Assembly: GCF_020531985.1 (NCBI RefSeq)
Contig: NZ_JAJAVQ010000003.1
Location: forward strand, 186,001-250,000
Length of the DNA: 64,000 nucleotides
Origin: Rheinheimera aquimaris
GTDB taxonomy: Bacteria > Pseudomonadota > Gammaproteobacteria > Enterobacterales > Alteromonadaceae
Direction: 5' to 3'
This document shows, piece after piece, positions 1 through 64,000 of this stretch. Position numbers and translations under genes: made by a program. The stretch's first letter is position 1. Each line of letters begins with the position of its first letter. The notes under the pieces were generated by a model. The model had not been told where the DNA came from, made no database searches, and was given only the letters and a program-made list of their open reading frames with translations.

Positions 1-323
1 AGATGATCGCCATGACTTAAAAAAGCCATGGTAGCCGCGGCCACAGCGCCCATCCCTGTAGCGGTTGCTGCCGCATCAGCCATACCTTCCAGCGCAGCAA
101 TTTTCAGCTCCAGCTCGCGCGTCGTCGGGTTACCTAAACGCGTGTAGATATACCCCTCTGCTTCACCGGCAAACCGCGCTGCGCCCTGTTCGGCATTATC
201 GAATACAAAGGTTGAGCTTTGATACAAAGGTGTGGCAAGAGTACCGTGCTGGTTTTTTTCTTTACCGGCGTGAATACACAATGTTTCTGCGTTTTTGTTT
301 TTATCGTGTTTAGAGTTATGCAT
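1..323 (-). CDS. Cys/Met metabolism PLP-dependent lyase or sulfhydrylase, N-terminal part (methionine gamma-lyase-like)
   Basis: The reverse strand reads from an ATG at 323 off the window's left edge without a stop, giving about 107 N-terminal residues. They contain ETLCIHAGK, ATPLYQSSTFVF, a YIYTRLGNPT motif and ALEGMADAAATATGMGAV, which are hallmarks of the Cys/Met metabolism PLP enzyme family (MetB/MetC/MetY/MegL). These enzymes act on sulfur amino acids in the cytoplasm. The long basic leader (MHNSKHDKNKN) and the ATGMGA form are closest to methionine gamma-lyase as I remember it, but the missing C-terminal two thirds would be needed to separate it from O-acetylhomoserine sulfhydrylase. 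A candidate MetJ site lies upstream at 394-409, which fits a methionine-related role. Confidence 0.8.
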   Translation of the reverse strand, partial: MHNSKHDKNKNAETLCIHAGKEKNQHGTLATPLYQSSTFVFDNAEQGAARFAGEAEGYIYTRLGNPTTRELELKIAALEGMADAAATATGMGAVAAATMAFLSHGDH

Positions 324-389
324 GATTTTACTGCTACTGAAAGTTAAAGTCGCAGTAACAAATAGCAGAATTTAATCTTAATGGAAGCA

Positions 390-413
390 CGCCAGACATC
401 TTGCAGTCTGGCG
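390..413. promoter_or_regulatory. Perfect 8-bp inverted repeat containing a candidate MetJ operator
   Basis: CGCCAGAC and GTCTGGCG flank an 8-nt centre. The inner 16 bases (394-409) read AGACATCT TGCAGTCT, matching two tandem met-boxes (consensus AGACGTCT) at 7/8 and 5/8. It lies 67 bases upstream of the PLP enzyme start. The other reading is a terminator for ycjF, which ends at 427, but no T-run follows the stem on the minus strand. Confidence 0.45.
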
Positions 414-426
414 GTATCAGGAGAAA

Positions 427-1440
427 CTAGCCCACGCTGTCAGCTTTAGTTGGCGCAGCTTTTTTAAAGCGGGTGAACAGAGATTGCGCCAGCGATTTCA
501 GGCTTACTTTTGCAGAAAGGGCTACCGGCAATGGCCGTAATTGCTGCTGCGCCAGATTGCCCAGCCGTGCAACTAACAAACCCGCGATCACACCCTGTCC
601 TGCTCTGGCTGACAACTTAGCCGTGAGCTCACTGCCTATAACATCTGACGCCATATCAAGTGCCAGTTCGGATCCGCCCGCCCACAAAAGGGCTGTGAAC
701 AAACGCTTCAAAAGCACAAGGCTGCGCAGCTGGCCAATAGCCCCACCATATAACTGTGCCAGCTCCCGCAGCAGGCGGCTACTGCGCCATAGCACCAATA
801 GCATGTCGGCCAGAGCAAAAGGCACGACAGCAACGGCCATACTGGTATCCGTCGCTGCCCGATAAATTAGCTGTTGGGCACGGGCATCTAAGTGCGCCAA
901 AACAAAGCGATCAAAAAGTTGCAGCTGCTCTTCATCACTGTGCTCGTCTTTAAGCGCAGCTTGCCATTGTTTTACAGCCGCAGTAATCGCGGGCTCTGAC
1001 GGCAAGCTTGCCGCAACAGCAAGGCAAAGTTTCCCGGCTTCACCATACTGCACGCTATTACGGATGCGTTCTGCACTGTGCTGCCATTGCCTGTTTCGTG
1101 CCAGGCGCCGCCATAGCTTGAGCTCGCGCCATACTAAGGCTACAAGCAGTAATAACAATGCCAACGATACGGCTGTGACCAAGCCACCATATAACACGCT
1201 GTGCTGCCAGCTTTGCTTTACCGTAACGCCCCATTGCCAACCGGCCAGAACAACCACCAGCAAAAAGGTAATAGTAAGCAATCGCCACCACCAGGAGCTT
1301 TTCTTCACTGCAGGTTTAATGTCATCAGGCGCTGCCGGTACAAACTCATCGCCATCATAATGGCTGGCACCTTGTAAAGTCAGCGGTGTTGGTTCTGCAG
1401 GCGCTGTATCAAAATACTTTGCGTGCTTTAATTCAGTCAT
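427..1440 (-). CDS. ycjF: YcjF-type inner-membrane protein, Psp regulon
   Basis: A 337-residue protein with an N-terminal cytoplasmic stretch, two close hydrophobic segments at about 50-72 and 82-104, and a long C-terminal region rich in Ala/Leu (…LLKRLFTALLWAGGSELALDMASDVIGSELTAKLSARAGQGVIAGLLVARLG), as in the YcjF/TIGR01620 (DUF697-type) family. In enterobacteria ycjX and ycjF belong to the phage-shock-protein regulon. Here ycjF is the last gene of the run pspA-B-C-ycjX-ycjF and its ATG overlaps the ycjX stop by 4 bases, suggesting translational coupling. Its molecular function is not established. The family call is firm. Confidence 0.9.
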   Translation of the reverse strand: MTELKHAKYFDTAPAEPTPLTLQGASHYDGDEFVPAAPDDIKPAVKKSSWWWRLLTITFLLVVVLAGWQWGVTVKQSWQHSVLYGGLVTAVSLALLLLLVALVWRELKLWRRLARNRQWQHSAERIRNSVQYGEAGKLCLAVAASLPSEPAITAAVKQWQAALKDEHSDEEQLQLFDRFVLAHLDARAQQLIYRAATDTSMAVAVVPFALADMLLVLWRSSRLLRELAQLYGGAIGQLRSLVLLKRLFTALLWAGGSELALDMASDVIGSELTAKLSARAGQGVIAGLLVARLGNLAQQQLRPLPVALSAKVSLKSLAQSLFTRFKKAAPTKADSVG

Positions 1441-2825
1441 CGCAATTTGTCTCCGAGAATAAACTGCAGCACATGATCCATGCGTATATGCGGCAACGCT
1501 GAAGTGCCGTGCCAGGGCAAAGGCTGTAGCGGTAAGAAGGTAAACTTATGGCGTTCAAATACTGCCTGCGGCGGCACTGTTGCCGGTACTTCACCGGGAA
1601 AATAGTTTAGTTTTTTCTGATCCGCCGCCGTACCACTAAGGCATGGTTGGGCCAGCCCATCCACCTGCACAAAGCCACTGGCACTGGCACGGATAGCCGC
1701 AATCGCCATTGCCTCAGTCGTAGCGGCCTGGTATTGGCTGTTTTTAAGTGGCTGCTGCAGCAATTGCTGTAATAACAGGGTCAGTGATTTATGCTGCTCG
1801 GGTGTAACATGGTCTGCTTTACTGGCAGCAAACAACACCCTACTTATCCGGGGTTTAAATAAGCGCCGTAACAGGCTGGACGGACCATAATGAAAGCTTT
1901 GCAAAATAAGTTGCAAAGCCTGCTGTAATTCAGTTACCGCTGCATGGCCAGCATTTAGTGCCGATAAACAGTCAACCAGGATCACCTGACGATCAAGAGT
2001 AGAAAAATAACGCTGATAAAATGGTTTAATGACATGCTTGCAGTAACTGTTGTAATGCTGCGTCAACTTAGCTGCCAGCGCGGTATTCTGGCTTGCCTGC
2101 TCTGGTAACAAAGGGAATAACTGCAACATAGGTGCACCAGCCAGCTCGCCAGGAATGAGCAAGCGGCCCGGCTGATTAAGATAAGCACCTGCTGTCTGAT
2201 GAAATTGCGCCAGTAGCTGTTTGTAGCTATCGGTGAGCTGCTGAACATAGAGCTCACTACCATCATTTATATCCGCACCCTGTAGCAACTGTTTGAATGG
2301 TTGTGCCGTTTCTGCTCTGTGAGCCTTACTGAACAACTGCCAGCTGAATTCACACCACTGGGTATAATTCATGGTCAGCATCGGCAAATCCAGTAACCAT
2401 TCCCCAGGATAATCAACGATCTCCAGCGCTAACTCACTATGTGACTGCAAATGGGCGCGAACACCAGAACCAGCCTTATAACGTAATTGTAGATTAAGCT
2501 GACTCCAGCCAGTAGTTGAGGGAGGCCAGACAGGTGGCTCTTGCTGCAGATACTGCAGGTTTTGCTCAAGCGGAAAACGGGGCACAGCCAAAACCTGGCC
2601 TGCTAGCTGCCCACCCAAATAGCGCTGCTGCTGCACGACATCAAAAAATGGTAAATTACCGCTATTGTCACCCTGAGTAAGCTGATGCACCAAAGAGGTG
2701 ATAAATGCCGTTTTACCAGAGCCACTGAGCCCTGTAACCCCTAGGCGAAGATGACGCTCCAGGGCGCGGCTGGTTAGCTCACGCCCCTGGTGCTTGACCC
2801 TACCAAATAAACTCATAGGCAACAA
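1437..2825 (-). CDS. ycjX: YcjX-like P-loop NTPase, Psp regulon
   Basis: A 462-residue protein of the DUF463/YcjX family. A P-loop GLSGSGKT is at residues 32-39, followed by VHQLTQGDNSGNLPFF. ALEIVDYPGEWLLDLPML resembles the switch region of GTPase-like folds. Known homologues are single-copy partners of ycjF in the phage-shock regulon and are thought to be membrane-associated NTPases, with no settled role. It begins 9 bases after the pspC stop and overlaps ycjF at its own end, so all five genes are probably co-transcribed. Length is close to the usual 460-470 residues. Confidence 0.93.
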   Translation of the reverse strand: MLPMSLFGRVKHQGRELTSRALERHLRLGVTGLSGSGKTAFITSLVHQLTQGDNSGNLPFFDVVQQQRYLGGQLAGQVLAVPRFPLEQNLQYLQQEPPVWPPSTTGWSQLNLQLRYKAGSGVRAHLQSHSELALEIVDYPGEWLLDLPMLTMNYTQWCEFSWQLFSKAHRAETAQPFKQLLQGADINDGSELYVQQLTDSYKQLLAQFHQTAGAYLNQPGRLLIPGELAGAPMLQLFPLLPEQASQNTALAAKLTQHYNSYCKHVIKPFYQRYFSTLDRQVILVDCLSALNAGHAAVTELQQALQLILQSFHYGPSSLLRRLFKPRISRVLFAASKADHVTPEQHKSLTLLLQQLLQQPLKNSQYQAATTEAMAIAAIRASASGFVQVDGLAQPCLSGTAADQKKLNYFPGEVPATVPPQAVFERHKFTFLPLQPLPWHGTSALPHIRMDHVLQFILGDKLR

Positions 2826-2834
2826 CGTAATGAA

Positions 2835-3251
2835 TTAAAGACTGTTAAATTCACGGTTTAGCTGAAACTTTGCGGACGTTACGTGGCGTTCTATATCACG
2901 CAAGCGTAACTCCAAACCGTTAAACTGATTAGACAAATGCTGCAAAGCTTGTTTAGGTGCTTCGCCGCGCTGCCAAACGCGGGTTTTCACTTCAACCGGA
3001 CGCTCTGTGGCAGGTTTGTAGTCAGCGGTGGTTTCCAGCCTGGCAGCAGCTTTGGACTTTTTTTCCAGCACCACCCAGGCTGCGACATACAGGACGAACA
3101 CGAAACCGCCAGCACCGAGAAAAAATGCTGATACGGTAATGATCCTTACCAGCCAAAGCTCCCAGCCGAAGTAATCTGCGATACCGGCACATACGCCGGC
3201 AATCTTACCATTGGCATCATCCCGCAGCAGTTCGCGTTTCTGCTTAGTCAT
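2835..3251 (-). CDS. pspC: Phage shock protein C, PspC-domain envelope-stress sensor/regulator
   Basis: The open frame extends upstream to 3344, but the family start is the ATG at 3251 (MTKQKRELLRDDANGKIAGV), giving 138 residues. The PspC domain (KIAGVCAGIADYFGWELWLVRIITV) is followed by a membrane segment (FFLGAGGFVFVLYVAAWVVL) and a cytoplasmic tail with possible coiled-coil (NQFNGLELRLRDIERHVTSAKF). In E. coli PspC acts with PspB in the inner membrane to relieve PspA inhibition of PspF under stress. The start overlaps the end of pspB by 8 bases, which supports the chosen start and coupling. Confidence 0.95.
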   Translation of the reverse strand: MTKQKRELLRDDANGKIAGVCAGIADYFGWELWLVRIITVSAFFLGAGGFVFVLYVAAWVVLEKKSKAAARLETTADYKPATERPVEVKTRVWQRGEAPKQALQHLSNQFNGLELRLRDIERHVTSAKFQLNREFNSL

Positions 3252-3486
3252 GCTGAGCCCTCCATTTCGGACTTTCGGCGTCCAATATGGCTTCCAGCGT
3301 TTTAATGCGGTCAGCCATTTTTTCCGCCCGTTGCGCCAGTTCATTTAACTGTGACAGTTCCTGATCTGACAACCCCTGCCCAATCTTGTTCTTACTGCGG
3401 TAATGCATTATGACCCAGATTGGCGCCACAAAAATCATAAACAGGATCAGTGGCACAAAAATTATTTCATGAATATCCATCTGCAA
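3244..3486 (-). CDS. pspB: Phage shock protein B
   Basis: An 80-residue protein with one N-terminal membrane helix (IIFVPLILFMIFVAPIWVIMHY) and a C-terminal coiled-coil-like region (LSQLNELAQRAEKMADRIKTLEAIL), the standard PspB layout and length (about 75-80). It works with PspC to signal inner-membrane damage to PspA/PspF. It starts 18 bases after the pspA stop and overlaps pspC. Confidence 0.95.
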   Translation of the reverse strand: MQMDIHEIIFVPLILFMIFVAPIWVIMHYRSKNKIGQGLSDQELSQLNELAQRAEKMADRIKTLEAILDAESPKWRAQHD

Positions 3487-3504
3487 CTCCCGGACGCCTG
3501 ATTA

Positions 3505-4176
3505 TCAGGCGTCTTTATCTTTTTGATTTACTTTAGCTTTTAACGCTGCCAGCTCATTGTCAATTTTTTCCTGTGCAGCCAGCTCAGCAAATTCATCTTT
3601 TAAGGTTTTCTTACCCAGATCATAAGCTTCAACCTGAGCTTCCAGCGTATCAATTTTCTGCTCATAACGCTCAAATTTATACATCGCATCATTGATACGG
3701 TTGCTATCCAGTGTCTTTTTCACTTCCAGGCGCGACGCTACAGTTTTCTGACGCATCAGCATCGACTTCTGCCGCGCTTTGGCATCTGCCAGTTTTTCCT
3801 GCAGCTGCGCTACTTCGTCTTGTAACTTGCCGATATGCTCATCCAGATTGGCGATATCTGCCGTAACAGAATCTGCTTGCTCTGCAGCCTTCTGCCGCTC
3901 AATCAGTGCCGCTCTGGCCAGGTCTTCGCGTTCTTTGCTCAGCGCCAGCTCAGCTTTGCTTTGCCAGTCACTAACTTCTTCCTGTAAACGGTTGACCACA
4001 CGTTGCAATTCTTTTTTCTCTGCGATGGTTTTAGCAGAAGAAGAACGCACTTCTACTAAAGTGTCTTCCATTTCCTGAATAATCAAGCGCACCATTTTTT
4101 CCGGATCTTCGGCTTTATCTAATAATGCGTTGATATTTGAATTCACTATGTCTGAGAAGCGTGAAAAAATACCCAT
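3505..4176 (-). CDS. pspA: Phage shock protein A, membrane-stabilising ESCRT-III-like protein and PspF inhibitor
   Basis: A 223-residue, almost wholly coiled-coil protein that begins MGIFSRFSDIVNSNINALLDKAEDPEKMVRLIIQEME, the conserved PspA/IM30 amphipathic N-terminus. Family members bind stressed inner membrane as oligomers and also bind PspF to block its ATPase. It is the first gene of the minus-strand psp operon and is divergent from pspF. A candidate sigma-54 promoter (4220-4235) lies about 45 bases before its start, consistent with PspF-driven induction. Confidence 0.97.
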   Translation of the reverse strand: MGIFSRFSDIVNSNINALLDKAEDPEKMVRLIIQEMEDTLVEVRSSSAKTIAEKKELQRVVNRLQEEVSDWQSKAELALSKEREDLARAALIERQKAAEQADSVTADIANLDEHIGKLQDEVAQLQEKLADAKARQKSMLMRQKTVASRLEVKKTLDSNRINDAMYKFERYEQKIDTLEAQVEAYDLGKKTLKDEFAELAAQEKIDNELAALKAKVNQKDKDA

Positions 4177-4219
4177 AATATTTACCTCATAAATGACTGG
4201 TTAAGTACAACCTAAGCTA

Positions 4220-4235
4220 TTCAGGTTTCTTGCCA
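4220..4235 (-). promoter_or_regulatory. Candidate sigma-54 promoter of pspA
   Basis: Reading the minus strand, TGGCAAGAAACCTGAA matches the sigma-54 pattern TGGCACG-N4-TTGCW at 9 of 12 defined positions, including the -24 GG. The -12 element is TGA instead of TGC. The position, 44 bases upstream of the pspA ATG and divergent from the sigma-54 activator gene pspF, supports it. Confidence 0.6.
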
Positions 4236-4360
4236 ACTTTTTAAATTAATTTAATTTATTGAATACTATGATTTTTTATTTATTTTAATGAAAAGCTTCT
4301 GCTGTCAGTCATTATGAAATACACTACTAATTAGCCAATTTAACTAACTAATAGCACGCC

Positions 4361-5443
4361 ATGAGCAGAAAATTCCAACAAGATAATCTGGTGGGGCAGT
4401 CTAACAGCTTTCTTAATGTGCTGGATCAGGTCTCGCAAATTGCACCGCTGGACAAACCGGTACTCATTATCGGTGAACGGGGTACAGGTAAAGAACTTAT
4501 CGCCGCCCGTTTGCACTTTTTGTCCCAACGCTGGGATCAGCAATACCTGACACTTAACTGTGCATCGCTAAATGAGAACTTACTGGAAAGCGAATTGTTT
4601 GGCCACGAAGCCGGCGCTTTTACCGGTGCCAGTAAACGTCATGAAGGCCGCTTCGAACGCGCTCACGGCGGTACCTTGTTTCTTGATGAGCTGGCAAACA
4701 CGCCAGGCCTGGTTCAGGAAAAACTGCTGCGTGTAATTGAATATGGGGAATTCGAACGGGTTGGCGGCAGCAGGCCTATCAAAACAGATGTACGGTTAAT
4801 CTGCGCAACCAACGAAGATTTGCCGGTGCTGGCCGAGCACGGTGAATTTCGTGCTGACTTACTCGATCGGCTGGCTTTTGATGTTATCACCCTGCCACCG
4901 ATGCGGGAAAGACGCGAAGATATTCTGCTGCTGGCAGAACATTTTGCCATTAACATGGCCCGCGAGCTCGGCTTTGAATTATTTAGTGGCTTTAGTGAAA
5001 AGGCTAAGCGTACTTTGCTGGATTACCACTGGCCCGGTAACGTACGTGAACTGAAAAATGTGGTGGAGCGCAGTGTTTACCGCACAAATAATGCTTATGT
5101 GCCGGTACATGATATTTTGCTGGATCCGTTCGAATCACCGTACCGGCCGAAACAACGTATCAAAGCGCCAAAGCCGCAAATTGCCGCAGTTACAGCTGAA
5201 GCCACGATAGCACCACAGACTGCAGTACAAGCACCAACAGCAAGCGGTTCCAGCCTGTTCGATTTTACTCAGACGCAGGACTTTAAAACCTTGTCACAGG
5301 ATTTTGAGGTCAGCCTGATTAAGCAGGCGTTGGCTGCAAGCCAGTTCAACCAGAAAAAAACCGCAGAATTGCTCAATCTGACGTATCATCAGTTGCGTGG
5401 CTACATGAAAAAGTATCAGTTACTGGACAGCCAACAAGTATGA
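4361..5443 (+). CDS. pspF: PspF, sigma-54-dependent activator of the psp operon
   Basis: A 360-residue enhancer-binding protein without an N-terminal receiver domain, as is typical of PspF. The AAA+ domain shows Walker A GERGTGKE (38-45), the sigma-54 contact loop GAFTGA (85-90) and Walker B GGTLFLDE (103-110). The C-terminal Fis-type helix-turn-helix is FNQKKTAELLNLTYHQLRGYMKKYQLL. It is slightly longer than E. coli PspF (about 325) because of an Ala/Thr/Pro-rich linker before the HTH. The gene is divergent from pspA and its stop overlaps the sapA start (ATGA), so pspF and sap may share a transcript. Confidence 0.95.
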   Translation: MSRKFQQDNLVGQSNSFLNVLDQVSQIAPLDKPVLIIGERGTGKELIAARLHFLSQRWDQQYLTLNCASLNENLLESELFGHEAGAFTGASKRHEGRFERAHGGTLFLDELANTPGLVQEKLLRVIEYGEFERVGGSRPIKTDVRLICATNEDLPVLAEHGEFRADLLDRLAFDVITLPPMRERREDILLLAEHFAINMARELGFELFSGFSEKAKRTLLDYHWPGNVRELKNVVERSVYRTNNAYVPVHDILLDPFESPYRPKQRIKAPKPQIAAVTAEATIAPQTAVQAPTASGSSLFDFTQTQDFKTLSQDFEVSLIKQALAASQFNQKKTAELLNLTYHQLRGYMKKYQLLDSQQV

Positions 5444-7089
5444 AGCCAAACCACGGCCACATGTCATTATATGGTTTCAATCGCTGCACGATGTCTTTAC
5501 TTGTGTGTAGTATCAGCTTACTAAGTGGATGCAAGCCTCCCTTGCCGGACACGGTACGAAGTGGCCTAGTGTACTGCTCAGAGGGCTCTCCCGAAACATT
5601 TAATCCTCAACTGGTAACGTCTGGTACCACTATTGACGCTATCAGCCAGCAACTTTATGACCGGCTGCTGGAGATAGACGCAGATACAGGCGAACTGGTG
5701 CCGGCGCTCGCCAAAAGCTGGCAGGTTAGCGCAGATGGTAAAACCTATCTTTTTACCCTGCGTGACGATGTGCAATTTCATCAGACAGAATACTTCAGCC
5801 CATCCAGACCGCTACAGGCTGAAGATGTGGTTTTTACTTTCAACCGTATTATGCAACGCAATCATCCGTTCCACCGCCAGGGTGGTGGAAACTATCCTTT
5901 TTTCCAGAGTGTAGATTGGGCAGATCTGGTCGACAGTGTTACCGCGGACACGCCACATCAGGTGCGTTTTAAGTTAAGCCGGCCTGACAGCTCATTTTTA
6001 TCTAATATCGCAACCGATTTTGCGGCTATTTTGTCGGCTGAATATGGTGCTCTACTCGTTAAATCGGGCCAGTTATCCAGAATGGACAGCCATCCGATAG
6101 GTACCGGCCCTTTCAGGTTTAAGGAATACCAAAAAGATGTGCTTATCCGCTATTATCGCCACCGCAATTACTGGCGTGAACCGGCCAAGCCAGAACAACT
6201 GGTGTTCGACATAGTTCCTAACAACGCGCGGCGCATGGCGAAATTGTTCACACATGAATGCGATGTGGTGGCTTTTCCCCGCGTAGCTGAACTTGGCTTA
6301 ATTAGTAAAAGGCCCGATGTTGATGTGCAGGAAAGCACCAGCATGAATATTGGCTTTTGGGCATTTAATACCGTTAAGCCTCCGTTTGATCAGGTAAAAG
6401 TGCGTCAGGCACTGGCACATGCCATTAACCGCGATGCGATTTTGCAGGCCGTATATTTTGGCCACGCCACCGCCGCCGATTCCGTACTACCACCAACGTC
6501 ATGGGCATATAACCCTAACCTGGCAGTACAGCAATATGACCCGGTTAAAGCAAAAGCCTTATTAACTGAAGCTGGTTATCCCGATGGCTTTAGTATGGAT
6601 ATCTGGGCGATGCCGGTGCAACGACTGTATAACCCTAATGCTCTGAAAATGGCTGAGTTGATGCAGGCCGACTTAGCACAAATTGGCGTGCGCGCCAGCA
6701 TTGTGTCGTACGAGTGGAACAGCTTTCGTCGTAAGCTTGGCTCTTATGAGCATGATTCAGTGTTAATAGGCTGGTCGGCAGACAATGCCGACCCGGATAA
6801 TTTCTTCCGGCCATTGCTAAGCTGTAGTGCAGCACTGACCGGCTCAAACCGGGCTAACTGGTGTGACGAAACCTTTGACAATCTGATAAGCCAGGCCTTG
6901 CTTACCGCTGATCAGAAACAGCGGCGCAGCTATTATATGGCAGCGCAGCAATATCTGGCTGAACAAATGCCGTTGCTCAGTATCGCACATTCCCAGCGTT
7001 TTCAGGCAATTAGCAGCGATATCAAAGGCGTGCGAATAAACCCGTATGGCGGAATTGCGCTGGCTAATGCTGTGAAGGATGTAAAATGA
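5440..7089 (+). CDS. sapA: SapA-like ABC transporter periplasmic peptide-binding lipoprotein
   Basis: A 549-residue member of the family 5 (DppA/OppA/SapA) solute-binding proteins. The N-terminus has a signal peptide with canonical lipobox LLSGC (Cys31), so it is probably a lipoprotein. Family motifs include LVYCSEGSPETFNPQL, LVPALAKSWQVSADGKTYLFTLRDDVQFH and IGTGPFRF. Sap systems import cationic peptides and have been linked to antimicrobial-peptide resistance and, in E. coli, putrescine export. The gene overlaps pspF by ATGA. Internal ATGs at residues 8 and 18 are alternative starts and either would still leave a signal peptide. Confidence 0.9.
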   Translation: MKPNHGHMSLYGFNRCTMSLLVCSISLLSGCKPPLPDTVRSGLVYCSEGSPETFNPQLVTSGTTIDAISQQLYDRLLEIDADTGELVPALAKSWQVSADGKTYLFTLRDDVQFHQTEYFSPSRPLQAEDVVFTFNRIMQRNHPFHRQGGGNYPFFQSVDWADLVDSVTADTPHQVRFKLSRPDSSFLSNIATDFAAILSAEYGALLVKSGQLSRMDSHPIGTGPFRFKEYQKDVLIRYYRHRNYWREPAKPEQLVFDIVPNNARRMAKLFTHECDVVAFPRVAELGLISKRPDVDVQESTSMNIGFWAFNTVKPPFDQVKVRQALAHAINRDAILQAVYFGHATAADSVLPPTSWAYNPNLAVQQYDPVKAKALLTEAGYPDGFSMDIWAMPVQRLYNPNALKMAELMQADLAQIGVRASIVSYEWNSFRRKLGSYEHDSVLIGWSADNADPDNFFRPLLSCSAALTGSNRANWCDETFDNLISQALLTADQKQRRSYYMAAQQYLAEQMPLLSIAHSQRFQAISSDIKGVRINPYGGIALANAVKDVK

Positions 7090-8102
7090 TCTTATATCTG
7101 CTGCGCCGGATGTTTCTGCTGGCCTTCGTCTTTATTGCCCTGAGCATTTTTGCTTTTAGTCTTGGATATTTGTTTCCGGGTGAACCGCTGCAGAACTTTA
7201 CCGGTTTAAGGCATATTTCTGCAGAACAGTTGCCCCTGTTACAACAGGAATACCGGATGGAACAGGGTTACATTGCACAATATCTGGCTTATCTGGGACG
7301 CATTTTCTCTGGAAACTGGGCATTATCATTCTCCAGTCAGCAACCCCTGCTACAGGAAATGCAGATGCTGATGCCAGCAACACTGGAGCTGGCATCTTAC
7401 GCACTACTGATTTCGTTTTTTATTGGTATACCCATCGGTATTATTGCTGCCATCAAACCCGAAGGTACACTGAGTAAATTGATCTCTGCGGTTGCGGTTG
7501 CCGGGTACTCTATTCCGGTGTTTTGGTGGGCCCTACTGCTTATCATGTTGTTCTCCCTCGCGCTGGGCTGGCTACCGACTGCTGGGCGGATTGGCGTTTT
7601 ATACGAAATCAACCATGTTACCGGCTTTATGCTGCCGGATATCCTGCTGTCAGGTACCGCACATCGCCAGGAAGCTATGCTAAACGCACTACGGCATTTG
7701 CTGCTGCCTACCATTGTGCTGGCAACCTTCCCGACGACTGTAATGATAAGATTTACCCGCGATGCAATGCTGGATGTGTGGGAGCAAAGCTATATAAAGA
7801 CAGCCAGGGCAAAAGGGTTGAACCGCGGGCAGGTACTGTACCGGCATGCACTTCGTAACGCACTGTTGCCTGTAATACGGCAAATTGGTTTGCAATTCAG
7901 TACGCTGATCACGCTGGCAATGATTACTGAAGTTATCTTTTCCTGGCCCGGCATAGGCCGCTGGCTGATTGACAGCATTTATCAGCGTAATTATCCGGCT
8001 ATTCAAGCCGGTTTGCTGGTAATATCAACCCTCGTCATAACAGTAAATATGCTGACCGAAATACTTCACACCGTTTTTAACCCGTTGGCAAGGAAACGCT
8101 GA
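7086..8102 (+). CDS. sapB: SapB-like ABC transporter permease
   Basis: A 338-residue inner-membrane permease of the DppB/OppB/SapB class. It starts with a membrane helix (YLLRRMFLLAFVFIALSIFAFSLGYLFPG) and has several further hydrophobic segments. The permease signature is near the C-terminus (SYIKTARAKGLNRGQVLYRHALRNALLPVI). It pairs with SapC to form the channel. Its ATG overlaps the sapA stop (7086-7089). Confidence 0.92.
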   Translation: MILYLLRRMFLLAFVFIALSIFAFSLGYLFPGEPLQNFTGLRHISAEQLPLLQQEYRMEQGYIAQYLAYLGRIFSGNWALSFSSQQPLLQEMQMLMPATLELASYALLISFFIGIPIGIIAAIKPEGTLSKLISAVAVAGYSIPVFWWALLLIMLFSLALGWLPTAGRIGVLYEINHVTGFMLPDILLSGTAHRQEAMLNALRHLLLPTIVLATFPTTVMIRFTRDAMLDVWEQSYIKTARAKGLNRGQVLYRHALRNALLPVIRQIGLQFSTLITLAMITEVIFSWPGIGRWLIDSIYQRNYPAIQAGLLVISTLVITVNMLTEILHTVFNPLARKR

Positions 8103-8103
8103 T

Positions 8104-9000
8104 ATGGCTAAATTCCGCCTGCTTCCGGATGAACAACTTGCCCGCTCTCCTGTCAGACAATTATGGCGTGAGTTCTCAAGGCACCACAGCGCAGTAGCCG
8201 GGCTGCTGCTGTTTATTATTTTTTTTCTGCTGGCACTGATGTCGCCACTGATAAGCCCGCATGATCCTTACTTACAAAATGATACTCTGTTGTTATTGCC
8301 TCCATCCTGGTCAGAACAAGGATTGGTGCAATACCCGTTTGGTACTGACGATCTCGGCCGCGACCTATTCTCCAGGCTGTTAGTAGGTGCGCGATACACT
8401 TTTGGTATAGCTATCATCACCGTGCTCGGTGCTCTCATTATGGGGCTGCTGCTTGGCACCCTTGCGGGTATGAGCAAAGGCGTAAAATCCAGCATTTTTA
8501 ATCATGTACTGGATTTGGCATTAACAATACCGTCTTTGCTACTGGCGATCATAATTGTCGCGATACTGGGCCCTGGCCTGCAAAATACTACCTGGGCTAT
8601 CATGCTGGCACTGCTGCCTCAATTTGTACACGGTATCCGCAACGCTATAGCTGAGCAGCTAAATCAGGACTATGTCGTTGCCTATCGCCTGGATGGCGCA
8701 AATAACTGGCAGGTATTCAGCCGGATTATCATGCCAAACATTTGGGAACGGCTTACGCTGATGGCCACAATGGCTCTGTCAACCGCAACGCTGGATATCG
8801 CCGCACTAGGTTTCCTGGGGCTGGGCGCTCAGGCACCCAGTGCAGAATGGGGAGCCATCATAGGCGACTCACTTGATCTGATTTATATTGCACCTGTCAG
8901 TGTGGCTGTGCCTGGCCTGTTAATCTTTATGGCTGTGTTGTCGGTTAATCTGGTAGGCGATGGCTTGCGTAACGCAGCCAAAAAACGGCGGGAAAACTAA
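8104..9000 (+). CDS. sapC: SapC-like ABC transporter permease
   Basis: A 298-residue permease of the DppC/OppC/SapC class. It has an N-terminal membrane helix (VAGLLLFIIFFLLALMSPLI), the typical periplasmic segment YPFGTDDLGRDLFSRLLVGARYTF and several C-terminal helices. The coupling-helix region reads QDYVVAYRLDGANNWQVFSRIIMPNIW. It follows sapB after one base and shares its final base with the sapD start (TAATG), so the cluster is tightly coupled. Confidence 0.92.
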   Translation: MAKFRLLPDEQLARSPVRQLWREFSRHHSAVAGLLLFIIFFLLALMSPLISPHDPYLQNDTLLLLPPSWSEQGLVQYPFGTDDLGRDLFSRLLVGARYTFGIAIITVLGALIMGLLLGTLAGMSKGVKSSIFNHVLDLALTIPSLLLAIIIVAILGPGLQNTTWAIMLALLPQFVHGIRNAIAEQLNQDYVVAYRLDGANNWQVFSRIIMPNIWERLTLMATMALSTATLDIAALGFLGLGAQAPSAEWGAIIGDSLDLIYIAPVSVAVPGLLIFMAVLSVNLVGDGLRNAAKKRREN

Positions 9001-9995
9001 TGCTGTTGCTGGACATCAAAAATCTGACAATTGAGCTTAAAACATCCGACGCCCTGATCCGGGCAGTAGACAGAGTGAATCTAAGCCTGCGCGAAGGCGA
9101 GATCCGCGGTCTGGTAGGGGAATCTGGCTCTGGTAAAAGCCTGATCGCCAAAGCCATCGTTGGGGTGCTGAATAAACGCTGGCAAATCACCGCAGACAGG
9201 TTTAACTGGCGGGGACAGGATTTACTTAACCTACCGTACGAGCAACAGCGAAAAATCATAGGCCGCGACATTGCCATGATTTATCAGGAGCCAAGCCGTA
9301 GCCTGGATCCTACAGCCGCCATTCTGGAACAGCTCGAAGAAGCTATTCCGGATAATTTGCTCGACGGTCCCTGGTGGAAACGCAGCTATCTGCGCCGGCG
9401 TAAAGCTATAGCGCTGTTACATAAAGTCGGGGTTCGTGACCATCAGTCCGTACTGCAAAGCTATCCTTATCAGCTGTCAGAGGGCGTATGCCAGAAAATC
9501 ATGATCGCGATGGCTATTGCGAAGAACCCCAAGTTATTGATAGCTGACGAGCCAACAACAACGCTGGAAAGTACTACCCAAGCTCAGCTTTTTCGCTTGC
9601 TGGCCAGCTTCAATCAGTTAAAAGGCATGTCAGTGCTGCTGATCAGCCATGAGCTGGAGAGTATAGCGCGTTATACTCAGAGCCTGAGCGTACTCTACTG
9701 TGGTCAGTTGGTTGAGGCAGGTGAAACCGCTGCCATTATTAAACAACCGTACCACCCGTACACGCATGCACTGATTAAAAGTGTGCCCGAATTTCAACCC
9801 GATTTACAACCGAAAACGCCGCTGTATGCTTTACCTGGCAGTATTCCGGTGCTACAGCATTTGCCCATTGGCTGCAGGCTTGGGCCGCGTTGTCCCAATG
9901 CACGCAAAGAATGCGTAAAAACGCCGGCTTTGGACCGTTTACAGAACCATTATTACAGCTGCCACTTTCCGTTGATAGGAAATAAAGACACATGA
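9000..9995 (+). CDS. sapD: SapD-like ABC transporter ATP-binding protein
   Basis: A 331-residue ATPase with Walker A GESGSGKS (40-47), Q-loop IYQEPSRSLDP (94-104) and Walker B LLIADEP (179-185). The signature motif is LSEGVCQ (159-165) in place of LSGGQ. This degenerate signature is known in SapD and helps separate it from OppD/DppD. The C-terminal oligopeptide-transporter extension with its Cys pattern (GCRLGPRCPNARKEC…YSC) is present and may bind a metal cluster. It works with SapF. Confidence 0.93.
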   Translation: MLLLDIKNLTIELKTSDALIRAVDRVNLSLREGEIRGLVGESGSGKSLIAKAIVGVLNKRWQITADRFNWRGQDLLNLPYEQQRKIIGRDIAMIYQEPSRSLDPTAAILEQLEEAIPDNLLDGPWWKRSYLRRRKAIALLHKVGVRDHQSVLQSYPYQLSEGVCQKIMIAMAIAKNPKLLIADEPTTTLESTTQAQLFRLLASFNQLKGMSVLLISHELESIARYTQSLSVLYCGQLVEAGETAAIIKQPYHPYTHALIKSVPEFQPDLQPKTPLYALPGSIPVLQHLPIGCRLGPRCPNARKECVKTPALDRLQNHYYSCHFPLIGNKDT

Positions 9996-10759
9996 GTACT
10001 CTGCTCGAGGTAAAGCAGTTACATAAAACCTACCGCAAACAAGCCGGACTATTTCGCCAGCGCAGTGTCGTTGCACTGGACGATATCAGCTTCAGTCTTG
10101 ATAGCGGCAAAACGCTGGCAATTGTTGGTGAAACCGGTTCTGGCAAAAGCACGCTGGCGAAAATGCTGGTAGGCATTGAGAAACCTGACCACGGAGAAAT
10201 TCTACTGGAAGGCACTAAAGTACAGATAAGCCATTTTCGCCAGTATAACCACGTTATCCGCTTTATTTTTCAGGATGCAGCCAAATCTTTAAATCCACAT
10301 CAAAAAATAGGCCAGATGCTGGACGACGTGCTGCGTTACAGCACAAAGCAAGACACCGAACAGCGTCGCTATAAAATTCGAACCGTGCTAAAACAGGTCG
10401 GTCTGCTTGACGAGCATAGCGAATACTACCCGCATATGTTCTCTGGAGGTCAACTGCAGCGCGTAGCGCTGGCCAGAGCACTTATTCTGGATCCCAAGTT
10501 ACTTATCCTTGATGAAGCCCTGACAGCCCTGGATCCTTCCCTGCGAGCCCAAATTGTAAACTTACTGCTTGAGTTGCAGAAAACATCCGGCCTAGCTTAT
10601 CTGCTTATCACCAATCATCTGCGTCTGGTTAAACACATTGCCGATGATCTGCTGGTACTGCATCACGGAAAAATGCTGGACTATGGTACAACTGCACATG
10701 TATTTGCCAATGCCAGCCATGACTACAGCCGAAAGCTGATTAACAGCGCGCAGGCATAA
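9992..10759 (+). CDS. sapF: SapF-like ABC transporter ATP-binding protein
   Basis: A 255-residue ATPase with Walker A GETGSGKS (46-53), FIFQDAAKSLNP Q-loop, signature FSGGQ (150-154) and Walker B LLILDEA (170-176). Unlike SapD its signature motif is canonical, so the heterodimer probably has one full and one degenerate site. It overlaps the sapD stop by 4 bases and is the last gene of the operon, ending at a strong bidirectional terminator. Confidence 0.93.
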   Translation: MSTLLEVKQLHKTYRKQAGLFRQRSVVALDDISFSLDSGKTLAIVGETGSGKSTLAKMLVGIEKPDHGEILLEGTKVQISHFRQYNHVIRFIFQDAAKSLNPHQKIGQMLDDVLRYSTKQDTEQRRYKIRTVLKQVGLLDEHSEYYPHMFSGGQLQRVALARALILDPKLLILDEALTALDPSLRAQIVNLLLELQKTSGLAYLLITNHLRLVKHIADDLLVLHHGKMLDYGTTAHVFANASHDYSRKLINSAQA

Positions 10760-10788
10760 AAAAAGCCGTGGCATGCCACGGCTTTTTT
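10758..10788. terminator. Bidirectional terminator between sapF and ppiD
   Basis: An 18-bp perfect palindrome (10765-10782, GCCGTGGC|ATGCCACGGC) is flanked by an A-run on the left and a T-run on the right, so it can end transcription from both converging genes. Confidence 0.92.
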
Positions 10789-10805
10789 ATCAGCTATCTC
10801 GGCGC

Positions 10806-12716
10806 TTACAGCGCTTCTTCAGCTTGTGCGGCACGCAAATTACGGCTGATATCGGCTTTAGCTTTAAGCGCCGCTATCACTGCTTTGAACGCTAATTCGG
10901 CCTGTTGCTCAGCCAGACGTTCTAACTGTGCCGCTGCAGGGGCGACGGTTACATCCGCATCCTTGACTGCCAGTACAGTTACCAATGCAGCATCACCATT
11001 GGCCAATGTCACCATCTTAACCGCCGGCTTGTCCTGTGGCCGTGGCATCGCAAAGGCTTTAGCGCGGATCTCTGCATCTAAAGTACCGCCAAAGCGTGGC
11101 GTGTCCGGTGATTGCTCAAGCTTTGCATTTAGCTGCTCGGCTTGCTGTGCCAGACCAGTATCAGTGGCATCGGCTAATACTTTTTCTGCTTGTTGCTTAG
11201 CAAGTAAAGCACTTTGCTCAGCCCGCACCGAGGCTTCAACCTGCGCCTTAACCTCATCCAGACTTTGAGTACGTGCTGGCTCGTGTTCAGTTACCCGAAC
11301 CACTATTGCCTGCTCTTTGCCCAATTCGATTAGCTCACTGTTCAGACCATCCTGAATAAAGGTTGCATCAAACAGTTTGTTCATTACAGCGGGTGCAGAT
11401 AAAGGTTCTGTCGCTTCGTTACGGCTGAACAGTGGCGTAGATATCACCTTCTGTCCTGTTGCTTCAGCGGCGTCTTCCAGTGAGTCAGGGACTTCAAAAC
11501 TCACCTCTGCCAATCGCTGCTGCAACTCATAGTACGCGGCACTGGCCCTGTCCTGCTTAATGCGTTCTGCTATGTCCGCCGATACCTCAGCTAAAGGCTG
11601 AATTTGTTCCGGCTCTAACGCGACCAACTTGATAATGTGGTAGCCATAAGCGCTTTTAACAACGCCGCTTACGTCCCCTACCTGCTTTAATGCAAAAGCA
11701 GCCTGTTCAAAGTTCTCGTCCATATCACCAGGAGCCAGCCAATCCAGAACACCACCATTCTCTGCAGAGAAAGTATCGGCAGACTTAGCCTTTGCCAACT
11801 CGGCAAAATCGGCGCCACCTTCAACTTCTGCCAGAATAGCTTGTGCTTGCTGCTGCACATCTGCGCTGTCTTCTTCTGATTCCAGCATTATGTGCGCAAC
11901 CTGCCGACGCTCCTCTCGTACATAGCGCGACTTATTTGCCTGATAATATGCTTCAATCTCTTCTGCCGTAGCCTGCTCATCTGAAGCCAGTGCCGAGGCA
12001 GAAATTTCTATATATTCAACCGCAACCTTTTGCTCAGTTTCAAACTGAGACAAATTCATCGTGTAGTAATCCTGCAGCATCTGATCATTAATGCTAACTG
12101 AATCGGCATAATCAGCCGCTTTAAAACGAATATAGCTGATATCGCGCTGCTGCTGTTGCAGTTTCATCAGCGCTTGCATTTCTTTAGCAGTCGCGAACTC
12201 GCTACCGACCAGCCCTATCATTAATTGGTTACGGGACAACTGTTCACGGATCAATTCGCGGAATTGTTCCGGTTGATAACCCGCCTGACGCAGTAATGCA
12301 ATGTAACGGTCATTGTTAAACTGACCATCGACCTGAAACTCAGTCATGTTTCGAATCGCGTCGCGGATCTGCTCATCACTAACACGCAGGCCCAAGCTGA
12401 CGGCCAATTGCTTTTGCAACGCTTGGTCAATCAGGCTTTCCAGAACTTCACTTCTGAAGTTATTCATATAGTTGCTGTCAGCTGCCAATGCCGCATACAT
12501 CTCACCAAACTGTTGCTGCATCCGTGCACGTCCGTTCTGAAATGCCTGCTCAAAGTCTTCCCGGCTAATTTTTTCACCGTTAACTTCAGCAACATGGGTG
12601 TCAGCTGGCGTGTTTAAATAGCTACCTACACCTGCCAGTGCAAATGTCAGGATCACTAAGCCTAAAATTGACTTGGCAATAATTCCCTGTGAGCCTTCTC
12701 TGATTTTTTCTAACAT
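10806..12716 (-). CDS. ppiD: PpiD, membrane-anchored periplasmic folding chaperone with parvulin domain
   Basis: A 636-residue protein with a single N-terminal membrane anchor (IIAKSILGLVILTFALAGVGSYL, about 13-35) and a SurA-N-like chaperone region (VNGEKISREDFEQAFQNGRARMQQQFG). A parvulin/rotamase domain is at about 265-360 (RQVAHIMLESEED … GGVLDWLAPGDMDENFEQAAFALKQVGDVSGVVKSAYGYHIIKL), followed by a long C-terminal chaperone part. PpiD sits at the Sec translocon and helps newly exported proteins. In E. coli it also lies after lon-hupB, as here. Confidence 0.95.
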   Translation of the reverse strand: MLEKIREGSQGIIAKSILGLVILTFALAGVGSYLNTPADTHVAEVNGEKISREDFEQAFQNGRARMQQQFGEMYAALAADSNYMNNFRSEVLESLIDQALQKQLAVSLGLRVSDEQIRDAIRNMTEFQVDGQFNNDRYIALLRQAGYQPEQFRELIREQLSRNQLMIGLVGSEFATAKEMQALMKLQQQQRDISYIRFKAADYADSVSINDQMLQDYYTMNLSQFETEQKVAVEYIEISASALASDEQATAEEIEAYYQANKSRYVREERRQVAHIMLESEEDSADVQQQAQAILAEVEGGADFAELAKAKSADTFSAENGGVLDWLAPGDMDENFEQAAFALKQVGDVSGVVKSAYGYHIIKLVALEPEQIQPLAEVSADIAERIKQDRASAAYYELQQRLAEVSFEVPDSLEDAAEATGQKVISTPLFSRNEATEPLSAPAVMNKLFDATFIQDGLNSELIELGKEQAIVVRVTEHEPARTQSLDEVKAQVEASVRAEQSALLAKQQAEKVLADATDTGLAQQAEQLNAKLEQSPDTPRFGGTLDAEIRAKAFAMPRPQDKPAVKMVTLANGDAALVTVLAVKDADVTVAPAAAQLERLAEQQAELAFKAVIAALKAKADISRNLRAAQAEEAL

Positions 12717-12790
12717 CTTAGCGCGATCTCTTTATTCACTATATGTTGCCGGGAGACAACAAAACAGCATTACTGTTGCCGTAAAAAAAA

Positions 12791-12817
12791 ACGCATCTTA
12801 ACAGATGCGCTTTTTTT
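12791..12817 (-). terminator. Rho-independent terminator after hupB
   Basis: CGCATCT (12792-12798) and AGATGCG (12803-12809) pair around a TAAC loop. On the minus strand the stem is followed by a run of nine T. It lies about 120 bases after the hupB stop and just upstream of ppiD. Confidence 0.88.
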
Positions 12818-12862
12818 AGAGAAGCCTTGGGAGGCTACGGCTACCATATTCTGCTGCCTGTT

Positions 12863-12896
12863 TTAACTGCTTAGTCTGTAGTAGCTAAGCAGTTAA
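12863..12896. repeat. 12-bp perfect inverted repeat in the hupB 3' untranslated region
   Basis: TTAACTGCTTAG and CTAAGCAGTTAA pair perfectly around a 10-base loop. No T-run follows, so it does not look like a terminator. It lies between the hupB stop and the real terminator. Confidence 0.7.
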
Positions 12897-12911
12897 TTGC
12901 ACACCCAACTG

Positions 12912-12934
12912 AGTTTTGTTATTGAGACAAAACT
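12912..12934. repeat. 8-bp inverted repeat directly after the hupB stop
   Basis: AGTTTTGT and ACAAAACT pair around TATTGAG. The outer flanks (CAACTGAG/CTTAGTTG) can extend the pairing imperfectly into the hupB stop region. It is one of three hairpins in series in this 3' region. Confidence 0.6.
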
Positions 12935-12939
12935 ACAGC

Positions 12940-13212
12940 TTAGTTGCAGGCGTCTTTTAACGCTTTACCTGGCTTGAAAGAAGGAATTTTCGCAGAAGCG
13001 ATTTGGATAGTTGCACCAGTTTGCGGGTTACGGCCAGTACGGGCTGCACGCTCACGTACGCTGTAAGTACCAAAACCAACTAATGCTACAGAGTCGCCTT
13101 CCTTAAGAGCTTCAGTAACAGCATCAATGAACGAATCTAAAGCACGACCAGCTGCCGCTTTAGAAATGTCTGCACCAGCAGCAATTTTGTCGATAAGTTG
13201 AGACTTGTTCAC
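12940..13212 (-). CDS. hupB: DNA-binding protein HU, beta type
   Basis: A 90-residue HU/IHF-family protein ([32 protein letters not shown] … [26 protein letters not shown] … [14 protein letters not shown]). I chose the GTG at 13212 because it has a strong AAGGGG ribosome site at normal distance and gives the standard 90-residue length; the frame itself extends further upstream to 13248. HU bends and compacts DNA. The gene follows lon and precedes ppiD, the conserved lon-hupB-ppiD order, which favours hupB over hupA. A good promoter is at 13283-13311. Confidence 0.96.
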
Positions 13213-13282
13213 AATATCATCCCCTTCAATTGTTATTATTTTCAACAACTACACTTTATTAGTTCTTTAAGTGAGCCCAATC

Positions 13283-13311
13283 GTTATAACAAGCATCTTT
13301 GGCGCTTGCAA
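13283..13311 (-). promoter_or_regulatory. Probable sigma-70 promoter of hupB
   Basis: On the minus strand TTGCAA (13311-13306), a 17-base spacer and TATAAC (13288-13283), about 70 bases upstream of the GTG start. Confidence 0.7.
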
Positions 13312-13352
13312 GCAAAAGAAGCATCAAAACTAATAATTCCGGCTTTGACTGC

Positions 13353-13373
13353 AGCCCTTGTATAACAAGGGCT
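13353..13373. repeat. 8-bp inverted repeat between lon and hupB
   Basis: AGCCCTTG and CAAGGGCT pair around TATAA, about 50 bases after the lon stop. No T-run follows on the minus strand, so it may only attenuate read-through from lon. Confidence 0.5.
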
Positions 13374-13422
13374 TGGTCGAAACTTTCCATAACTTAGCAC
13401 AGCCAACGGGAATGAAAAGCCC

Positions 13423-15819
13423 CTATGCAGGATTTTTTTCCGTTTTTTTGCTTTTTGCTGAATTTTTTGTCGTTTCCAGCACCGAAACACGCTCTAAAGG
13501 TTCCTGTAACGCCAGCTCCAACACGTCATCTATCCATTTTACCGGGCAAATTTCGATATCCCCTTTCACATTATCCGGGATATCTTTTAAATCCCGCACA
13601 TTGTCGTGAGGGATCAACACGCGTTTAATACCGCCACGGTGTGCTGCCAGAAGCTTTTCTTTCAGACCGCCTATAGGCAGTACTTCGCCGCGAAGCGTGA
13701 TCTCACCGGTCATCGCGACATCAGCCCGTACCGGGTTCCCTGTCAGGCTTGAAACCAGCGCTGTTACCATACCGATACCTGCGCTTGGGCCATCCTTTGG
13801 TGTAGCCCCTTCAGGCACATGCACGTGAATATCACGCTTCTCATAGAAATCTTCATTTATCCTAAGGCCAGCAGCTCTGCTGCGAACAACCGTCATAGCC
13901 GCCTGGATTGACTCTTTCATCACATCACCCAGCGAGCCGGTAAAGGTCAACTTGCCTTTACCCATGACTGAAGCTGCCTCGATTGTCAGCAAATCGCCAC
14001 CGACTTCTGTCCACGCCAGGCCCGTTACCTGACCAATGCGGTTGCTGTCTTCCGCTTTACCGTAGTCGTAACGCTGTACCCCCAGGAAGTCCTCAAGGTT
14101 TTGCTGATTAACCACAACTTGTTTCAGATCTTTCGTTAGCAGAATTTGTTTTACTGCTTTTCGGCATAACTTTGATACTTCCCGCTCTAGACTGCGCACG
14201 CCAGCTTCGCGGGTGTAATAACGGATGATGCCGATAATTGCTGAATCTTCTATAGCAATTTCATTGGTTTTCAGACCATTACGACCAATCTGCTTGGGAA
14301 TAAGATGCTGTTTGGCAATGTTAAGTTTCTCGTCTTCGGTGTACCCGGCAAGACGTATCACTTCCATCCGGTCAAGCAGCGCCGCAGGAATATTTAAACT
14401 GTTAGACGTTGCAAAAAACATCACATCCGACAGGTCATAATCCACTTCCAGGTAATGATCACTGAAGCTGGTATTCTGCTCGGGGTCTAATACCTCCAGC
14501 AGTGCCGCAGCAGGGTCTCCACGGAAATCGGATGCCATCTTATCAATTTCATCCAGCAGGAAGAGCGGATTACGAACCCCCACCTTGGCCATTTTCTGAA
14601 TGATTTTGCCGGGCATAGACCCAATGTAAGTCCGTCTGTGACCGCGGATCTCTGCTTCATCACGCACACCGCCCAATGCCATACGTACATATTTGCGGCC
14701 GGTGGCTTTTGCGACAGACTGGCCAAGCGACGTTTTACCCACACCCGGAGGCCCTACCAGGCACAGAATCGGACCTTTTAACTTATTAACACGCTGCTGC
14801 ACCGCCAGATACTCGACGATACGCTCTTTAACTTTCTCCAGACCGTAATGGTCTGCATTAAGAATTTCCTCGGCTACTGCCAGATTTTTCTTAACCTTAC
14901 TGCGTTTTTTCCACGGCACATTTGCCAGCCAATCAATGTAGCTACGTACCACTGTGGCTTCAGCAGACATCGGCGACATCATCTTCAGCTTCTGCAGTTC
15001 AGCTTTGGCTTTATCCGACACCTCAGCCGGCATCTGCGCCTGCTCAATTTTCTTGCTCAGCGCTTCAAATTCATCCGGCGTGTCTTCAAGTTCACCCAGT
15101 TCACGCTGTATTGCCTTCATCTGTTCATTCAGATAATACTCACGCTGGCTTTTTTCCATCTGCTTTTTCACGCGACTGCGAATACGCCGTTCAACCTGGA
15201 GAATATCAATTTCACTCTCCATCATTGCCATCAGATATTCAAGCCGCTCGGTGACGTCAAAAATCTCCAGCACCTTCTGTTTATCTTCCACTTTCAGCGG
15301 CATATGTGCCGCCATCGTGTCAGCCAAACGGGCAGGATCATCGATACCTGTTAATGCAGTGAGAACTTCCGGTGGTATCTTCTTGTTCAGCTTGATATAG
15401 CCTTCAAACTGATTAATGGCGGAGCGCAGAAAAACTTCCTGCTCACGGCTTTCTACTTCGGACGTTTCAATAATATCAACGTAGGCAGCAAAGGCTTCGT
15501 CTGTTTCAGTAAACTCTGCCAGACGGGCACGGCGACTGCCTTCGACCAGCACTTTGACGGTACCGTCAGGCAGCTTAAGCAATTGTAAAATCGTGGCGAC
15601 CGTACCAACCTGATATAAATCACTGGCGGCGGGATCATCTAACGTCGCATCTTTTTGGGCCACTAAGAAGATCTGTTTATCTTTCTCCATTGCAGCATCC
15701 AGACACTTAATGGATTTTGCCCGCCCGACAAACAGTGGAATAACCATATGGGGATAAACGACAACGTCGCGTAGTGCCAGTACCGGCATATGCAAACGTT
15801 CTGCATGTTCTGATGTCAT
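13423..15819 (-). CDS. lon: ATP-dependent protease Lon
   Basis: A 798-residue Lon protease, close to E. coli length (784). The N-terminal substrate domain starts [23 protein letters not shown]. The AAA+ Walker A is GPPGVGKT (356-363) with [10 protein letters not shown] as Walker B. The protease domain has the catalytic Ser motif [10 protein letters not shown] (Ser near 679) and the Lys motif [13 protein letters not shown]. It degrades misfolded and regulatory proteins in the cytoplasm. The C-terminal tail (…[18 protein letters not shown]) is a short basic extension. A candidate heat-shock promoter lies upstream at 15867-15893. Confidence 0.98.
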
Positions 15820-15866
15820 TGATTCTCTCTCGAAATTAATTACTGCAGGCGCAAATATGTTTCAGT

Positions 15867-15893
15867 ATATGGGGCTCATTTTCAAAACTTCAA
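15867..15893 (-). promoter_or_regulatory. Candidate sigma-32 heat-shock promoter of lon
   Basis: On the minus strand TTGAAG (15893-15888), a 13-base spacer, then CCCCATAT (15874-15867). CCCCATAT is the full consensus -10 of sigma-32, and the -35 resembles CTTGAAA. The site lies about 50 bases before the lon ATG. Confidence 0.82.
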
Positions 15894-15904
15894 TCACCAG
15901 AAAG

Positions 15905-15931
15905 AAAAAGGAGCCTTTCATGCTCCTTTTT
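15905..15931 (-). terminator. Terminator after clpX
   Basis: AAAAAGGAGC and GCTCCTTTTT pair around a 7-base loop. On the minus strand a T-rich tail follows. It separates the clpX transcript from the lon promoter. Confidence 0.88.
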
Positions 15932-15960
15932 CGCCATAGCCAAATTTTACCCGCTATATC

Positions 15961-17241
15961 TTAGTGTGATTCAGCAGCTACAGGCTCGCTGCTCTGATAA
16001 ATCAGAATAGGGTCGCTTTCTCCGCGGATCACCGTTTCATCAATCACCACTTTTGCAACATCCTGCATCGAGGGCAGTTCGTACATGGTATCCAGCAGAA
16101 CACCTTCAACTATGGAACGCAAGCCACGGGCCCCGGTTTTACGCTCCATCGCTTTTTGTGCGATAGCCTTTAACGCATCTTCACGGAACTCCAGCTCAAC
16201 CTCTTCCATCGCAAAAAGCGCAGCAAACTGTTTTACCAGAGCGTTTTTAGGTTCACTCAGGATCTGTACCAGCGCGGCTAAATCAAGCTCACTGAGTGTC
16301 GCCACGACAGGAAGACGACCGATAAACTCTGGGATCAAACCGTATTTGACTAAATCTTCCGGCTCAACATCACGAAACGACTCACTCAAACTGCGGCTAC
16401 TTTCTTTGCTACGCACCTCTGCGCCAAAGCCGATACCAGAGCCTTTGGCACAGCGCTGCTCAATCACCTTATCCAATCCAGCGAAAGCACCGCCACAGAT
16501 GAACAGTATTTTTGAAGTATCGACCTGCAGAAACTCCTGCTGCGGATGTTTACGACCACCTTGAGGCGGTACAGACGCAATAGTGCCTTCAATCAGCTTT
16601 AACAGTGCCTGTTGTACACCTTCACCTGACACATCCCGGGTAATTGACGGGTTATCAGACTTGCGTGAGATCTTATCTATCTCATCAATGTAAACGATAC
16701 CACGTTGGGCCTTCTCTACGTCGTAGTCACACTTTTGCAATAGCTTCTGAATGATGTTCTCAACGTCTTCGCCGACATAGCCCGCTTCTGTCAGTGTGGT
16801 CGCATCTGCCATGGTGAAAGGCACATCCAGCAATCTTGCAAGCGTTTCGGCCAGTAAGGTTTTACCACTGCCGGTCGGGCCTATCAGCAAAATATTACTT
16901 TTGCCCAGCTCTACATCCTGTTTATGCTGAGCACTACGTAAGCGTTTGTAATGATTGTACACAGCAACTGCCAGTACTTTCTTGGCGTGATCCTGACCAA
17001 TTACGTAATCATCGAGGTGGTTGCGGATCTCCCGCGGTACCGGCAATTTATCGGCATCACGCTTCGGCGAAATATCCTTAATTTCCTCACGAATAATGTC
17101 ATTGCATAAATCAACGCATTCATCACAAATGTAAACCTGTGGGCCTGCAATCAACTTACGCACTTCATGCTGTGATTTGCCACAAAAAGAACAGTACAAC
17201 AGTTTACCGTTCTTATCGCCGTCAGTGCGGTGATCAGACAT
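15961..17241 (-). CDS. clpX: ClpX, ATPase subunit of the ClpXP protease
   Basis: A 426-residue unfoldase. The N-terminal zinc-binding domain shows [11 protein letters not shown] … [10 protein letters not shown]. The AAA+ core has [17 protein letters not shown] (Walker A near 116-124), [11 protein letters not shown] (Walker B) and the ClpP-binding loop region after SGIGFGAEV. It unfolds tagged substrates and feeds them to ClpP. Length and sequence match the family throughout. It lies 54 bases downstream of clpP, the usual clpP-clpX order. Confidence 0.98.
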
Positions 17242-17295
17242 GTAACTACCTCTTTCACTACGATGCAGCCCAATTGAGTGGGCTACCTTATATGA

Positions 17296-17919
17296 TTATT
17301 TCGCGTCTCTGCTACTTAATATGGCATCTACCAGGCCATAATCCAAGGCTTGTTGTGCACTTAAAAAGTTATCGCGCTCAGTGTCTTTACAAACCTGTTC
17401 GTAACTCTTACCAGTATGCTCTGCCATCAGACGGTTCAATTTTTCTTTGATACTTAAAATTTCCCGGGCATGGATTTCAAAATCCGTTGCCTGCCCCTGA
17501 AACCCGCCTAAAGGTTGGTGAATCATTACCCTTGCATTTGGTAAGCAATAACGTTTACCTTTGGTGCCACCAGATAGCAGAAACGCGCCCATGCTGGCTG
17601 CCTGCCCCACACATACTGTCGCAATATCCGGCTTAATATAACGCATCGTATCGTAAATCGATAAACCGGCCGTGACAGAACCTCCAGGGGAGTTGATGTA
17701 AATATAGATGTCTTTTTCAGGATTTTCTGATTCTAAGAACAATAATTGCGCCACAATCAGGTTGGCCATGTGGTCTTCGACCTGACCAGTTAAGAATATT
17801 ACCCGCTCTTTGAGCAAACGAGAGTATATATCAAATGAGCGTTCGCCTTTGGCAGTTTGTTCAATAACGATTGGTACCAGAGCGTTTACTATGTCATTCA
17901 TATGTTGCGGCATAGACAT
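17296..17919 (-). CDS. clpP: ClpP, proteolytic subunit
   Basis: A 207-residue serine protease with the catalytic triad visible as Ser109 ([12 protein letters not shown]), His134 (MIHQPLGGF) and Asp183 ([10 protein letters not shown]). It assembles as two heptameric rings and degrades substrates delivered by ClpX. The length is standard. It lies between tig and clpX; a terminator-like hairpin at 17969-17994 suggests it also has its own promoter. Confidence 0.98.
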
Positions 17920-17968
17920 ATTATAGGGTTCCCTCTAAATGGCTGATTTTATTGTTGCAGAAAATAAA

Positions 17969-17994
17969 ATGGCCCGAACAGTTGTCCGAGCCAT
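17969..17994 (-). terminator. Terminator-like hairpin between tig and clpP
   Basis: On the minus strand ATGGCTCGGAC and GTTCGGGCCAT pair over 11 positions with two G-U pairs and a 4-base loop, followed by TTTTATTTT. It may end or attenuate transcription from tig into clpP. Confidence 0.7.
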
Positions 17995-18023
17995 TAAAGC
18001 CGTCAAGCCGACATAAGTCAACG

Positions 18024-19334
18024 TTAGTTGGCTGCTTGCGGGTTCATTATCTCGTCAAAAGCTGCTTTTTGTTCAGTCACTTTCGCGCCGGCCAGAATAA
18101 CTTCGATAGCCTGCTCTTCTAAAGCAACGTTACGCATACTCTGCAATAATTCTTTGTTGCTGTTGTAGTACTGCACAACTTCTTGCGGATCTTCGTAGGC
18201 AGAAGCAACAGTTTCAATTAACGCCTGAACCTTTTTGTCATCAACTTTCAGTTCATTAGTTTTGATCACTTCACCCAGTAACAAGCCTACTTTAACGCGG
18301 TCTTTCGCCTGCTCTTCAAACAGCGACGCTGGTAATTCTGGCAGTTGCTTAGGATCTAAGTTATTGCCAAAACGCTGCAGAGCCTGTTTACGCAATACAT
18401 CTACTTCACCGGCGATCAGTGCTTTAGGCACGTCAACTTCGTTGTTTGCCAGTAAACCTTTGATAACCTGCTCTTTTACTTTTGCTTTAATATTCTGGTT
18501 CAGTTCACGCTCCATGTTCTTACGCACTTCAACTTTCAGCGCGTCAACTGTAGCAGTTTCCAGACCAAATAAAGCAGCGAACTCATCGTTCAGCTCTGGC
18601 AACACTTGCTGCTCAACTTTATTAACGGTAACCACAAAGCTTGCGGCCTTACCTTTTAAATTCTCGGCGTGGTACTCTTCCGGGAACGTTACATCAACAG
18701 TAACCTGCTCACCGGCTTTTTTACCAACGATACCATCTTCAAAACCCGGGATCATGCGGCCTTGGCCTAATTCTAAGCTGAAGTTGCTGGCTTTACCGCC
18801 TTCAAACTCTTCGCCATCAATTGAACCAACAAAATCGATAACTACGCGATCAGAAGCAGCTGCTTTGCCTTTTTTCTCTTCCCATTTCGCATGTTGCTTA
18901 CGCAGGGTATCCAGCATCTTGTCCAGATCAGCGTCAGCAATTTCTACTACTGGTTTATTTACTTCTATTTTGTCCAGGTTCTTAACTTCAACTTCCGGAT
19001 ACACTTCGAAAGTCGCTTTAAATTCCAGATCTTTACCCTGTGCCAATTGACCAGGAGCAAAAGTAGGAGAACCAGCCGGAGTCAGTTTGTTCTCGATAAT
19101 GGCATCATAGAAATGACGCTGCATTTGCTCACCTGCAACTTCCTGCAGTACTGCCATGCCGTAGCGTTTTTGGATCAGTGATACCGGGGCTTTACCCGGA
19201 CGGAAACCGTCGATACGCTGACGCTTGGCCAGATCACGTAAACGGCTTTTTACTTCTGCATCAATTTTGTCGGCCGGAACTGTGATTGTTAACTGGCGCT
19301 CTAAACCCTGAGTGGTTTCCACAGAAACTTGCAT
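18024..19334 (-). CDS. tig: Trigger factor, ribosome-bound chaperone and peptidyl-prolyl isomerase
   Basis: A 436-residue protein with the ribosome-binding N-domain ([25 protein letters not shown] … [17 protein letters not shown], including the GFRxGxxP ribosome-docking motif). A central FKBP-type domain ([49 protein letters not shown]) and a helical C-domain follow. It meets nascent chains at the ribosome exit. The gene heads the tig-clpP-clpX-lon run, a conserved arrangement. Confidence 0.98.
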
Positions 19335-19442
19335 CTTGTTACCTCAAATTCAAAATACAGGCGCATAACAAACGCCTTACTAATATGATCTGGTATCAAA
19401 AATGCAGCACTGAACCAGACCTGTAATAAAATAGGACGCGGC

Positions 19443-19471
19443 ATTATAGCGGGGTAAATGTCTGGCGTCGA
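19443..19471 (-). promoter_or_regulatory. Probable sigma-70 promoter of tig
   Basis: On the minus strand TCGACG (19471-19466), a 17-base spacer and a perfect TATAAT (19448-19443), about 110 bases before the tig ATG. Confidence 0.65.
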
Positions 19472-19511
19472 GCCCTTAACTGAAGCCCATTTATGCAGCT
19501 GTGTTTGGTAT

Positions 19512-19551
19512 AAAAAAACGCAACCTGATCAGCAAATTAATCAGGTTGCGT
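19512..19551 (-). terminator. Terminator after proA
   Basis: ACGCAACCTGAT and ATCAGGTTGCGT form a perfect 12-bp stem with a 10-base loop, followed on the minus strand by a run of seven T. Confidence 0.93.
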
Positions 19552-19585
19552 CAGTTTAATTTTATGTCAAAGACAGTAAATATTT

Positions 19586-20839
19586 TTAGCCACGGGTTTG
19601 GCCGTTACCCGTGACAACATATTTCTCAGTTGTCAGGGCTTCAAGCCCCATAGGCCCATATGCATGCAATTTGCTGGTTGAAATACCTATTTCTGCCCCC
19701 AGCCCCAACTCGCCGCCATCGGAGAATCTAGACGATGCATTATGCATGACAACAGCAGAGTCGACCTGCCGAATAAAGCGTTCGGCATTAGCTTGATCTG
19801 CAGTGCAGATGACTTCTGTATGCTGGCTGCCAAACTGGTCAATATGAGCCATAGCAGCATCTAAATCGTCAACCACCCTTATAGCAATTTCCGGTGCCAG
19901 ATACTCCTGACCAAAATCACTGTCAGCAATAGCCTGGGCATTGGCAAAATAGCCAATACTTTGCTTACAGGCATGCACTATCACGTCATGCTTGGCCAAT
20001 GCCGTCGCAACCATCGGCAAAAAGTCGGCGGCAATATATTTATTTACCAATAAACCTTCCAGCGCATTACATACGCCGGGGCGTTGCACCTTGCCATTAA
20101 GCAATAATTCTAATGCCATTTGCAGATCAGCTGATTGGTCAACATACAAATGACAGACGCCTTTAAAATGCTGGATCACGGGAATCCGGCTATGTTCGGT
20201 AACAAAGCGAATAAGGCCTTCTCCACCACGTGGTATAACAAGATCGATATAGTTGTCTTGCTTTAACAGTGACAACATTAAGTCCCGATCAGGATCCGGC
20301 ACTATGCTTATCACCTCGTCCGGCAACTCATGTTCACGCAACGCCTGTTGCATCGCTTTTGCTATCGCTAAACTGGTTTGAATAGCTTCACGTCCGCAGC
20401 GTAGAATAACGGCATTGCCTGATTTAAAACATAAAGCGCCGGCATCAGCAGTGACGTTTGGCCGGGCTTCGTAAATCATACAAATCACCCCCAGCGCAAT
20501 ACGGCGTTTCTCAATATTAATGCCATTCGGCCGCCGCTCGATCTGGCGGGTCGCCCCTACCGGGTCAGGCAAACTAATAATTTGTTCAATTGCCTGAGCC
20601 ATTGCGTTGATACGTTCAGTCGTTAATGTTAAACGGTCGAGCATAGCGGCACTTGTGCCGTTGGCACTGGCGGTTGCCACTTCATCGGCATTTGCCGCAA
20701 GAATCGTCTCGCTGGCTGAACGGATATGGTTCGCCATGCTCTGCAGAACAAAATCTTTCTGCTCTGTTGTTAAGTTCGCTACAGCTTTAGCTGCGTGCGA
20801 CGCTTTAGCAGCAATATCTACTGCAATATCGGTACTCAT
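19586..20839 (-). CDS. proA: Glutamate-5-semialdehyde dehydrogenase (gamma-glutamyl phosphate reductase)
   Basis: A 417-residue enzyme for the second step of proline synthesis, the NADPH-dependent reduction of gamma-glutamyl phosphate. The catalytic Cys lies in QRPGVCNALEGLLV and other conserved stretches are GVICMIYEARPNVTADAGALCFKSGNAVILRCG and FSDGGELGLGAEIGISTSKLHAYGPMGLEALTT. The ATG overlaps the proB stop by 4 bases, giving the classic proBA operon. It ends at a strong terminator. Confidence 0.98.
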   Translation of the reverse strand: MSTDIAVDIAAKASHAAKAVANLTTEQKDFVLQSMANHIRSASETILAANADEVATASANGTSAAMLDRLTLTTERINAMAQAIEQIISLPDPVGATRQIERRPNGINIEKRRIALGVICMIYEARPNVTADAGALCFKSGNAVILRCGREAIQTSLAIAKAMQQALREHELPDEVISIVPDPDRDLMLSLLKQDNYIDLVIPRGGEGLIRFVTEHSRIPVIQHFKGVCHLYVDQSADLQMALELLLNGKVQRPGVCNALEGLLVNKYIAADFLPMVATALAKHDVIVHACKQSIGYFANAQAIADSDFGQEYLAPEIAIRVVDDLDAAMAHIDQFGSQHTEVICTADQANAERFIRQVDSAVVMHNASSRFSDGGELGLGAEIGISTSKLHAYGPMGLEALTTEKYVVTGNGQTRG

Positions 20840-21957
20840 ATTCTCTCCAGTAACATCATTTCACTGCGATGAATAACGGCATCACTACCTGTCGGACAAT
20901 AGCCCAGACATGCAGCGATATCCCGGCTTTGCTGACCCTTTATAGAAAACAGTTCGCTGGCACTAAACCGGCTGACACCTTTTGCTATTTTGCGTTTACC
21001 GTCAGCACAGCGCACCAAAACGGCGTCGCCAGAATCGAACTCACCACTGATATTCACTATACCACTACACAACAGTGATGCTCCATGTCGGCAAAGTGCT
21101 TCTATACAACCTTCATCGACCCAGATCTCGCCTTTAGCACGAAGCGTATGGCGTACCCAATGTTTTTTAGCCGGCAGCGGTTTGGCATGGCCATGAAAAA
21201 TGGTGCCAGGATTATTGCCCGCTAAAATACACTGAAAACTGTATTCCTGATGACCATCAATAATAACAGTATCAATACCATGTGCTGCTGCTTTTTCTGC
21301 CGCTTCGATTTTGGTTCTCATACCACCGGTACCCACTTTGGAAGCGGCACCGCCGGCCAGGGCATAAATTTCAGGGCTGATCCGCTGTACGGCGGGGATC
21401 AAGGTGGCATTTGGGTCTTTGTTAGGATCAGCCGTGTACAAGCCCGCCACATCAGAGCAGATGATCAAGGCATCTGCATTGGCAACTGTTGCGACCATAG
21501 CAGCAAGGTTATCATTGTCGCCAACCTTTATTTCATCAGTGGCAATAGTGTCATTCTCGTTCACGATAGGCAGCACGTTATGGTCAAGCAGCCGGCGTAA
21601 CGTGTTCTGAATGTTAACGTGGCGCACTCTGTCACTTAGATCGCCGTGCGTTAGCAGGACCTGCGCACACGGAAAATCAAAGCAATTGCTCCAAAAATTC
21701 ATTAATTCGCTTTGTCCAACTGCTGCCATCGCTCTTTTAAGTGCGATAGGAACCCGTTGATGCTGAAAATTAAAATGATGACGGCCAGCTGCCACGCTGC
21801 CTGATGAAACCAGGATCACTTCAAGACCCTGTAGTCGGCACTGCCGGATAAATTCGGCGATGGGACGCAAATACTGTTCGCTACACCCCTGGTTGTCCGG
21901 CGCGATCAGGGCACTGCCGACTTTAAGCACGACCCGGCGCCAGGATGGGTTAATCAT
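20836..21957 (-). CDS. proB: Glutamate 5-kinase
   Basis: A 373-residue kinase with an amino-acid-kinase domain (VVLKVGSALIAP … ILVSSGSVAAGR … PIVNENDTIATDEIKVGDNDNLAAMVA … GTGGMRTKIEAAEKAAAHGI) and a C-terminal PUA domain (ALCRHGASLLCSGIVNISGEFDSGDAVLV). It makes gamma-glutamyl phosphate and is normally feedback-inhibited by proline. The ATG is preceded by a strong GGAGGAG ribosome site. A 14-bp hairpin ending in T5 sits 38 bases upstream. Confidence 0.98.
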   Translation of the reverse strand: MINPSWRRVVLKVGSALIAPDNQGCSEQYLRPIAEFIRQCRLQGLEVILVSSGSVAAGRHHFNFQHQRVPIALKRAMAAVGQSELMNFWSNCFDFPCAQVLLTHGDLSDRVRHVNIQNTLRRLLDHNVLPIVNENDTIATDEIKVGDNDNLAAMVATVANADALIICSDVAGLYTADPNKDPNATLIPAVQRISPEIYALAGGAASKVGTGGMRTKIEAAEKAAAHGIDTVIIDGHQEYSFQCILAGNNPGTIFHGHAKPLPAKKHWVRHTLRAKGEIWVDEGCIEALCRHGASLLCSGIVNISGEFDSGDAVLVRCADGKRKIAKGVSRFSASELFSIKGQQSRDIAACLGYCPTGSDAVIHRSEMMLLERI

Positions 21958-21994
21958 AACTCCTCCAATGGTTGTTCCGGCGGCTATAATAGCA

Positions 21995-22030
21995 AAAACT
22001 GTAACCCGGCACCACTCGGGTTACAGTTTT
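21995..22030 (-). terminator. Strong hairpin with T-tract just upstream of proB
   Basis: AAAACTGTAACCCG and CGGGTTACAGTTTT form a perfect 14-bp stem with an 8-base loop. On the minus strand T5 follows. It may end transcription from the GNAT gene (135 bases upstream) or act in a proB leader. Confidence 0.75.
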
Positions 22031-22164
22031 AAAGCTGACCCCAGGCAAAATTAAGCCGGTAACATACTGATAAATAATCACTATAACGAATACAAATAAC
22101 CACCATACACCTCAGAATTGGTGGTGCAAATGCCAAATTATGTAATTAAATTACAGTTTATTAG

Positions 22165-22665
22165 TCAGGAGTAAAGTTGAATATATTCTTCAGACGGTTG
22201 CATTTTCACCATTTTTTCAAACCGCAGCCCTAAACGGCTCAGCAATTTGATAGACGAGGTGTTTCCTGCACTTGTCAGGCCAACGATGCGTTTTAATTTA
22301 AGCGAACCGTACCCATAATGCATGACAGCGGATGCAGCTTCAAAGGCATAGCCCTGGCCACAGAATTGTGGCAGCAATGCAAAACCGATATCCGTTTCCT
22401 GCAAAAATTCACGAAACAACAAACCACAAAAACCTATTGGCTCAGCAGTACTACACTGTTCGACGATAAACAAGCCGTAGCCATGTTGCTGATAACTCTT
22501 TATCGGGCCGTCAGCCAGATAATGCAATGCATCCAGCTCAGAGCGCACACCCCGATCTGCGATATTTTCAATAAACGAGGGCTCGTTCAGCAGTTTACAG
22601 GTAAAGGCTGCATCAGCAGCGGTAAGATGACGTATACGCAGGCGCGATGTTTCAGCAATAATCAC
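22165..22665 (-). CDS. GNAT-family N-acetyltransferase (RimJ/RimL-like)
   Basis: About 166 residues with the GNAT pattern: ETSRLRIRHLTAADAAF at the start, PIGFCGLLF and DIGFALLPQFCGQGYAFEAASAVMHYGY (the acetyl-CoA loop QxCGQGY replacing Q/RxxGxG/A) and LTSAGNTSSIKLLSRLGLRFEK. It is closest in style to ribosomal-protein or small-molecule acetyltransferases of the Acetyltransf_3 group; the substrate is unknown. The GTG at 22665 has an AAGGAT ribosome site at good distance. ATGs at 22674 and 22701 lack one but cannot be excluded. It is an isolated gene between the tRNA cluster and proBA. Confidence 0.8.
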   Translation of the reverse strand: MIIAETSRLRIRHLTAADAAFTCKLLNEPSFIENIADRGVRSELDALHYLADGPIKSYQQHGYGLFIVEQCSTAEPIGFCGLLFREFLQETDIGFALLPQFCGQGYAFEAASAVMHYGYGSLKLKRIVGLTSAGNTSSIKLLSRLGLRFEKMVKMQPSEEYIQLYS

Positions 22666-22793
22666 AGATATCATCCTTAATATAACAGCTGTGTTCAGCA
22701 TACATTAAGGTTTAAAGAAAAGGGAACAACTTTGTTTTTCGCATACAGCAGCTGAGTGCTTCAAAGCAGAAGAGAGTATTTGTAGTAATGAGA

Positions 22794-22870
22794 TGGTCGG
22801 TGATGCAGGATTTGAACCTGCGACCCCTTGGACCCAAACCAAGTGCGCTACCAAGCTGCGCCAATCACCG
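22794..22870 (-). tRNA. tRNA-Pro (anticodon UGG), copy 2
   Basis: A 77-nt cloverleaf with encoded CCA. The acceptor CGGTGAT pairs with ATCACCG, the anticodon loop is TTTGGGT (anticodon TGG) and the T arm is GTTCAAATC. It is base-for-base identical to the copy at 23098-23174. It is the last gene of the four-tRNA cluster. Confidence 0.97.
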
Positions 22871-22887
22871 ACTAGATATAAATAAGA

Positions 22888-22964
22888 TGGGGTGGATGAT
22901 GGGGCTCGAACCCACGACAACCGGAATCACAATCCGGGGCTCTACCAACTGAGCTACAACCACC
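22888..22964 (-). tRNA. tRNA-His (anticodon GUG)
   Basis: A 77-nt cloverleaf with anticodon GTG in GGATTGTGATTCC, T arm GTTCGAGCC and encoded CCA. The extra 5' G that marks tRNA-His is encoded opposite a C discriminator. Confidence 0.97.
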
Positions 22965-22988
22965 ACTGAAACTGTCTTGCGCTTGTTA

Positions 22989-23065
<77 letters not shown>

Positions 23066-23097
23066 ACAATCGAAAGCCCTACCAAGCTGTAAACTAA

Positions 23098-23174
23098 TGG
23101 TCGGTGATGCAGGATTTGAACCTGCGACCCCTTGGACCCAAACCAAGTGCGCTACCAAGCTGCGCCAATCACCG
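23098..23174 (-). tRNA. tRNA-Pro (anticodon UGG), copy 1
   Basis: Identical in sequence to the copy at 22794-22870. It is the promoter-proximal gene of the cluster, so the transcript order is Pro-Arg-His-Pro. E. coli has argX-hisR-leuT-proM, so the Arg-His-Pro core is conserved while tRNA-Leu is missing and a second tRNA-Pro is added in front. Confidence 0.97.
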
Positions 23175-23203
23175 ACTTCGCTGCACTGCTGCAACGGGGC
23201 GGA

Positions 23204-23232
23204 ATATTACAGCCGGGGCGCTATAGCGTCAA
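23204..23232 (-). promoter_or_regulatory. Promoter of the tRNA cluster with GC-rich discriminator
   Basis: On the minus strand TTGACG (23232-23227), a 17-base spacer and TAATAT (23209-23204), followed by the GC-rich TCCGCCCCG, the discriminator type linked to stringent control of stable-RNA promoters. It is about 30 bases upstream of the first tRNA. Confidence 0.85.
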
Positions 23233-23363
23233 ACCTTTTTTTGCAGTTATCAACTGATTGCCTATTATTTGAACCTATTGCCTCAGAACTGGCGCAGGAT
23301 GGTGTTCAGACTATAGCTGTGCGAAAATAGCCGGCAGTAAAAATATGGCAGAGATGTAAGCAG

Positions 23364-24224
23364 ATGACCGCACAGATTATAGATGGCAAAGCTGTTGCTC
23401 AAGCAACAAAAGATAAAGTCGCCGCTCAGGTTCGCGCCCGTATTGCAGCAGGCAGACGCGCCCCCGGCCTGGCGGTGGTATTGGTAGGGTTAGACCCCGC
23501 TTCTCAGGTCTACGTAAGCAGTAAGCGTAAAGCCTGTGAGGAAGTCGGCTTTCATTCGGTTTCATACGATCTACCGTCCGATACCACTGAACAGCAGCTG
23601 ATTGAACTGATTGATAAACTAAACAATGACGATACTGTCGACGGTATTCTGGTGCAGCTGCCATTACCGGCTGGGTTGGACTCGTCTGCTATTTTAGAAC
23701 GCATCACGCCGCATAAAGATGTCGATGGTTTTCATCCTTACAATATTGGCCGCCTGGCTCAGCGTATGCCAGCACTGCGTTCCTGCACACCTAAAGGCAT
23801 AATGACGCTGCTGCAAAGCACGGGCGTTAACGTCAAGGGCATGGATGCTGTTGTAGTAGGTGCTTCTAACATTGTTGGCCGCCCCATGGCATTGGAGTTA
23901 CTGCTGGCAGGTTGCACCACTACGGTATGCCACAAGTTTACTAAAAACCTGGAAGCGCAGGTGCGCCGCGCAGATTTGCTGGTTGTTGCCGTCGGCCGGC
24001 CGGAGTTTATTCCCGGTGACTGGGTAAAACCAGGCGCACTGGTTATCGATGTCGGCATTAACCGGCTGGATAGCGGCAAGCTGGTCGGCGATGTCGAATA
24101 CGCGGCCGCCATAAAACATGCGCGCTATATTACACCGGTACCGGGCGGCGTAGGCCCGATGACAGTGGCCAGTTTAATAGAAAATACGCTGGAAGCTTGT
24201 GAGCTGTATCACGATAAATACTGA
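23364..24224 (+). CDS. folD: Bifunctional methylene-THF dehydrogenase / methenyl-THF cyclohydrolase
   Basis: A 286-residue enzyme of one-carbon metabolism. Diagnostic stretches are [14 protein letters not shown] (catalytic Lys region), [26 protein letters not shown], the Rossmann motif [18 protein letters not shown] and [24 protein letters not shown]. It interconverts 5,10-methylene- and 10-formyl-THF using NADP. It is a single gene ending at a bidirectional terminator shared with cysS; the tRNA cluster is divergent. Confidence 0.98.
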
Positions 24225-24240
24225 TTTGGCTAAGTGCCAT

Positions 24241-24270
24241 AAAAAAAACCGCCAATAGGCGGTTTTTTTT
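24241..24270. terminator. Bidirectional terminator between folD and cysS
   Basis: A-run plus ACCGCC, loop AATA, GGCGGT plus T-run. Both converging genes end at it. Confidence 0.93.
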
Positions 24271-24285
24271 ATCACGGTTGTTTAC

Positions 24286-25665
24286 TCAGCCTTTGCGCCA
24301 GCTGGTTACACCATTTTTATCTTCTACGATAATACCTTTGGCCGTTAACGCATCGCGGGCGGCGTCTGCTGCTGCCCAGTCTTTGTTGGCACGGGCGGTG
24401 TTGCGCTTAGCGATCAGCGCTTCTATTTCAGCTACGTCGTCATCTGACGCACCGGATTGCAAGAACTGCTCAGCATCGCCCTGCAGCATCCCCAGCACAC
24501 CGGCGAGTAATTTCAGTATGCCTGCAAGTTCTGCTGCTTTGGCAGACTCAGTTTCTTTAAAGCGGTTTACTTCGCGGGCCAGTTCAAACAGTACCGGTAA
24601 GGCTTCCGGTGTGTTGAAGTCATCATCCATCGCCGCTTTAAAACGGGCAATATAATCGCTTTGCATGTCGATGTCAGTCGACGGTGTAACGTTACGCAGC
24701 GCGGTATAAAGCCGGCCTAAGGCGGCATGCGCCTGCTCCAGGTTTTCTGCCGAATAGTTCAGCTGACTACGGTAATGGCTTGAAAGCAGAAAGTAACGCA
24801 CCGCTTCAGCGTTGTACTGTGCCAGCACGTCTTTGACCGTAAAGAAGTTGCCTAAAGACTTAGACATTTTCTCTTTATCAACCTGCACCATACCGGTATG
24901 GATCCAGGTATTGACATATTTATGGCCATGCGCGCAGGTTGACTGCGCAATTTCGTTTTCATGATGCGGAAACTGTAAATCTGAACCGCCACCGTGAATA
25001 TCAAAATGCTCGCCTAAGTGTTTTGCGCTCATTGCTGAACATTCAATGTGCCAGCCAGGGCGGCCATTGCCCCATGGCGACTGCCAGAACGGCTCGCCCG
25101 GCTTAGTGCTTTTCCACAGCACGAAATCCAGCGGGTCATCTTTGTTGTCGGCCACTTCTACCCGGGCACCGGATTTAAGCATCTCCAGGTTTTGCTGGCT
25201 AAGCTCACCGTAGGCATCATATTTACTGACATCAAACAGTACATCGCCATCGGCAGCGACATAGGCATAACCTTTTGCTATCAGCGCTTCTATCAGCTGA
25301 ATGATCTCGGCCATATGTGTAGTAACCCGCGGCTCAATATCAGCAGGCATCAGGCCGAGGGCATCAAAATCGGCATGCATCGCTTTGGTAAAGCGTTCAG
25401 TCAGTGCATCGCAGCTTTCATTATTTTCTGCCGCTCTTTTGATAATTTTGTCATCAACGTCGGTAATGTTACGCACGTAGGTTACGTCGTACCCCGAAAA
25501 GCGCAAATAACGGTTAATGACATCAAAGGCAACATAAGTCCGGGCATGGCCAACGTGACAGTAGTCATAAATTGTAATACCGCAGACATAAAGCCCGGCT
25601 TTACCCGGCACTATTGGTGTGAACTGTTCTTTTTTTCTGCTTAAGGTATTAAATATCTGTAACAT
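24286..25665 (-). CDS. cysS: Cysteinyl-tRNA synthetase
   Basis: A 459-residue class I aminoacyl-tRNA synthetase. It has the HIGH-type motif YCHVGHART (32-40), the zinc-ligand Cys of [10 protein letters not shown] and [23 protein letters not shown], and KMSKS in [12 protein letters not shown]. It charges tRNA-Cys in the cytoplasm. The length is standard (E. coli 461). It is divergent from ppiB, a common neighbour pair in gammaproteobacteria. Confidence 0.98.
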
Positions 25666-25830
25666 GGCGTCCCCGAAAATGGCCGCTGTGGCCGTCTATT
25701 CCTGATGTTGCGAAAGCGCGTTAGTGTATCACCGGTATTTTTACACCGCTATCCTTGCTTTATGATTTGGCGCTGCTGCGCTAGAATAGCGCCACTTTAA
25801 ATGAAGAGTTAAGAGTAAGGATTACAGATA

Positions 25831-26325
25831 ATGATTAGCTTACATACCAACTATGGCGTAATTAAACTTAACTTGTTTGCCGATAAAGCCCCGGTAACCG
25901 TTGAGAACTTCGTCAGCTATGTAAAAGATGGCTTTTTTGATAACACTATTTTTCACCGTGTTATCGATGGTTTTATGATCCAGGGCGGTGGTTTTACACC
26001 TGATATGGAACAAAAAGAGACCAAAACGCCAATTAAAAACGAAGCGAACAATAAAGTACCTAATAAAAAAGGTACTATTGCCATGGCCCGCACCAACGAC
26101 CCGCACTCAGCGACCTGCCAGTTTTTTATCAACGTAGCAGATAACGACTTTTTAAACTTCAGCTCTGAAACCGGCTCTGGCTGGGGTTACTGCGTATTTG
26201 GTGAAGTAACAGAAGGCATGGACGTAATTGATACTATTAAAAAAGTCGCCACTGGCCGCGCACAGGGCCATAGCGATGTGCCTGTTAAGCCAGTAATTAT
26301 TGAAAAAGCCGAGCTGCACGCTTAA
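25831..26325 (+). CDS. ppiB: Cytoplasmic cyclophilin-type peptidyl-prolyl isomerase B
   Basis: A 164-residue cyclophilin without a signal peptide. It has the active-site stretches [42 protein letters not shown] and [18 protein letters not shown]. It catalyses proline cis-trans isomerisation. It lies 12 bases before lpxH, and the ppiB-lpxH order next to divergent cysS is conserved in many gammaproteobacteria. Confidence 0.97.
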
Positions 26326-26337
26326 GCCTGCCTGTTA

Positions 26338-27087
26338 ATGTCAAAACCGCATACGCTGTTTATTGCCGATCTGCACCTGGCTGCAGATCGGCCCGATATT
26401 ACTCAGGCTTTTTTACGCTTTCTCAGTGAAAAGGCCATATCTGCACAAGCGCTGTATATTCTCGGAGATTTATTCGAGGTCTGGATAGGCGATGATAACC
26501 CCGAGCCTTTACTGGCTGAAGTTGCTGATGCTTTAAAAGTGCTGAGTAACCAAGGCGTTGCGCTGTACTTTATTCATGGCAACCGTGATTTCTTCCTGCG
26601 TAAAGCATACGCTGACCGCTGCGGTATGACGTTGCTGCCCCCTTCTAAGGTTATCGATCTTTACGGCACGCCGACGCTGATTATGCACGGCGACAGCCTG
26701 TGTACGCTGGACATCGCGTACCAGAAATTCCGTAAATGGTGGGACCAACCCTGGTGGCAGTGGCTGATGCTGAAGATGCCGTTATGGTATCGCCAGCGCC
26801 TGGCCCGCAGAGCCAGAGCCCGCAGTGCTAAGCATAAACAGCAGTATAAGCAGCAAGCACAGCCCCAGATCATGGATGTTACGCCAGACGAAGTGCCCCG
26901 TGTAATGGCTGCTGCTGGCGTGCTTAAGCTGATCCACGGCCATACTCACAGGCCAGCGGTGCATCAGGTTAATGTCAATGGCGCTGCTGGCGAGCGTTAT
27001 GTGCTGGGTGACTGGTATACGCAAAGTAGCTACCTGACTGTCAGTGCAGAAAACTGGCAGCTACATTTTGCCAACCTGGCGGACTAA
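26338..27087 (+). CDS. lpxH: UDP-2,3-diacylglucosamine diphosphatase
   Basis: A 249-residue metallophosphoesterase of lipid A synthesis that makes lipid X from UDP-2,3-diacylglucosamine. The metal-binding motifs are IADLHL (near residue 10), GDLFEVWIGDD, HGNRDFF, MHGDSLC and HGHTHRP. It acts at the inner face of the inner membrane. The 3' end overlaps the end of the convergent pagL-like gene by 4 bases within a shared hairpin, so two lipid A genes meet here. Confidence 0.96.
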   Translation: MSKPHTLFIADLHLAADRPDITQAFLRFLSEKAISAQALYILGDLFEVWIGDDNPEPLLAEVADALKVLSNQGVALYFIHGNRDFFLRKAYADRCGMTLLPPSKVIDLYGTPTLIMHGDSLCTLDIAYQKFRKWWDQPWWQWLMLKMPLWYRQRLARRARARSAKHKQQYKQQAQPQIMDVTPDEVPRVMAAAGVLKLIHGHTHRPAVHQVNVNGAAGERYVLGDWYTQSSYLTVSAENWQLHFANLAD

Positions 27088-27097
27088 AACCGCCAGG
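27075..27097. terminator. Hairpin holding the stop codons of both lpxH and the pagL-like gene
   Basis: CCTGGCGG (27075-27082) and CCGCCAGG (27090-27097) pair perfectly around a 7-base loop ACTAAAA. The TAA of lpxH (27085-27087) and the TAG of the opposite gene (27084-27086) lie in the loop. There is no long T-run, so termination strength is uncertain. Confidence 0.65.
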
Positions 27098-27641
27098 AAT
27101 AGGCAATATTAAGAAAATCCATGCCAGGGTTACGGCTGGACAAACCGGCATTTGAATAGTGCATGTAACGCACGGCAAGCATTTTGCTGTTTTTCTGATC
27201 AAGGCCAAACAACAAGCCTAAGCGGTCTTCAAACTGAAAGTGAGAGCCTAGATCTTTACCGGCGAATTCGCGTTTGGTCAGCATGCTAACCCCTATACCG
27301 AACTCCCAAAACACCGGTTTGCCGTACCAATTGGCAAACTGCTTTTTTAATACCGGCGACACTGCCAGTGCCACGTTAGTCTGGTACTGCGACGGCTGGC
27401 CATACTGCCAAAAGTTGGTACTGGCTTCGATGTACATATTGGCATCACCGATGACCGGTAAAGTGGTGAAATGAAATTCTAACGGTCTGTAGCCAAGCCT
27501 TAAGCCATTTACACGGCCCTCGCCTTTTAAATACTCAATAGAAAGCTGTGAGATCTGCTCCATCCGGCTGTCAGCCATCACTTGAGGCATGCTAAACAAT
27601 CCGGATATGAACACTAAGGATATAAGCCATTTTTTCATCAT
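27084..27641 (-). CDS. pagL: PagL-like lipid A 3-O-deacylase, outer-membrane beta-barrel
   Basis: A 185-residue protein with a signal peptide (MMKKWLISLVFISGLFSMPQVMA) and a barrel-like body ending in the aromatic C-terminus YSWRF. The PagL signature HYSNAG is at 161-166, giving His161 and Ser163 of the known His-Ser-Glu triad. At the spacing of the triad Glu (12 after Ser) there is Asp175 (NPGMDFLN), a conservative change. PagL removes the 3-O-acyl chain from lipid A in the outer membrane. The neighbouring lpxH fits a lipid A theme. The gene symbol is by family; activity with Asp is unproven. Confidence 0.8.
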   Translation of the reverse strand: MMKKWLISLVFISGLFSMPQVMADSRMEQISQLSIEYLKGEGRVNGLRLGYRPLEFHFTTLPVIGDANMYIEASTNFWQYGQPSQYQTNVALAVSPVLKKQFANWYGKPVFWEFGIGVSMLTKREFAGKDLGSHFQFEDRLGLLFGLDQKNSKMLAVRYMHYSNAGLSSRNPGMDFLNIAYSWRF

Positions 27642-27696
27642 CGTTACCTATCACTTTACCCCTGCAAAGGGCATTACCACTGAATGACAAGTAATA

Positions 27697-27708
27697 TACC
27701 GATCGGTA
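27697..27708. promoter_or_regulatory. 12-bp perfect palindrome TACCGATCGGTA upstream of pagL-like gene
   Basis: The palindrome is 56 bases upstream of the gene start on the minus strand. ACCGATCGGT cores are typical of TetR-family operators. No TetR gene is present in this window, so the binder is unknown. Confidence 0.45.
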
Positions 27709-27736
27709 CAAATTAGATAAATACCAAAATCCAGAC

Positions 27737-27764
27737 AACATTATTCACAGTGGTGAATAATGTT
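27737..27764. repeat. 12-bp perfect inverted repeat after the LysR gene
   Basis: AACATTATTCAC and GTGAATAATGTT pair around AGTG. It lies 37 bases after the LysR gene end. No T-run follows on the minus strand, so it may be a weak terminator or an operator for the pagL-like gene. Confidence 0.55.
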
Positions 27765-27800
27765 TTGGCATAACATATGACGTTTTTATGAAGATAGGAT

Positions 27801-28709
27801 TTAGTAAGGACGATGTGGCTGAAAAACGTCCATAACCCAGTTAGCAAATGCGCGTAAACGACCACTCAGGTGGCGTTCTTGCGGATAAATCAGGTATAGC
27901 GGAAACGCTGCACGTTGCCAGTCAGTCATGATCAGTTGTAGCTGACCATTGTCGATATAAGGTTGCGCCATAAAAAGTGGCAGCTGGCTCACCCCCAAAC
28001 CGCTCAGCGTAGCGGTGAGCTGCGCCGTACTGTCGTTGACCGATAGCTGGCTGCCCTGCTGCTGAATTTCCATCGATTGTTGTTTATTGCTAAAACGCAG
28101 CGGCATCACACGGTTTGTTTTACGCGAGCGGTAATAAATAATGCGATGTTTGGCGCCAAGCTCATCCGGTGTTTGCGGAGTACTATGTTGCTGCAGGTAA
28201 TGCGGTGCTGCACAGGTAACAAACTTCAACTCAGCGATACGTTTGGCAATCAGCGAGGTATCGCTGAGTTCACCGCCGCGAATAACACAATCTACGTTGT
28301 CGGTCAGTAAATCGATATTAGTATCACTTACCCCCAGCTCCAGCTGGATCTCGGGATACTGCTGTATAAAAGCAGGCAAAGCCGGCAGCAAAATAAAGTT
28401 GGCTATGGCAGACGCCATATCGACTTTCAGCCTGCCCCGCGGCGTACGTTGCTCATTACTGATGTTACTTTCAATATCTTCAAGCTCATGTAGCAGCTTA
28501 TTTGTCTTTTCATAATAAGCAGCACCTTCCATTGTTACGGTGACCCGCCGCGTTGTGCGGTGCAGTAACTTCAGCTGCAGATGCGCTTCCAGCTCCTGCA
28601 CCAGCTTAGTGACTGTCGATTTGGGAATATCCAGTAAATCAGCAGCACGGCTAAAGGTCCCAGCTTCAACAACGCGACAAAACACTTTAATGGCTAACAA
28701 ATGGTCCAT
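27801..28709 (-). CDS. LysR-family transcriptional regulator
   Basis: A 302-residue regulator with the N-terminal winged HTH (MDHLLAIKVFCRVVEAGTFSRAADLLDIPKSTVTKLVQELEAHLQLKLLHRTTRRVTVT) and a C-terminal effector-binding domain with the RGGELSDTSLIAKRIAELKFVTCAAPHYL stretch, as in the CrgA/DhmR-type LysR subgroup. The effector is not evident. It is about 100 bases downstream of the Gfo/Idh gene on the same strand, so it may be the tail of the sugar-acid operon or a separate unit. Confidence 0.9.
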   Translation of the reverse strand: MDHLLAIKVFCRVVEAGTFSRAADLLDIPKSTVTKLVQELEAHLQLKLLHRTTRRVTVTMEGAAYYEKTNKLLHELEDIESNISNEQRTPRGRLKVDMASAIANFILLPALPAFIQQYPEIQLELGVSDTNIDLLTDNVDCVIRGGELSDTSLIAKRIAELKFVTCAAPHYLQQHSTPQTPDELGAKHRIIYYRSRKTNRVMPLRFSNKQQSMEIQQQGSQLSVNDSTAQLTATLSGLGVSQLPLFMAQPYIDNGQLQLIMTDWQRAAFPLYLIYPQERHLSGRLRAFANWVMDVFQPHRPY

Positions 28710-28808
28710 GCAGACAAGTCCGGACTGGCGGTGTTGCTACTATAAGCACCGCAGATAAGCTGTGCAATGTTTGATATAGCGCATAGCTAAAACCAGCACA
28801 TCGTTTTG

Positions 28809-29834
28809 CTATTGCCGGCCCCTTTGCTGGCGGCATAACCCGCGGCTTAGCAACCCCGCCTGCTGATAAATCTGGTCAAGCAACTGCATATTATTAATAG
28901 CATCCTTACCGCCGGTTAGAGGCATGGCATTACCCAGCAGGCAGTCCCGCAGGTGCAATAGCTGATAATAGTAGGTGCTGTGTCCGGGTACGCTGTACTG
29001 GCGCTCAGTATCGGCTGTTGTCAGTTTGATATTATTTGCCAGATGCGGCGTGATTAAGCCACTAACCTCTATCTGTCCATTTTGCCCTTCCAGCACCAGG
29101 CTGGTGTCGGGCATGCGGCTTAAATGCTCCGCCATGCTGCAACCGATATCGGCGACTACAGCATTATCAAATTTCAGCCGGGCCTGCATCGTTACGTCTA
29201 TCTGCGCACCACCCTCTGCGGTTACGCTGCGGATACACCCAGCACTTTGCACGACAGGCTCGCTGCCCATTACGGTGCGAACCCAATGCAGCGGATAACA
29301 CCCAAGATCCATCATGGCACCGCCGCCCAGTGCGGCCTCATGCCGTAACGAACCGGCAAAGTATGGGATCCGCACGGAGAAGTTGCCGCGCAAATGTAAA
29401 AGCGGGCCAATGACACCGGATTGCACCAGTGTCAGCACTTCAACAAACAATGGATGAAAACGGTAATGAAACGCTTCCAGTAGCAATTTACCCGAGACCT
29501 CAGCGGCTTGCACCATATTACCAGCCTCAGTTGCATCCATTGCAAAAGGCTTTTCGCACAATACATGCTTACCATGTTGCAGCGCCTGAATGGTCCAGTG
29601 AGCATGTTCAGATGGCGGCAAAGCGTTATAAATCACATCGATATCATCACGCGCTACCAACGCCTGATAATTCTCTGCGACATGATTTATGGGGTAAATA
29701 TCAGCATAAGCTTGCGCTTTCGCTTTATTCGACGCCGCAACCGCCTGCACGGTAAAACCGTTAAGCAGTGGCAGCACCTGAAAGATAGCTTTATCGGCAA
29801 TACGAGATGCCCCAAGTAAGCCTATGCGTATCAT
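28809..29834 (-). CDS. Gfo/Idh/MocA-family NAD(P)-dependent oxidoreductase
   Basis: A 341-residue sugar-type dehydrogenase. The Rossmann N-terminus is RIGLLGASRIADKAI, followed by the conserved VIYNALPPSEHAHW, CEKPFAM (EKP at 94-96) and a C-terminal domain with HYRFHPLF and DLGCYPLHWVR, which carry likely active-site His. No signal peptide, so it is cytoplasmic. Family members oxidise or reduce sugars, inositols and sugar acids at a secondary hydroxyl. It lies 11 bases downstream of the GH94 gene, strongly suggesting a role in the same pathway, but the substrate cannot be read from sequence. Confidence 0.85.
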   Translation of the reverse strand: MIRIGLLGASRIADKAIFQVLPLLNGFTVQAVAASNKAKAQAYADIYPINHVAENYQALVARDDIDVIYNALPPSEHAHWTIQALQHGKHVLCEKPFAMDATEAGNMVQAAEVSGKLLLEAFHYRFHPLFVEVLTLVQSGVIGPLLHLRGNFSVRIPYFAGSLRHEAALGGGAMMDLGCYPLHWVRTVMGSEPVVQSAGCIRSVTAEGGAQIDVTMQARLKFDNAVVADIGCSMAEHLSRMPDTSLVLEGQNGQIEVSGLITPHLANNIKLTTADTERQYSVPGHSTYYYQLLHLRDCLLGNAMPLTGGKDAINNMQLLDQIYQQAGLLSRGLCRQQRGRQ

Positions 29835-29845
29835 TGATATCCTCC

Positions 29846-32227
29846 CTATGCTGGCAGCAGTACGTTAACCTGGTAACGTTGCCCGGGCATAATATTGCTA
29901 AACACCATATCAGCCTGTGTTTCACCGTTAACGATAAGCTGAGCGGCTGTCAGGTCTGCCTGACGCCTGATGTTGATAGAAAAGTGCGCGCCACGAAACG
30001 CCCGCTCCAGCTTAACGCCAGGCCAGTGTGACGGCAGTTGCGGGTTAAATTGCAGCCCCTGCGGACAGCCTTTAACACCAAATAAGCCTTCGATCAGACA
30101 GCGGTAAACCCAGTGTACTGTGCCGGTGTTGAATAGCTGGCTGGAGCGGCCCGCCGTGCGCGGCAGTTGCTGCCAGGCGCCACGGTAGTAATTCGGAATG
30201 TACACCGGTAGCTGGCCACGCTGCAGATAATCTGTGGCATCATCACCCGGCAGCATCTGACGCAGCACCTGATAGGCGCGGTCGGGTTGCGCGACCTGAT
30301 AAAGCGCAAACAGGTAAAACGCGGCAGCATGGTTGTACACCGAGCCGTTCTCGGCCGAACCCGGATGTTTTTGCGTCACGCGTCCGACATCGTCGCGCAT
30401 GGCGGTATAAGCCGGCGCCAGCATCTGCACACCAAAAGGCGTCATCAGCTGAGCGTCAATTTCACTCAGCATTACGCTAAGCTGCTCCGGACTGGCTGCA
30501 CCGCTTAACATCGCCCAGCTTTGCGGGTTCAGGTATATACGGCCTTCAACATCTTTGCTGATACCAAACACCACATTGTCATCGGTAATACCACGACCAT
30601 ACCAGCTACCGTCCCACAGATGGCGGTTAACTGCCTGGTTAAAATTATTTGCTTCAGCGCGATATTGTGCCGCATGTTCGTACTGACCTAACTGCTGGCA
30701 AATATCCGCCCAACAGTTAAGCGCGTAGGCAGCAGCCAGTGACAGCCAGCCCGACACGCCTTTACCTTTGTAACCAACCATATTCATCGGGTCGCACCAG
30801 TCGCCCTGTTCGATATAACTCAGGCCACGCTCATCACGCTTATGCAGTAACCAGCCCATCGCCAGACAAAGATGTTCAAATACAGTCAACGGCTCGTCAC
30901 TGTCTGAAAATGCGACCTTTTGCTGTAGCACAGCATAGTCATTGGTCTCGGCCAGATAAGCACTGAGGCATACCGGCAACCAGACACACTGATCAGTATG
31001 CGGCACCTGATTAATATATTTCAGCTCAGCATCCGGGTGTAACAGAATACCATCAGGCATTTCGCCGCTGCGGTGCTGCTGTGCCAGCGCAGTCAGCAAG
31101 GCAGTACGAAAGGCTTGTGGCCGCACATAGCTCATGCCCATATTATCCTGCAGATAATTCCGGGTTTGCGGATCTGTGGTCAAACGGTTGACGTCACCAT
31201 GGTAATACACCTGCCGTGGCAGCCAGTGATTAACAAAGTTATCCAGTGCTTTATCCGGCGTGGTAATTTGCAGGCAGCCTTGGCCCTGTGCAACATAATC
31301 AGCGTATTGTTGCTGCGCCTGATTAAAACCATCTGCTACTGAAAAGTACCGCTGCCGGGCCGCAGCGATTTCTGCTTCAACCAATGCAGGGCCGAACACA
31401 AAGCGATAACGCTGCTCAGCCCCAGGAGCCAACTGCAAACGGTATTGCATCACACAGGCCGGCGTTTCATATAAGGCATCATCTTTACTCAGCTCAGGCT
31501 GTTGCAATGCATCGGGCGCATGCAGGCCACCCTCGCCTTCAAACGGCTGCTGTGCACACTGCCAGCTATCAGGCTGCCGTTCTGCCAGCAAAAAGGTTTT
31601 ATCCTTCAACAGCTTGTTTTTAAAGTAATCTGGATACTTCTGATAAGGCGTAACAGATGAGCAAACAATGGCGTTCAGCTGTGGCTCAAAGCGCGCAGAC
31701 TGATTCATCCACGACATATAGCCCACCGGGAAATAGGGATAGATACTAAGCTGACGCGGCGTGGAACTCAGGTTAGTTACAACAAGCTGCCACAGCTCGT
31801 GCGGCTCGTCCGGGCTTAAACACAGTTGCCACGTTACTTTTAACCCCTGTTGCTGTAAATGCCAGCTGATATCACTTTTACCGGCAGAAAACACAAAGCT
31901 ATCAGCCTTGTTACGCACCGGTTCATACGGCACAGAGAAAATGTCATTGCTCTGCTCATCTTTAATGTATACAAAGCGGCCGGGATGATGTGCGTAATAA
32001 GGCTGCTCCGGCTGCATAAAGGTTTTTGCTTCCAGATTCGGCGCATGAGCGTACTTGGCCGGCTCAGGCTGCATAAACTGCGCAGTAGCATAACCGCGGC
32101 AATTCATCTGGATCATCATGTATTTGTTCCATAAAAACGCTGCAGCCTGCGGCATTTTCACCGGGCTGAGCAGTTCGTAACGGTCACCGTTTGGCTGCAT
32201 AACTGCAGCATGTGTTTCAAAAGACAT
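29846..32227 (-). CDS. GH94 phosphorylase, probable cellobionic acid phosphorylase
   Basis: A 793-residue cytoplasmic enzyme without signal peptide. The N-terminal beta-sandwich region ([26 protein letters not shown]) and the (alpha/alpha)6 barrel ([39 protein letters not shown]) are typical of GH94. The catalytic acid is in [13 protein letters not shown] (Asp479; cellobiose phosphorylases have GDWND). [14 protein letters not shown] holds Arg616 and Lys620, whose spacing resembles the Arg/Lys pair I recall binding the gluconate carboxylate in characterised cellobionic acid phosphorylase. The operon also encodes gluconokinase, whose substrate would be the second product. I infer cellobionate + Pi giving glucose 1-phosphate + gluconate. 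Cellobiose or another disaccharide remains possible. Confidence 0.75.
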
Positions 32228-32272
32228 AGTGCGCAGACTCCTTAAATGTCACTGCGTGCTTGTTGTGCTGTA

Positions 32273-33646
32273 TTACAATTTAGCTGCCGCCGCTTTGCGT
32301 TCGGCAAGCTCGTACTGAATTTTGGCCAGCTGCTGGTTATTCAGGCTGTAAAACCGCATAACAAAAGCAGATAACAGCGCGATAACGCCCGGGATAACCG
32401 AGATCAGCAACACTATGCCATCCTGAGAAGCCGCACTTTGTTGCTCGTTTGCAACATACCCCAGCAGCGCCAGCAACCAACCAATCGCGGCCGAGGCAAT
32501 GGCACCACCAAGCTTTTGTGAGAATGTGGCCGCTGAGAATGTCATTGCCGTTGCCCGCCGGCCGGTGCGCCATTCGTTATAATCAGCCGTGTCGGCATAC
32601 ATCGAAAACGCCAGTGGTGATTTGGGCCCAAGCACAAAGCCAATCGCCAGATTAATCGCGAAGATAAGGCCTACCTGCTGCGCCGGTACAAAATACAAGC
32701 TGATTGACAGCACGCCGGTCAGGCTCATCAACAAAATCATCAGGCGTTTTTTATCAATAAAGCGGGTCATTAGCGGTGTGCAGGCGGCACCGAGTGCTAA
32801 GGCAAACATATAAGAGGACAAAAATTCGCCAACCAGCTCCGGTCGCTGTACAAAGTACTTAAAATAATACACACCGCTGCCTGCACGCATGGTGATACAA
32901 ATCATAATGATCAGTGCCAACGCAAATAGCACCAGCCAGGGCTTGTTGTCTTTTAAATCAGCAATGTCACGCCAGGCAGACTCTGGGATTTGATTAATTG
33001 GTTTGATACGTTCTCGGGTAAACCAGAATGTCGCCAGAAACATCAGCGCCGCTGCTATGCCAAAAATCGCCATAGTTAATTGCCAGCCCAGCACGTCGTC
33101 GCCCTGCCCTAACCATGGCACAAGTTTGGGTGTCAGGTACGTCACCAGAATACCGCCGGTAAAGCCACCGATAAAACGAAAGCTGATAAGCGTAGTGCGC
33201 TGCTGGCTGTCAGCCGTCATCACGCCCGACAGCGCTGAATAAGGAATATTAATGGCCGTGTATATCAGCATCATCAGCGTATAAGTGGCATAAGCCCAAA
33301 TAAGCTTACCGCCCTCGCTGATATCAGGTGTGCTGTAAGTCAGTACCCCCGCTGCCGCCATCGGTAATGCCAGCCATAAAATATAAGGCCTGAACTTACC
33401 AAAGCGGCTTTTTGTTCTGTCGGCGATGGCGCCCATCATGGGGTCGGTAAAAGCGTCGACAATTTTTGTCACCAGCATCATAGTGCCGGCAGCCGCCGCT
33501 GAGATGCCAAATACATCGGTATAGAAAATCAGTAAAAATGCCGAGATATTTGCCCAGTAAAAGTTAAAGCCGATATCACCGACACCGTAAGCGACCTTTT
33601 CACGAAAACTGATACTGCCCGTTGCAGCTGTGTTGTGTTTATTCAC
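32273..33646 (-). CDS. GPH-family (MFS-type) sugar:cation symporter
   Basis: A 457-residue transporter with about twelve membrane segments. The start (SFREKVAYGVGDIGFNFYWANISAFLLIFYTDVFGI) and MMLVTKIVDAFTDPMMGAIADRTKSRFGKFRPYILW are diagnostic of the glycoside-pentoside-hexuronide:cation symporter family (MelB, LacS, XylP types). It lies 45 bases upstream of the GH94 gene in the same operon, so its cargo is probably the disaccharide or aldobionic acid used by that enzyme. Confidence 0.9.
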   Translation of the reverse strand: MNKHNTAATGSISFREKVAYGVGDIGFNFYWANISAFLLIFYTDVFGISAAAAGTMMLVTKIVDAFTDPMMGAIADRTKSRFGKFRPYILWLALPMAAAGVLTYSTPDISEGGKLIWAYATYTLMMLIYTAINIPYSALSGVMTADSQQRTTLISFRFIGGFTGGILVTYLTPKLVPWLGQGDDVLGWQLTMAIFGIAAALMFLATFWFTRERIKPINQIPESAWRDIADLKDNKPWLVLFALALIIMICITMRAGSGVYYFKYFVQRPELVGEFLSSYMFALALGAACTPLMTRFIDKKRLMILLMSLTGVLSISLYFVPAQQVGLIFAINLAIGFVLGPKSPLAFSMYADTADYNEWRTGRRATAMTFSAATFSQKLGGAIASAAIGWLLALLGYVANEQQSAASQDGIVLLISVIPGVIALLSAFVMRFYSLNNQQLAKIQYELAERKAAAAKL

Positions 33647-33729
33647 CCTGTCTGTCTCTTTTATCGTTATTAGATTAATGGCGATAGCCAGTCTGCAATG
33701 CTAAGAATGATATCGCTACCACATTAACA

Positions 33730-34251
33730 TCAGCCTAGCTGCTGGCAAATAATTGCCAGAATTTGCTCAGTGGTTTGCGCGATATCGATATAGTGCACAT
33801 CTGTTTCGTGCTGCGGGCTTTGCATGGTATCAAGCTGGCTGCGCAGCATAGTGGCAGGCATAAAATGATTCTGCCTGGCGCTTAGCCGTTGTAAAAGCAA
33901 GCTTTCTTCACCGTGTAAATAGAAAAACTGCGCCGGGCTGCCGGCTGTGCGTATGCGCTGGCGCTGGCGGGCTATCAAACCGGAATAACTGAGCACACAA
34001 CTTTTCTTTTGCCCGGCGCACAATGCTAACTGCTGGCATAGTCTGTCTATCCAGCTTTCACGCAGCGCGTCAGTCAAAGGAATACCCGCAGCCATCATGG
34101 CTTTGGCTTCTGGACTGTGAAAATCATCGCCTTCCAGATAAACATAGCCAAGCGTGTCAGACAGTAAACTGGCGATGGTAGATTTACCACTGCCGGCCAC
34201 TCCCATAATGATAATAGTCCGGCATTGCTGCGCTAAAGGCGTGACAGGCAT
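33730..34251 (-). CDS. gntK: Gluconokinase
   Basis: A 173-residue shikimate-kinase-like P-loop kinase: Walker A GVAGSGKS (17-24), YLEGDDFHSPEAKAMMAAGIPLTDALRESWIDRL (the gluconokinase DDFH…N/A…M..G.PL.D motif), CVLSYSGLIARQRQRIR and a typical FYLHGEESLLLQRLSARQNHFMPATMLRSQLDTMQSP. It phosphorylates gluconate to 6-phosphogluconate in the cytoplasm. It is the first gene of the minus-strand operon and is divergent from the LacI regulator, with an operator between them. Its presence is the main reason to read the GH94 enzyme as acting on an aldobionic acid. Confidence 0.95.
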   Translation of the reverse strand: MPVTPLAQQCRTIIIMGVAGSGKSTIASLLSDTLGYVYLEGDDFHSPEAKAMMAAGIPLTDALRESWIDRLCQQLALCAGQKKSCVLSYSGLIARQRQRIRTAGSPAQFFYLHGEESLLLQRLSARQNHFMPATMLRSQLDTMQSPQHETDVHYIDIAQTTEQILAIICQQLG

Positions 34252-34306
34252 CGTGCTATGTTGCTCCAGTTATATTTACAAAGACTGTTAGCTTAATTGA
34301 CGAAAA

Positions 34307-34322
34307 ATGATTGCGCAACCAT
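34307..34322. promoter_or_regulatory. Operator 1, between gntK and the LacI-type regulator gene
   Basis: ATGATTGCGCAACCAT, a near-perfect palindrome (7/8 half-site match) centred on GC|GC, typical of LacI-family sites. It abuts the -35 of the regulator's promoter, and its TTGCGC on the minus strand could be the -35 of gntK (17 bases to TAAGCT). The same 16-mer recurs at 38052-38067. Confidence 0.8.
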
Positions 34323-34323
34323 T

Positions 34324-34352
34324 TTGACTGAAATGGCACAATACAGTATTGT
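34324..34352 (+). promoter_or_regulatory. Probable promoter of the LacI-type regulator
   Basis: TTGACT (34324-34329), a 17-base spacer and TATTGT (34347-34352). The operator at 34307-34322 sits directly against the -35, consistent with autoregulation. Confidence 0.65.
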
Positions 34353-34376
34353 TTGTGGAAAAAATAAGATCACGCT

Positions 34377-35378
34377 ATGAGCAGAAAACCTAATTTAAAA
34401 GATGTTGCCAAAGTTGCCGGCGTAAGCGCCATTACGGTGTCAAGAGTGCTGACAGACCCAACAAAAGTGTCTGATAAGTTGCGTAATAAGGTAGAGCAGG
34501 CAGTACGGGAGACCGGCTATATTCGTAATCATGCGGCCAGTGCACTGGCATCCTCACGTTCGGGTGTTATTGCCGTGATCATTCCGTCGCTGTCTAACAT
34601 TGTGTTTAATGAAGTGCTGCAGGGCATTTACCAGACGGCCAGGCCAAACAACTTGCAGGTTGTTTTGGGCGACTGCCACTATTCACCACTGGAAGAAGAA
34701 AAGCTGATCGCAACGCTGCTGGGACAATCACCGGAGGGCATTATTCTGACCGGTGCTGCCCAGACCGACTACGCTCGTAAATTACTTGAGCGGGCCGATA
34801 TTCCGGTGGTACAACTGATGGAGCTGACAGATCAGCCAATAGATATGAATATCGGCTTTTCCCATTTTCATGCCGGCTATGATATGACGAAACACCTGCT
34901 GCAACGTGGTTACCGCACGCCAGGGTTTATTGGTGCCAGAATGGATCCCCGCACCCAGCAGCGTCTGGCCGGCTTCAGGCAGGCGCTGGCTGACTGGCCA
35001 CAACCTTGTCAGAGTTTTGTGCAAACCACCACCCAACCCTCGTCCGCACGGTTGGGGGGCCAGTTACTGCAAGCATTGATTGCAGAGTCTGCCGGTAAGT
35101 GCGATGCCGTATTTTGCTGCAATGATGACTTAGCACTCGGTGCCTTATTTGAAGCGCAGAAGATGAACCTGGCTGTACCCGGCGATATCGCTATCTGCGG
35201 TTTTAACGATCTGGAATCTTCTTCTTTGGTAAACCCGTCAATTACCTCTGTCGCGTCGGCCCGCTTTGATATGGGTAAACAGGCAGTAGAAATGTTGCTG
35301 GCGGCAGCAGGTAAGCCACGAAAATCAATCGCGCCAATTGATGTTGGTTATCAAATTATTGCCAGACGCTCGACCTGA
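34377..35378 (+). CDS. LacI-family regulator resembling the gluconate repressor GntR
   Basis: A 333-residue regulator with N-terminal HTH (LKDVAKVAGVSAITVSRVLTDPTKVSDKLRNKVEQAVRETGYIRNHAASALAS) and a periplasmic-binding-protein-like effector domain. Long stretches follow the pattern of E. coli GntR as I recall it: VIIPSLSNIVFNEVLQGIYQ, PEGIILTGA, IPVVQLMEL, IGARMDPRTQQRLAGF and CNDDLALGALFEAQ. The natural effector would then be gluconate or 6-phosphogluconate. It is divergent from gntK. Three copies of a shared palindrome in this locus are its likely targets. Confidence 0.88.
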   Translation: MSRKPNLKDVAKVAGVSAITVSRVLTDPTKVSDKLRNKVEQAVRETGYIRNHAASALASSRSGVIAVIIPSLSNIVFNEVLQGIYQTARPNNLQVVLGDCHYSPLEEEKLIATLLGQSPEGIILTGAAQTDYARKLLERADIPVVQLMELTDQPIDMNIGFSHFHAGYDMTKHLLQRGYRTPGFIGARMDPRTQQRLAGFRQALADWPQPCQSFVQTTTQPSSARLGGQLLQALIAESAGKCDAVFCCNDDLALGALFEAQKMNLAVPGDIAICGFNDLESSSLVNPSITSVASARFDMGKQAVEMLLAAAGKPRKSIAPIDVGYQIIARRST

Positions 35379-35399
35379 AACCTGTATTTAGCCGATAGG

Positions 35400-35428
35400 A
35401 AAAAGCCCTGCAGTGCAGGGCTTTTTTT
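35400..35428. terminator. Bidirectional terminator between the LacI regulator and TonB receptor genes
   Basis: GCCCTGCA and TGCAGGGC pair with an A-run before and a T-run after (GCCCTG/CAGGGC with a 5-base loop in practice). Both converging genes end next to it. Confidence 0.92.
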
Positions 35429-35436
35429 AGTAAGTG

Positions 35437-37881
35437 TTAGTCAAACCGCACTTTTAACCGCATACCTAACGTACGTGGAGCCTGCCACATATAGTTCGGT
35501 ACCGGGTTGCTGTTCCAGCGGCCCTGATCACTCTTAATTTCTTCATCAGTAATATTGTTAACAAAAGCTTCCAGACTCCAGTTACCTTCTGACGGCTCAT
35601 ATGTCAGGCTGGCGTCCCACTTCGCATATGCATCCTGTCTGTCGATATCAGCTGCATAAGGTAAACCACGGAACCCTTCTGGCCGATCGCCACGGTTTGC
35701 CGGATCAAACCAGATCTCTGATGAGTAGCTCATCCGAACCTTTGGTTTTAACGTTGCACCGTTACTCAGCTCGAAGAAGTGCGCGTAATTAAGTGACAAA
35801 CTAAACTCAGGCGCCTGCACCAGATGGTTACCGCTAAAATCGAGTAGGTTTGGCAATGCCGGATTGCCAGCCGACGGGTTAAAGGCAATACCATCAGCAC
35901 CGTAGCTTGAGTCTGTGGTGAAAAACTCATCATACTTCGCATCAAGGTAAGACATAGACCCGCTTAGTTCGCCGTTTTGACCAACCAACCATTTAGCTTC
36001 TAGTTCCAGACCGTTAATTGTGGCTTTACCAGCATTCGTTTTACGCAGTAAATCAGCGCCGGTTTCGGTCAGTACATTACTGGTTACCTGTAAGTCGGTA
36101 TACTCGGTGGTGAAAAGTGCCGCGAACAGTTGCAGTGTATTGTCAAGGAAGCTACCTTTTAAGCCCAGTTCAATACTGGTGTTTTCTTCCGGCGCTACAT
36201 AGGCATTGGTACCAGCCGTTTCATTATTGTTGGCAGCAATAATGGCATCCAGATCAGCCTGGGTGAACGGGCCTTCACCTGTGTAGCGGTTTCCATCCTG
36301 AATAGTACCTGATTTAAAGCCAGTCGCATAAGAGGCATACAACATCACATCAGGGGTAAAATCCCACTCCAGGCGCGCCATACCTGTCGTCTTATCCCAG
36401 CTTGGGCTGGTATCGTTGTAGGTATCTACCCAGCACTGCCCTGGCTGTACCAAAAACTTGTTTGGTGCCAGGCCGTTTAATAAACCATCCGGATCCAGCA
36501 AACCAACATAGTCACTGTTAAGCGGCAGATTTTCAGTGCGTTTTACATCAGGGCACATAATATTGCGTCCGCCTCTATCCCAGCGCTCATCTTCGGTATA
36601 ACGCAGCCCTACGCTCAAACGAAACTCATCCGTTACCTTATAAGTACTTTGTGCATAGATACTGTTTGATTTTAAACCGCGATCCGGCTGACGGTAGGTT
36701 GACCACAGATTAGGGTTAGGCGTGTTGCCACCTTCGTAGTCTACGTCCGGGTGTACTATGTCAAAGTGCGTGCTGTTGTTCTCTTTGAAGTAAAAATACC
36801 CCACCATCCACTGCAGCCGCGCACTGTCTTCGTTCTTAATTTGCAGTTCATGCTGGGTCGCTTCATGGGTACATTCCACACAGCCGCCCCACTCGTACTT
36901 ATCCGGGCTCCAGCTTCTGTCCCACACTGACTCACGGGAAGAATCAGTGTAACCACCGATGTAAGACAGTGTTATACCGCTATCGAAATTGTAATTCATA
37001 CGGGTGCGGAAACTATCAATAACAAAATCGTTGAAACCCGGCTCCTGAATATAAGCAGACCGCGATGAACCACCTGTTATTGTCGGAATTTGACCTGTAC
37101 CCTGATCATTAAAATTCTCATAAGATAAAAACCAGTCAAAGTTGTCGGCTGGCTGCCAGAACGCACTGATACGTGTGGCTGACAAATCTGTTGCGCCATA
37201 TTTATCACCCATGGCAGAACCCGGCGCCATATCAACATAACCTTCAGACTTATCCATCGCCGCCGCAACACGAATAGCAAACGTCTCACTCAGTGGCAGG
37301 TTTACCATGGCGCGGGTAGCGCGGCGGTCGTAATTACCAATGGTGATTTCAGCATTGGCTTCGAAGTAATCCAGTTTAGGTTTGGCGGTGTGTAAATTAA
37401 CAACACCGCCGGTGGCATTGCGGCCAAACAAGGTGCCCTGCGGTCCGCGCAGAATTTCAGCGCCTTCAAGGTCAAACATCAGCGCAGAGGCACCCTGAGA
37501 CCGGGCGGAGTAAATACCATCAACATGAAACGCAACCGCCGGGTCACCACTTTCAGTTTGATCAGATGAACCAATACCGCGTACATACACCATAGGCGTA
37601 TTCTGCGTACCGTTCTGAGCTATATGCAGGCTGGGCACGATGCCCTGTAAGTCGTCCAGTTGCAAAACATGGTTATCATCAAGCGCATTCTGATCGAACG
37701 CCGTTACCGCCAATGGCGTTTCCCTGATAGTGGTTACACGCTTGGTCGCACTGACCTGGATAACCTCGATAGCCCGAGTATTTTCGCTACCTGCTTCGCT
37801 GGTCTGAGCATTAACACCACCGGCGGCCAGAATAGCCATGCTGGTATAAAGAAAGCTTTTTTTAAATTTGAATATAGGCAC
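35437..37881 (-). CDS. TonB-dependent outer-membrane receptor
   Basis: About 814 residues. The GTG at 37881 is chosen because AAGGA lies 9 bases upstream and a signal peptide follows at once (FKFKKSFLYTSMAILAAGGVNAQ); the frame stays open to 37959. A TonB-box-like IEVIQVSATKR precedes the plug (TIRETPLAVTAFD … GTQNTPMVYVRGIG … DGIYSARSQGAS … EILRGPQGTLFGRNATGGVVNLHT). The barrel ends MWQAPRTLGMRLKVRF. These receptors import siderophores or carbohydrates with ExbBD-TonB energy. Two copies of the locus operator lie upstream, so the cargo is likely the sugar acid metabolised by the neighbouring operon. Confidence 0.9.
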   Translation of the reverse strand: MPIFKFKKSFLYTSMAILAAGGVNAQTSEAGSENTRAIEVIQVSATKRVTTIRETPLAVTAFDQNALDDNHVLQLDDLQGIVPSLHIAQNGTQNTPMVYVRGIGSSDQTESGDPAVAFHVDGIYSARSQGASALMFDLEGAEILRGPQGTLFGRNATGGVVNLHTAKPKLDYFEANAEITIGNYDRRATRAMVNLPLSETFAIRVAAAMDKSEGYVDMAPGSAMGDKYGATDLSATRISAFWQPADNFDWFLSYENFNDQGTGQIPTITGGSSRSAYIQEPGFNDFVIDSFRTRMNYNFDSGITLSYIGGYTDSSRESVWDRSWSPDKYEWGGCVECTHEATQHELQIKNEDSARLQWMVGYFYFKENNSTHFDIVHPDVDYEGGNTPNPNLWSTYRQPDRGLKSNSIYAQSTYKVTDEFRLSVGLRYTEDERWDRGGRNIMCPDVKRTENLPLNSDYVGLLDPDGLLNGLAPNKFLVQPGQCWVDTYNDTSPSWDKTTGMARLEWDFTPDVMLYASYATGFKSGTIQDGNRYTGEGPFTQADLDAIIAANNNETAGTNAYVAPEENTSIELGLKGSFLDNTLQLFAALFTTEYTDLQVTSNVLTETGADLLRKTNAGKATINGLELEAKWLVGQNGELSGSMSYLDAKYDEFFTTDSSYGADGIAFNPSAGNPALPNLLDFSGNHLVQAPEFSLSLNYAHFFELSNGATLKPKVRMSYSSEIWFDPANRGDRPEGFRGLPYAADIDRQDAYAKWDASLTYEPSEGNWSLEAFVNNITDEEIKSDQGRWNSNPVPNYMWQAPRTLGMRLKVRFD

Positions 37882-37947
37882 TGTTGTCTGTCCTTCCCGT
37901 TGTCTGAAATGTGCTGGCATTATGCTGCCATCTCTTAATGACTTATT

Positions 37948-37963
37948 ATGTTTGCGCAACCAG
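37948..37963. promoter_or_regulatory. Operator 3 (variant), upstream of the TonB receptor gene
   Basis: ATGTTTGCGCAACCAG matches the 16-bp operator of 34307-34322 at 14 positions. It is 67 bases upstream of the receptor start and 88 bases from operator 2, a spacing that could allow looping. Confidence 0.6.
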
Positions 37964-38051
37964 AAAGCCTGATCACTAAAAGCGGCATGCGAAGCATAAA
38001 GACAGCAAGCAATGCACTACTTTATTGCGGCGCATTGTCACACAAAGCAAA

Positions 38052-38067
38052 ATGATTGCGCAACCAT
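38052..38067. promoter_or_regulatory. Operator 2, upstream of the TonB receptor gene
   Basis: ATGATTGCGCAACCAT, identical to operator 1 and embedded in a longer identical stretch (extra A's on the left, TT on the right). It lies 171 bases before the receptor GTG. Confidence 0.78.
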
Positions 38068-38132
38068 TTATTGTTCAAAAATTTATCAACCTATAGGACA
38101 ACACGTGGTTAAAAAGAGTTATATGGTGATCA

Positions 38133-39866
38133 TCAGGGAGTATCAGCATTAGCGCTGCGGAATAAAATACCGGTGATAAACTGGATCGCCTGTTCAGACT
38201 GATAGGAATTATGCGCAGACTGCACAACCAGCTCCTCTTTTGCCAGCGCCAGATGAGCACTGGAATAAGGCACAACCGTATCATTTTGCAGCTCGCAATT
38301 TTTAAGCACCGTACATTGGGCTAATTTTGCATTGCCGATAACCGAATACACCGGCACACTGAACGCAAGCTCATTCAACGCCTGGGTAAGAGGATGCCGT
38401 GGCGACAGTACATCTACACTGTTAGGGCCGCTACCGCGCATATAGCTTCGCATAGCTGGTTTAATATCTTCTCTGGTTAATGCCAGCCACATATGACCAA
38501 ACACTTTTTTAATGGCTGTTGGCAATGTAATCAGCGCTGACGCCAACCGGCCGACCCAACTATCAGCGGTATCAGCCCCCCGATGCGGCGTATCAATAAA
38601 TATCGCTGTTTTTACATAAGGTTTGGCATTAAAAATAAAAATATCCTGCAAAGTCTGGCGTGTTGCATCGTCTACCGGTAACTCTGATGGCGTTTTATAA
38701 AAAGTCCGATCCCAAAGCTCGCTGCCGCTGCTTTGTACATAGGTTTTACTGATAATACCGCCCATACTGTGTCCTACCAGCACCATATTATTTGCTGCCA
38801 GCGCCCGCATATCAGGTGAAATATGTTTTAACAACTCATCAGTGCGCTGCCTTAACCGCATGGCATTAAAAAATGGCGGCGGGCCTGACGGATAAAAGGC
38901 GTGCCACACCTGATAACGGGCAGCCAGTTTTGGATTGGACAAAATAGCCCAGCTTAACCGCCGCCAGATCAGCGGGCTTGAGTTCAGGCCGTGGATCATC
39001 AATATAGGTATCTTATCCCGCTGCAATGGCTCAATAGCATAAATACCAAGTTTATCTTCGACTTTGTCTGCGTTAAATAGCCCAGACTGTTCCAACGTGT
39101 CGACAACTGCCACTTCAACAAGACATAAATACGCAGCGGCCGGGTCGTAATTCAAAGCGTAGTGATTGCTGCCAAATGTCCAGCCAGTGCGTGAACCGTC
39201 GTTTACTTCTGGCAGCACTGCACGCAGTGTCAGAACCGGTAATACCGGATCAGAGAAGTCGAGCGCCACCGGAAGTAACGTTAGTGGCCGGAAAATGCCC
39301 TCTGGTGGATAGTAACGATCCAGCTCGGTTTTGCTGTTCGCGCGCTGTCCAACAACACTGATACCGACACCATTACCTTGCTGGCGCTGAATGAATGGGT
39401 CATAAGCATTAAGATCTGCGCTGATAAACAGCTGCTCAAAAGCTAAGCCATGTTCATCAGCGTCCAGCTGCAGTTTTAACACCAGGTTCAACGCACGGGT
39501 ATCTGTTTTAGCTACTGCCGCCCGAGCTAAGGGCATCAATGCCCGGTTATAGTAGGCAATAGCCTGTTGCTGCTGCTCGGACGTCAGCTCTTGTGCCAAC
39601 CAGCGCTCAGCGCAGCTTATCTGCAACAAAAATAGCTGATAGCCGGAAGTCTGCTGTGAGGTCAGTTGCAGGCAGTAATCTGCAATAGCACTGTCAGCTA
39701 CCCGCTCCAACGCAATATACTGATATGCGAGAAACCCATTGATAGCTTCCGTTTGTGCAGGTGCTGCCTGCCGCCAGTATATGTATTTCCCCTGGCTGCA
39801 CGCCTGACACACCAACGCTATCACTAATATCGCTAACCAGCGCCAACTGCTTTGTTGCTGTAGCAT
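38133..39866 (-). CDS. Exported alpha/beta-hydrolase (lipase/esterase-like)
   Basis: About 577 residues from the ATG at 39866, which has a GGAG ribosome site; the frame continues to 39890. The N-terminus has a hydrophobic signal ending at CQACSQ, a non-canonical lipobox, so it may be a lipoprotein or a cleaved secreted protein. The catalytic domain starts at about residue 285 with ILMIHGLNSSPLIWRRL (oxyanion region) and has the nucleophile elbow LVGHSMGG (Ser about 367). A late NDTVVPYSSA and AHNSY carry candidate Asp and His. The N-terminal 280 residues match nothing I recognise. The substrate is unknown; a membrane lipase or esterase is likely. Confidence 0.82.
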   Translation of the reverse strand: MLQQQSSWRWLAILVIALVCQACSQGKYIYWRQAAPAQTEAINGFLAYQYIALERVADSAIADYCLQLTSQQTSGYQLFLLQISCAERWLAQELTSEQQQQAIAYYNRALMPLARAAVAKTDTRALNLVLKLQLDADEHGLAFEQLFISADLNAYDPFIQRQQGNGVGISVVGQRANSKTELDRYYPPEGIFRPLTLLPVALDFSDPVLPVLTLRAVLPEVNDGSRTGWTFGSNHYALNYDPAAAYLCLVEVAVVDTLEQSGLFNADKVEDKLGIYAIEPLQRDKIPILMIHGLNSSPLIWRRLSWAILSNPKLAARYQVWHAFYPSGPPPFFNAMRLRQRTDELLKHISPDMRALAANNMVLVGHSMGGIISKTYVQSSGSELWDRTFYKTPSELPVDDATRQTLQDIFIFNAKPYVKTAIFIDTPHRGADTADSWVGRLASALITLPTAIKKVFGHMWLALTREDIKPAMRSYMRGSGPNSVDVLSPRHPLTQALNELAFSVPVYSVIGNAKLAQCTVLKNCELQNDTVVPYSSAHLALAKEELVVQSAHNSYQSEQAIQFITGILFRSANADTP

Positions 39867-39953
39867 TGAAACTCCTGCAATTTTTTCCAAAAAACCCAGC
39901 AGAACTCCACTATGCTTAGCACTATAGCACTGTTATCTGTCAGATTTTGTTGT

Positions 39954-40889
39954 ATGAAAAACTCATTTAAATACTATGCAGAAAAATTAGCCGCATTTGC
40001 TGATGTTAGTCGTGATGGCTATGCCATTCTCACCGCTGATGACAGACTATTGTGTGCTAACCGAGCATTTATGGACGTTTTTTTCGTAGAAGAGTCTAAA
40101 CTAATCGGCCAATACTTCAGCGACATTATGCGTAACGCTTTTCATACCAGTAAGGGCCCGCGGATTGATGCAGATAACATAGACGCCTGGCTAAACCGTG
40201 TGCAACAGCTGCGTCGGTCACGTGATTTCAGATTATTTGAAGTGGATTTAGTTGATGGCCGCTGGTTTTTATTCTCTGAGCAAACGATGCCTGACGGTGA
40301 AATGCTGTTACAAACCAAAGACATCACCAAACAAAAAATAATGGAGCAGCACTTAAATGAACATGCCCGCCGCCTGACAGATTTAGCACTGACAGATGAA
40401 CTGACTCAAATCGCTAATCGCCGCAGCTTTGTCGCGTCAGTGCAATCCGAAATAACCCGTTGTAGCCGGCAACTGTGTGCGATGGCGTTTTTTCTGCTGG
40501 ATATCGACCACTTTAAAACGATCAATGATACCTATGGTCATCAGGCCGGCGATGCTGTGTTGCGTCAGCTTGCTGCGCTGGTGAAACGTACGCTGCGCGA
40601 ATATGACATTTTCGGCCGTATTGGCGGAGAAGAATTTGGCGTCTTTCTATCTCAAACTAACAGGGAAACAGCAGAAGAAGTAGCTGAACGGTTAAGGCAA
40701 TTAATTGCACACGAAGCATTCTTTATCGATGGAAGGGAGCTAAATATCACGCTATCAATTGGCATAGCGCTGGCCAGAGACAAGACCAGTTTCGAACAAC
40801 TTTATGCTGACGCAGATGCGGCTCTGTACCAGGCTAAACATAGCGGCCGTAATAAAGTAATTGTCGCCGAATACTGTATTATCCTGTAG
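39954..40889 (+). CDS. PAS-GGDEF diguanylate cyclase
   Basis: About 311 residues from the ATG at 39954; an alternative ATG is at 39912 and neither has a clear ribosome site. A PAS domain (FADVSRDGYAILTADDRLLCANRAFMDVFF) is followed by a linker helix and a GGDEF domain (LALTDELTQIANRRSFVASV … DIDHFKTINDTYGHQAGDAVLRQLA … GRIGGEEFGVFL). GGEEF is an active-site variant known to be functional, and the inhibitory I-site RxxD (REYD) is present five residues before it. The enzyme should make cyclic di-GMP. No membrane segment, so sensing is likely cytoplasmic. The end overlaps convergent miaE by 11 bases. Confidence 0.92.
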   Translation: MKNSFKYYAEKLAAFADVSRDGYAILTADDRLLCANRAFMDVFFVEESKLIGQYFSDIMRNAFHTSKGPRIDADNIDAWLNRVQQLRRSRDFRLFEVDLVDGRWFLFSEQTMPDGEMLLQTKDITKQKIMEQHLNEHARRLTDLALTDELTQIANRRSFVASVQSEITRCSRQLCAMAFFLLDIDHFKTINDTYGHQAGDAVLRQLAALVKRTLREYDIFGRIGGEEFGVFLSQTNRETAEEVAERLRQLIAHEAFFIDGRELNITLSIGIALARDKTSFEQLYADADAALYQAKHSGRNKVIVAEYCIIL

Positions 40890-41679
40890 TACTCAGTAAT
40901 GCAAAAGTATCATTACTAACAGGGGCACCGCTATGAAACTTGAAATCGGTATCCGCTGTGAGAATAAGCTCCGCCTCTACGGTACCAAAGAAGCGAATAC
41001 GTTCACTGATATCATCACCTGCAATCTGTTGTGCCAGAGCCAGATAGTCCTGATAATGCCGGGCTTCAGAGCGTAGCAACGAAATATAAAAATCGGCAAT
41101 GGTCGCGGGCAGCAGTGGCGCCAGACAAGCAAAACGTTCACAGGAGCGCGCCTCAATATAAGCACCACAGATCAGCTTATCTATCATCGCAGCCGGTTCG
41201 AAAGTACGGACATGCCGAAACATACCTTTAGCATAACGACTGGAGGTGATCTTCTGATACTCAATGCCATGTTGTTGCATAATTTCCAGTACCTGATAAA
41301 AGTGATGCAACTCTTCTTTAATCAGTAGCACCATTTTATCAATCAAATCCTGCGCATACTGAGAGCTGGCTTTAGGCAACATCGACTTTTTTAAGCTCAG
41401 GGCAGCCAGCTCGCGCCAGTCACCTTGCTGACGATAAGTGAAGTCTTCGTAGGGTTTCAGCCACTGCAGTAACGCTTCGCTACTTTGCTCATCTACTGCG
41501 TAGCGGCGAATAAGATACATAGCAGACTGCGCTGCTTTGAGCTCACAAATCAGATGATCATGCAAAAGCACTGACAAGTTCTCAGGTTTTACTGCCTGTT
41601 CCAGCCAACTGTCTGGGGTGACGCAGTGCAAAAACTGCTGCACCGGCTCAATTAGCCGTTGGATCTCTGTACTTAACAT
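40879..41679 (-). CDS. miaE: tRNA-(2-methylthio-N6-isopentenyladenosine) hydroxylase
   Basis: A 266-residue non-haem diiron monooxygenase that hydroxylates the isopentenyl group at A37 of tRNAs. Ferritin-like helices carry the metal ligands, visible in DHLICELKAAQSAMYLIRRY, LLIKEELHHFYQVLEIM, GAYIEARSCERFACL and LRSEARHYQDYLALA. The length fits the family. A good promoter lies upstream at 41709-41737. Confidence 0.93.
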   Translation of the reverse strand: MLSTEIQRLIEPVQQFLHCVTPDSWLEQAVKPENLSVLLHDHLICELKAAQSAMYLIRRYAVDEQSSEALLQWLKPYEDFTYRQQGDWRELAALSLKKSMLPKASSQYAQDLIDKMVLLIKEELHHFYQVLEIMQQHGIEYQKITSSRYAKGMFRHVRTFEPAAMIDKLICGAYIEARSCERFACLAPLLPATIADFYISLLRSEARHYQDYLALAQQIAGDDISERIRFFGTVEAELILTADTDFKFHSGAPVSNDTFALLSTTG

Positions 41680-41708
41680 CTGCTAGTCCGCAAAAAAAGA
41701 TGCCGCGC

Positions 41709-41737
41709 ATTATAGCGGATAGGGTCGCCGCCACCAA
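41709..41737 (-). promoter_or_regulatory. Probable promoter of miaE
   Basis: On the minus strand TTGGTG (41737-41732), a 17-base spacer and a perfect TATAAT (41714-41709), about 30 bases from the miaE ATG. Confidence 0.65.
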
Positions 41738-41782
41738 GTAACAACCAACGCACCTTGTCATGGTCAAATTTTCAACAACAGC

Positions 41783-41811
41783 TTGACGAAGCTCATTCTA
41801 TTGGTCATAAC
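41783..41811 (+). promoter_or_regulatory. Probable promoter of the Yip1-family gene
   Basis: TTGACG (41783-41788), a 17-base spacer and CATAAC (41806-41811), about 60 bases before the ATG at 41872. Confidence 0.55.
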
Positions 41812-41871
41812 TGATACAACGGTGACATAAAGTAGCCGGGTAGTTCAGACGTAGTGACAAGGATAATAATT

Positions 41872-42471
41872 ATGATATTGAATCACTTATGGGGACTGTA
41901 TGCACATCCGAAAGAAGAATGGCATACGATAGATGCAAGACATGAAAGTTTTCGTTATAGCTTAATTCATATACTACTGGTAGCACTGATACCGTCAGTC
42001 TGCGCTTACTATTCTGCGGTCTATCTGGGCTGGAGTATAGGTGCCGGTGAGCGCATTTTATTAACACACGACAGTGCTGTAATGATGTCTGCCGCTATGT
42101 ATGTTGCGTTAATTGGTGGCGTGTTCGCACTGGCATTACTGGCCCACTGGATGGCACATACATTCGGTGCAGAACCTACCTACACACAAACACTGGAGCT
42201 GGCGGCTTATACCTCTACACCTCTGTTTATGGTGGGTTTTGCTGGTTTGTATCCAGAGTTGTGGGTGGTTATGACGGTTGGGCTAGTAGGCCTGGCGTAC
42301 TCTGTGTATTTACTCTATGTCGGCGTACCCATTCTGATGCATATACCGGAAGAACGTGGCTTTATTTATGCTAGCTCTGTTGTCACTTGTGGCTTGGTGC
42401 TGCTGGTGTGCATTCTGACTGCAACCGCGATTTTATGGAGCTCAGGTTTCGGCCCAATGTTCACTCATTAA
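41872..42471 (+). CDS. Yip1/YIPF-family inner-membrane protein
   Basis: A 199-residue protein starting at the ATG at 41872, which has an AAGGAT ribosome site 7 bases upstream; the frame also holds a GTG at 41854. The opening MILNHLWGLYAHPKEEWHTI (the hPxeeW pattern) and about five membrane segments (VALIPSVCAYYSAVYL, AMYVALIGGVFALALLAHWMAH, LFMVGFAGLYPELWVVMTVGLVGLAYSVYLLYVGVPILM, VTCGLVLLVCILTATAILW) match the bacterial Yip1-domain family, common in Shewanella-like bacteria. Function is not known. Confidence 0.85.
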   Translation: MILNHLWGLYAHPKEEWHTIDARHESFRYSLIHILLVALIPSVCAYYSAVYLGWSIGAGERILLTHDSAVMMSAAMYVALIGGVFALALLAHWMAHTFGAEPTYTQTLELAAYTSTPLFMVGFAGLYPELWVVMTVGLVGLAYSVYLLYVGVPILMHIPEERGFIYASSVVTCGLVLLVCILTATAILWSSGFGPMFTH

Positions 42472-42487
42472 AAACTGTGATAGTAAA

Positions 42488-42507
42488 AAGGGAGCCTTAG
42501 CTCCCTT
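42488..42507. terminator. Terminator between the Yip1-family gene and purF
   Basis: AAGGGAGC and GCTCCCTT pair around CTTA. On the minus strand TTT follows, so it suits purF best; it also lies just after the plus-strand Yip1 gene. Confidence 0.8.
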
Positions 42508-42517
42508 CTCGCATTTA

Positions 42518-44029
42518 TTAACCTTCGTTATAAGTTTCCAGGTTGGTAGCCATCGCGGCACCAAGCTTGGCTTTGGCATCATCGCTACGCATCTGATCAA
42601 GCAGGTTCAGGTAATCCTGGTCGATATCGTTGGTCACGTAGTTACCATCAAACACGGATGTTTCAAAGCGTTTTATCTCTGGATTCGCCAGCCGAACCGC
42701 TTCAATCAGATCCGGTAATGACTGAAAAATTAAGCCATCGGCGCCGATAATGTCACAAATACTTTCAACATCATGGCCGTGCGCAATTAGCTCGTTAGCA
42801 GATGGCATATCGATTCCGTAAACATTGGGGAACCGTATCTCAGGCGCTGCTGAGGCAAAGTATACTTTTTTCGCCCCGGCTTCACGCGCCATGTCGATGA
42901 TCTGCTTAGACGTTGTACCGCGCACAATAGAGTCATCGACCAGTAGTACATTCTTATCTTTAAACTCTTGCTTAATGGCGTTGAGTTTACGCTTTACAGA
43001 TTTTTTGCGCGCTTCCTGCCCCGGCATAATGAAGGTACGGCCAATGTAACGGTTCTTCACATAGCCTTGCCGATAAGGCAGACCAAGCTCAGTTGCGATT
43101 TGCAGTGCCGCATCATTGCTGGTTTCAGGAATAGGGATCACCACATCGATATCCAGATGCGCCCATTCGCGTTTAATCTTTTGACCAAGCATAGTGCCCA
43201 TCGCTACGCGCGAAGCGTAGACCGAAATATTATCAATAGTAGAATCCGGGCGGGCAAAATACACATATTCAAAAATACAGGGCGTATAGCTTGGATTTTC
43301 CGCACACTGAAAGCTGTGTAACTCACCCTGCTCGGTAATGTATACCGCCTCTCCCGGCGACACATCACGCAGTACGGTAAAGCCGTCCGTATCCAGCGCT
43401 ACGCTTTCCGACGCCACCATATACTCGGTGCCAAGCTCTGTCTCACGCTTGCCCATCACCAACGGACGGATACCATTAGGGTCACGAAATGCCAGTAAAC
43501 CATGGCCTATTATCAGGGCTACAACCGCATAGCCACCTTTTACTTTACGATGAACATTCGCAACGGCACGGAAAATATGTTCCGCCTGCAGCTCCATAAC
43601 ACCGCTGTTATGCAGCTCATGCGCCAGCACGTTTAGCAATACTTCTGAATCAGATGTCGTGTTCACATGACGCCTGGCCACGCGAAAAATATCTTCCTTT
43701 AACACATGCGAGTTTGTCAGGTTGCCATTGTGTGCCAGTGCAATACCAAAAGGGCTGTTAACATAAAAAGGTTGAGCTTCAGCCGTGCTGGACGATCCCG
43801 CCGTAGGATAACGCACGTGACCAATACCAATATTACCTGCCAGACGCTGCATATGACGCGCTTCAAATACGTCTTTTACCAGTCCGTTAGCTTTACGTAG
43901 ACGCAGGGTGTTGTTATCAACGGTAACAATACCGGCAGCATCCTGACCGCGATGCTGTAGCACTGTTAAACCATCATAAAGTGCTTGATTAACCGGATAT
44001 TTCCCAACAATACCAACAATACCACACAT
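42518..44029 (-). CDS. purF: Amidophosphoribosyltransferase
   Basis: A 503-residue enzyme that makes phosphoribosylamine from PRPP and glutamine, the first step of purine synthesis. I chose the ATG at 44029 because the mature N-terminus must expose the catalytic Cys (MCGIVGIVG); the open frame runs on to 44212 without homology. The Ntn glutaminase domain ([28 protein letters not shown]) is followed by the PRTase loop [18 protein letters not shown]. The length agrees with E. coli (505). It is 19 bases downstream of cvpA, the conserved cvpA-purF pair. Confidence 0.97.
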
Positions 44030-44048
44030 GGATTTTTCCTCGCCAGCG

Positions 44049-44537
44049 TTAAGGCTTTTGCATAAAACTGGAATGGTTCTGCAAGTACTCGAAGAACCAT
44101 TCAATGATAAAACCAAATTCAGGGACCAACACAGAGCTTTGCCACCAGTCTGCTGATGCAGCCGGCGTAAAAGCATCCATAAAGAACAGAATAGCGCTAA
44201 CAACCAGCACACCGCGCAACGCGCCGAACACCAGCCCTAACAAGCGGTCAGTACCAGACAAGCCGGTAGATTGCACCAGCTTACCAACAACAAAATTAAT
44301 CAGAGCGCCCAGAACCAGGCTACAGATAAACAAAATCGCGATAGCGGATGCGTTGCGCAGGGTTTCATCCTGCATAGAAGTAAATAAACCTGCCAGATGC
44401 GGGTAATATTGGCTGGCGATAAAAAATGCCAGGATCCAGACCGCCAGCGATATCGCCTCTTTAACAAAACCACGCACCAGGCTGATAACAGCTGATAACG
44501 CTATGATTGCCAGAATGGCAAAATCAACCCAGACCAT
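44049..44537 (-). CDS. cvpA: CvpA-family inner-membrane protein
   Basis: A 162-residue membrane protein with four hydrophobic segments ([84 protein letters not shown]) and the family stretch [25 protein letters not shown]. In E. coli CvpA is needed for colicin V production and for envelope resistance to bile salts. It is paired with purF here as in most gammaproteobacteria. Confidence 0.93.
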
Positions 44538-44596
44538 TTGCTACCAAAGGTTGCTTGATGACGGCGCGCATTCTATCAAACTGAGCGCCCGATTGG

Positions 44597-45199
44597 CTAT
44601 CTATTTTCTGTTGGCTGGTAACTCATCACTGAGAGACGCTCGATACCGGTTAACTGCTGCAGCTTAGGCAGTTGCTGTTCCAGCTTTTCCTTACGCAGCT
44701 CAGGCCCCACCAGCACGCTGGTCAACCGTATACCTTCAGAACTGGTAATATTACGGGTAAAAGTCACAAAACCGGCCTGGCGCAGTTTTGCCACCAGCGC
44801 ATTGGCATTTTGCTCTTTACTAAATGAGCCGACCCGCACCACCCAGCCCGATTGAGCCAGTGCAGGGTTAGTTTGCGGCTGCACCTTTTTCTCTGTAGTA
44901 GGCGCAGTTACCTGAGCATACTGCTGAGCAGGCAACGTCTCTGTCGCGCCATTGTCCCCGGCATCTAATGGTTGTTCGTCCACAGGTTCAGCAGCTAGTT
45001 CTGCTTCAGCCTGGGTGAATACCTCAGGTTCCAACACTTGCTGTTGCTGAACACCCTGAAATTCAGGTCGGTTGGGGATCACCTTAAAATCATCTTTTAC
45101 CACCTGCTTCTCGCCATCCAGCAAATCCGGCAGGAAAATAATACCAGCCATAACCAGTATCGCAGTTCCAAGTAACCGATGTTTAAATGCGGGTGTCAC
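44597..45199 (-). CDS. dedD: SPOR-domain cell-division protein (DedD type)
   Basis: A 200-residue bitopic protein. An N-terminal membrane helix (HRLLGTAILVMAGIIFLPDLLDG) is followed by a Glu/Gln-rich linker and a C-terminal SPOR domain (GWVVRVGSFSKEQNANALVAKLRQAGFVTFTRNI … LTSVLVGPELRKEKLEQQLPKLQQLTG) that binds septal denuded peptidoglycan. The location between folC and cvpA is the standard dedD position. The first bases overlap the folC stop by 4. Confidence 0.93.
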   Translation of the reverse strand: MTPAFKHRLLGTAILVMAGIIFLPDLLDGEKQVVKDDFKVIPNRPEFQGVQQQQVLEPEVFTQAEAELAAEPVDEQPLDAGDNGATETLPAQQYAQVTAPTTEKKVQPQTNPALAQSGWVVRVGSFSKEQNANALVAKLRQAGFVTFTRNITSSEGIRLTSVLVGPELRKEKLEQQLPKLQQLTGIERLSVMSYQPTENR

Positions 45200-46473
45200 T
45201 TTGCCTCCAGATGGTCAGCCAACACGGCAGACACGGTGAAAAAAGAACCAAACACAACTAATAACTCGTCCGGCTGTAAATTAGCACGAATATCACGATA
45301 GGCTTGCTGTACGTCACTATACAGTTGAACGTCTGTCGGAACACCAGCAAGCGAATCCGCCAGCTGCTGAGCCGATGCGCCTCTTGCCCCGCCTAGGCTT
45401 ACAAGATGCCATTGATTAAACAAGGACGTCAAGGGTAACAGAGTTTGTTGAATATCCTTATCTTTTAACATACCACACAATGCCCAGATCTGCCGGTACT
45501 GTGGTTTTAGTTTGCGCAGCTGCTCTGCCAGATAGCCAGCAGACTGCGGATTATGTGCCACATCCACGATAATGGCAGGCTGTTGCTGTAGCCATTGCAT
45601 ACGCCCGGGAAGGGTTAGTCCTGCCAGCGCTGATGATAAATCCGATGGCTCCGGCAGCAAATTAAGGCACTCCAGTACAGCCAGCGCGCATGCAGCGTTC
45701 TGAACCGGCATCGCAGGTAAAGGTAACTCGCGGTACGACGCAGTATCGCTATACCAGTGCCAGCTGTTGGCAGCTTCGCTATAGTGGTAGTGTTCTTTTA
45801 CCTGTCTGACGTGACATGCCAGCAAGGCAGCATGTTTTAGCACAGAAACCGGCGGGCTCAGGTCGCCTATTACAACCGGTTGGCCGTGTCTGAAAATACC
45901 GGCCTTCTCAAAGCCAATACTTTCTCTGTCGTTACCGAGCCAGTCCTGATGATCTAAATCGACGGTTGTAATAACACTGATATCAGGGCTGATAATATTA
46001 GTTGCATCTAAGCGCCCCCCCAGCCCAACCTCAATCAGGCAAAAATCCGGCTGCCTAATTTGCAAAATCCTAAATGCGACCAGAGTCGTGAACTCAAAAT
46101 AGGTCAGCGCGATGTCACCGCGTAACCGTTCAACAAAAGCAAAAGCATCTACCCAGTCGGTGTCTGACAAGTCAGCATTATTGACACGCAAACGCTCGTT
46201 AAAATGTAACAAGTGCGGTGAGCTGTACACTCCAACACTGTACCCCTGCGCCAGTAACAGCTGTTCCAAAGCCCGCGCCGTAGTGCCTTTGCCATTGGTG
46301 CCACCGATCAAAATACTTTTACCCGGCAAGCTTTGTAAACCTGCGCGACTGGCAACGCTCTGGATACGTTCTAAACCCAGTTCAATTTGATGTACAGGAT
46401 GGCTTTGCTCTATATAACAAAGCCAATCGTCCAGAGTCTGGCACGATTGGCTGGCTGGTGTAGCTACAGACAT
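45196..46473 (-). CDS. folC: Bifunctional dihydrofolate synthase / folylpolyglutamate synthase
   Basis: About 425 residues from the ATG at 46473 (MSVATPASQSCQTLDDWLCYIEQSHPVHQIELGLERI). The frame extends to 46533, but that stretch overlaps accD and lacks homology. The Mur-ligase ATP site is ILIGGTNGKGTTARALEQLL, with LLHFNERLRVNN, CLIEVGLGGRLDATNII and DHQDWLGNDRESIGFEKAGIF. It adds glutamate to dihydropteroate and to folates. It follows accD by 7 bases and overlaps dedD at its end, so accD-folC-dedD are likely one operon. Confidence 0.96.
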   Translation of the reverse strand: MSVATPASQSCQTLDDWLCYIEQSHPVHQIELGLERIQSVASRAGLQSLPGKSILIGGTNGKGTTARALEQLLLAQGYSVGVYSSPHLLHFNERLRVNNADLSDTDWVDAFAFVERLRGDIALTYFEFTTLVAFRILQIRQPDFCLIEVGLGGRLDATNIISPDISVITTVDLDHQDWLGNDRESIGFEKAGIFRHGQPVVIGDLSPPVSVLKHAALLACHVRQVKEHYHYSEAANSWHWYSDTASYRELPLPAMPVQNAACALAVLECLNLLPEPSDLSSALAGLTLPGRMQWLQQQPAIIVDVAHNPQSAGYLAEQLRKLKPQYRQIWALCGMLKDKDIQQTLLPLTSLFNQWHLVSLGGARGASAQQLADSLAGVPTDVQLYSDVQQAYRDIRANLQPDELLVVFGSFFTVSAVLADHLEAK

Positions 46474-46480
46474 GGATCCC

Positions 46481-47356
46481 TTAAGCGGCGTCGTGCTCCG
46501 ACACCGGAGCAGGCAACTGCATAAACTTAGCAACTAATCGCGCAATTGTATCGCGCATTTTGCGCCGGTCAACAATCATGTCGATAGCACCATGTTCAAG
46601 CAGGAATTCACTGCGCTGGAAACCTTCCGGTAACTTCTCGCGCACAGTTTGCTCGATTACCCGTGGGCCGGCAAATCCAATCAGAGCTTTGGGCTCACCA
46701 ATATTGATATCGCCGAGCATAGCCAGACTGGCAGATACCCCACCCATCGTCGGATCCGTCAACACTGAGATGTAAGGTAGTCCCTGCTCACTCATCTTTG
46801 CCAGCGCAGCGCTGGTTTTTGCCATCTGCATCAGTGAAAACAATGCTTCCTGCATCCTCGCACCACCACTGGCAGAGAAACAGACAAAAGGAACTTTATG
46901 CTGCAAAGCATGTTCCACACCCGCGACAAACTTAGCACCGACTACCGATGCCATCGAGCCACCCATGAATTCAAATTCAAATGCTGCAGCGACAATCGGC
47001 ATACCCTTTAAGGTGCCATGCATCACGACCATGGCATCTTTTTCGTTGGTATCTTTTTGAGCTGCGGCGATACGGTCTTTATAACGTTTGCTGTCTTTAA
47101 ACTTAAGCAGATCCTGTGGTTCAAGCTCCGCGGCCAGCTCTTTTACCGCACCACTGTCTAAGAAGCTGGTCAGCCTGGCCCGGGCCGACACCCGCATATG
47201 ATGGTCGCACTTAGGGCAAACGCCGAGATTTCTGTCTAAATCAGCCTTATATAAAACCGCCTCGCACGAGGTACATTTTGTCCAGACACCTTCCGGGATA
47301 TTTCGACGCGCGGAAGAAGAGGATGTTCTGGGCAAGATCTTTTCTAACCAACTCAT
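46481..47356 (-). CDS. accD: Acetyl-CoA carboxylase carboxyltransferase subunit beta
   Basis: A 291-residue subunit of the enzyme making malonyl-CoA for fatty-acid synthesis. The N-terminal zinc ribbon ([23 protein letters not shown]) is followed by the carboxyltransferase fold ([67 protein letters not shown]). It works with AccA. The length is slightly under E. coli's 304. Confidence 0.97.
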
Positions 47357-47494
47357 ATATATGTCCTATTGCTGGCAACACCGCCTGAGGCCATGTTGAA
47401 AAACGTTAAACAACGCCAAAATTCAGTAAACCGGCGCTATTAAAGCATAAAACCCTATATATCGAATATAGAGAACTGGTCTTAGTAGTGACAG

Positions 47495-48280
47495 TTAGCG
47501 TGGTAAAAACAACGGACCAGGTTCCGTTTTCGGTATACCAAAATGGTCTGGATAATCCACATCGACCAGATATAGACCGCCAGGTTTAGCAGTTGCCGCA
47601 GCTAAATTACGATTTTTTGCCGCCAGTAGCTCAGCTATCCATTCAGGCGGCCGGTTTTGCATACCTACTTCCAGCAGGCTACCGGTAATGTTACGTACCA
47701 TATGATGTAAAAATGCATTGGCTTTGATATCCAGCACAATGTAATCACCACGGCGCACTATCGTTAAATGGTGTACGTTACGAAACGGGCTGTGCGATTG
47801 ACATTGTATTGCACGAAATGAGCTAAAGTCCTGCTCACCAAGTAAATAAGGCGCAGCTTGCTGCATCAACTCAATGTTGAGTGTCTGATGATAGTGACTA
47901 AGCCCGGTACGCAAAATAGCAGGCCGATACCTGTGATTGTATATGATGTAGCGGTAGCGCCTGGCTGTTGCACTGAAGCGGGCATGAAAATCATCGGCAA
48001 CAGGCGTTGCCCAGCGCACGGCTACTGCGTCGGGTAGCTGAGCATTCGTACCCATTACCCAAGCTTTATTATCACGCACCGCTGTCGTATCAAAATGCAC
48101 TACCTGCCCGGTTGCGTGCACACCGGCATCGGTACGCCCGGCACAAAACAGCTCCACCGGCTGGTTGGCGACTTTTGACAACGCTGTTTCCAGTTCCTGC
48201 TGAACGCTGTTTACTTCACGCTGGCGCTGCCAACCATAAAATGCTGAACCATCATATTCGATACCCAGTGCAATGCGCAT
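47495..48280 (-). CDS. truA: tRNA pseudouridine(38-40) synthase
   Basis: A 261-residue enzyme that isomerises U38-U40 in tRNA anticodon arms. The catalytic Asp is in the motif [20 protein letters not shown]. Other conserved stretches are [32 protein letters not shown] and [17 protein letters not shown]. It sits between fimV and accD; in Pseudomonas trpF lies between truA and accD but here it is absent. Confidence 0.97.
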
Positions 48281-48351
48281 GCCGTCCCCTCTTGATAAAA
48301 CGGCGGCGATTATAACGCAAGCCTGCTGTTATTACAGCGCTTGCTGCAATC

Positions 48352-50910
48352 TTACTCTCTAAGACTTTGGGCCTCCGCTTTGACGTTATCCGGCGCATCC
48401 GACGCCAGAATATCATCAAGCAGTAAGTCCGCGCTTTCGCGGTCATCTATCTCGATATAGGCCCTTACCAAATCAAGTTTCGCTGAATAACCATTATCTT
48501 CGCTATCTACGTCCCGTCTTTCATGCTCGCCAATGATATCTGCGTAATCTTCTAAACCTACGTCTACATTTAATTGAGTAAAGCGGTCAGGATCCTGCTC
48601 CTGCCGTTCTGCATTAGCAAGCAAACTGTCTATTTCAACAAAGTCCTCGTCGCCAAAATCAAAGCTGTCATCATGTTCTGCATTTGAGATTACAGCATCG
48701 CTGGATTGGTTTTCTGCTGGCTCTGCGTCGTCCAGATTATCCGCCATGGCTTCTAATTCAGTCATCAGCGAATCAAACTGCGTATCCGGTATCGGATCCA
48801 GTTCGGGCTCAGTTTCGGCGGGCGTATCACCTGCTACAGATAATAAATCTTCTTCCGTCAGCTCATCCTGATCCATCAATAAAAGCTCAGGCGCTAAATC
48901 ATCAGGCAGAGACAGCTCCGATTCTTCGTCCTGTGTATCATCCGCCTCAAGCTCAAGCTGAGGATACTGATCTAATATTTTACTCGGGTTTTCAACAGAC
49001 AATGCAGCATCTGTAGGTTGAGTTACTGAAGCATCATCTGAGGTGGTCAGATCCAAAGATGTCAGCACAGTGTCCTGCTCTTCCGACTCGGTGACATCCA
49101 GCAGTTCGTCCTGACTACTAACATCCCCGTTACCGCCATCAAAGTCCAAATTGCTATCCTGGGTGACCTCAGCAGAAGCCTGCTGATGGCTGTCAGGCAA
49201 GGCGTCGTGAACCTGATCAAGCAGCTCTGCCAGTTCTGCACTTAACAGTGCTTCCTCACTGTTATCAAACTCATCTGTATCAGCTGTTGATGCCAAATCA
49301 TCACTTTCAGCTACCAGACTTTCCGCAAATTCCTCCAGCTCAGAACTGTCGAAACTTTCTATTTCGGGCACATCAGTAGCACTGCTGTCTGTAACGTCTA
49401 CTTCAGCAGCTTCACTAACGTCAGCTTCTGACGACTTCTCTGCCAAGGCTATGTCTGACAGGGCCTGACTCAATTGTTGCTCCTGAGTCTGCTCCCGAGC
49501 TACGGCTGGTTCATCAGGCTCGTCTAAATCAATTTCTTCAATCAGTTCATCAACGTCAAATTCATCCGGCAGCACCGGATCTTCAAACGGATCAGCATCG
49601 GCTGTTGTATCTTGCACAGTAGCTTGCTGTTCTGCTTCGACCTCCAACCCGATGCTGTCTTCTTCATCGGCAAGCTCTATTACAACATCATCATCGTCTT
49701 CAGCCGCCAGCAGTGCAGATAAGTCGGTATCAGACAAAATATTGTCCGGGTCAAATGCGTCCTCAGGCTCAGGCGCCGCCTCTTTGGCTGGACGCTCGTC
49801 AGATGGCAGCAGGCTATCATCTTCAAAAGATAAGGCGTCATCGAATTCCTGCAGCTCGTCACTAAGATCTGGTTCTACTGAGTCCGGGCCTGCACTAAAA
49901 GCGTCCTCCAGCAATGCATCGTCAATCTCAAACAGGCTCTCATCCAGGTCGTTGTTATCGTCCAGTGGTGGCAAAGGCGATTGATAAGATGGGTCGGGCA
50001 TCGGCTCTGTCGTAGCCGCATGAATAACCTCTTCAGTTTGACGGCTACGTTTTTTCACCCATAGCAAAATACTAAATAGCACCAGCAAGGCGGGAATACA
50101 GGCTGCCAAAACCCAGGCGATAGGATTTTTAAACCACTGCTGCCAATCTACCCCTTCTGCTGCTGCAGCTTCCTGCTCTGCTTTTGCCTGTAATAGCTCT
50201 GATTGCTGAGCAAGCAGTTGAGATATTTGCTGTTGCAGTTCGCTGTCTTCACCCAACTGAGATTTTATTAGCGCCAGCTCTTGCTCGACTTTACTCAAGC
50301 TGGTTTTAAGTTGCAGATTCTCAGCAACGATTGCTTCCACCTGCTGCATAGAGTCAGCAAACTGACTACGAAGACTATCCAGCTCCATACGTTGCTGCTG
50401 GTCAATTCTGGTCAATTCCTGCTGAAGCTTTTGTGCATCATCAGTTGAAGGCGCAGCTTTTTCCGGTGCTACTGTCGTTTGCCTGGCAGCGGCATTTTTT
50501 TGCCGTGTGGCCCACTCTTTATCATCACGCTCTGATTTATCCCGTGCAGTATTCAGATCAATTTGCTGAATTTCCTGCAAGCTGGGTAATACCAGCACGG
50601 ACCCCGGGCGAAGATGATTCAGATTGTTATCCAGAAAGGCATCCGGGTTTTTCAGATACAGCGCATACATCACCTGATAAAGGCTGATATTTCCTTCCGG
50701 TTTAATGCGCTCGGCTACGCGCCACAGCGTATCAGAGGGGCTAAGCGGGCCTACCGTTAATGGCGCTGGCGGTACATCTGTGCTGCGCGGCCCGCGAATT
50801 TTTGTAGTTCTTTCCTGCGCCAGCGCACATGACGAAAAATTGACGAGCACGGTAATAATGAGAACAAATAACACTGGCATTAAAAGCTTCCTACCCCAAT
50901 TCAGGCGCAT
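48352..50910 (-). CDS. fimV: FimV-family polar hub protein with C-terminal TPR domain
   Basis: An 852-residue protein. It has a signal sequence (MPVLFVLIITVLVNFSSCALAQ) and a FimV N-terminal domain with LysM-like peptidoglycan-binding part (VGPLSPSDTLWRVAERIKPEGNISLYQVMYALYLKNPDAFLDNNLNHLRPGSVLVLPS). A coiled-coil rich in Gln follows, then a membrane helix (IAWVLAACIPALLVLFSILLWV) and a cytoplasmic domain of about 500 residues that is extremely rich in Asp and Glu. It ends with the FimV C-terminal motif (YSAKLDLVRAYIEIDDRESADLLLDDIL). In Pseudomonas FimV organises type IV pili and polar signalling; in Vibrio and Shewanella the HubP form recruits polar proteins. Confidence 0.93.
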   Translation of the reverse strand: MRLNWGRKLLMPVLFVLIITVLVNFSSCALAQERTTKIRGPRSTDVPPAPLTVGPLSPSDTLWRVAERIKPEGNISLYQVMYALYLKNPDAFLDNNLNHLRPGSVLVLPSLQEIQQIDLNTARDKSERDDKEWATRQKNAAARQTTVAPEKAAPSTDDAQKLQQELTRIDQQQRMELDSLRSQFADSMQQVEAIVAENLQLKTSLSKVEQELALIKSQLGEDSELQQQISQLLAQQSELLQAKAEQEAAAAEGVDWQQWFKNPIAWVLAACIPALLVLFSILLWVKKRSRQTEEVIHAATTEPMPDPSYQSPLPPLDDNNDLDESLFEIDDALLEDAFSAGPDSVEPDLSDELQEFDDALSFEDDSLLPSDERPAKEAAPEPEDAFDPDNILSDTDLSALLAAEDDDDVVIELADEEDSIGLEVEAEQQATVQDTTADADPFEDPVLPDEFDVDELIEEIDLDEPDEPAVAREQTQEQQLSQALSDIALAEKSSEADVSEAAEVDVTDSSATDVPEIESFDSSELEEFAESLVAESDDLASTADTDEFDNSEEALLSAELAELLDQVHDALPDSHQQASAEVTQDSNLDFDGGNGDVSSQDELLDVTESEEQDTVLTSLDLTTSDDASVTQPTDAALSVENPSKILDQYPQLELEADDTQDEESELSLPDDLAPELLLMDQDELTEEDLLSVAGDTPAETEPELDPIPDTQFDSLMTELEAMADNLDDAEPAENQSSDAVISNAEHDDSFDFGDEDFVEIDSLLANAERQEQDPDRFTQLNVDVGLEDYADIIGEHERRDVDSEDNGYSAKLDLVRAYIEIDDRESADLLLDDILASDAPDNVKAEAQSLRE

Positions 50911-51081
50911 ATGTATAAGATGTCGGCAGCAACAGGTACCGGCTTTAATTATGTTGCAAACAATGTTCCAACTTTACAAGCCCGTTCACTGCACGGAAAT
51001 ATAATGCACTGATACCATTATGACTAGTTTTTCTGACTCTGGGTAAACTGATAACAACATCTAAGCAGGACATAAAAGCAG

Positions 51082-51106
51082 AAAAAAGGCTCCACTTGGG
51101 AGCCTT
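51082..51106 (-). terminator. Terminator after asd
   Basis: AAGGCTCC and GGAGCCTT pair around a 5-base loop. On the minus strand a T-run follows. Confidence 0.88.
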
Positions 51107-51113
51107 GCTTGTT

Positions 51114-52133
51114 TTACAAATAATCGCGGATAAGATGCTCAGCTATCTGAATACTGTTTGTTGCGGCGCCTTTTCGTATGTTGTCGGCAACTACCCAAAG
51201 GTTAATGCCATTTTCATGCGATAAATCCTGTCGGATGCGGCCCACAAAAACCTCATCTTTACCTGCCGCGCTACAGACCTGGGTTGGGAAATCAGCATTG
51301 TTTTCCAGCAATACCACACCTGGTGCATCAGCAAGCAATGCTTTAACCTGTTCAACACTTATCGGCATGCGGGTTTCTATGTGTACAGCTTCAGCATGGC
51401 CAAAAAACACAGGAACTCTTACCGCAGTGGCATTGACAGCAATACTGTCGTCACCGAAGATTTTCTGTGTTTCCCAGTGCATTTTCATCTCTTCCTTGGT
51501 GTAACCGTTATCCAGAAACACATCAATTTGCGGTATAACATTAAAAGCTATCTGACGGGCGAACTTCCCCTCGCTTTCAATCGGCCGGCCATTCATCAGT
51601 TGTGCCGCTTCATGCGCCAGCGCTTCAACGGCATCCTGACCTGCACCGCTGACTGACTGATAAGTGGCCACGTTGATCCGGCTGATGCCAACAGCGTCAT
51701 GAATGGGTTTAAGTGCGACCAACATCTGAATAGTTGAGCAATTCGGGTTAGCGATAATATTACGGTTACGGTAGTCTGCAATGGCATGTGCGTTTACTTC
51801 CGGCACGACCAATGGAATATCATGCTCGTAGCGGTAATGTGATGTGTTATCTATCACTACACAACCCGCGTCTGCTGCTTTGGGTGCATATATTGCTGAC
51901 ACACTGCCACCGGCCGAGAATAATCCAATTTGCGCTTGAGACCAGTCAAAGGTTTCGGCATCAATAACTTTGATTTTCTTGCCCTTAAACGTCACGGTAC
52001 CACCAGCCGACCGGCTGCTGGCAAGCGGAAACAATTCTGCGACCGGAAAATCGCGTTGTTCCAGAATTTCAATTAAATGTTGTCCAACCAACCCTGTTGC
52101 ACCTAAAACGGCAACATTATATTGCGAAGCCAT
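51114..52133 (-). CDS. asd: Aspartate-semialdehyde dehydrogenase
   Basis: A 339-residue enzyme making aspartate semialdehyde for Lys, Met, Thr and diaminopimelate. Rossmann start NVAVLGATGLVGQHLIEILE, active-site Cys in IANPNCSTIQMLVAL and the conserved VRVPVFFGHAEAVHIE (active-site His region). The presence of the catalytic Cys separates it from the inactive Usg homologue found next to truA-pdxB in E. coli. It is 14 bases downstream of pdxB, so the two are probably co-transcribed, and it precedes fimV as in Pseudomonas. Confidence 0.95.
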   Translation of the reverse strand: MASQYNVAVLGATGLVGQHLIEILEQRDFPVAELFPLASSRSAGGTVTFKGKKIKVIDAETFDWSQAQIGLFSAGGSVSAIYAPKAADAGCVVIDNTSHYRYEHDIPLVVPEVNAHAIADYRNRNIIANPNCSTIQMLVALKPIHDAVGISRINVATYQSVSGAGQDAVEALAHEAAQLMNGRPIESEGKFARQIAFNVIPQIDVFLDNGYTKEEMKMHWETQKIFGDDSIAVNATAVRVPVFFGHAEAVHIETRMPISVEQVKALLADAPGVVLLENNADFPTQVCSAAGKDEVFVGRIRQDLSHENGINLWVVADNIRKGAATNSIQIAEHLIRDYL

Positions 52134-52147
52134 GACTGTTCCTCTAA

Positions 52148-53269
52148 TTATTGAGCTAGGCCAAAACCTAATTGCAGCAAATAGTCGGGTACGCTATTGC
52201 CACACAATTGTAACGAGCTGAACTCGCGCCGCGCGGGATAGCTTTTGCGCAACCTGTCAAACCCCTGTTCAGCTAAATGTTGACGCAAGATAGCATCGTC
52301 ACGACGCACATCATATAACAGTCTCGCCAGGTTTTGGACATCTGGAAGCCCAAAATTTGCACTAATTTGAACTTTTTCCATTGCTGGTATCGGCAACAAC
52401 TCACTTAGCTGCTGGTTAGCGGGTATTCCCTGTAACTGACAGTACTGCTGATACAGCATTTCTGTGCCCCTGGCTTTGCCTTCCACACTGTGTCCGGCAA
52501 TATGCACTGTAGCTATGTCGGTATAAGGCAATAAAGCTGTTAAAATATCAGGCTCATTTTCCCATACATCAAGCACTATGGGGCGACGTGATTTTGTTGC
52601 TGCAACATCAGCCAGCAGTGCATTGTTATTTAAAATTGCACCACGAGCGGCATTAATCAGCGCGCAGTCCGGCTTTAAACTTAGCAATGTTTCTTTGTTT
52701 AGCATATGCCTTGTTGGCCAGCGCCCGCCTGATGTTAGGGGCGCATGAAAGCTTATAATATCAGCTTGCTTACATAGCTGTTCAAAGCTGGTATGCACAA
52801 AACTGCTTTCGCGTTCAGCTCTTGGCGGGTCACATAGCAACACACTAATGTTCATCGCTTGCAGCGCCTTAGCCAAACGCGAGCCTATATTACCTACGCC
52901 AACAATACCCACAGTTTTGTCGGTCAGATCCCATTGGTACTTCTCGGCCAAACACCACAGACTACTGAGAACATATTCAGTGACCGATTGTGCATTACAG
53001 CCGGGAGCACTGACAAAAGGAATATTACGCTGTGCCAGGTACTGCTGATCAATATGGTCAATACCAATGGTTGCAGTACCAACAAAACGCAACCGGCTAT
53101 TCATAGCCAAAAGCGCAGCATCAACATTGGTTACGGAGCGCACCAACAGAATATCTGCATCCTTTAGCTGCTCAGCGGTAACAGTACGGCCATTAAATAA
53201 ATGAACGTCACCCAGTTCAGCAAAGAATTGCTGCACTAACGGCATATTTTCATCGGCAAAAATTTGCAT
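52148..53269 (-). CDS. pdxB: Erythronate-4-phosphate dehydrogenase
   Basis: A 373-residue D-2-hydroxyacid dehydrogenase of pyridoxal-phosphate synthesis. It begins MQIFADENMPLVQQFFAELGDV, has the NAD motif VGIVGVGNIGSRLAKAL, the catalytic Arg/Glu/His set in LINAARGAILNNNALL, VLDVWENEPDI and VHIAGHSVEGKARGTEMLYQQYC, and the PdxB-specific C-terminal dimerisation domain (YDVRRDDAILRQHLAEQGFDRLRKSYPARREFSSL). The length is close to E. coli's 378. Confidence 0.96.
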   Translation of the reverse strand: MQIFADENMPLVQQFFAELGDVHLFNGRTVTAEQLKDADILLVRSVTNVDAALLAMNSRLRFVGTATIGIDHIDQQYLAQRNIPFVSAPGCNAQSVTEYVLSSLWCLAEKYQWDLTDKTVGIVGVGNIGSRLAKALQAMNISVLLCDPPRAERESSFVHTSFEQLCKQADIISFHAPLTSGGRWPTRHMLNKETLLSLKPDCALINAARGAILNNNALLADVAATKSRRPIVLDVWENEPDILTALLPYTDIATVHIAGHSVEGKARGTEMLYQQYCQLQGIPANQQLSELLPIPAMEKVQISANFGLPDVQNLARLLYDVRRDDAILRQHLAEQGFDRLRKSYPARREFSSLQLCGNSVPDYLLQLGFGLAQ

Positions 53270-53321
53270 TAGACCTTCCAGGTAGCAAAGTCAGAAACTG
53301 GCGGCAGTGTAACAAATAGCA

Positions 53322-53353
53322 CAAAGCCAGCCTAATGTATCAGGCTGGCTTTG
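53322..53353. terminator. 12-bp hairpin after the DUF4198 gene
   Basis: CAAAGCCAGCCT and AGGCTGGCTTTG pair perfectly around 8 bases. The tail on the minus strand has few T, so termination may be partial. It separates the PepSY operon from pdxB. Confidence 0.6.
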
Positions 53354-53371
53354 AAAGAAAAAAACATCTCG

Positions 53372-54172
53372 TTAAGGCAAAGCAACTTCGAAGGTATAAG
53401 TAACCGACTCCCTGACCTTGTCGGCCAGTGCTGTCGCGCTATCTGCAGAATAAGAAGCCTCTATCAGGTAACGGCCTGCGTGCTGCGGTGTGAAGCTGAA
53501 GCTGCCGTCTGCCGCCGTCTCAAAATCGACGCGACCGGCTTCGTTACGATATAGCTCACCGGCATAAGACAATACGCCTTTTACACCAGCCTGGGGTTTG
53601 CCATCCAGATTAAACACAAATGACAGTTTCTCTCCGGCCACGGCATCGGCCGGATGCGTTTCGCTGCTGAGTTCAAGCCCTTCGCCACGAACTTTGACGA
53701 CAGTATTTGTTGGACCATTTACTGTGACATAAGCAAAATTGCGGCTGCGGATCTGCACCGTCTCTACATTAGCTGCACCTTGCGGTAACTGAGCAGTGCG
53801 CTCCTGCTTATTTACCATCAGCCGCTTGCGTTCACCGTTTAGCTCATAACTGGTAAAAAAACGCAGCGGATTGGCCAGTTCAATACGGTAAGTACCGTCG
53901 CCGCCAAGCTGCACATCGGCCATGGATTTACGCTTGCCCTGATACACATCAGTAACCGGCTTAACGCTGCCATCCGGCAGATACAGCTTAAGTGCGTTTA
54001 ACCCTATACCTTTGTCCGGTACAAATGTCATATTTGCTGCGGATGCATCTACCGCAATCCAGCTATCTGGCTTAGATAATACATAATGGCTTGGTACAAC
54101 CCACAAGGTGTGAGCACTCAAGCTACTGCTGATAAGCAGCGACGATAAAAGCAAAACAGATTTCTTCAACAT
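53372..54172 (-). CDS. DUF4198-family periplasmic protein
   Basis: A 266-residue protein with a signal peptide (MLKKSVLLLSSLLISSSLSAHTLWVVPSHYVLSKPDSWIAVDASAANMTFV), followed by the DUF4198 pattern: GIGLNALKLYLPDGSVKPV, an Ig-like middle (FNLDGKPQAGVKGVLSYAGELYRNE) and FSFTPQHAGRYLIEASYS. Family members are often found beside TonB receptors and PepSY proteins and regulated by Fur; the mature N-terminal His is conserved in metal-handling relatives. It is the last gene of the predicted Fur-controlled trio. Biochemical function is unknown. Confidence 0.85.
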   Translation of the reverse strand: MLKKSVLLLSSLLISSSLSAHTLWVVPSHYVLSKPDSWIAVDASAANMTFVPDKGIGLNALKLYLPDGSVKPVTDVYQGKRKSMADVQLGGDGTYRIELANPLRFFTSYELNGERKRLMVNKQERTAQLPQGAANVETVQIRSRNFAYVTVNGPTNTVVKVRGEGLELSSETHPADAVAGEKLSFVFNLDGKPQAGVKGVLSYAGELYRNEAGRVDFETAADGSFSFTPQHAGRYLIEASYSADSATALADKVRESVTYTFEVALP

Positions 54173-54212
54173 AGCAAGTCCTTGTTATCAGTATTGATTC
54201 TGACCGGTACGA

Positions 54213-54707
54213 TTAATGTAAACGTGCAGTAATGTCACCCAGCTCCCCATCCGCCGCAATATCAATAACAGCGCCTTTGGCGGGCAACATGAATTCTTGT
54301 TTCACCAGACTGCGGCCACCTTGTTCACGGGCAGCCTCTATCAGCAGGTGATACTGGCCATCAGCCAGTGATTGACCTTGATCATCCTTACCATCCCACT
54401 GCAGGGTGTAAGTACCAGGCTTTTGCGTTGCACCGCTGACAGCATCAACCAAAGCAGTATTGCTGCGGCCAATCTTGCGCCAGAATCGGCGTAAATCTTT
54501 CAGCCAGTCAGGCTTTTCAACCCACAGCGCGATTAATCTAACCGGCTGTTGCTGAGCATCCTCAACCCACACTGCAACATAAGGACGATGGTACTGGCTG
54601 GTTTCAATTTCCGGCAGCTGCACTGCAATCTCATGCGGTGCGGCCTCAACGCCGCAGGTCAATATTGCGCTAAAACATACAACTAAAATGGCGCTGGTTA
54701 ATCTCAT
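54213..54707 (-). CDS. DUF2271-family periplasmic protein
   Basis: A 164-residue protein from the ATG at 54707, which has a GGGGAAG ribosome site and a signal peptide (MRLTSAILVVCFSAILTCGVEA). The open frame upstream overlaps the PepSY gene and is not coding. DUF2271 features are YHRPYVAVWVEDAQQQPVRLIALWVEKPDWLKDLRRFWR and the FlgD-like GTYTLQWDGKDDQGQSLADGQYHLLIEAAREQGG. DUF2271 genes commonly pair with PepSY and DUF4198 genes in iron-responsive clusters. Function unknown. Confidence 0.87.
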   Translation of the reverse strand: MRLTSAILVVCFSAILTCGVEAAPHEIAVQLPEIETSQYHRPYVAVWVEDAQQQPVRLIALWVEKPDWLKDLRRFWRKIGRSNTALVDAVSGATQKPGTYTLQWDGKDDQGQSLADGQYHLLIEAAREQGGRSLVKQEFMLPAKGAVIDIAADGELGDITARLH

Positions 54708-54738
54708 AAACTTCCCCTGTAAGCTGCAAGTAACGGTA

Positions 54739-55368
54739 TTAATGTAACGATAAAATATACGCAAACAGCGTGACAAAAATGCCCAGCATTGCCAGACTGT
54801 TGCCTAAGCTGCGACGAGATGGTTGCTTCAGAATCAGATAAAAACCGGTTAGCGCAAACACAATACAGGCAATAGCCGTCAGATCGATCAGTAAAACCCA
54901 GCTGATGCCAGCGTTACGACCTTTGTGTAAATCATTAAGCAGCGCCAGATAACCACCGAACTCCATATCCAGCTCTGCCGTACCGGCCGAAAAATCAACC
55001 ACCACACTGGCATAGCCTGCTGGCCGCTTAAAATCCAGCTCCAGCAGCATGTCATCGACTTCAAAGCTATAACTGAATACAGAGGCTTTTATCTGGTGTT
55101 CCTGGCTAAGCCAATTACGAAACTGCGCAGCAATTTCAGCCTGCTTCGCAGCAGATTCCGGCAACTCGGCAAGCTGCAAGTAAGGAGGTAATTCAAGCTC
55201 AGACTGCTGACTCACCTGCCCGGCTTTACTGATGATTAGATCAGGATGGTTCAGCGTAATACCGGTAATAGCAAAAAACAGCAGCAGCACAAGCACCAGC
55301 ATTGAGCTGTAACTGTGAATTGCCCGCATCATTTTTGCCAATGCGGGTCCGCGCCAGAATTCAGTCAT
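54739..55368 (-). CDS. PepSY-associated membrane protein
   Basis: A 209-residue inner-membrane protein with an N-terminal helix (MRAIHSYSSMLVLVLLLFFAITGITLNHPD, the PepSY_TM start), a periplasmic region of about 100 residues and two C-terminal helices (GISWVLLIDLTAIACIVFALTGFYLIL and LAMLGIFVTLFAYIL). His and Asn in IHSYSSM…ITLNHP and LNDLHKGR are conserved in PepSY iron-reductase-like proteins. It heads the operon PepSY-DUF2271-DUF4198. A Fur-box match (55404-55422) lies 36 bases upstream. Confidence 0.88.
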   Translation of the reverse strand: MTEFWRGPALAKMMRAIHSYSSMLVLVLLLFFAITGITLNHPDLIISKAGQVSQQSELELPPYLQLAELPESAAKQAEIAAQFRNWLSQEHQIKASVFSYSFEVDDMLLELDFKRPAGYASVVVDFSAGTAELDMEFGGYLALLNDLHKGRNAGISWVLLIDLTAIACIVFALTGFYLILKQPSRRSLGNSLAMLGIFVTLFAYILSLH

Positions 55369-55372
55369 GATA

Positions 55373-55409
55373 AGTAATATGCCCGCTATAAAGTAGCCGG
55401 CATATTACT
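55373..55409. repeat. 11-bp perfect inverted repeat before the PepSY gene
   Basis: AGTAATATGCC and GGCATATTACT flank a 15-base loop. The inner end is 5 bases from the PepSY ATG. No T-run follows, so it may be a leader structure; it could also be the end of the cysB transcript. Confidence 0.55.
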
Positions 55410-55422
55410 GATAATCATTACC
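55404..55422. promoter_or_regulatory. Candidate Fur box of the PepSY-DUF2271-DUF4198 operon
   Basis: ATTACTGATAATCATTACC matches the 19-bp consensus GATAATGATAATCATTATC at 15 positions, 12 of 13 in the right-hand part. Confidence 0.75.
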
Positions 55423-55487
55423 ATTTGCAATAAAATACAAGACGTAAGCCGCTCAACCGAACGAAAACGACGATAAGATGTAAAATG

Positions 55488-56468
<981 letters not shown>

Positions 56469-56627
56469 TCACAGATCCGGTAATGGCATATCATTGCTCA
56501 ATATACATATATAGCAGGATATTCCAACTTATTTTTAATTCGTTGGTCGCTATAACTAACAGTAGTTAAAAATTATAGATCCGGTGCTATATCGGCTGCG
56601 ATGTCTGTTGTGAATAAAGGAAATATT

Positions 56628-57320
56628 ATGAGTAATACAGTCCCGGTAATTGATTTCGCGTCAGTGCTGGCGTCAACCGTACACGATATGAAAAATTCCT
56701 TATGTATGCTTATTCAGTCGACCGAGCTGATACAACAGGAAAGGCAGCAACTGTCAGACAGCGCACAGGATGAGCTGGCAAGGCTTAACTACGAAGCTAA
56801 CCGTCTTAATTCTAATTTGTTGCAATTACTTTCACTGTACCGCTTTGAACGAAACCAACTGCCGGTACAAATCGATGAGCACTACTTGCCTGATATCACT
56901 GAAGAAGTCTTGCTGAAAAACCAGTTCTATACTGAACAGCGTAAACTACAAATAACACTGGAGCAGAGCGCCGATCTGTATTGGTTTTTTGACTATGACC
57001 TAATCGTAAACCTGCTAAATGATGCAGTCGCTAACGCATTACGCTACTGCAATAGCCGTATTTTGCTGAAAATTACGCAGCTACAGCAAAAGCTGCTTAT
57101 TGAAGTTCATGACGATGGCCCTGGTTTTCCAACTTTTATGCTCAACAGCGATGCTTTAGATATGAATACACCAGATCTGGCCAATAATCATACCGGACTT
57201 GGTATCTTTTTTGCTAAGTTAATCGCCGGTGCTCACACTAATAAAGGCGAACGAGGTACCGTTAACCTGACAAATGGTGGTGAACTTGGCGGCGGGGTAT
57301 TCCGGCTGACTTTGCCCTGA
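56628..57320 (+). CDS. Small orphan sensor histidine kinase
   Basis: About 230 residues from the ATG at 56628, which has an AAAGGA ribosome site; the frame opens at 56601. It has no membrane segment and no separate sensor domain. An H-box-like ASTVHDMKNSLCMLIQSTELI is followed by a dimerisation helix and a HATPase domain: N box NLLNDAVANALRYC, G1 VHDDGPGFP, G2 NHTGLGIFFAKLIAGAH. Nothing next to it encodes a response regulator. A soluble kinase with HDMKNSL is consistent with phosphotransfer, but the partner must lie elsewhere. The gene is divergent from cysB and 75 bases before an unknown gene. Confidence 0.85.
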   Translation: MSNTVPVIDFASVLASTVHDMKNSLCMLIQSTELIQQERQQLSDSAQDELARLNYEANRLNSNLLQLLSLYRFERNQLPVQIDEHYLPDITEEVLLKNQFYTEQRKLQITLEQSADLYWFFDYDLIVNLLNDAVANALRYCNSRILLKITQLQQKLLIEVHDDGPGFPTFMLNSDALDMNTPDLANNHTGLGIFFAKLIAGAHTNKGERGTVNLTNGGELGGGVFRLTLP

Positions 57321-57395
57321 AAAGACAGATAGCTGTTATTTAAGCTGTTTTGTGATTAATATGAATGATAAAAATCCGTTCGGAATGAGGTTTCA

Positions 57396-58160
57396 ATGCT
57401 GTTAACCTTGATTATAACGCTGGTTGTAGCGCTGGTTGTTATTGCGATAATAGTCAGTGCTATTCAACAACATAAAGAGCGTTTAGCCACATTGAAACGG
57501 GCTGAATACAGTAAACTTCGTACCATACTCGAAGATACGGAAGAGTTAATTGTCAATTCCGCCAATGTGCCCTTATCGCCTGCTATCAGCCAAATGCTGC
57601 TTAAACGTATAGCGTTTACGCTCAAAGCTATGGTGGAGCTGGAGCCGGGCGCTCGTGATATAAAACAGCGTTTACAGGAAACGGAGAAAAGACTCAGTGA
57701 CACCGGCGCTGATGGTGGCGGCTTTGCTGAAACCGTCACCTTGCCGGATAATGACCAGCAGCTTATTGGTATGATTAAAGGCATTAAGAAACTACGCACT
57801 GTGCTACGCGCAGAACACGCAAGAGGCAATGTAGATACACAAACAGTGATCCAGGAAGACAAACGGCTGGAAGTACTGCAACTGCGTATTAATGTAGAGA
57901 GTCAGATCAAGCGCGGTAACCAAGCCAGAACAAATAATATGCTGGGCTCTGCCAGGCAATATTTTGAAAAGGCACTGACAGCACTGACCAATACCCCACA
58001 TCAGGATGACTATGCCACGACGCGAAAATCTGAGGTAATGCAAGCACTTGAAGACATCGCCACCCAGTTAAAAGAGGGTAATGTGCGGGACAGAGAGAAA
58101 AAAGAAGAAAAAGAAAACAAAGATCTGGATGAACTGTTTGCGCCTAAACGTAAGTGGTAA
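57396..58160 (+). CDS. Membrane-anchored coiled-coil protein of unknown function
   Basis: A 254-residue protein I do not recognise. It has an N-terminal membrane helix (LLTLIITLVVALVVIAIIVSAIQQ) and a long cytoplasmic helical region. The part from about 165 to 205 (RLEVLQLRINVESQIKRGNQARTNNMLGSARQYFEKALTALTNT) looks like a TPR-like helical pair. The C-terminal tail is highly charged (REKKEEKENKDLDELFAPKRKW). It shares orientation with the kinase upstream and ends at a terminator shared with topA. Conserved position next to topA in relatives would suggest a housekeeping role. Confidence 0.75.
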   Translation: MLLTLIITLVVALVVIAIIVSAIQQHKERLATLKRAEYSKLRTILEDTEELIVNSANVPLSPAISQMLLKRIAFTLKAMVELEPGARDIKQRLQETEKRLSDTGADGGGFAETVTLPDNDQQLIGMIKGIKKLRTVLRAEHARGNVDTQTVIQEDKRLEVLQLRINVESQIKRGNQARTNNMLGSARQYFEKALTALTNTPHQDDYATTRKSEVMQALEDIATQLKEGNVRDREKKEEKENKDLDELFAPKRKW

Positions 58161-58172
58161 AGCCTGCAGGAT

Positions 58173-58202
58173 AAAAAATGGCCGCTACTGCGGCCATTTT
58201 TT
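58173..58202. terminator. Bidirectional terminator before topA end
   Basis: AAAAAATGGCCGC and GCGGCCATTTTTT form a 13-bp stem with loop TACT. Confidence 0.94.
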
Positions 58203-58213
58203 ATCTCAACGAA

Positions 58214-60799
58214 TTAGCCTTTGGTGACAACCCATTTGCCATTTTCAAACCAGGCTGACCACCCTGTCGCCTTGCCGTCTTTTTCCGACATAACATACTG
58301 CTGCTTTGTCTTACGGCTCCAACGCACGATAGCTGGATTACCTTCAGGATCCTTAGCCGGGGCATCTGCCAGATAGTAAAACTTGGGTGACAAGCGCTCA
58401 CGGTACTTAGCCAGCTCAGCAACTAAAGGCGCGCGCGTTTCGCGTGATTTTGGAAATGTTGAGGCCGCCAGAAACAGACCGGCAGCACCATCACGCAGTA
58501 CAAAGTAGGCATCTGACTTTTCGCACTTCAACTCAGGCAAATGCACCGGATCTTCTTTTGGCGGTGCAGCTTCGCCATTTCGCAGTAGTTTACGGGTATT
58601 TTTACACTCGGTATTAGTACAGCCAAAATACTTGCCAAAACGGCCAGATTTAAGCTGCATATCACTACCGCATTTATCACATTCGATAACCGGCCCATCA
58701 TAGCCTTTGATTTTAAAACTACCCTGCTCAACCTGATAACCATCACAAGCAGGATTATTACCACATACATGCAGTTTGCGCTGCTCGTCAATCAGGTAAC
58801 TATCCATCGCGGTACCGCATTTTGCACAGCGTTTTTTCTGCCGCAGTGCTTCGGTCTCCATTTCGTCTTCGTCACTGACATTAACCGCTTCGTCGCCAGG
58901 CAACAGATTAACCGTTGTTGTACAGCGTTCTTTGGGTGGCAGGTTATAGCCTGAACAGCCTAAGAATACGCCGGTTGAAGCCGTACGTATTCCCATCGGC
59001 CGGCCGCAGGTCGCACAAGGTATATCGGTCAATATAAATTGATTAACCCGCATACCGCCCTGCTCTGGGTCGTTCTCTGCCGTTTTCAGTTTCTGATAAA
59101 AATCACCATAAAAATTATCCAGCTCTTTACGCCACTGCGCCTGACCGTTAGCGATATCATCCAGCTTTAGCTCCATGTTCGCGGTGAAATCATAGCTCAT
59201 CAGGTCATTAAAGTTCTCAACCAGACGATCGGTAACAATCTCTCCCATCTTCTCGGCGTAAAACCTTTTATTGTCAACCCGAACATATCCACGTTCCTGA
59301 ATAGTGGAAATAATTGCCGCATAAGTTGATGGCCGACCGATACCGCGTTTTTCCAGCTCTTTTACCAGACTGGCTTCGCTAAAGCGCGCCGGTGGCTTTG
59401 TAAAATGCTGGTTACTGTGCAGTTGCTGTAAGTCGAGCGTCTCACCAGGTTTTACATCTGGCAGCACATTATCTTCTTCATCTTTGCGCTTTAACGCAGG
59501 CTGCACTTTCGTCCAGCCATCAAAACGCAGTACACGGCCTTTGGCTTTTAATTCGAATTCGCCGGCCTCAACACTAATATTGGTAACATCATATAACGCC
59601 GGGGGCATCTGGCACGCAACGAACTGGCGCCAGATTAACTCGTACAGTTTACGCGCATCCGCTTCCATATCAGCCAATGAACCAGCCATCACATTGACAT
59701 CAGAAGGACGGATAGCTTCGTGTGCTTCCTGAGCATTGGCTTTACTGCCATAGCTCAGCGGCTGTTCCGGTAAATACTTTTTGCCAAACTGCTGCGCTAT
59801 GTAGTCACGACAAGCCGACACGGCCTCTGCACTGAGGTTCGTCGAGTCTGTACGCATGTAAGTAATATGGCCGGCTTCGTACAAGCGCTGCGCCAGCATC
59901 ATGGTCTTTTTAACACCGTAACCCAAACGGGTGCTGGCAGCCTGCTGTAATGTAGACGTAATAAAAGGCGCCTGCGGCTTGCTGCTACTGGGTTTGTCTT
60001 CCCGTTCCAGCACCTTGTAAACGGCTTTGTTTAACAGGGTAAGTGCGGCATCTGCCTCGGCTTTGTTAACCGGTTTAAAGGCCTTACCTTGCTGCTTGGT
60101 AACATCCAGTTGCAGCATCTGCTGCGCCGCGGTTTGCGTATCTGCAGCTACTGTCCAGTATTCTTCCGGTACAAAAGCTTTTATCTCGCGCTCACGCTCT
60201 ACAACCAACCTGACCGCCACTGACTGCACACGCCCCGCTGATAAACCACGGGCCACTTTTTTCCATAACAGTGGCGAAACCATAAAACCGACCACACGGT
60301 CAAGAAAACGTCTCGCCTGCTGTGCATTGACTCTGTCAACATTCAGCTCGCCGGGTTCTTCAAACGCATTCTGGATGGCATTTTTAGTGATTTCATTAAA
60401 CACGACACGTTTAAAACGCTGCTCGTCGCCACCGATAATTTGTTGCAGATGCCAGGCAATGGCTTCTCCTTCACGGTCTAAGTCCGTTGCCAGATAAACA
60501 GTGTCTGCTTTTTCTGCCAGTGCCTTGAGTTCTTTAACGACTTTTTCTTTACCGGGTAGAATTTCATAACGGGCTTTCCAGCCATGTGCCGGGTCAATGC
60601 CCATACGGTCAACCAAAGCCTGATATTCTTTTTCTTCTTTACTCAGCGACTTTTTAGCTGCGGATTTCTCTTTACTGCTGCTGGTCGGTAAATCGCGAAT
60701 GTGCCCAACACTCGACTTAACGATAAAATCGCTACCGAGATATTTGTTGATTGTCTTCGCTTTTGCCGGTGACTCTACTATTACCAGTGATTTAGCCAT
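58214..60799 (-). CDS. topA: DNA topoisomerase I
   Basis: An 861-residue type IA enzyme that relaxes negative supercoils. TOPRIM domain ([36 protein letters not shown] … [17 protein letters not shown]), active-site Tyr in [18 protein letters not shown], and [25 protein letters not shown]. Three C-terminal four-Cys zinc modules follow (CATCGRPMG…C…[10 protein letters not shown]…[17 protein letters not shown]…CTNTEC), then a basic zinc-less domain. The length matches E. coli (865). Confidence 0.97.
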
Positions 60800-61023
60800 C
60801 TTAATCCTGAGATCCCTAACTTTTAATGCTTGTCATCAGTGCTGCTTTTTTAACATATATCCGTAAACCGCAGTTGTGACAAGTGAATAAACTCATTATT
60901 ATGCAAACCAGCCTGTTTTCCGGGCTATCTGGCGAAAGGTTCGCCAATATAAATGAAGCATCCTCCGCGGCCGCAAAAATAATAAAAACAGTGCCCACTC
61001 CAACTAAAGGATATAAAGCAAAA

Positions 61024-62367
61024 ATGAATTTCTTTGAAGCAAACTTCGATGGCCTGGTAGGGCCAACGCATAACTATGCCGGCTTATCTGTCGGCAATGT
61101 TGCCTCGCTATCTAACGCGAAAAACAGCTCCAGCCCGCGCCAGGCGGCAAAGCAAGGCTTAAGCAAAATGAAAGCGTTGCATGACCTGGGTATGGTGCAA
61201 GGCGTGTTAGCACCACAAGAGCGGCCTGATGTTTACACATTACGTCGCCTGGGCTTTACCGGCACCGATGCACAGGTTATTGCCAAGGCCGCCAAACAAG
61301 CCCCGGCAGTACTCAGAGCAGTGTGCTCAGCGTCCAGTATGTGGACAGCCAATGCGGCAACCATTTCGCCAAGCGCTGATACACACGATGGTAAAGTGCA
61401 TTTTACCCCGGCGAATCTTACCAATAAGTTTCACCGCTCACTTGAACCTGTTACCACCGGCAGAATTCTGCAAGCGATGTTCCGCGATCCTGAGCATTTC
61501 GCGCATCATACACATTTACCCGACAACGATCACTTCGGTGACGAAGGGGCGGCGAATCATACCAGACTTTGCAGTGCTTATGGTAAACGTGGCGTCGAAC
61601 TTTTTGTTTTTGGCCGTTATGCATTTGACAGCAATCAGCCTGCACCGAAGCGCTTTCCGGCACGACACACGCTGGAGGCATGTGAAGCCGTCGCGCGTTT
61701 ACATGGCTTAAGCGGTGAGCATGTTGTGTATATGCAGCAAAACCCGGATGTGATAGATCAGGGCGTATTTCACAACGATGTTATTGCCGTCGGAAATCAG
61801 AACGTGCTGTTCTATCATCAGCAGGCCTTTGTTGATAAGCAAAATAAACTGAGCGAGTTACAACGTAAATTCGGCAACGACGCAGAATTGCATCTGATTG
61901 AAGTAAAAGACAGTGATGTCAGTGTATCAGAGGCGATAAAGACCTATCTGTTCAACACACAGGTAATAACATTACCATCCGGCGAGATGGCAATTATTGC
62001 GCCGACAGAGTGCCAGGAAAGCCACGCCGTATCATCTTATCTGGCGGCGTTAGTGCAGCAGCATACGCCTATCAGACATGTACATTACTACGATGTTAAA
62101 CAAAGTATGCGTAACGGTGGAGGCCCGGCTTGCCTGCGCTTACGGGTTGCCTTAAGCGAGCAGGAAAAACAGGCGGTCAACCCGAACGTGCTGATGAATG
62201 ACACGTTATTCAGCACGCTGAACCAGTGGGTAGATAAACACTACCGTGATGAGATTAGCGAAGCCGATCTGGCTGATCCGCAATTGCTGGATGAGTCGCG
62301 CTCAGCACTTGATGAACTTACCCGGATACTGGGCTTAGGTTCTGTGTATCAGTTTCAGCAAGGCTGA
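61024..62367 (+). CDS. astB: N-succinylarginine dihydrolase
   Basis: A 447-residue enzyme, the same length as E. coli AstB, from the ATG at 61024 ([52 protein letters not shown]). The frame is open back to 60883, but the extra 47 residues have no homology. The catalytic Cys is in [15 protein letters not shown]. It hydrolyses succinylarginine in the arginine succinyltransferase catabolic pathway. It stands alone here; other ast genes must lie elsewhere. The gene ends at a terminator at 62381-62409. Confidence 0.96.
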
Positions 62368-62380
62368 TAAACGCAGTGTG

Positions 62381-62409
62381 AAAAAAGGGAGCTTGAAGCT
62401 CCCTTTTTT
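62381..62409. terminator. Bidirectional terminator between astB and the Ig-like gene
   Basis: A-run, GGGAGC, loop TTGAA, GCTCCC, T-run. It lies 14 bases after astB and 20 bases from the end of the opposite gene. Confidence 0.92.
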
Positions 62410-62428
62410 AATTCTAATCATCCCATTT

Positions 62429-64000
62429 TTAGAATGTATCGCCGCACTGGCTTGACGAACCAAACGGGTTCCTCGCTGGAGTAGCTGTTTTATTCGTTAC
62501 ATAAGAGCTTGGGTAAGAAAGAATATACTTTCTTGAATTACGGTTCTCTGTTCCTGATGCTAAAGCAGAGACAGTGATATTCACGTGTGTCCATGCCGCA
62601 TAGTCAACTGGATATGTAAGCGAAAAAGTTGCAACTCCACTTGTATCTGAAGTCTCCTGTTGCTGTACAGTAACAACATTACCCGGCGTCAGGAAACCAT
62701 CACTATTCACGTCTTCACCGTCGTCTAAAACACCATTAAGATTAGCATCTTCATTTTGGCACTGTGTATAGTAACCATATTTTGTAATGGTTTGAGGATT
62801 ATCTGGACCGACCGGTTGGTCTTCATCGAAATTAGGATTTGTCTCAACTATATTAAAATCGTAATCCGCAGGATCTGCCTCATCTTTCAAAATATAGCTA
62901 TACTGAGGTGCCCAATATTCAAAATCTTCTTCGTTCGGAACCATTACCCAACGACCTTTAACATAAGCCCACTCGTCAGACTTTGGTACAGCAACATTTT
63001 CAGGCGTAACGGGGGTTACTGAAATATTCAAGGCTTGGTTTGCAACAGGGTTACCAGAAGCGTCTGTTACTACCACGGAGAAATCTTTTCTCAGTAATGT
63101 TGGTGATACTTCCTCAACAGTATTACCGGTGCCAAAACGGAAAAATAGTGTTCTCTCACCCACAGTCAAACTAGTATTGCCTGTTTTCCCTTCCACATTC
63201 GCTGTGACACTAGCACCATTTGCGCCAGTAGCTGACGTTGCGGAATAAATAGTGGAAGCAATACCCTGCGAGTTCGTAACGCTACTAGCAGGGTTTAACG
63301 AGCCGCCTGCAGAGCCCGTTAATGTGAAATTAACTGTTTTCCCTTTGACGGGATTGTTTTTACTATCACGCACGATAGCTCTGACTGAGCTTTGCTCGTT
63401 TACACCAAGCTGGCTTGGAGAAGCCTGAACCTCTACAGTATCAACTGCTGTTGCCACAAACTCTAGCGACAATTGCGCAGTTATTAGCTCATCGTTGCCC
63501 CCTGCACTAGCTCTGATCGTAACAAATCCAGCAGTATCTGATTGAACAGATACCGTTGCCTCACCAACAGCATCTGTAGTTACCGAAACCTCTGTCTGAC
63601 CTGCAACAGAAGGTAATGTGGGATCAAACACAGAGCCTCTAGTCACCACAAAGGCGACAGTTTGATTAGCCTGGACAATACCATTCTTAGCCCATTTAAC
63701 CTTAACTGCTGCCGGTGTGTTCAGTTGAACTTCTGAAGATGACATCTCAGTAAAATTAAATTCATCAGCACTAATATTAATATCGACAACCTGCGTCAAA
63801 CCCAAGCCAGACACAGAAACAGTATCACGACCGCTATTTGTGGCCGTGTAAACCACCTCTGCTTGACCAACATTGTTTGTCTGCAGAGTTGTGGAGCTAA
63901 GTGCATTCCCTAATGAAGACGTAACTGTCAAAGGCTGATTAGGAAGAGCGTTACCAGCAAAGTCCCGAACTAATATACTTACAGTACGGCTTGCCCCAAC
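62429..64000 (-). CDS. Large surface/invasin-like protein with bacterial Ig-like repeats, C-terminal part
   Basis: The reverse frame is open from 64000 to a stop at 62429 (at least 523 residues), so the N-terminus lies outside the window. Repeats resemble Big_1 (invasin-type) Ig domains: each ends in a DAVGEATVSVQS / NSQGIASTIYSATS / TSGVATFSLTYP strand, e.g. VTVRDxAGNALPNQPLTV, VRAIVRDSKNNPVKGKTVNFTLTG and VVVTDASGNPVANQALNISVTP. About 120 residues from the end an EF-hand-like loop occurs (DANLNGVLDDGE), suggesting Ca2+ binding. The tail ends SSSQCGDTF with a lone pair of Cys in this region. It is probably secreted and adhesive; no export signal is visible here. Confidence 0.8.
   Translation of the reverse strand, partial: VGASRTVSILVRDFAGNALPNQPLTVTSSLGNALSSTTLQTNNVGQAEVVYTATNSGRDTVSVSGLGLTQVVDINISADEFNFTEMSSSEVQLNTPAAVKVKWAKNGIVQANQTVAFVVTRGSVFDPTLPSVAGQTEVSVTTDAVGEATVSVQSDTAGFVTIRASAGGNDELITAQLSLEFVATAVDTVEVQASPSQLGVNEQSSVRAIVRDSKNNPVKGKTVNFTLTGSAGGSLNPASSVTNSQGIASTIYSATSATGANGASVTANVEGKTGNTSLTVGERTLFFRFGTGNTVEEVSPTLLRKDFSVVVTDASGNPVANQALNISVTPVTPENVAVPKSDEWAYVKGRWVMVPNEEDFEYWAPQYSYILKDEADPADYDFNIVETNPNFDEDQPVGPDNPQTITKYGYYTQCQNEDANLNGVLDDGEDVNSDGFLTPGNVVTVQQQETSDTSGVATFSLTYPVDYAAWTHVNITVSALASGTENRNSRKYILSYPSSYVTNKTATPARNPFGSSSQCGDTF

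Follow-up and report, generated by a model that had tools for sequence, protein, structure and literature searches.

A probable cellobionic acid utilisation locus with candidate transporters for both membranes in Rheinheimera aquimaris

The window analysed is a stretch of 64,000 nucleotides from Rheinheimera aquimaris (contig NZ_JAJAVQ010000003.1, positions 186,001 to 250,000), and the locus studied lies at its positions 28809-37881. Six intact open frames were found there, with the same coordinates and strands as in a preliminary description that had read them as a cellobionic acid utilisation locus. Four of them form a series on the minus strand, separated by gaps of 83, 45 and 11 bp as deduced from the gene coordinates: a gluconokinase of the GntK/IdnK type (33730-34251, 173 aa), a MelB-type GPH symporter (32273-33646, 457 aa), a GH94 phosphorylase (29846-32227, 793 aa) and a Gfo/Idh/MocA oxidoreductase (28809-29834, 341 aa). 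A LacI-family GntR-like regulator (34377-35378, 333 aa) is encoded divergently on the plus strand, and its end converges with that of a TonB-dependent receptor (TBDR) gene on the minus strand (35437-37881, 814 aa). Between these two ends, the palindrome GCCCTGCAGTGCAGGGC followed by a T-run was detected by eye at 35400-35429 as a probable terminator, and is missing from the terminator-scan list. The promoter scan produced 8 matches versus 12.6 in shuffled sequences and was left unused.

The arrangement was compared across 80 fetched GH94 loci, namely 17 of Rheinheimera type (including one MAG, L009, not named Rheinheimera), 30 from other non-Bacillota and 33 from Bacillota. BLAST with the window proteins detected both GntK and GPH in 17/17, 15/30 and 0/33 of them, respectively, so the arrangement is more than chance. 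No cellobionic acid phosphorylase (CBAP) was found on plasmids in a search at E 1e-100.

The GH94 protein has the catalytic and supersandwich domains PF17167 and PF06165, both above cut-off (205 bits against 27 for the former). It shares 497 of 780 aligned residues (64%) with the crystallised protein 4ZLE, which is the CBAP Sde_0906 of Saccharophagus degradans (SdCBAP; PMC8950772). Among the matches listed, SdCBAP scored 1185 bits; the other solved GH94 enzymes stayed at 200 bits or below and the cellobiose phosphorylases at 115-136 bits; the nearest characterised enzyme is thus SdCBAP and not a cellobiose or laminaribiose phosphorylase. The residues Gln196, Arg616 and Lys620, singled out in the preliminary description, are all in place and align with Q190, R609 and K613 of 4ZLE. 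These three residues of SdCBAP reportedly bind the carboxylate, as Nam et al. are said to have described in 2015. The triad is kept in all 83 CBAP-like rows of the alignment and is replaced by M/Y/Y in the single non-CBAP GH94 included. The GDWCDPMN loop, also put forward as active-site support, is weak as evidence because W477, the loop residue tabulated in the outgroup, is the same in that non-CBAP enzyme. The sequence supports an enzyme that is closest to CBAP among the GH94 specificities and that, with phosphate, would split cellobionic acid into alpha-glucose 1-phosphate and gluconate, a reaction strongly supported by homology and by the active-site residues.

The kinase matched TIGR01313 with 143.2 bits (curated cut-off 113.75), and by homology would convert gluconate into 6-phosphogluconate for the Entner-Doudoroff or the pentose phosphate route. 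The regulator reached 395.6 bits with the GntR equivalog NF052440, missing the cut-off of 400 by about 4 bits, and for this reason it is named GntR-like. Both families fit gluconate as the second product of the phosphorylase, as had been anticipated from the presence of the kinase.

Two identical 18-bp palindromes are present in the locus. The first, candidate operator 1 (34305-34324, core ATGATTGCGCAACCAT at 34307-34322), lies between the divergent starts of gntK and the regulator gene, as a candidate site at the gluconokinase promoter; the second, candidate operator 2 (38050-38069), precedes the TBDR gene, with a core at 38052-38067 and a distance of 171 bp from core to start. A degenerate candidate operator 3 (ATGTTTGCGCAACCAG, 37948-37963) was found 67 bp upstream of the same start. 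The palindrome gave four strand-wise matches against a mean of 0.10 in shuffled sequences, none of 100 shuffles reaching four, and in the whole genome both of its exact places fall in this locus. Allowing one mismatch at most, it was detected upstream of the TBDR in 10/10 Rheinheimera-type loci holding this gene and between gntK and lacI in 14/17 loci of this type, and in related loci the sites appear as conserved islands within diverged flanks. Outside the locus, the genome has a few weak resemblances to the operator (L084, L085, L087 and L088). Inspection of their surroundings by eye showed a two-component system at one, HtrA-type proteases at another, no gene that could be named clearly at a third, and a response regulator beside a PAP2-like protein at the last; as nothing there relates to gluconate, these sites were taken as chance. 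The family of the regulator and the repeated palindrome lead us to infer that a single repressor, the GntR-like protein, acts through a common site on the gntK-GPH-GH94-Gfo/Idh operon as well as on the TBDR gene; it would be released when gluconate or 6-phosphogluconate accumulates.

The TBDR has the PF07715 plug and the PF00593 beta-barrel above the Pfam cut-offs. The frame described previously starts with GTG, and a longer one with a TTG start at 37959 is in the list of open frames. The AlphaFold model of the protein was too poor for use (pLDDT 49.6). In a sample of the genus whose genomes are not phylogenetically independent, the TBDR was present in 8/9 CBAP-positive and in 0/16 CBAP-negative genomes. 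A genome from another family of the order (G038) has all six genes, for regulator, TBDR, GntK, GPH, GH94 and Gfo/Idh, in one place along with two sites that resemble the operator, and in Massilia (L077) and Pseudoduganella (L069) a TBDR homologue with 33-34% identity is found within a GntK-TBDR-GPH-GH94 series. The receptor is absent from 6 of the 17 Rheinheimera-type CBAP loci (L009, L011, L013, L015, L017 and L040), whose genomes also lack it at the identity level applied, as well as from G015 and from G032, where the CBAP locus has no GPH match either; it is thus not essential.

These absences are compatible with the TBDR being a neighbour of convenience that takes up something else (siderophore or neutral beta-glucoside), with only gntK-GPH-GH94 handling cellobionate. 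The best NCBIfam model for the receptor is a generic TonB-siderophore one, at 128 bits and below its cut-off of 223.5. In addition, its distant relatives outside CBAP loci (five loci fetched) lie beside glucokinase in two cases, beside MalK-type ABC genes in two, one of them with a GH1, and beside FecR and a tryptophan halogenase in one; the subfamily at large is therefore not specific to cellobionate. Against this stand the conserved palindrome common to receptor and operon, the co-occurrence with CBAP and the homologues in the two betaproteobacterial series, and we consider a different substrate unlikely. The link to an aldobionic acid drawn in the preliminary description is thus favoured by the candidate operator in common with the sugar operon and by the co-occurrence, and weakened by the CBAP loci devoid of the receptor. 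The TBDR probably carries cellobionic acid (4-O-beta-D-glucosyl-D-gluconate) across the outer membrane.

The symporter passed TIGR00792 (400.9 bits, curated cut-off 231.35); its top-scoring NCBIfam GPH model was PRK09669 (YagG), with 430 bits, below the cut-off of 610. A lysine at position 342 was found in 46/46 CBAP-linked GPH symporters and in 0/16 controls, a pattern that could reflect shared descent alone, as the CBAP-linked proteins may be one clade. Y30 follows nearly the same distribution (44/46, with no Y in the 16 controls). The E. coli proteins YagG, annotated as a putative D-xylonate transporter, and YicJ belong to the same family, but they are 34% and 37% identical to the window symporter and carry T and V at the position of its K342. 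In the Neurospora crassa transporter CBT-1, replacement of R438 is stated, in the portion of the account consulted, to eliminate an ability (PMC4537572), and K342 may parallel this residue. The symporter would bring cellobionate across the inner membrane, with K342 as a proposed aid in recognising the carboxylate.

The Gfo/Idh protein passed the GFO_IDH_MocA Pfam cut-off, keeps the EKP, HYRFHP and GGGAMMDLGCYP stretches intact and has no signal peptide apparent by eye. Its gene is present in 14/17 Rheinheimera-type CBAP loci and beside CBAP in G038, and in 8/9 CBAP-positive versus 0/16 CBAP-negative genomes of the genus sample; it is absent from L015, L017, L040 and G015. Its solved relatives include aldose-aldose (AAOR) and glucose-fructose (GFOR) oxidoreductases, which oxidise aldose C1, as in xylonate formation. 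The fold and the EKP motif expected of that family are present, but the protein was not closer to AAOR and GFOR than to other Gfo/Idh subfamilies either by sequence or by fold: the 3-ketoreductase KijD10 ranks first among the solved relatives by both measures, and in the fold comparison AAOR and GFOR come behind 1,5-anhydrofructose reductase too. For this reason the protein is not filed as an AAOR, and the fold search does not separate a C1 oxidase from a C3 reductase. The Caulobacter AAOR, the Zymomonas GFOR and KijD10 share fold and family with the window protein, but at 21-27% identity, and an export signal is described for both AAOR and GFOR (PMC4628093), with none apparent here. One possibility is that the Gfo/Idh enzyme oxidises co-imported cellobiose at C1 in the cell and so opens the CBAP route to the unoxidised disaccharide as well. 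The solved relatives, the distribution with CBAP and the position of the gene 11 bp after GH94 are in line with it; the closeness of the two reductases, the absence of a lactonase among eight proteins scanned and the loci without the gene make it doubtful. The protein would rather be an accessory oxidoreductase particular to this lineage, with one of the sugars or sugar acids in the pathway as its putative substrate.

Regarding the origin of the cellobionate, the genome yielded no match to GH5 or GH9, nor any to GH6, for which the control set was likewise silent. The single PF03067 (AA10) LPMO has GbpA_2 and CBM5/12-type domains of the chitin type, and its gene adjoins two GH18 chitinase genes; it was accordingly rejected as a source of cellobionate made by the host, and so was a membrane PQQ glucose dehydrogenase, with a single weak match far below cut-off. 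The LPMO is present in 9/9 CBAP-positive and 3/16 CBAP-negative genomes of the genus sample, but kinship among the genomes and the chitin-type domains confound this difference. The absence of GH5 and GH9 and the type of the LPMO make oxidative cellulose attack by the host unlikely. This suggests that the host is a scavenger, and its cellobionic acid may come from oxidative cellulose breakdown by other organisms.

Altogether, the locus very probably serves to take up and cleave cellobionic acid under a regulatory switch. The identity with SdCBAP, the triad, the gluconokinase and the gluconate-type regulator support the cellobionic acid reading, and we have good confidence in a GntR-controlled regulon in which TBDR, GPH, CBAP and gluconokinase act in series, with Gfo/Idh as an accessory. 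A bolder version, quite unlikely as a whole, would have a complete cellobionate scavenging route from the outer membrane to 6-phosphogluconate in a chitin degrader that does not attack cellulose, the first TBDR for a cellulose aldobionic acid, recognition of the carboxylate by K342, and conversion of stray cellobiose to cellobionate by the Gfo/Idh enzyme, which would let one phosphorylase handle both forms.

The substrate range may be wider, since SdCBAP is said, again from the 2015 work of Nam et al., to accept glucuronic acid as acceptor. The main natural substrate of the same enzyme could then be another beta-glucosyl acid, such as an exopolysaccharide glucosyl-glucuronate, and the genome without GH5 or GH9 would suit it; this is very unlikely given the gluconokinase and GntR-like regulator in the same locus, with a candidate operator common to them, and since the eight proteins scanned in this region include no uronate enzyme. 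That the GH94 protein is an ordinary cellobiose phosphorylase, with a gluconokinase serving free gluconate, is hardly credible: many GH94 enzymes, several among the matches listed, act on cellobiose, but the bit scores, the 64% identity to SdCBAP and the full triad speak against that reading.

The core of this reading, a CBAP locus, is mostly known biology: the phosphorylase belongs to a kind already described, and the outer-membrane receptor and the candidate acid-sensing residue of the GPH symporter look like new assignments. LPMO-driven cellulose decay yields aldonic acids, and the locus offers candidates for both membranes, the TBDR at 35437-37881 and the GPH symporter with K342, which have regulatory and comparative backing; our literature search found no account of how a disaccharide acid passes the outer membrane of Gram-negative bacteria. 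The locus also points to cellobionate as a public good, used by bacteria without obvious cellulases.

GH94 enzymes like that of the window are described in Saccharophagus degradans (Sde_0906), Xanthomonas (XCC4077) and Neurospora (NCU09425) (PMC8950772), of which only Sde_0906 was aligned here. The window host differs in that GH5 and GH9 gave no match and its only AA10 LPMO is of the chitin type. The N. crassa pathway, as far as its account was consulted, consists of CBT-1, CAP and gluconokinase, the latter being needed when the pathway was moved to yeast (PMC4537572). It resembles the window in having importer, CBAP and gluconokinase in series and a basic residue specific to cellobionate transporters, but its importer is fungal, with neither outer membrane nor TBDR, whereas the window holds a single bacterial locus. 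TBDRs for C1-oxidised chitin oligosaccharides have already been published (PMC9537276), which tempers the novelty claimed for the window TBDR. That system shares TBDR import of C1-oxidised oligosaccharides, a dedicated regulator and an inner-membrane symporter, and differs in its GlcNAc acids, periplasmic hydrolysis, SSS symporter and MurR/RpiR regulator, with no phosphorylase named in the portion of the account consulted. The Shewanella beta-glucoside locus combines the TBDT OmpBgl, the GPH transporter BglT and the LacI regulator BglR, as the window does with its own three counterparts, but for neutral beta-glucosides, and the part of its account consulted lists a glucokinase and not a gluconokinase (PMC2996990).

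The locus at 28809-37881 is real, and the six genes placed there by the preliminary description, encoding a Gfo/Idh oxidoreductase, a GH94 phosphorylase, a GPH symporter, a gluconokinase (GntK) and a TonB-dependent receptor (TBDR) on the minus strand and a LacI-type regulator on the plus strand, were all confirmed as open frames that passed their family tests, with the exception of the regulator, a near miss against the GntR equivalog (395.6 bits, cut-off 400). The pathway as a whole is of an already known kind; the analysis adds regulatory and comparative support for a TonB receptor dedicated to it, points to a symporter residue that can be tested, and portrays the organism as a likely scavenger that is not itself cellulolytic. 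Elsewhere in the window, an ABC transporter operon resembling sap/dpp has its start overlapped by a pspF-type activator gene of the same strand (4361-10759), and four tRNA genes (Pro, His, Arg, Pro) are clustered at 22794-23174.

The GH94 protein (793 aa) had been read as a cellobionic acid phosphorylase (CBAP), and rightly so, as the match to the Saccharophagus degradans enzyme (PDB 4ZLE) spans its length with 1185 bits (497 of 780 aligned residues identical), versus 200 bits or less for every other solved GH94 listed. In the alignment with this characterised enzyme, Q196, R616 and K620 were all matched to Q190, R609 and K613, the triad that, in the 2015 work of Nam et al., reportedly binds the carboxylate. 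The structure 4ZLE corresponds to the CBAP Sde_0906, according to the review PMC8950772. The triad is kept in 83 out of 83 CBAP-like rows of the alignment (the window, the S. degradans enzyme, the loci from the search for GH94 relatives, and L081, a second copy of the window's own gene), and the sole other GH94 retained, from locus L061, has M/Y/Y at these positions; extra GH94 matches in L049 and L057 did not pass the filters on score and length, and are excluded. In the latter, a Maribacter locus, a second, shorter GH94 match (57%) lies around 3 kb past the first. The search for GH94 relatives gave 516 loci, and of the 80 retained the nearest belong to Rheinheimera (82% identity). CBAP-like genes with the full triad were also detected in 33 Bacillota loci (Paenibacillus and relatives, e.g. 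L018 and L036), where BLAST with the window proteins recognised no GntK or GPH neighbour, so that import and gluconate use may follow a different route in these bacteria.

The GPH symporter shares 26-37% identity with five E. coli GPH proteins and MelB. The CBAP-linked GPHs aligned came from the window, from 44 of the 47 loci outside Bacillota and from G038, a genome of the same order, and lysine 342 was found in 46 out of 46. It is absent from all 16 controls, namely MelB, the five E. coli proteins and 10 plasmid proteins (chosen from 30 matches listed, of 211 records), none of which exceeds about 41% identity to the query; loci L016, L056, L078 and all 33 from Bacillota, without a GPH match, are outside this count. 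No other basic residue reaches 95% of the CBAP-linked proteins while missing from every control, and Y30 follows a similar pattern (44 of 46, with no tyrosine among the controls). K342 aligns with MelB F341, adjacent to W342, a residue of the MelB sugar site. In the Neurospora crassa transporter CBT-1, PMC4537572 describes a family-specific arginine, R438, near the modelled pocket.

A shared palindrome, the 18-mer AATGATTGCGCAACCATT, a predicted operator, occurs exactly at 34306-34323 and 38051-38068. With a tolerance of 3 mismatches, the strand-wise count was four (at two places), versus a shuffle mean of 0.10, and none of 100 shuffles reached four. In the whole genome (4.23 Mb), seven places match the core with up to 2 mismatches, against two for the backward-read control; three of them, including both exact ones, belong to the locus, and no link to gluconate was seen at the other four, whose neighbours were judged by eye. 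Among the 17 Rheinheimera-type loci (L001-L015, L017 and L040, where L009 is a metagenome-assembled genome titled only Gammaproteobacteria), 14 have the site in the gntK-lacI gap with at most 1 mismatch; L017 has it with two, and in L015 and L040 the locus lacks a regulator of this kind. Upstream of the receptor gene it was found, again with at most 1 mismatch, in all 10 such loci holding a TBDR. When the window was aligned with 9 of these 10 upstream regions and G038, and with 8 gntK-lacI regions, the 18 bp stood out as a conserved island with diverged flanks. Cellvibrio-type loci carry variants such as ATGATAGCGCAATCAT between gntK and lacI.

The proposal that the receptor is dedicated to cellobionate is favoured by this common palindrome and by co-occurrence with CBAP, and weakened by its lack in six Rheinheimera-type loci. 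In a sample of 25 genomes of the genus, its own included, CBAP (at least 80% identity) was present in nine; the TBDR (E up to 1e-60) was found in 8 of these versus 0 of the 16 CBAP-negative ones (Fisher p 8e-6, uncorrected for kinship). The ninth, G015, lacks both TBDR and Gfo/Idh: its contig stops within the GPH gene, so the TBDR position is not visible, and neither gene was found elsewhere in that genome. In 295 genomes sampled across the order, with only three candidates scored per genome, a TBDR match with E up to 1e-150 appeared in 3, the own one, G014 and G038, all CBAP-positive; the CBAP search covered the genus sample and 16 further genomes of the order. Two of those 16 have CBAP, G038 (64%) and G032 (58%). 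In G038, from another family, regulator, TBDR, GntK, GPH, GH94 and Gfo/Idh form one cluster, which also contains two operator-like sites, each with two mismatches; beside the G032 gene there are GntK and a distant LacI, and no GPH, TBDR or Gfo/Idh of the window types. At 79-80% identity, the receptor was found in 4 of 29 genomes, which carry 29 of the 80 loci (L007, L008, L010, at a contig end, and L012), and no copy near that level in the genomes of L009, L011, L013, L015, L017 and L040. The Rheinheimera locus L015 has CBAP but no regulator, TBDR or Gfo/Idh of the window types; there a GH3 gene (5233-7845) directly precedes gntK, and an equally long frame (871 aa) occurs in L040.

More distant homologues (33-34%) stand within LacI-GntK-TBDR-GPH-GH94 series in Massilia (L077) and Pseudoduganella (L069). 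Five others outside CBAP loci (about 32-35% identity) lie beside glucokinase and LacI (L121, L124), MalK-type ABC genes (L122, L123, the latter also with GH1) or FecR and tryptophan halogenase (L120), several neighbours having no Pfam match; these neighbourhoods suggest that the subfamily is often glucoside-linked and not restricted to cellobionate.

The Gfo/Idh gene begins 11 bp past GH94, with intact motifs. Its structure model is good (pLDDT 84.8), and the solved folds nearest to it, with 21-27% sequence identity, are KijD10, 1,5-anhydrofructose reductase, glucose-fructose oxidoreductase (GFOR) and aldose-aldose oxidoreductase (AAOR). Like the TBDR, it was found (E up to 1e-40) in 8 of 9 CBAP-positive versus 0 of 16 CBAP-negative genomes of the genus; its position in G015 is visible and empty, and four of its nine matches cross one TAG stop. 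It is present in 14 of the 17 Rheinheimera-type loci and, at the score used, absent from all 30 of the remaining non-Bacillota loci, with weaker matches (27-31%) in L019, L020, L048, L072 and L079.

As for the source of the substrate, the genome's single LPMO_10 protein (PF03067; L095, G000:C9:308000-327000, at 9494-10720) carries GbpA_2 and CBM5/12-type domains, and its gene adjoins two GH18 chitinase genes, forming a chitin cluster. Neither GH9 nor GH5 was found in the genome (GH5 controls being positive), no membrane PQQ glucose dehydrogenase matched over the cut-off, and GH6 gave no match, with an equally silent control set. From this limited set of families, a chitin-type LPMO without GH9, GH5 or PQQ glucose dehydrogenase matches, we infer that the organism would be a non-cellulolytic scavenger of cellobionate made by others. 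G038 (L103), with the whole locus, gave no match to LPMO_10 or GH9, and two of its proteins scored above the cut-off for membrane PQQ glucose dehydrogenase, so that cellobionate there might arise by periplasmic cellobiose oxidation.

No TonB receptor for cellobionate was reported in the literature searched, including the cellobionic acid passage of PMC6337780, a weak negative with few subscription papers covered; in the same coverage, mostly outside subscription papers, nothing was found on cellobionic acid in Rheinheimera or on TonB-dependent uptake of aldobionic acids or cellobionate. TonB-dependent receptors for oxidised chitooligosaccharides are reported in PMC9537276, and constitute a close precedent for the receptor of the window.
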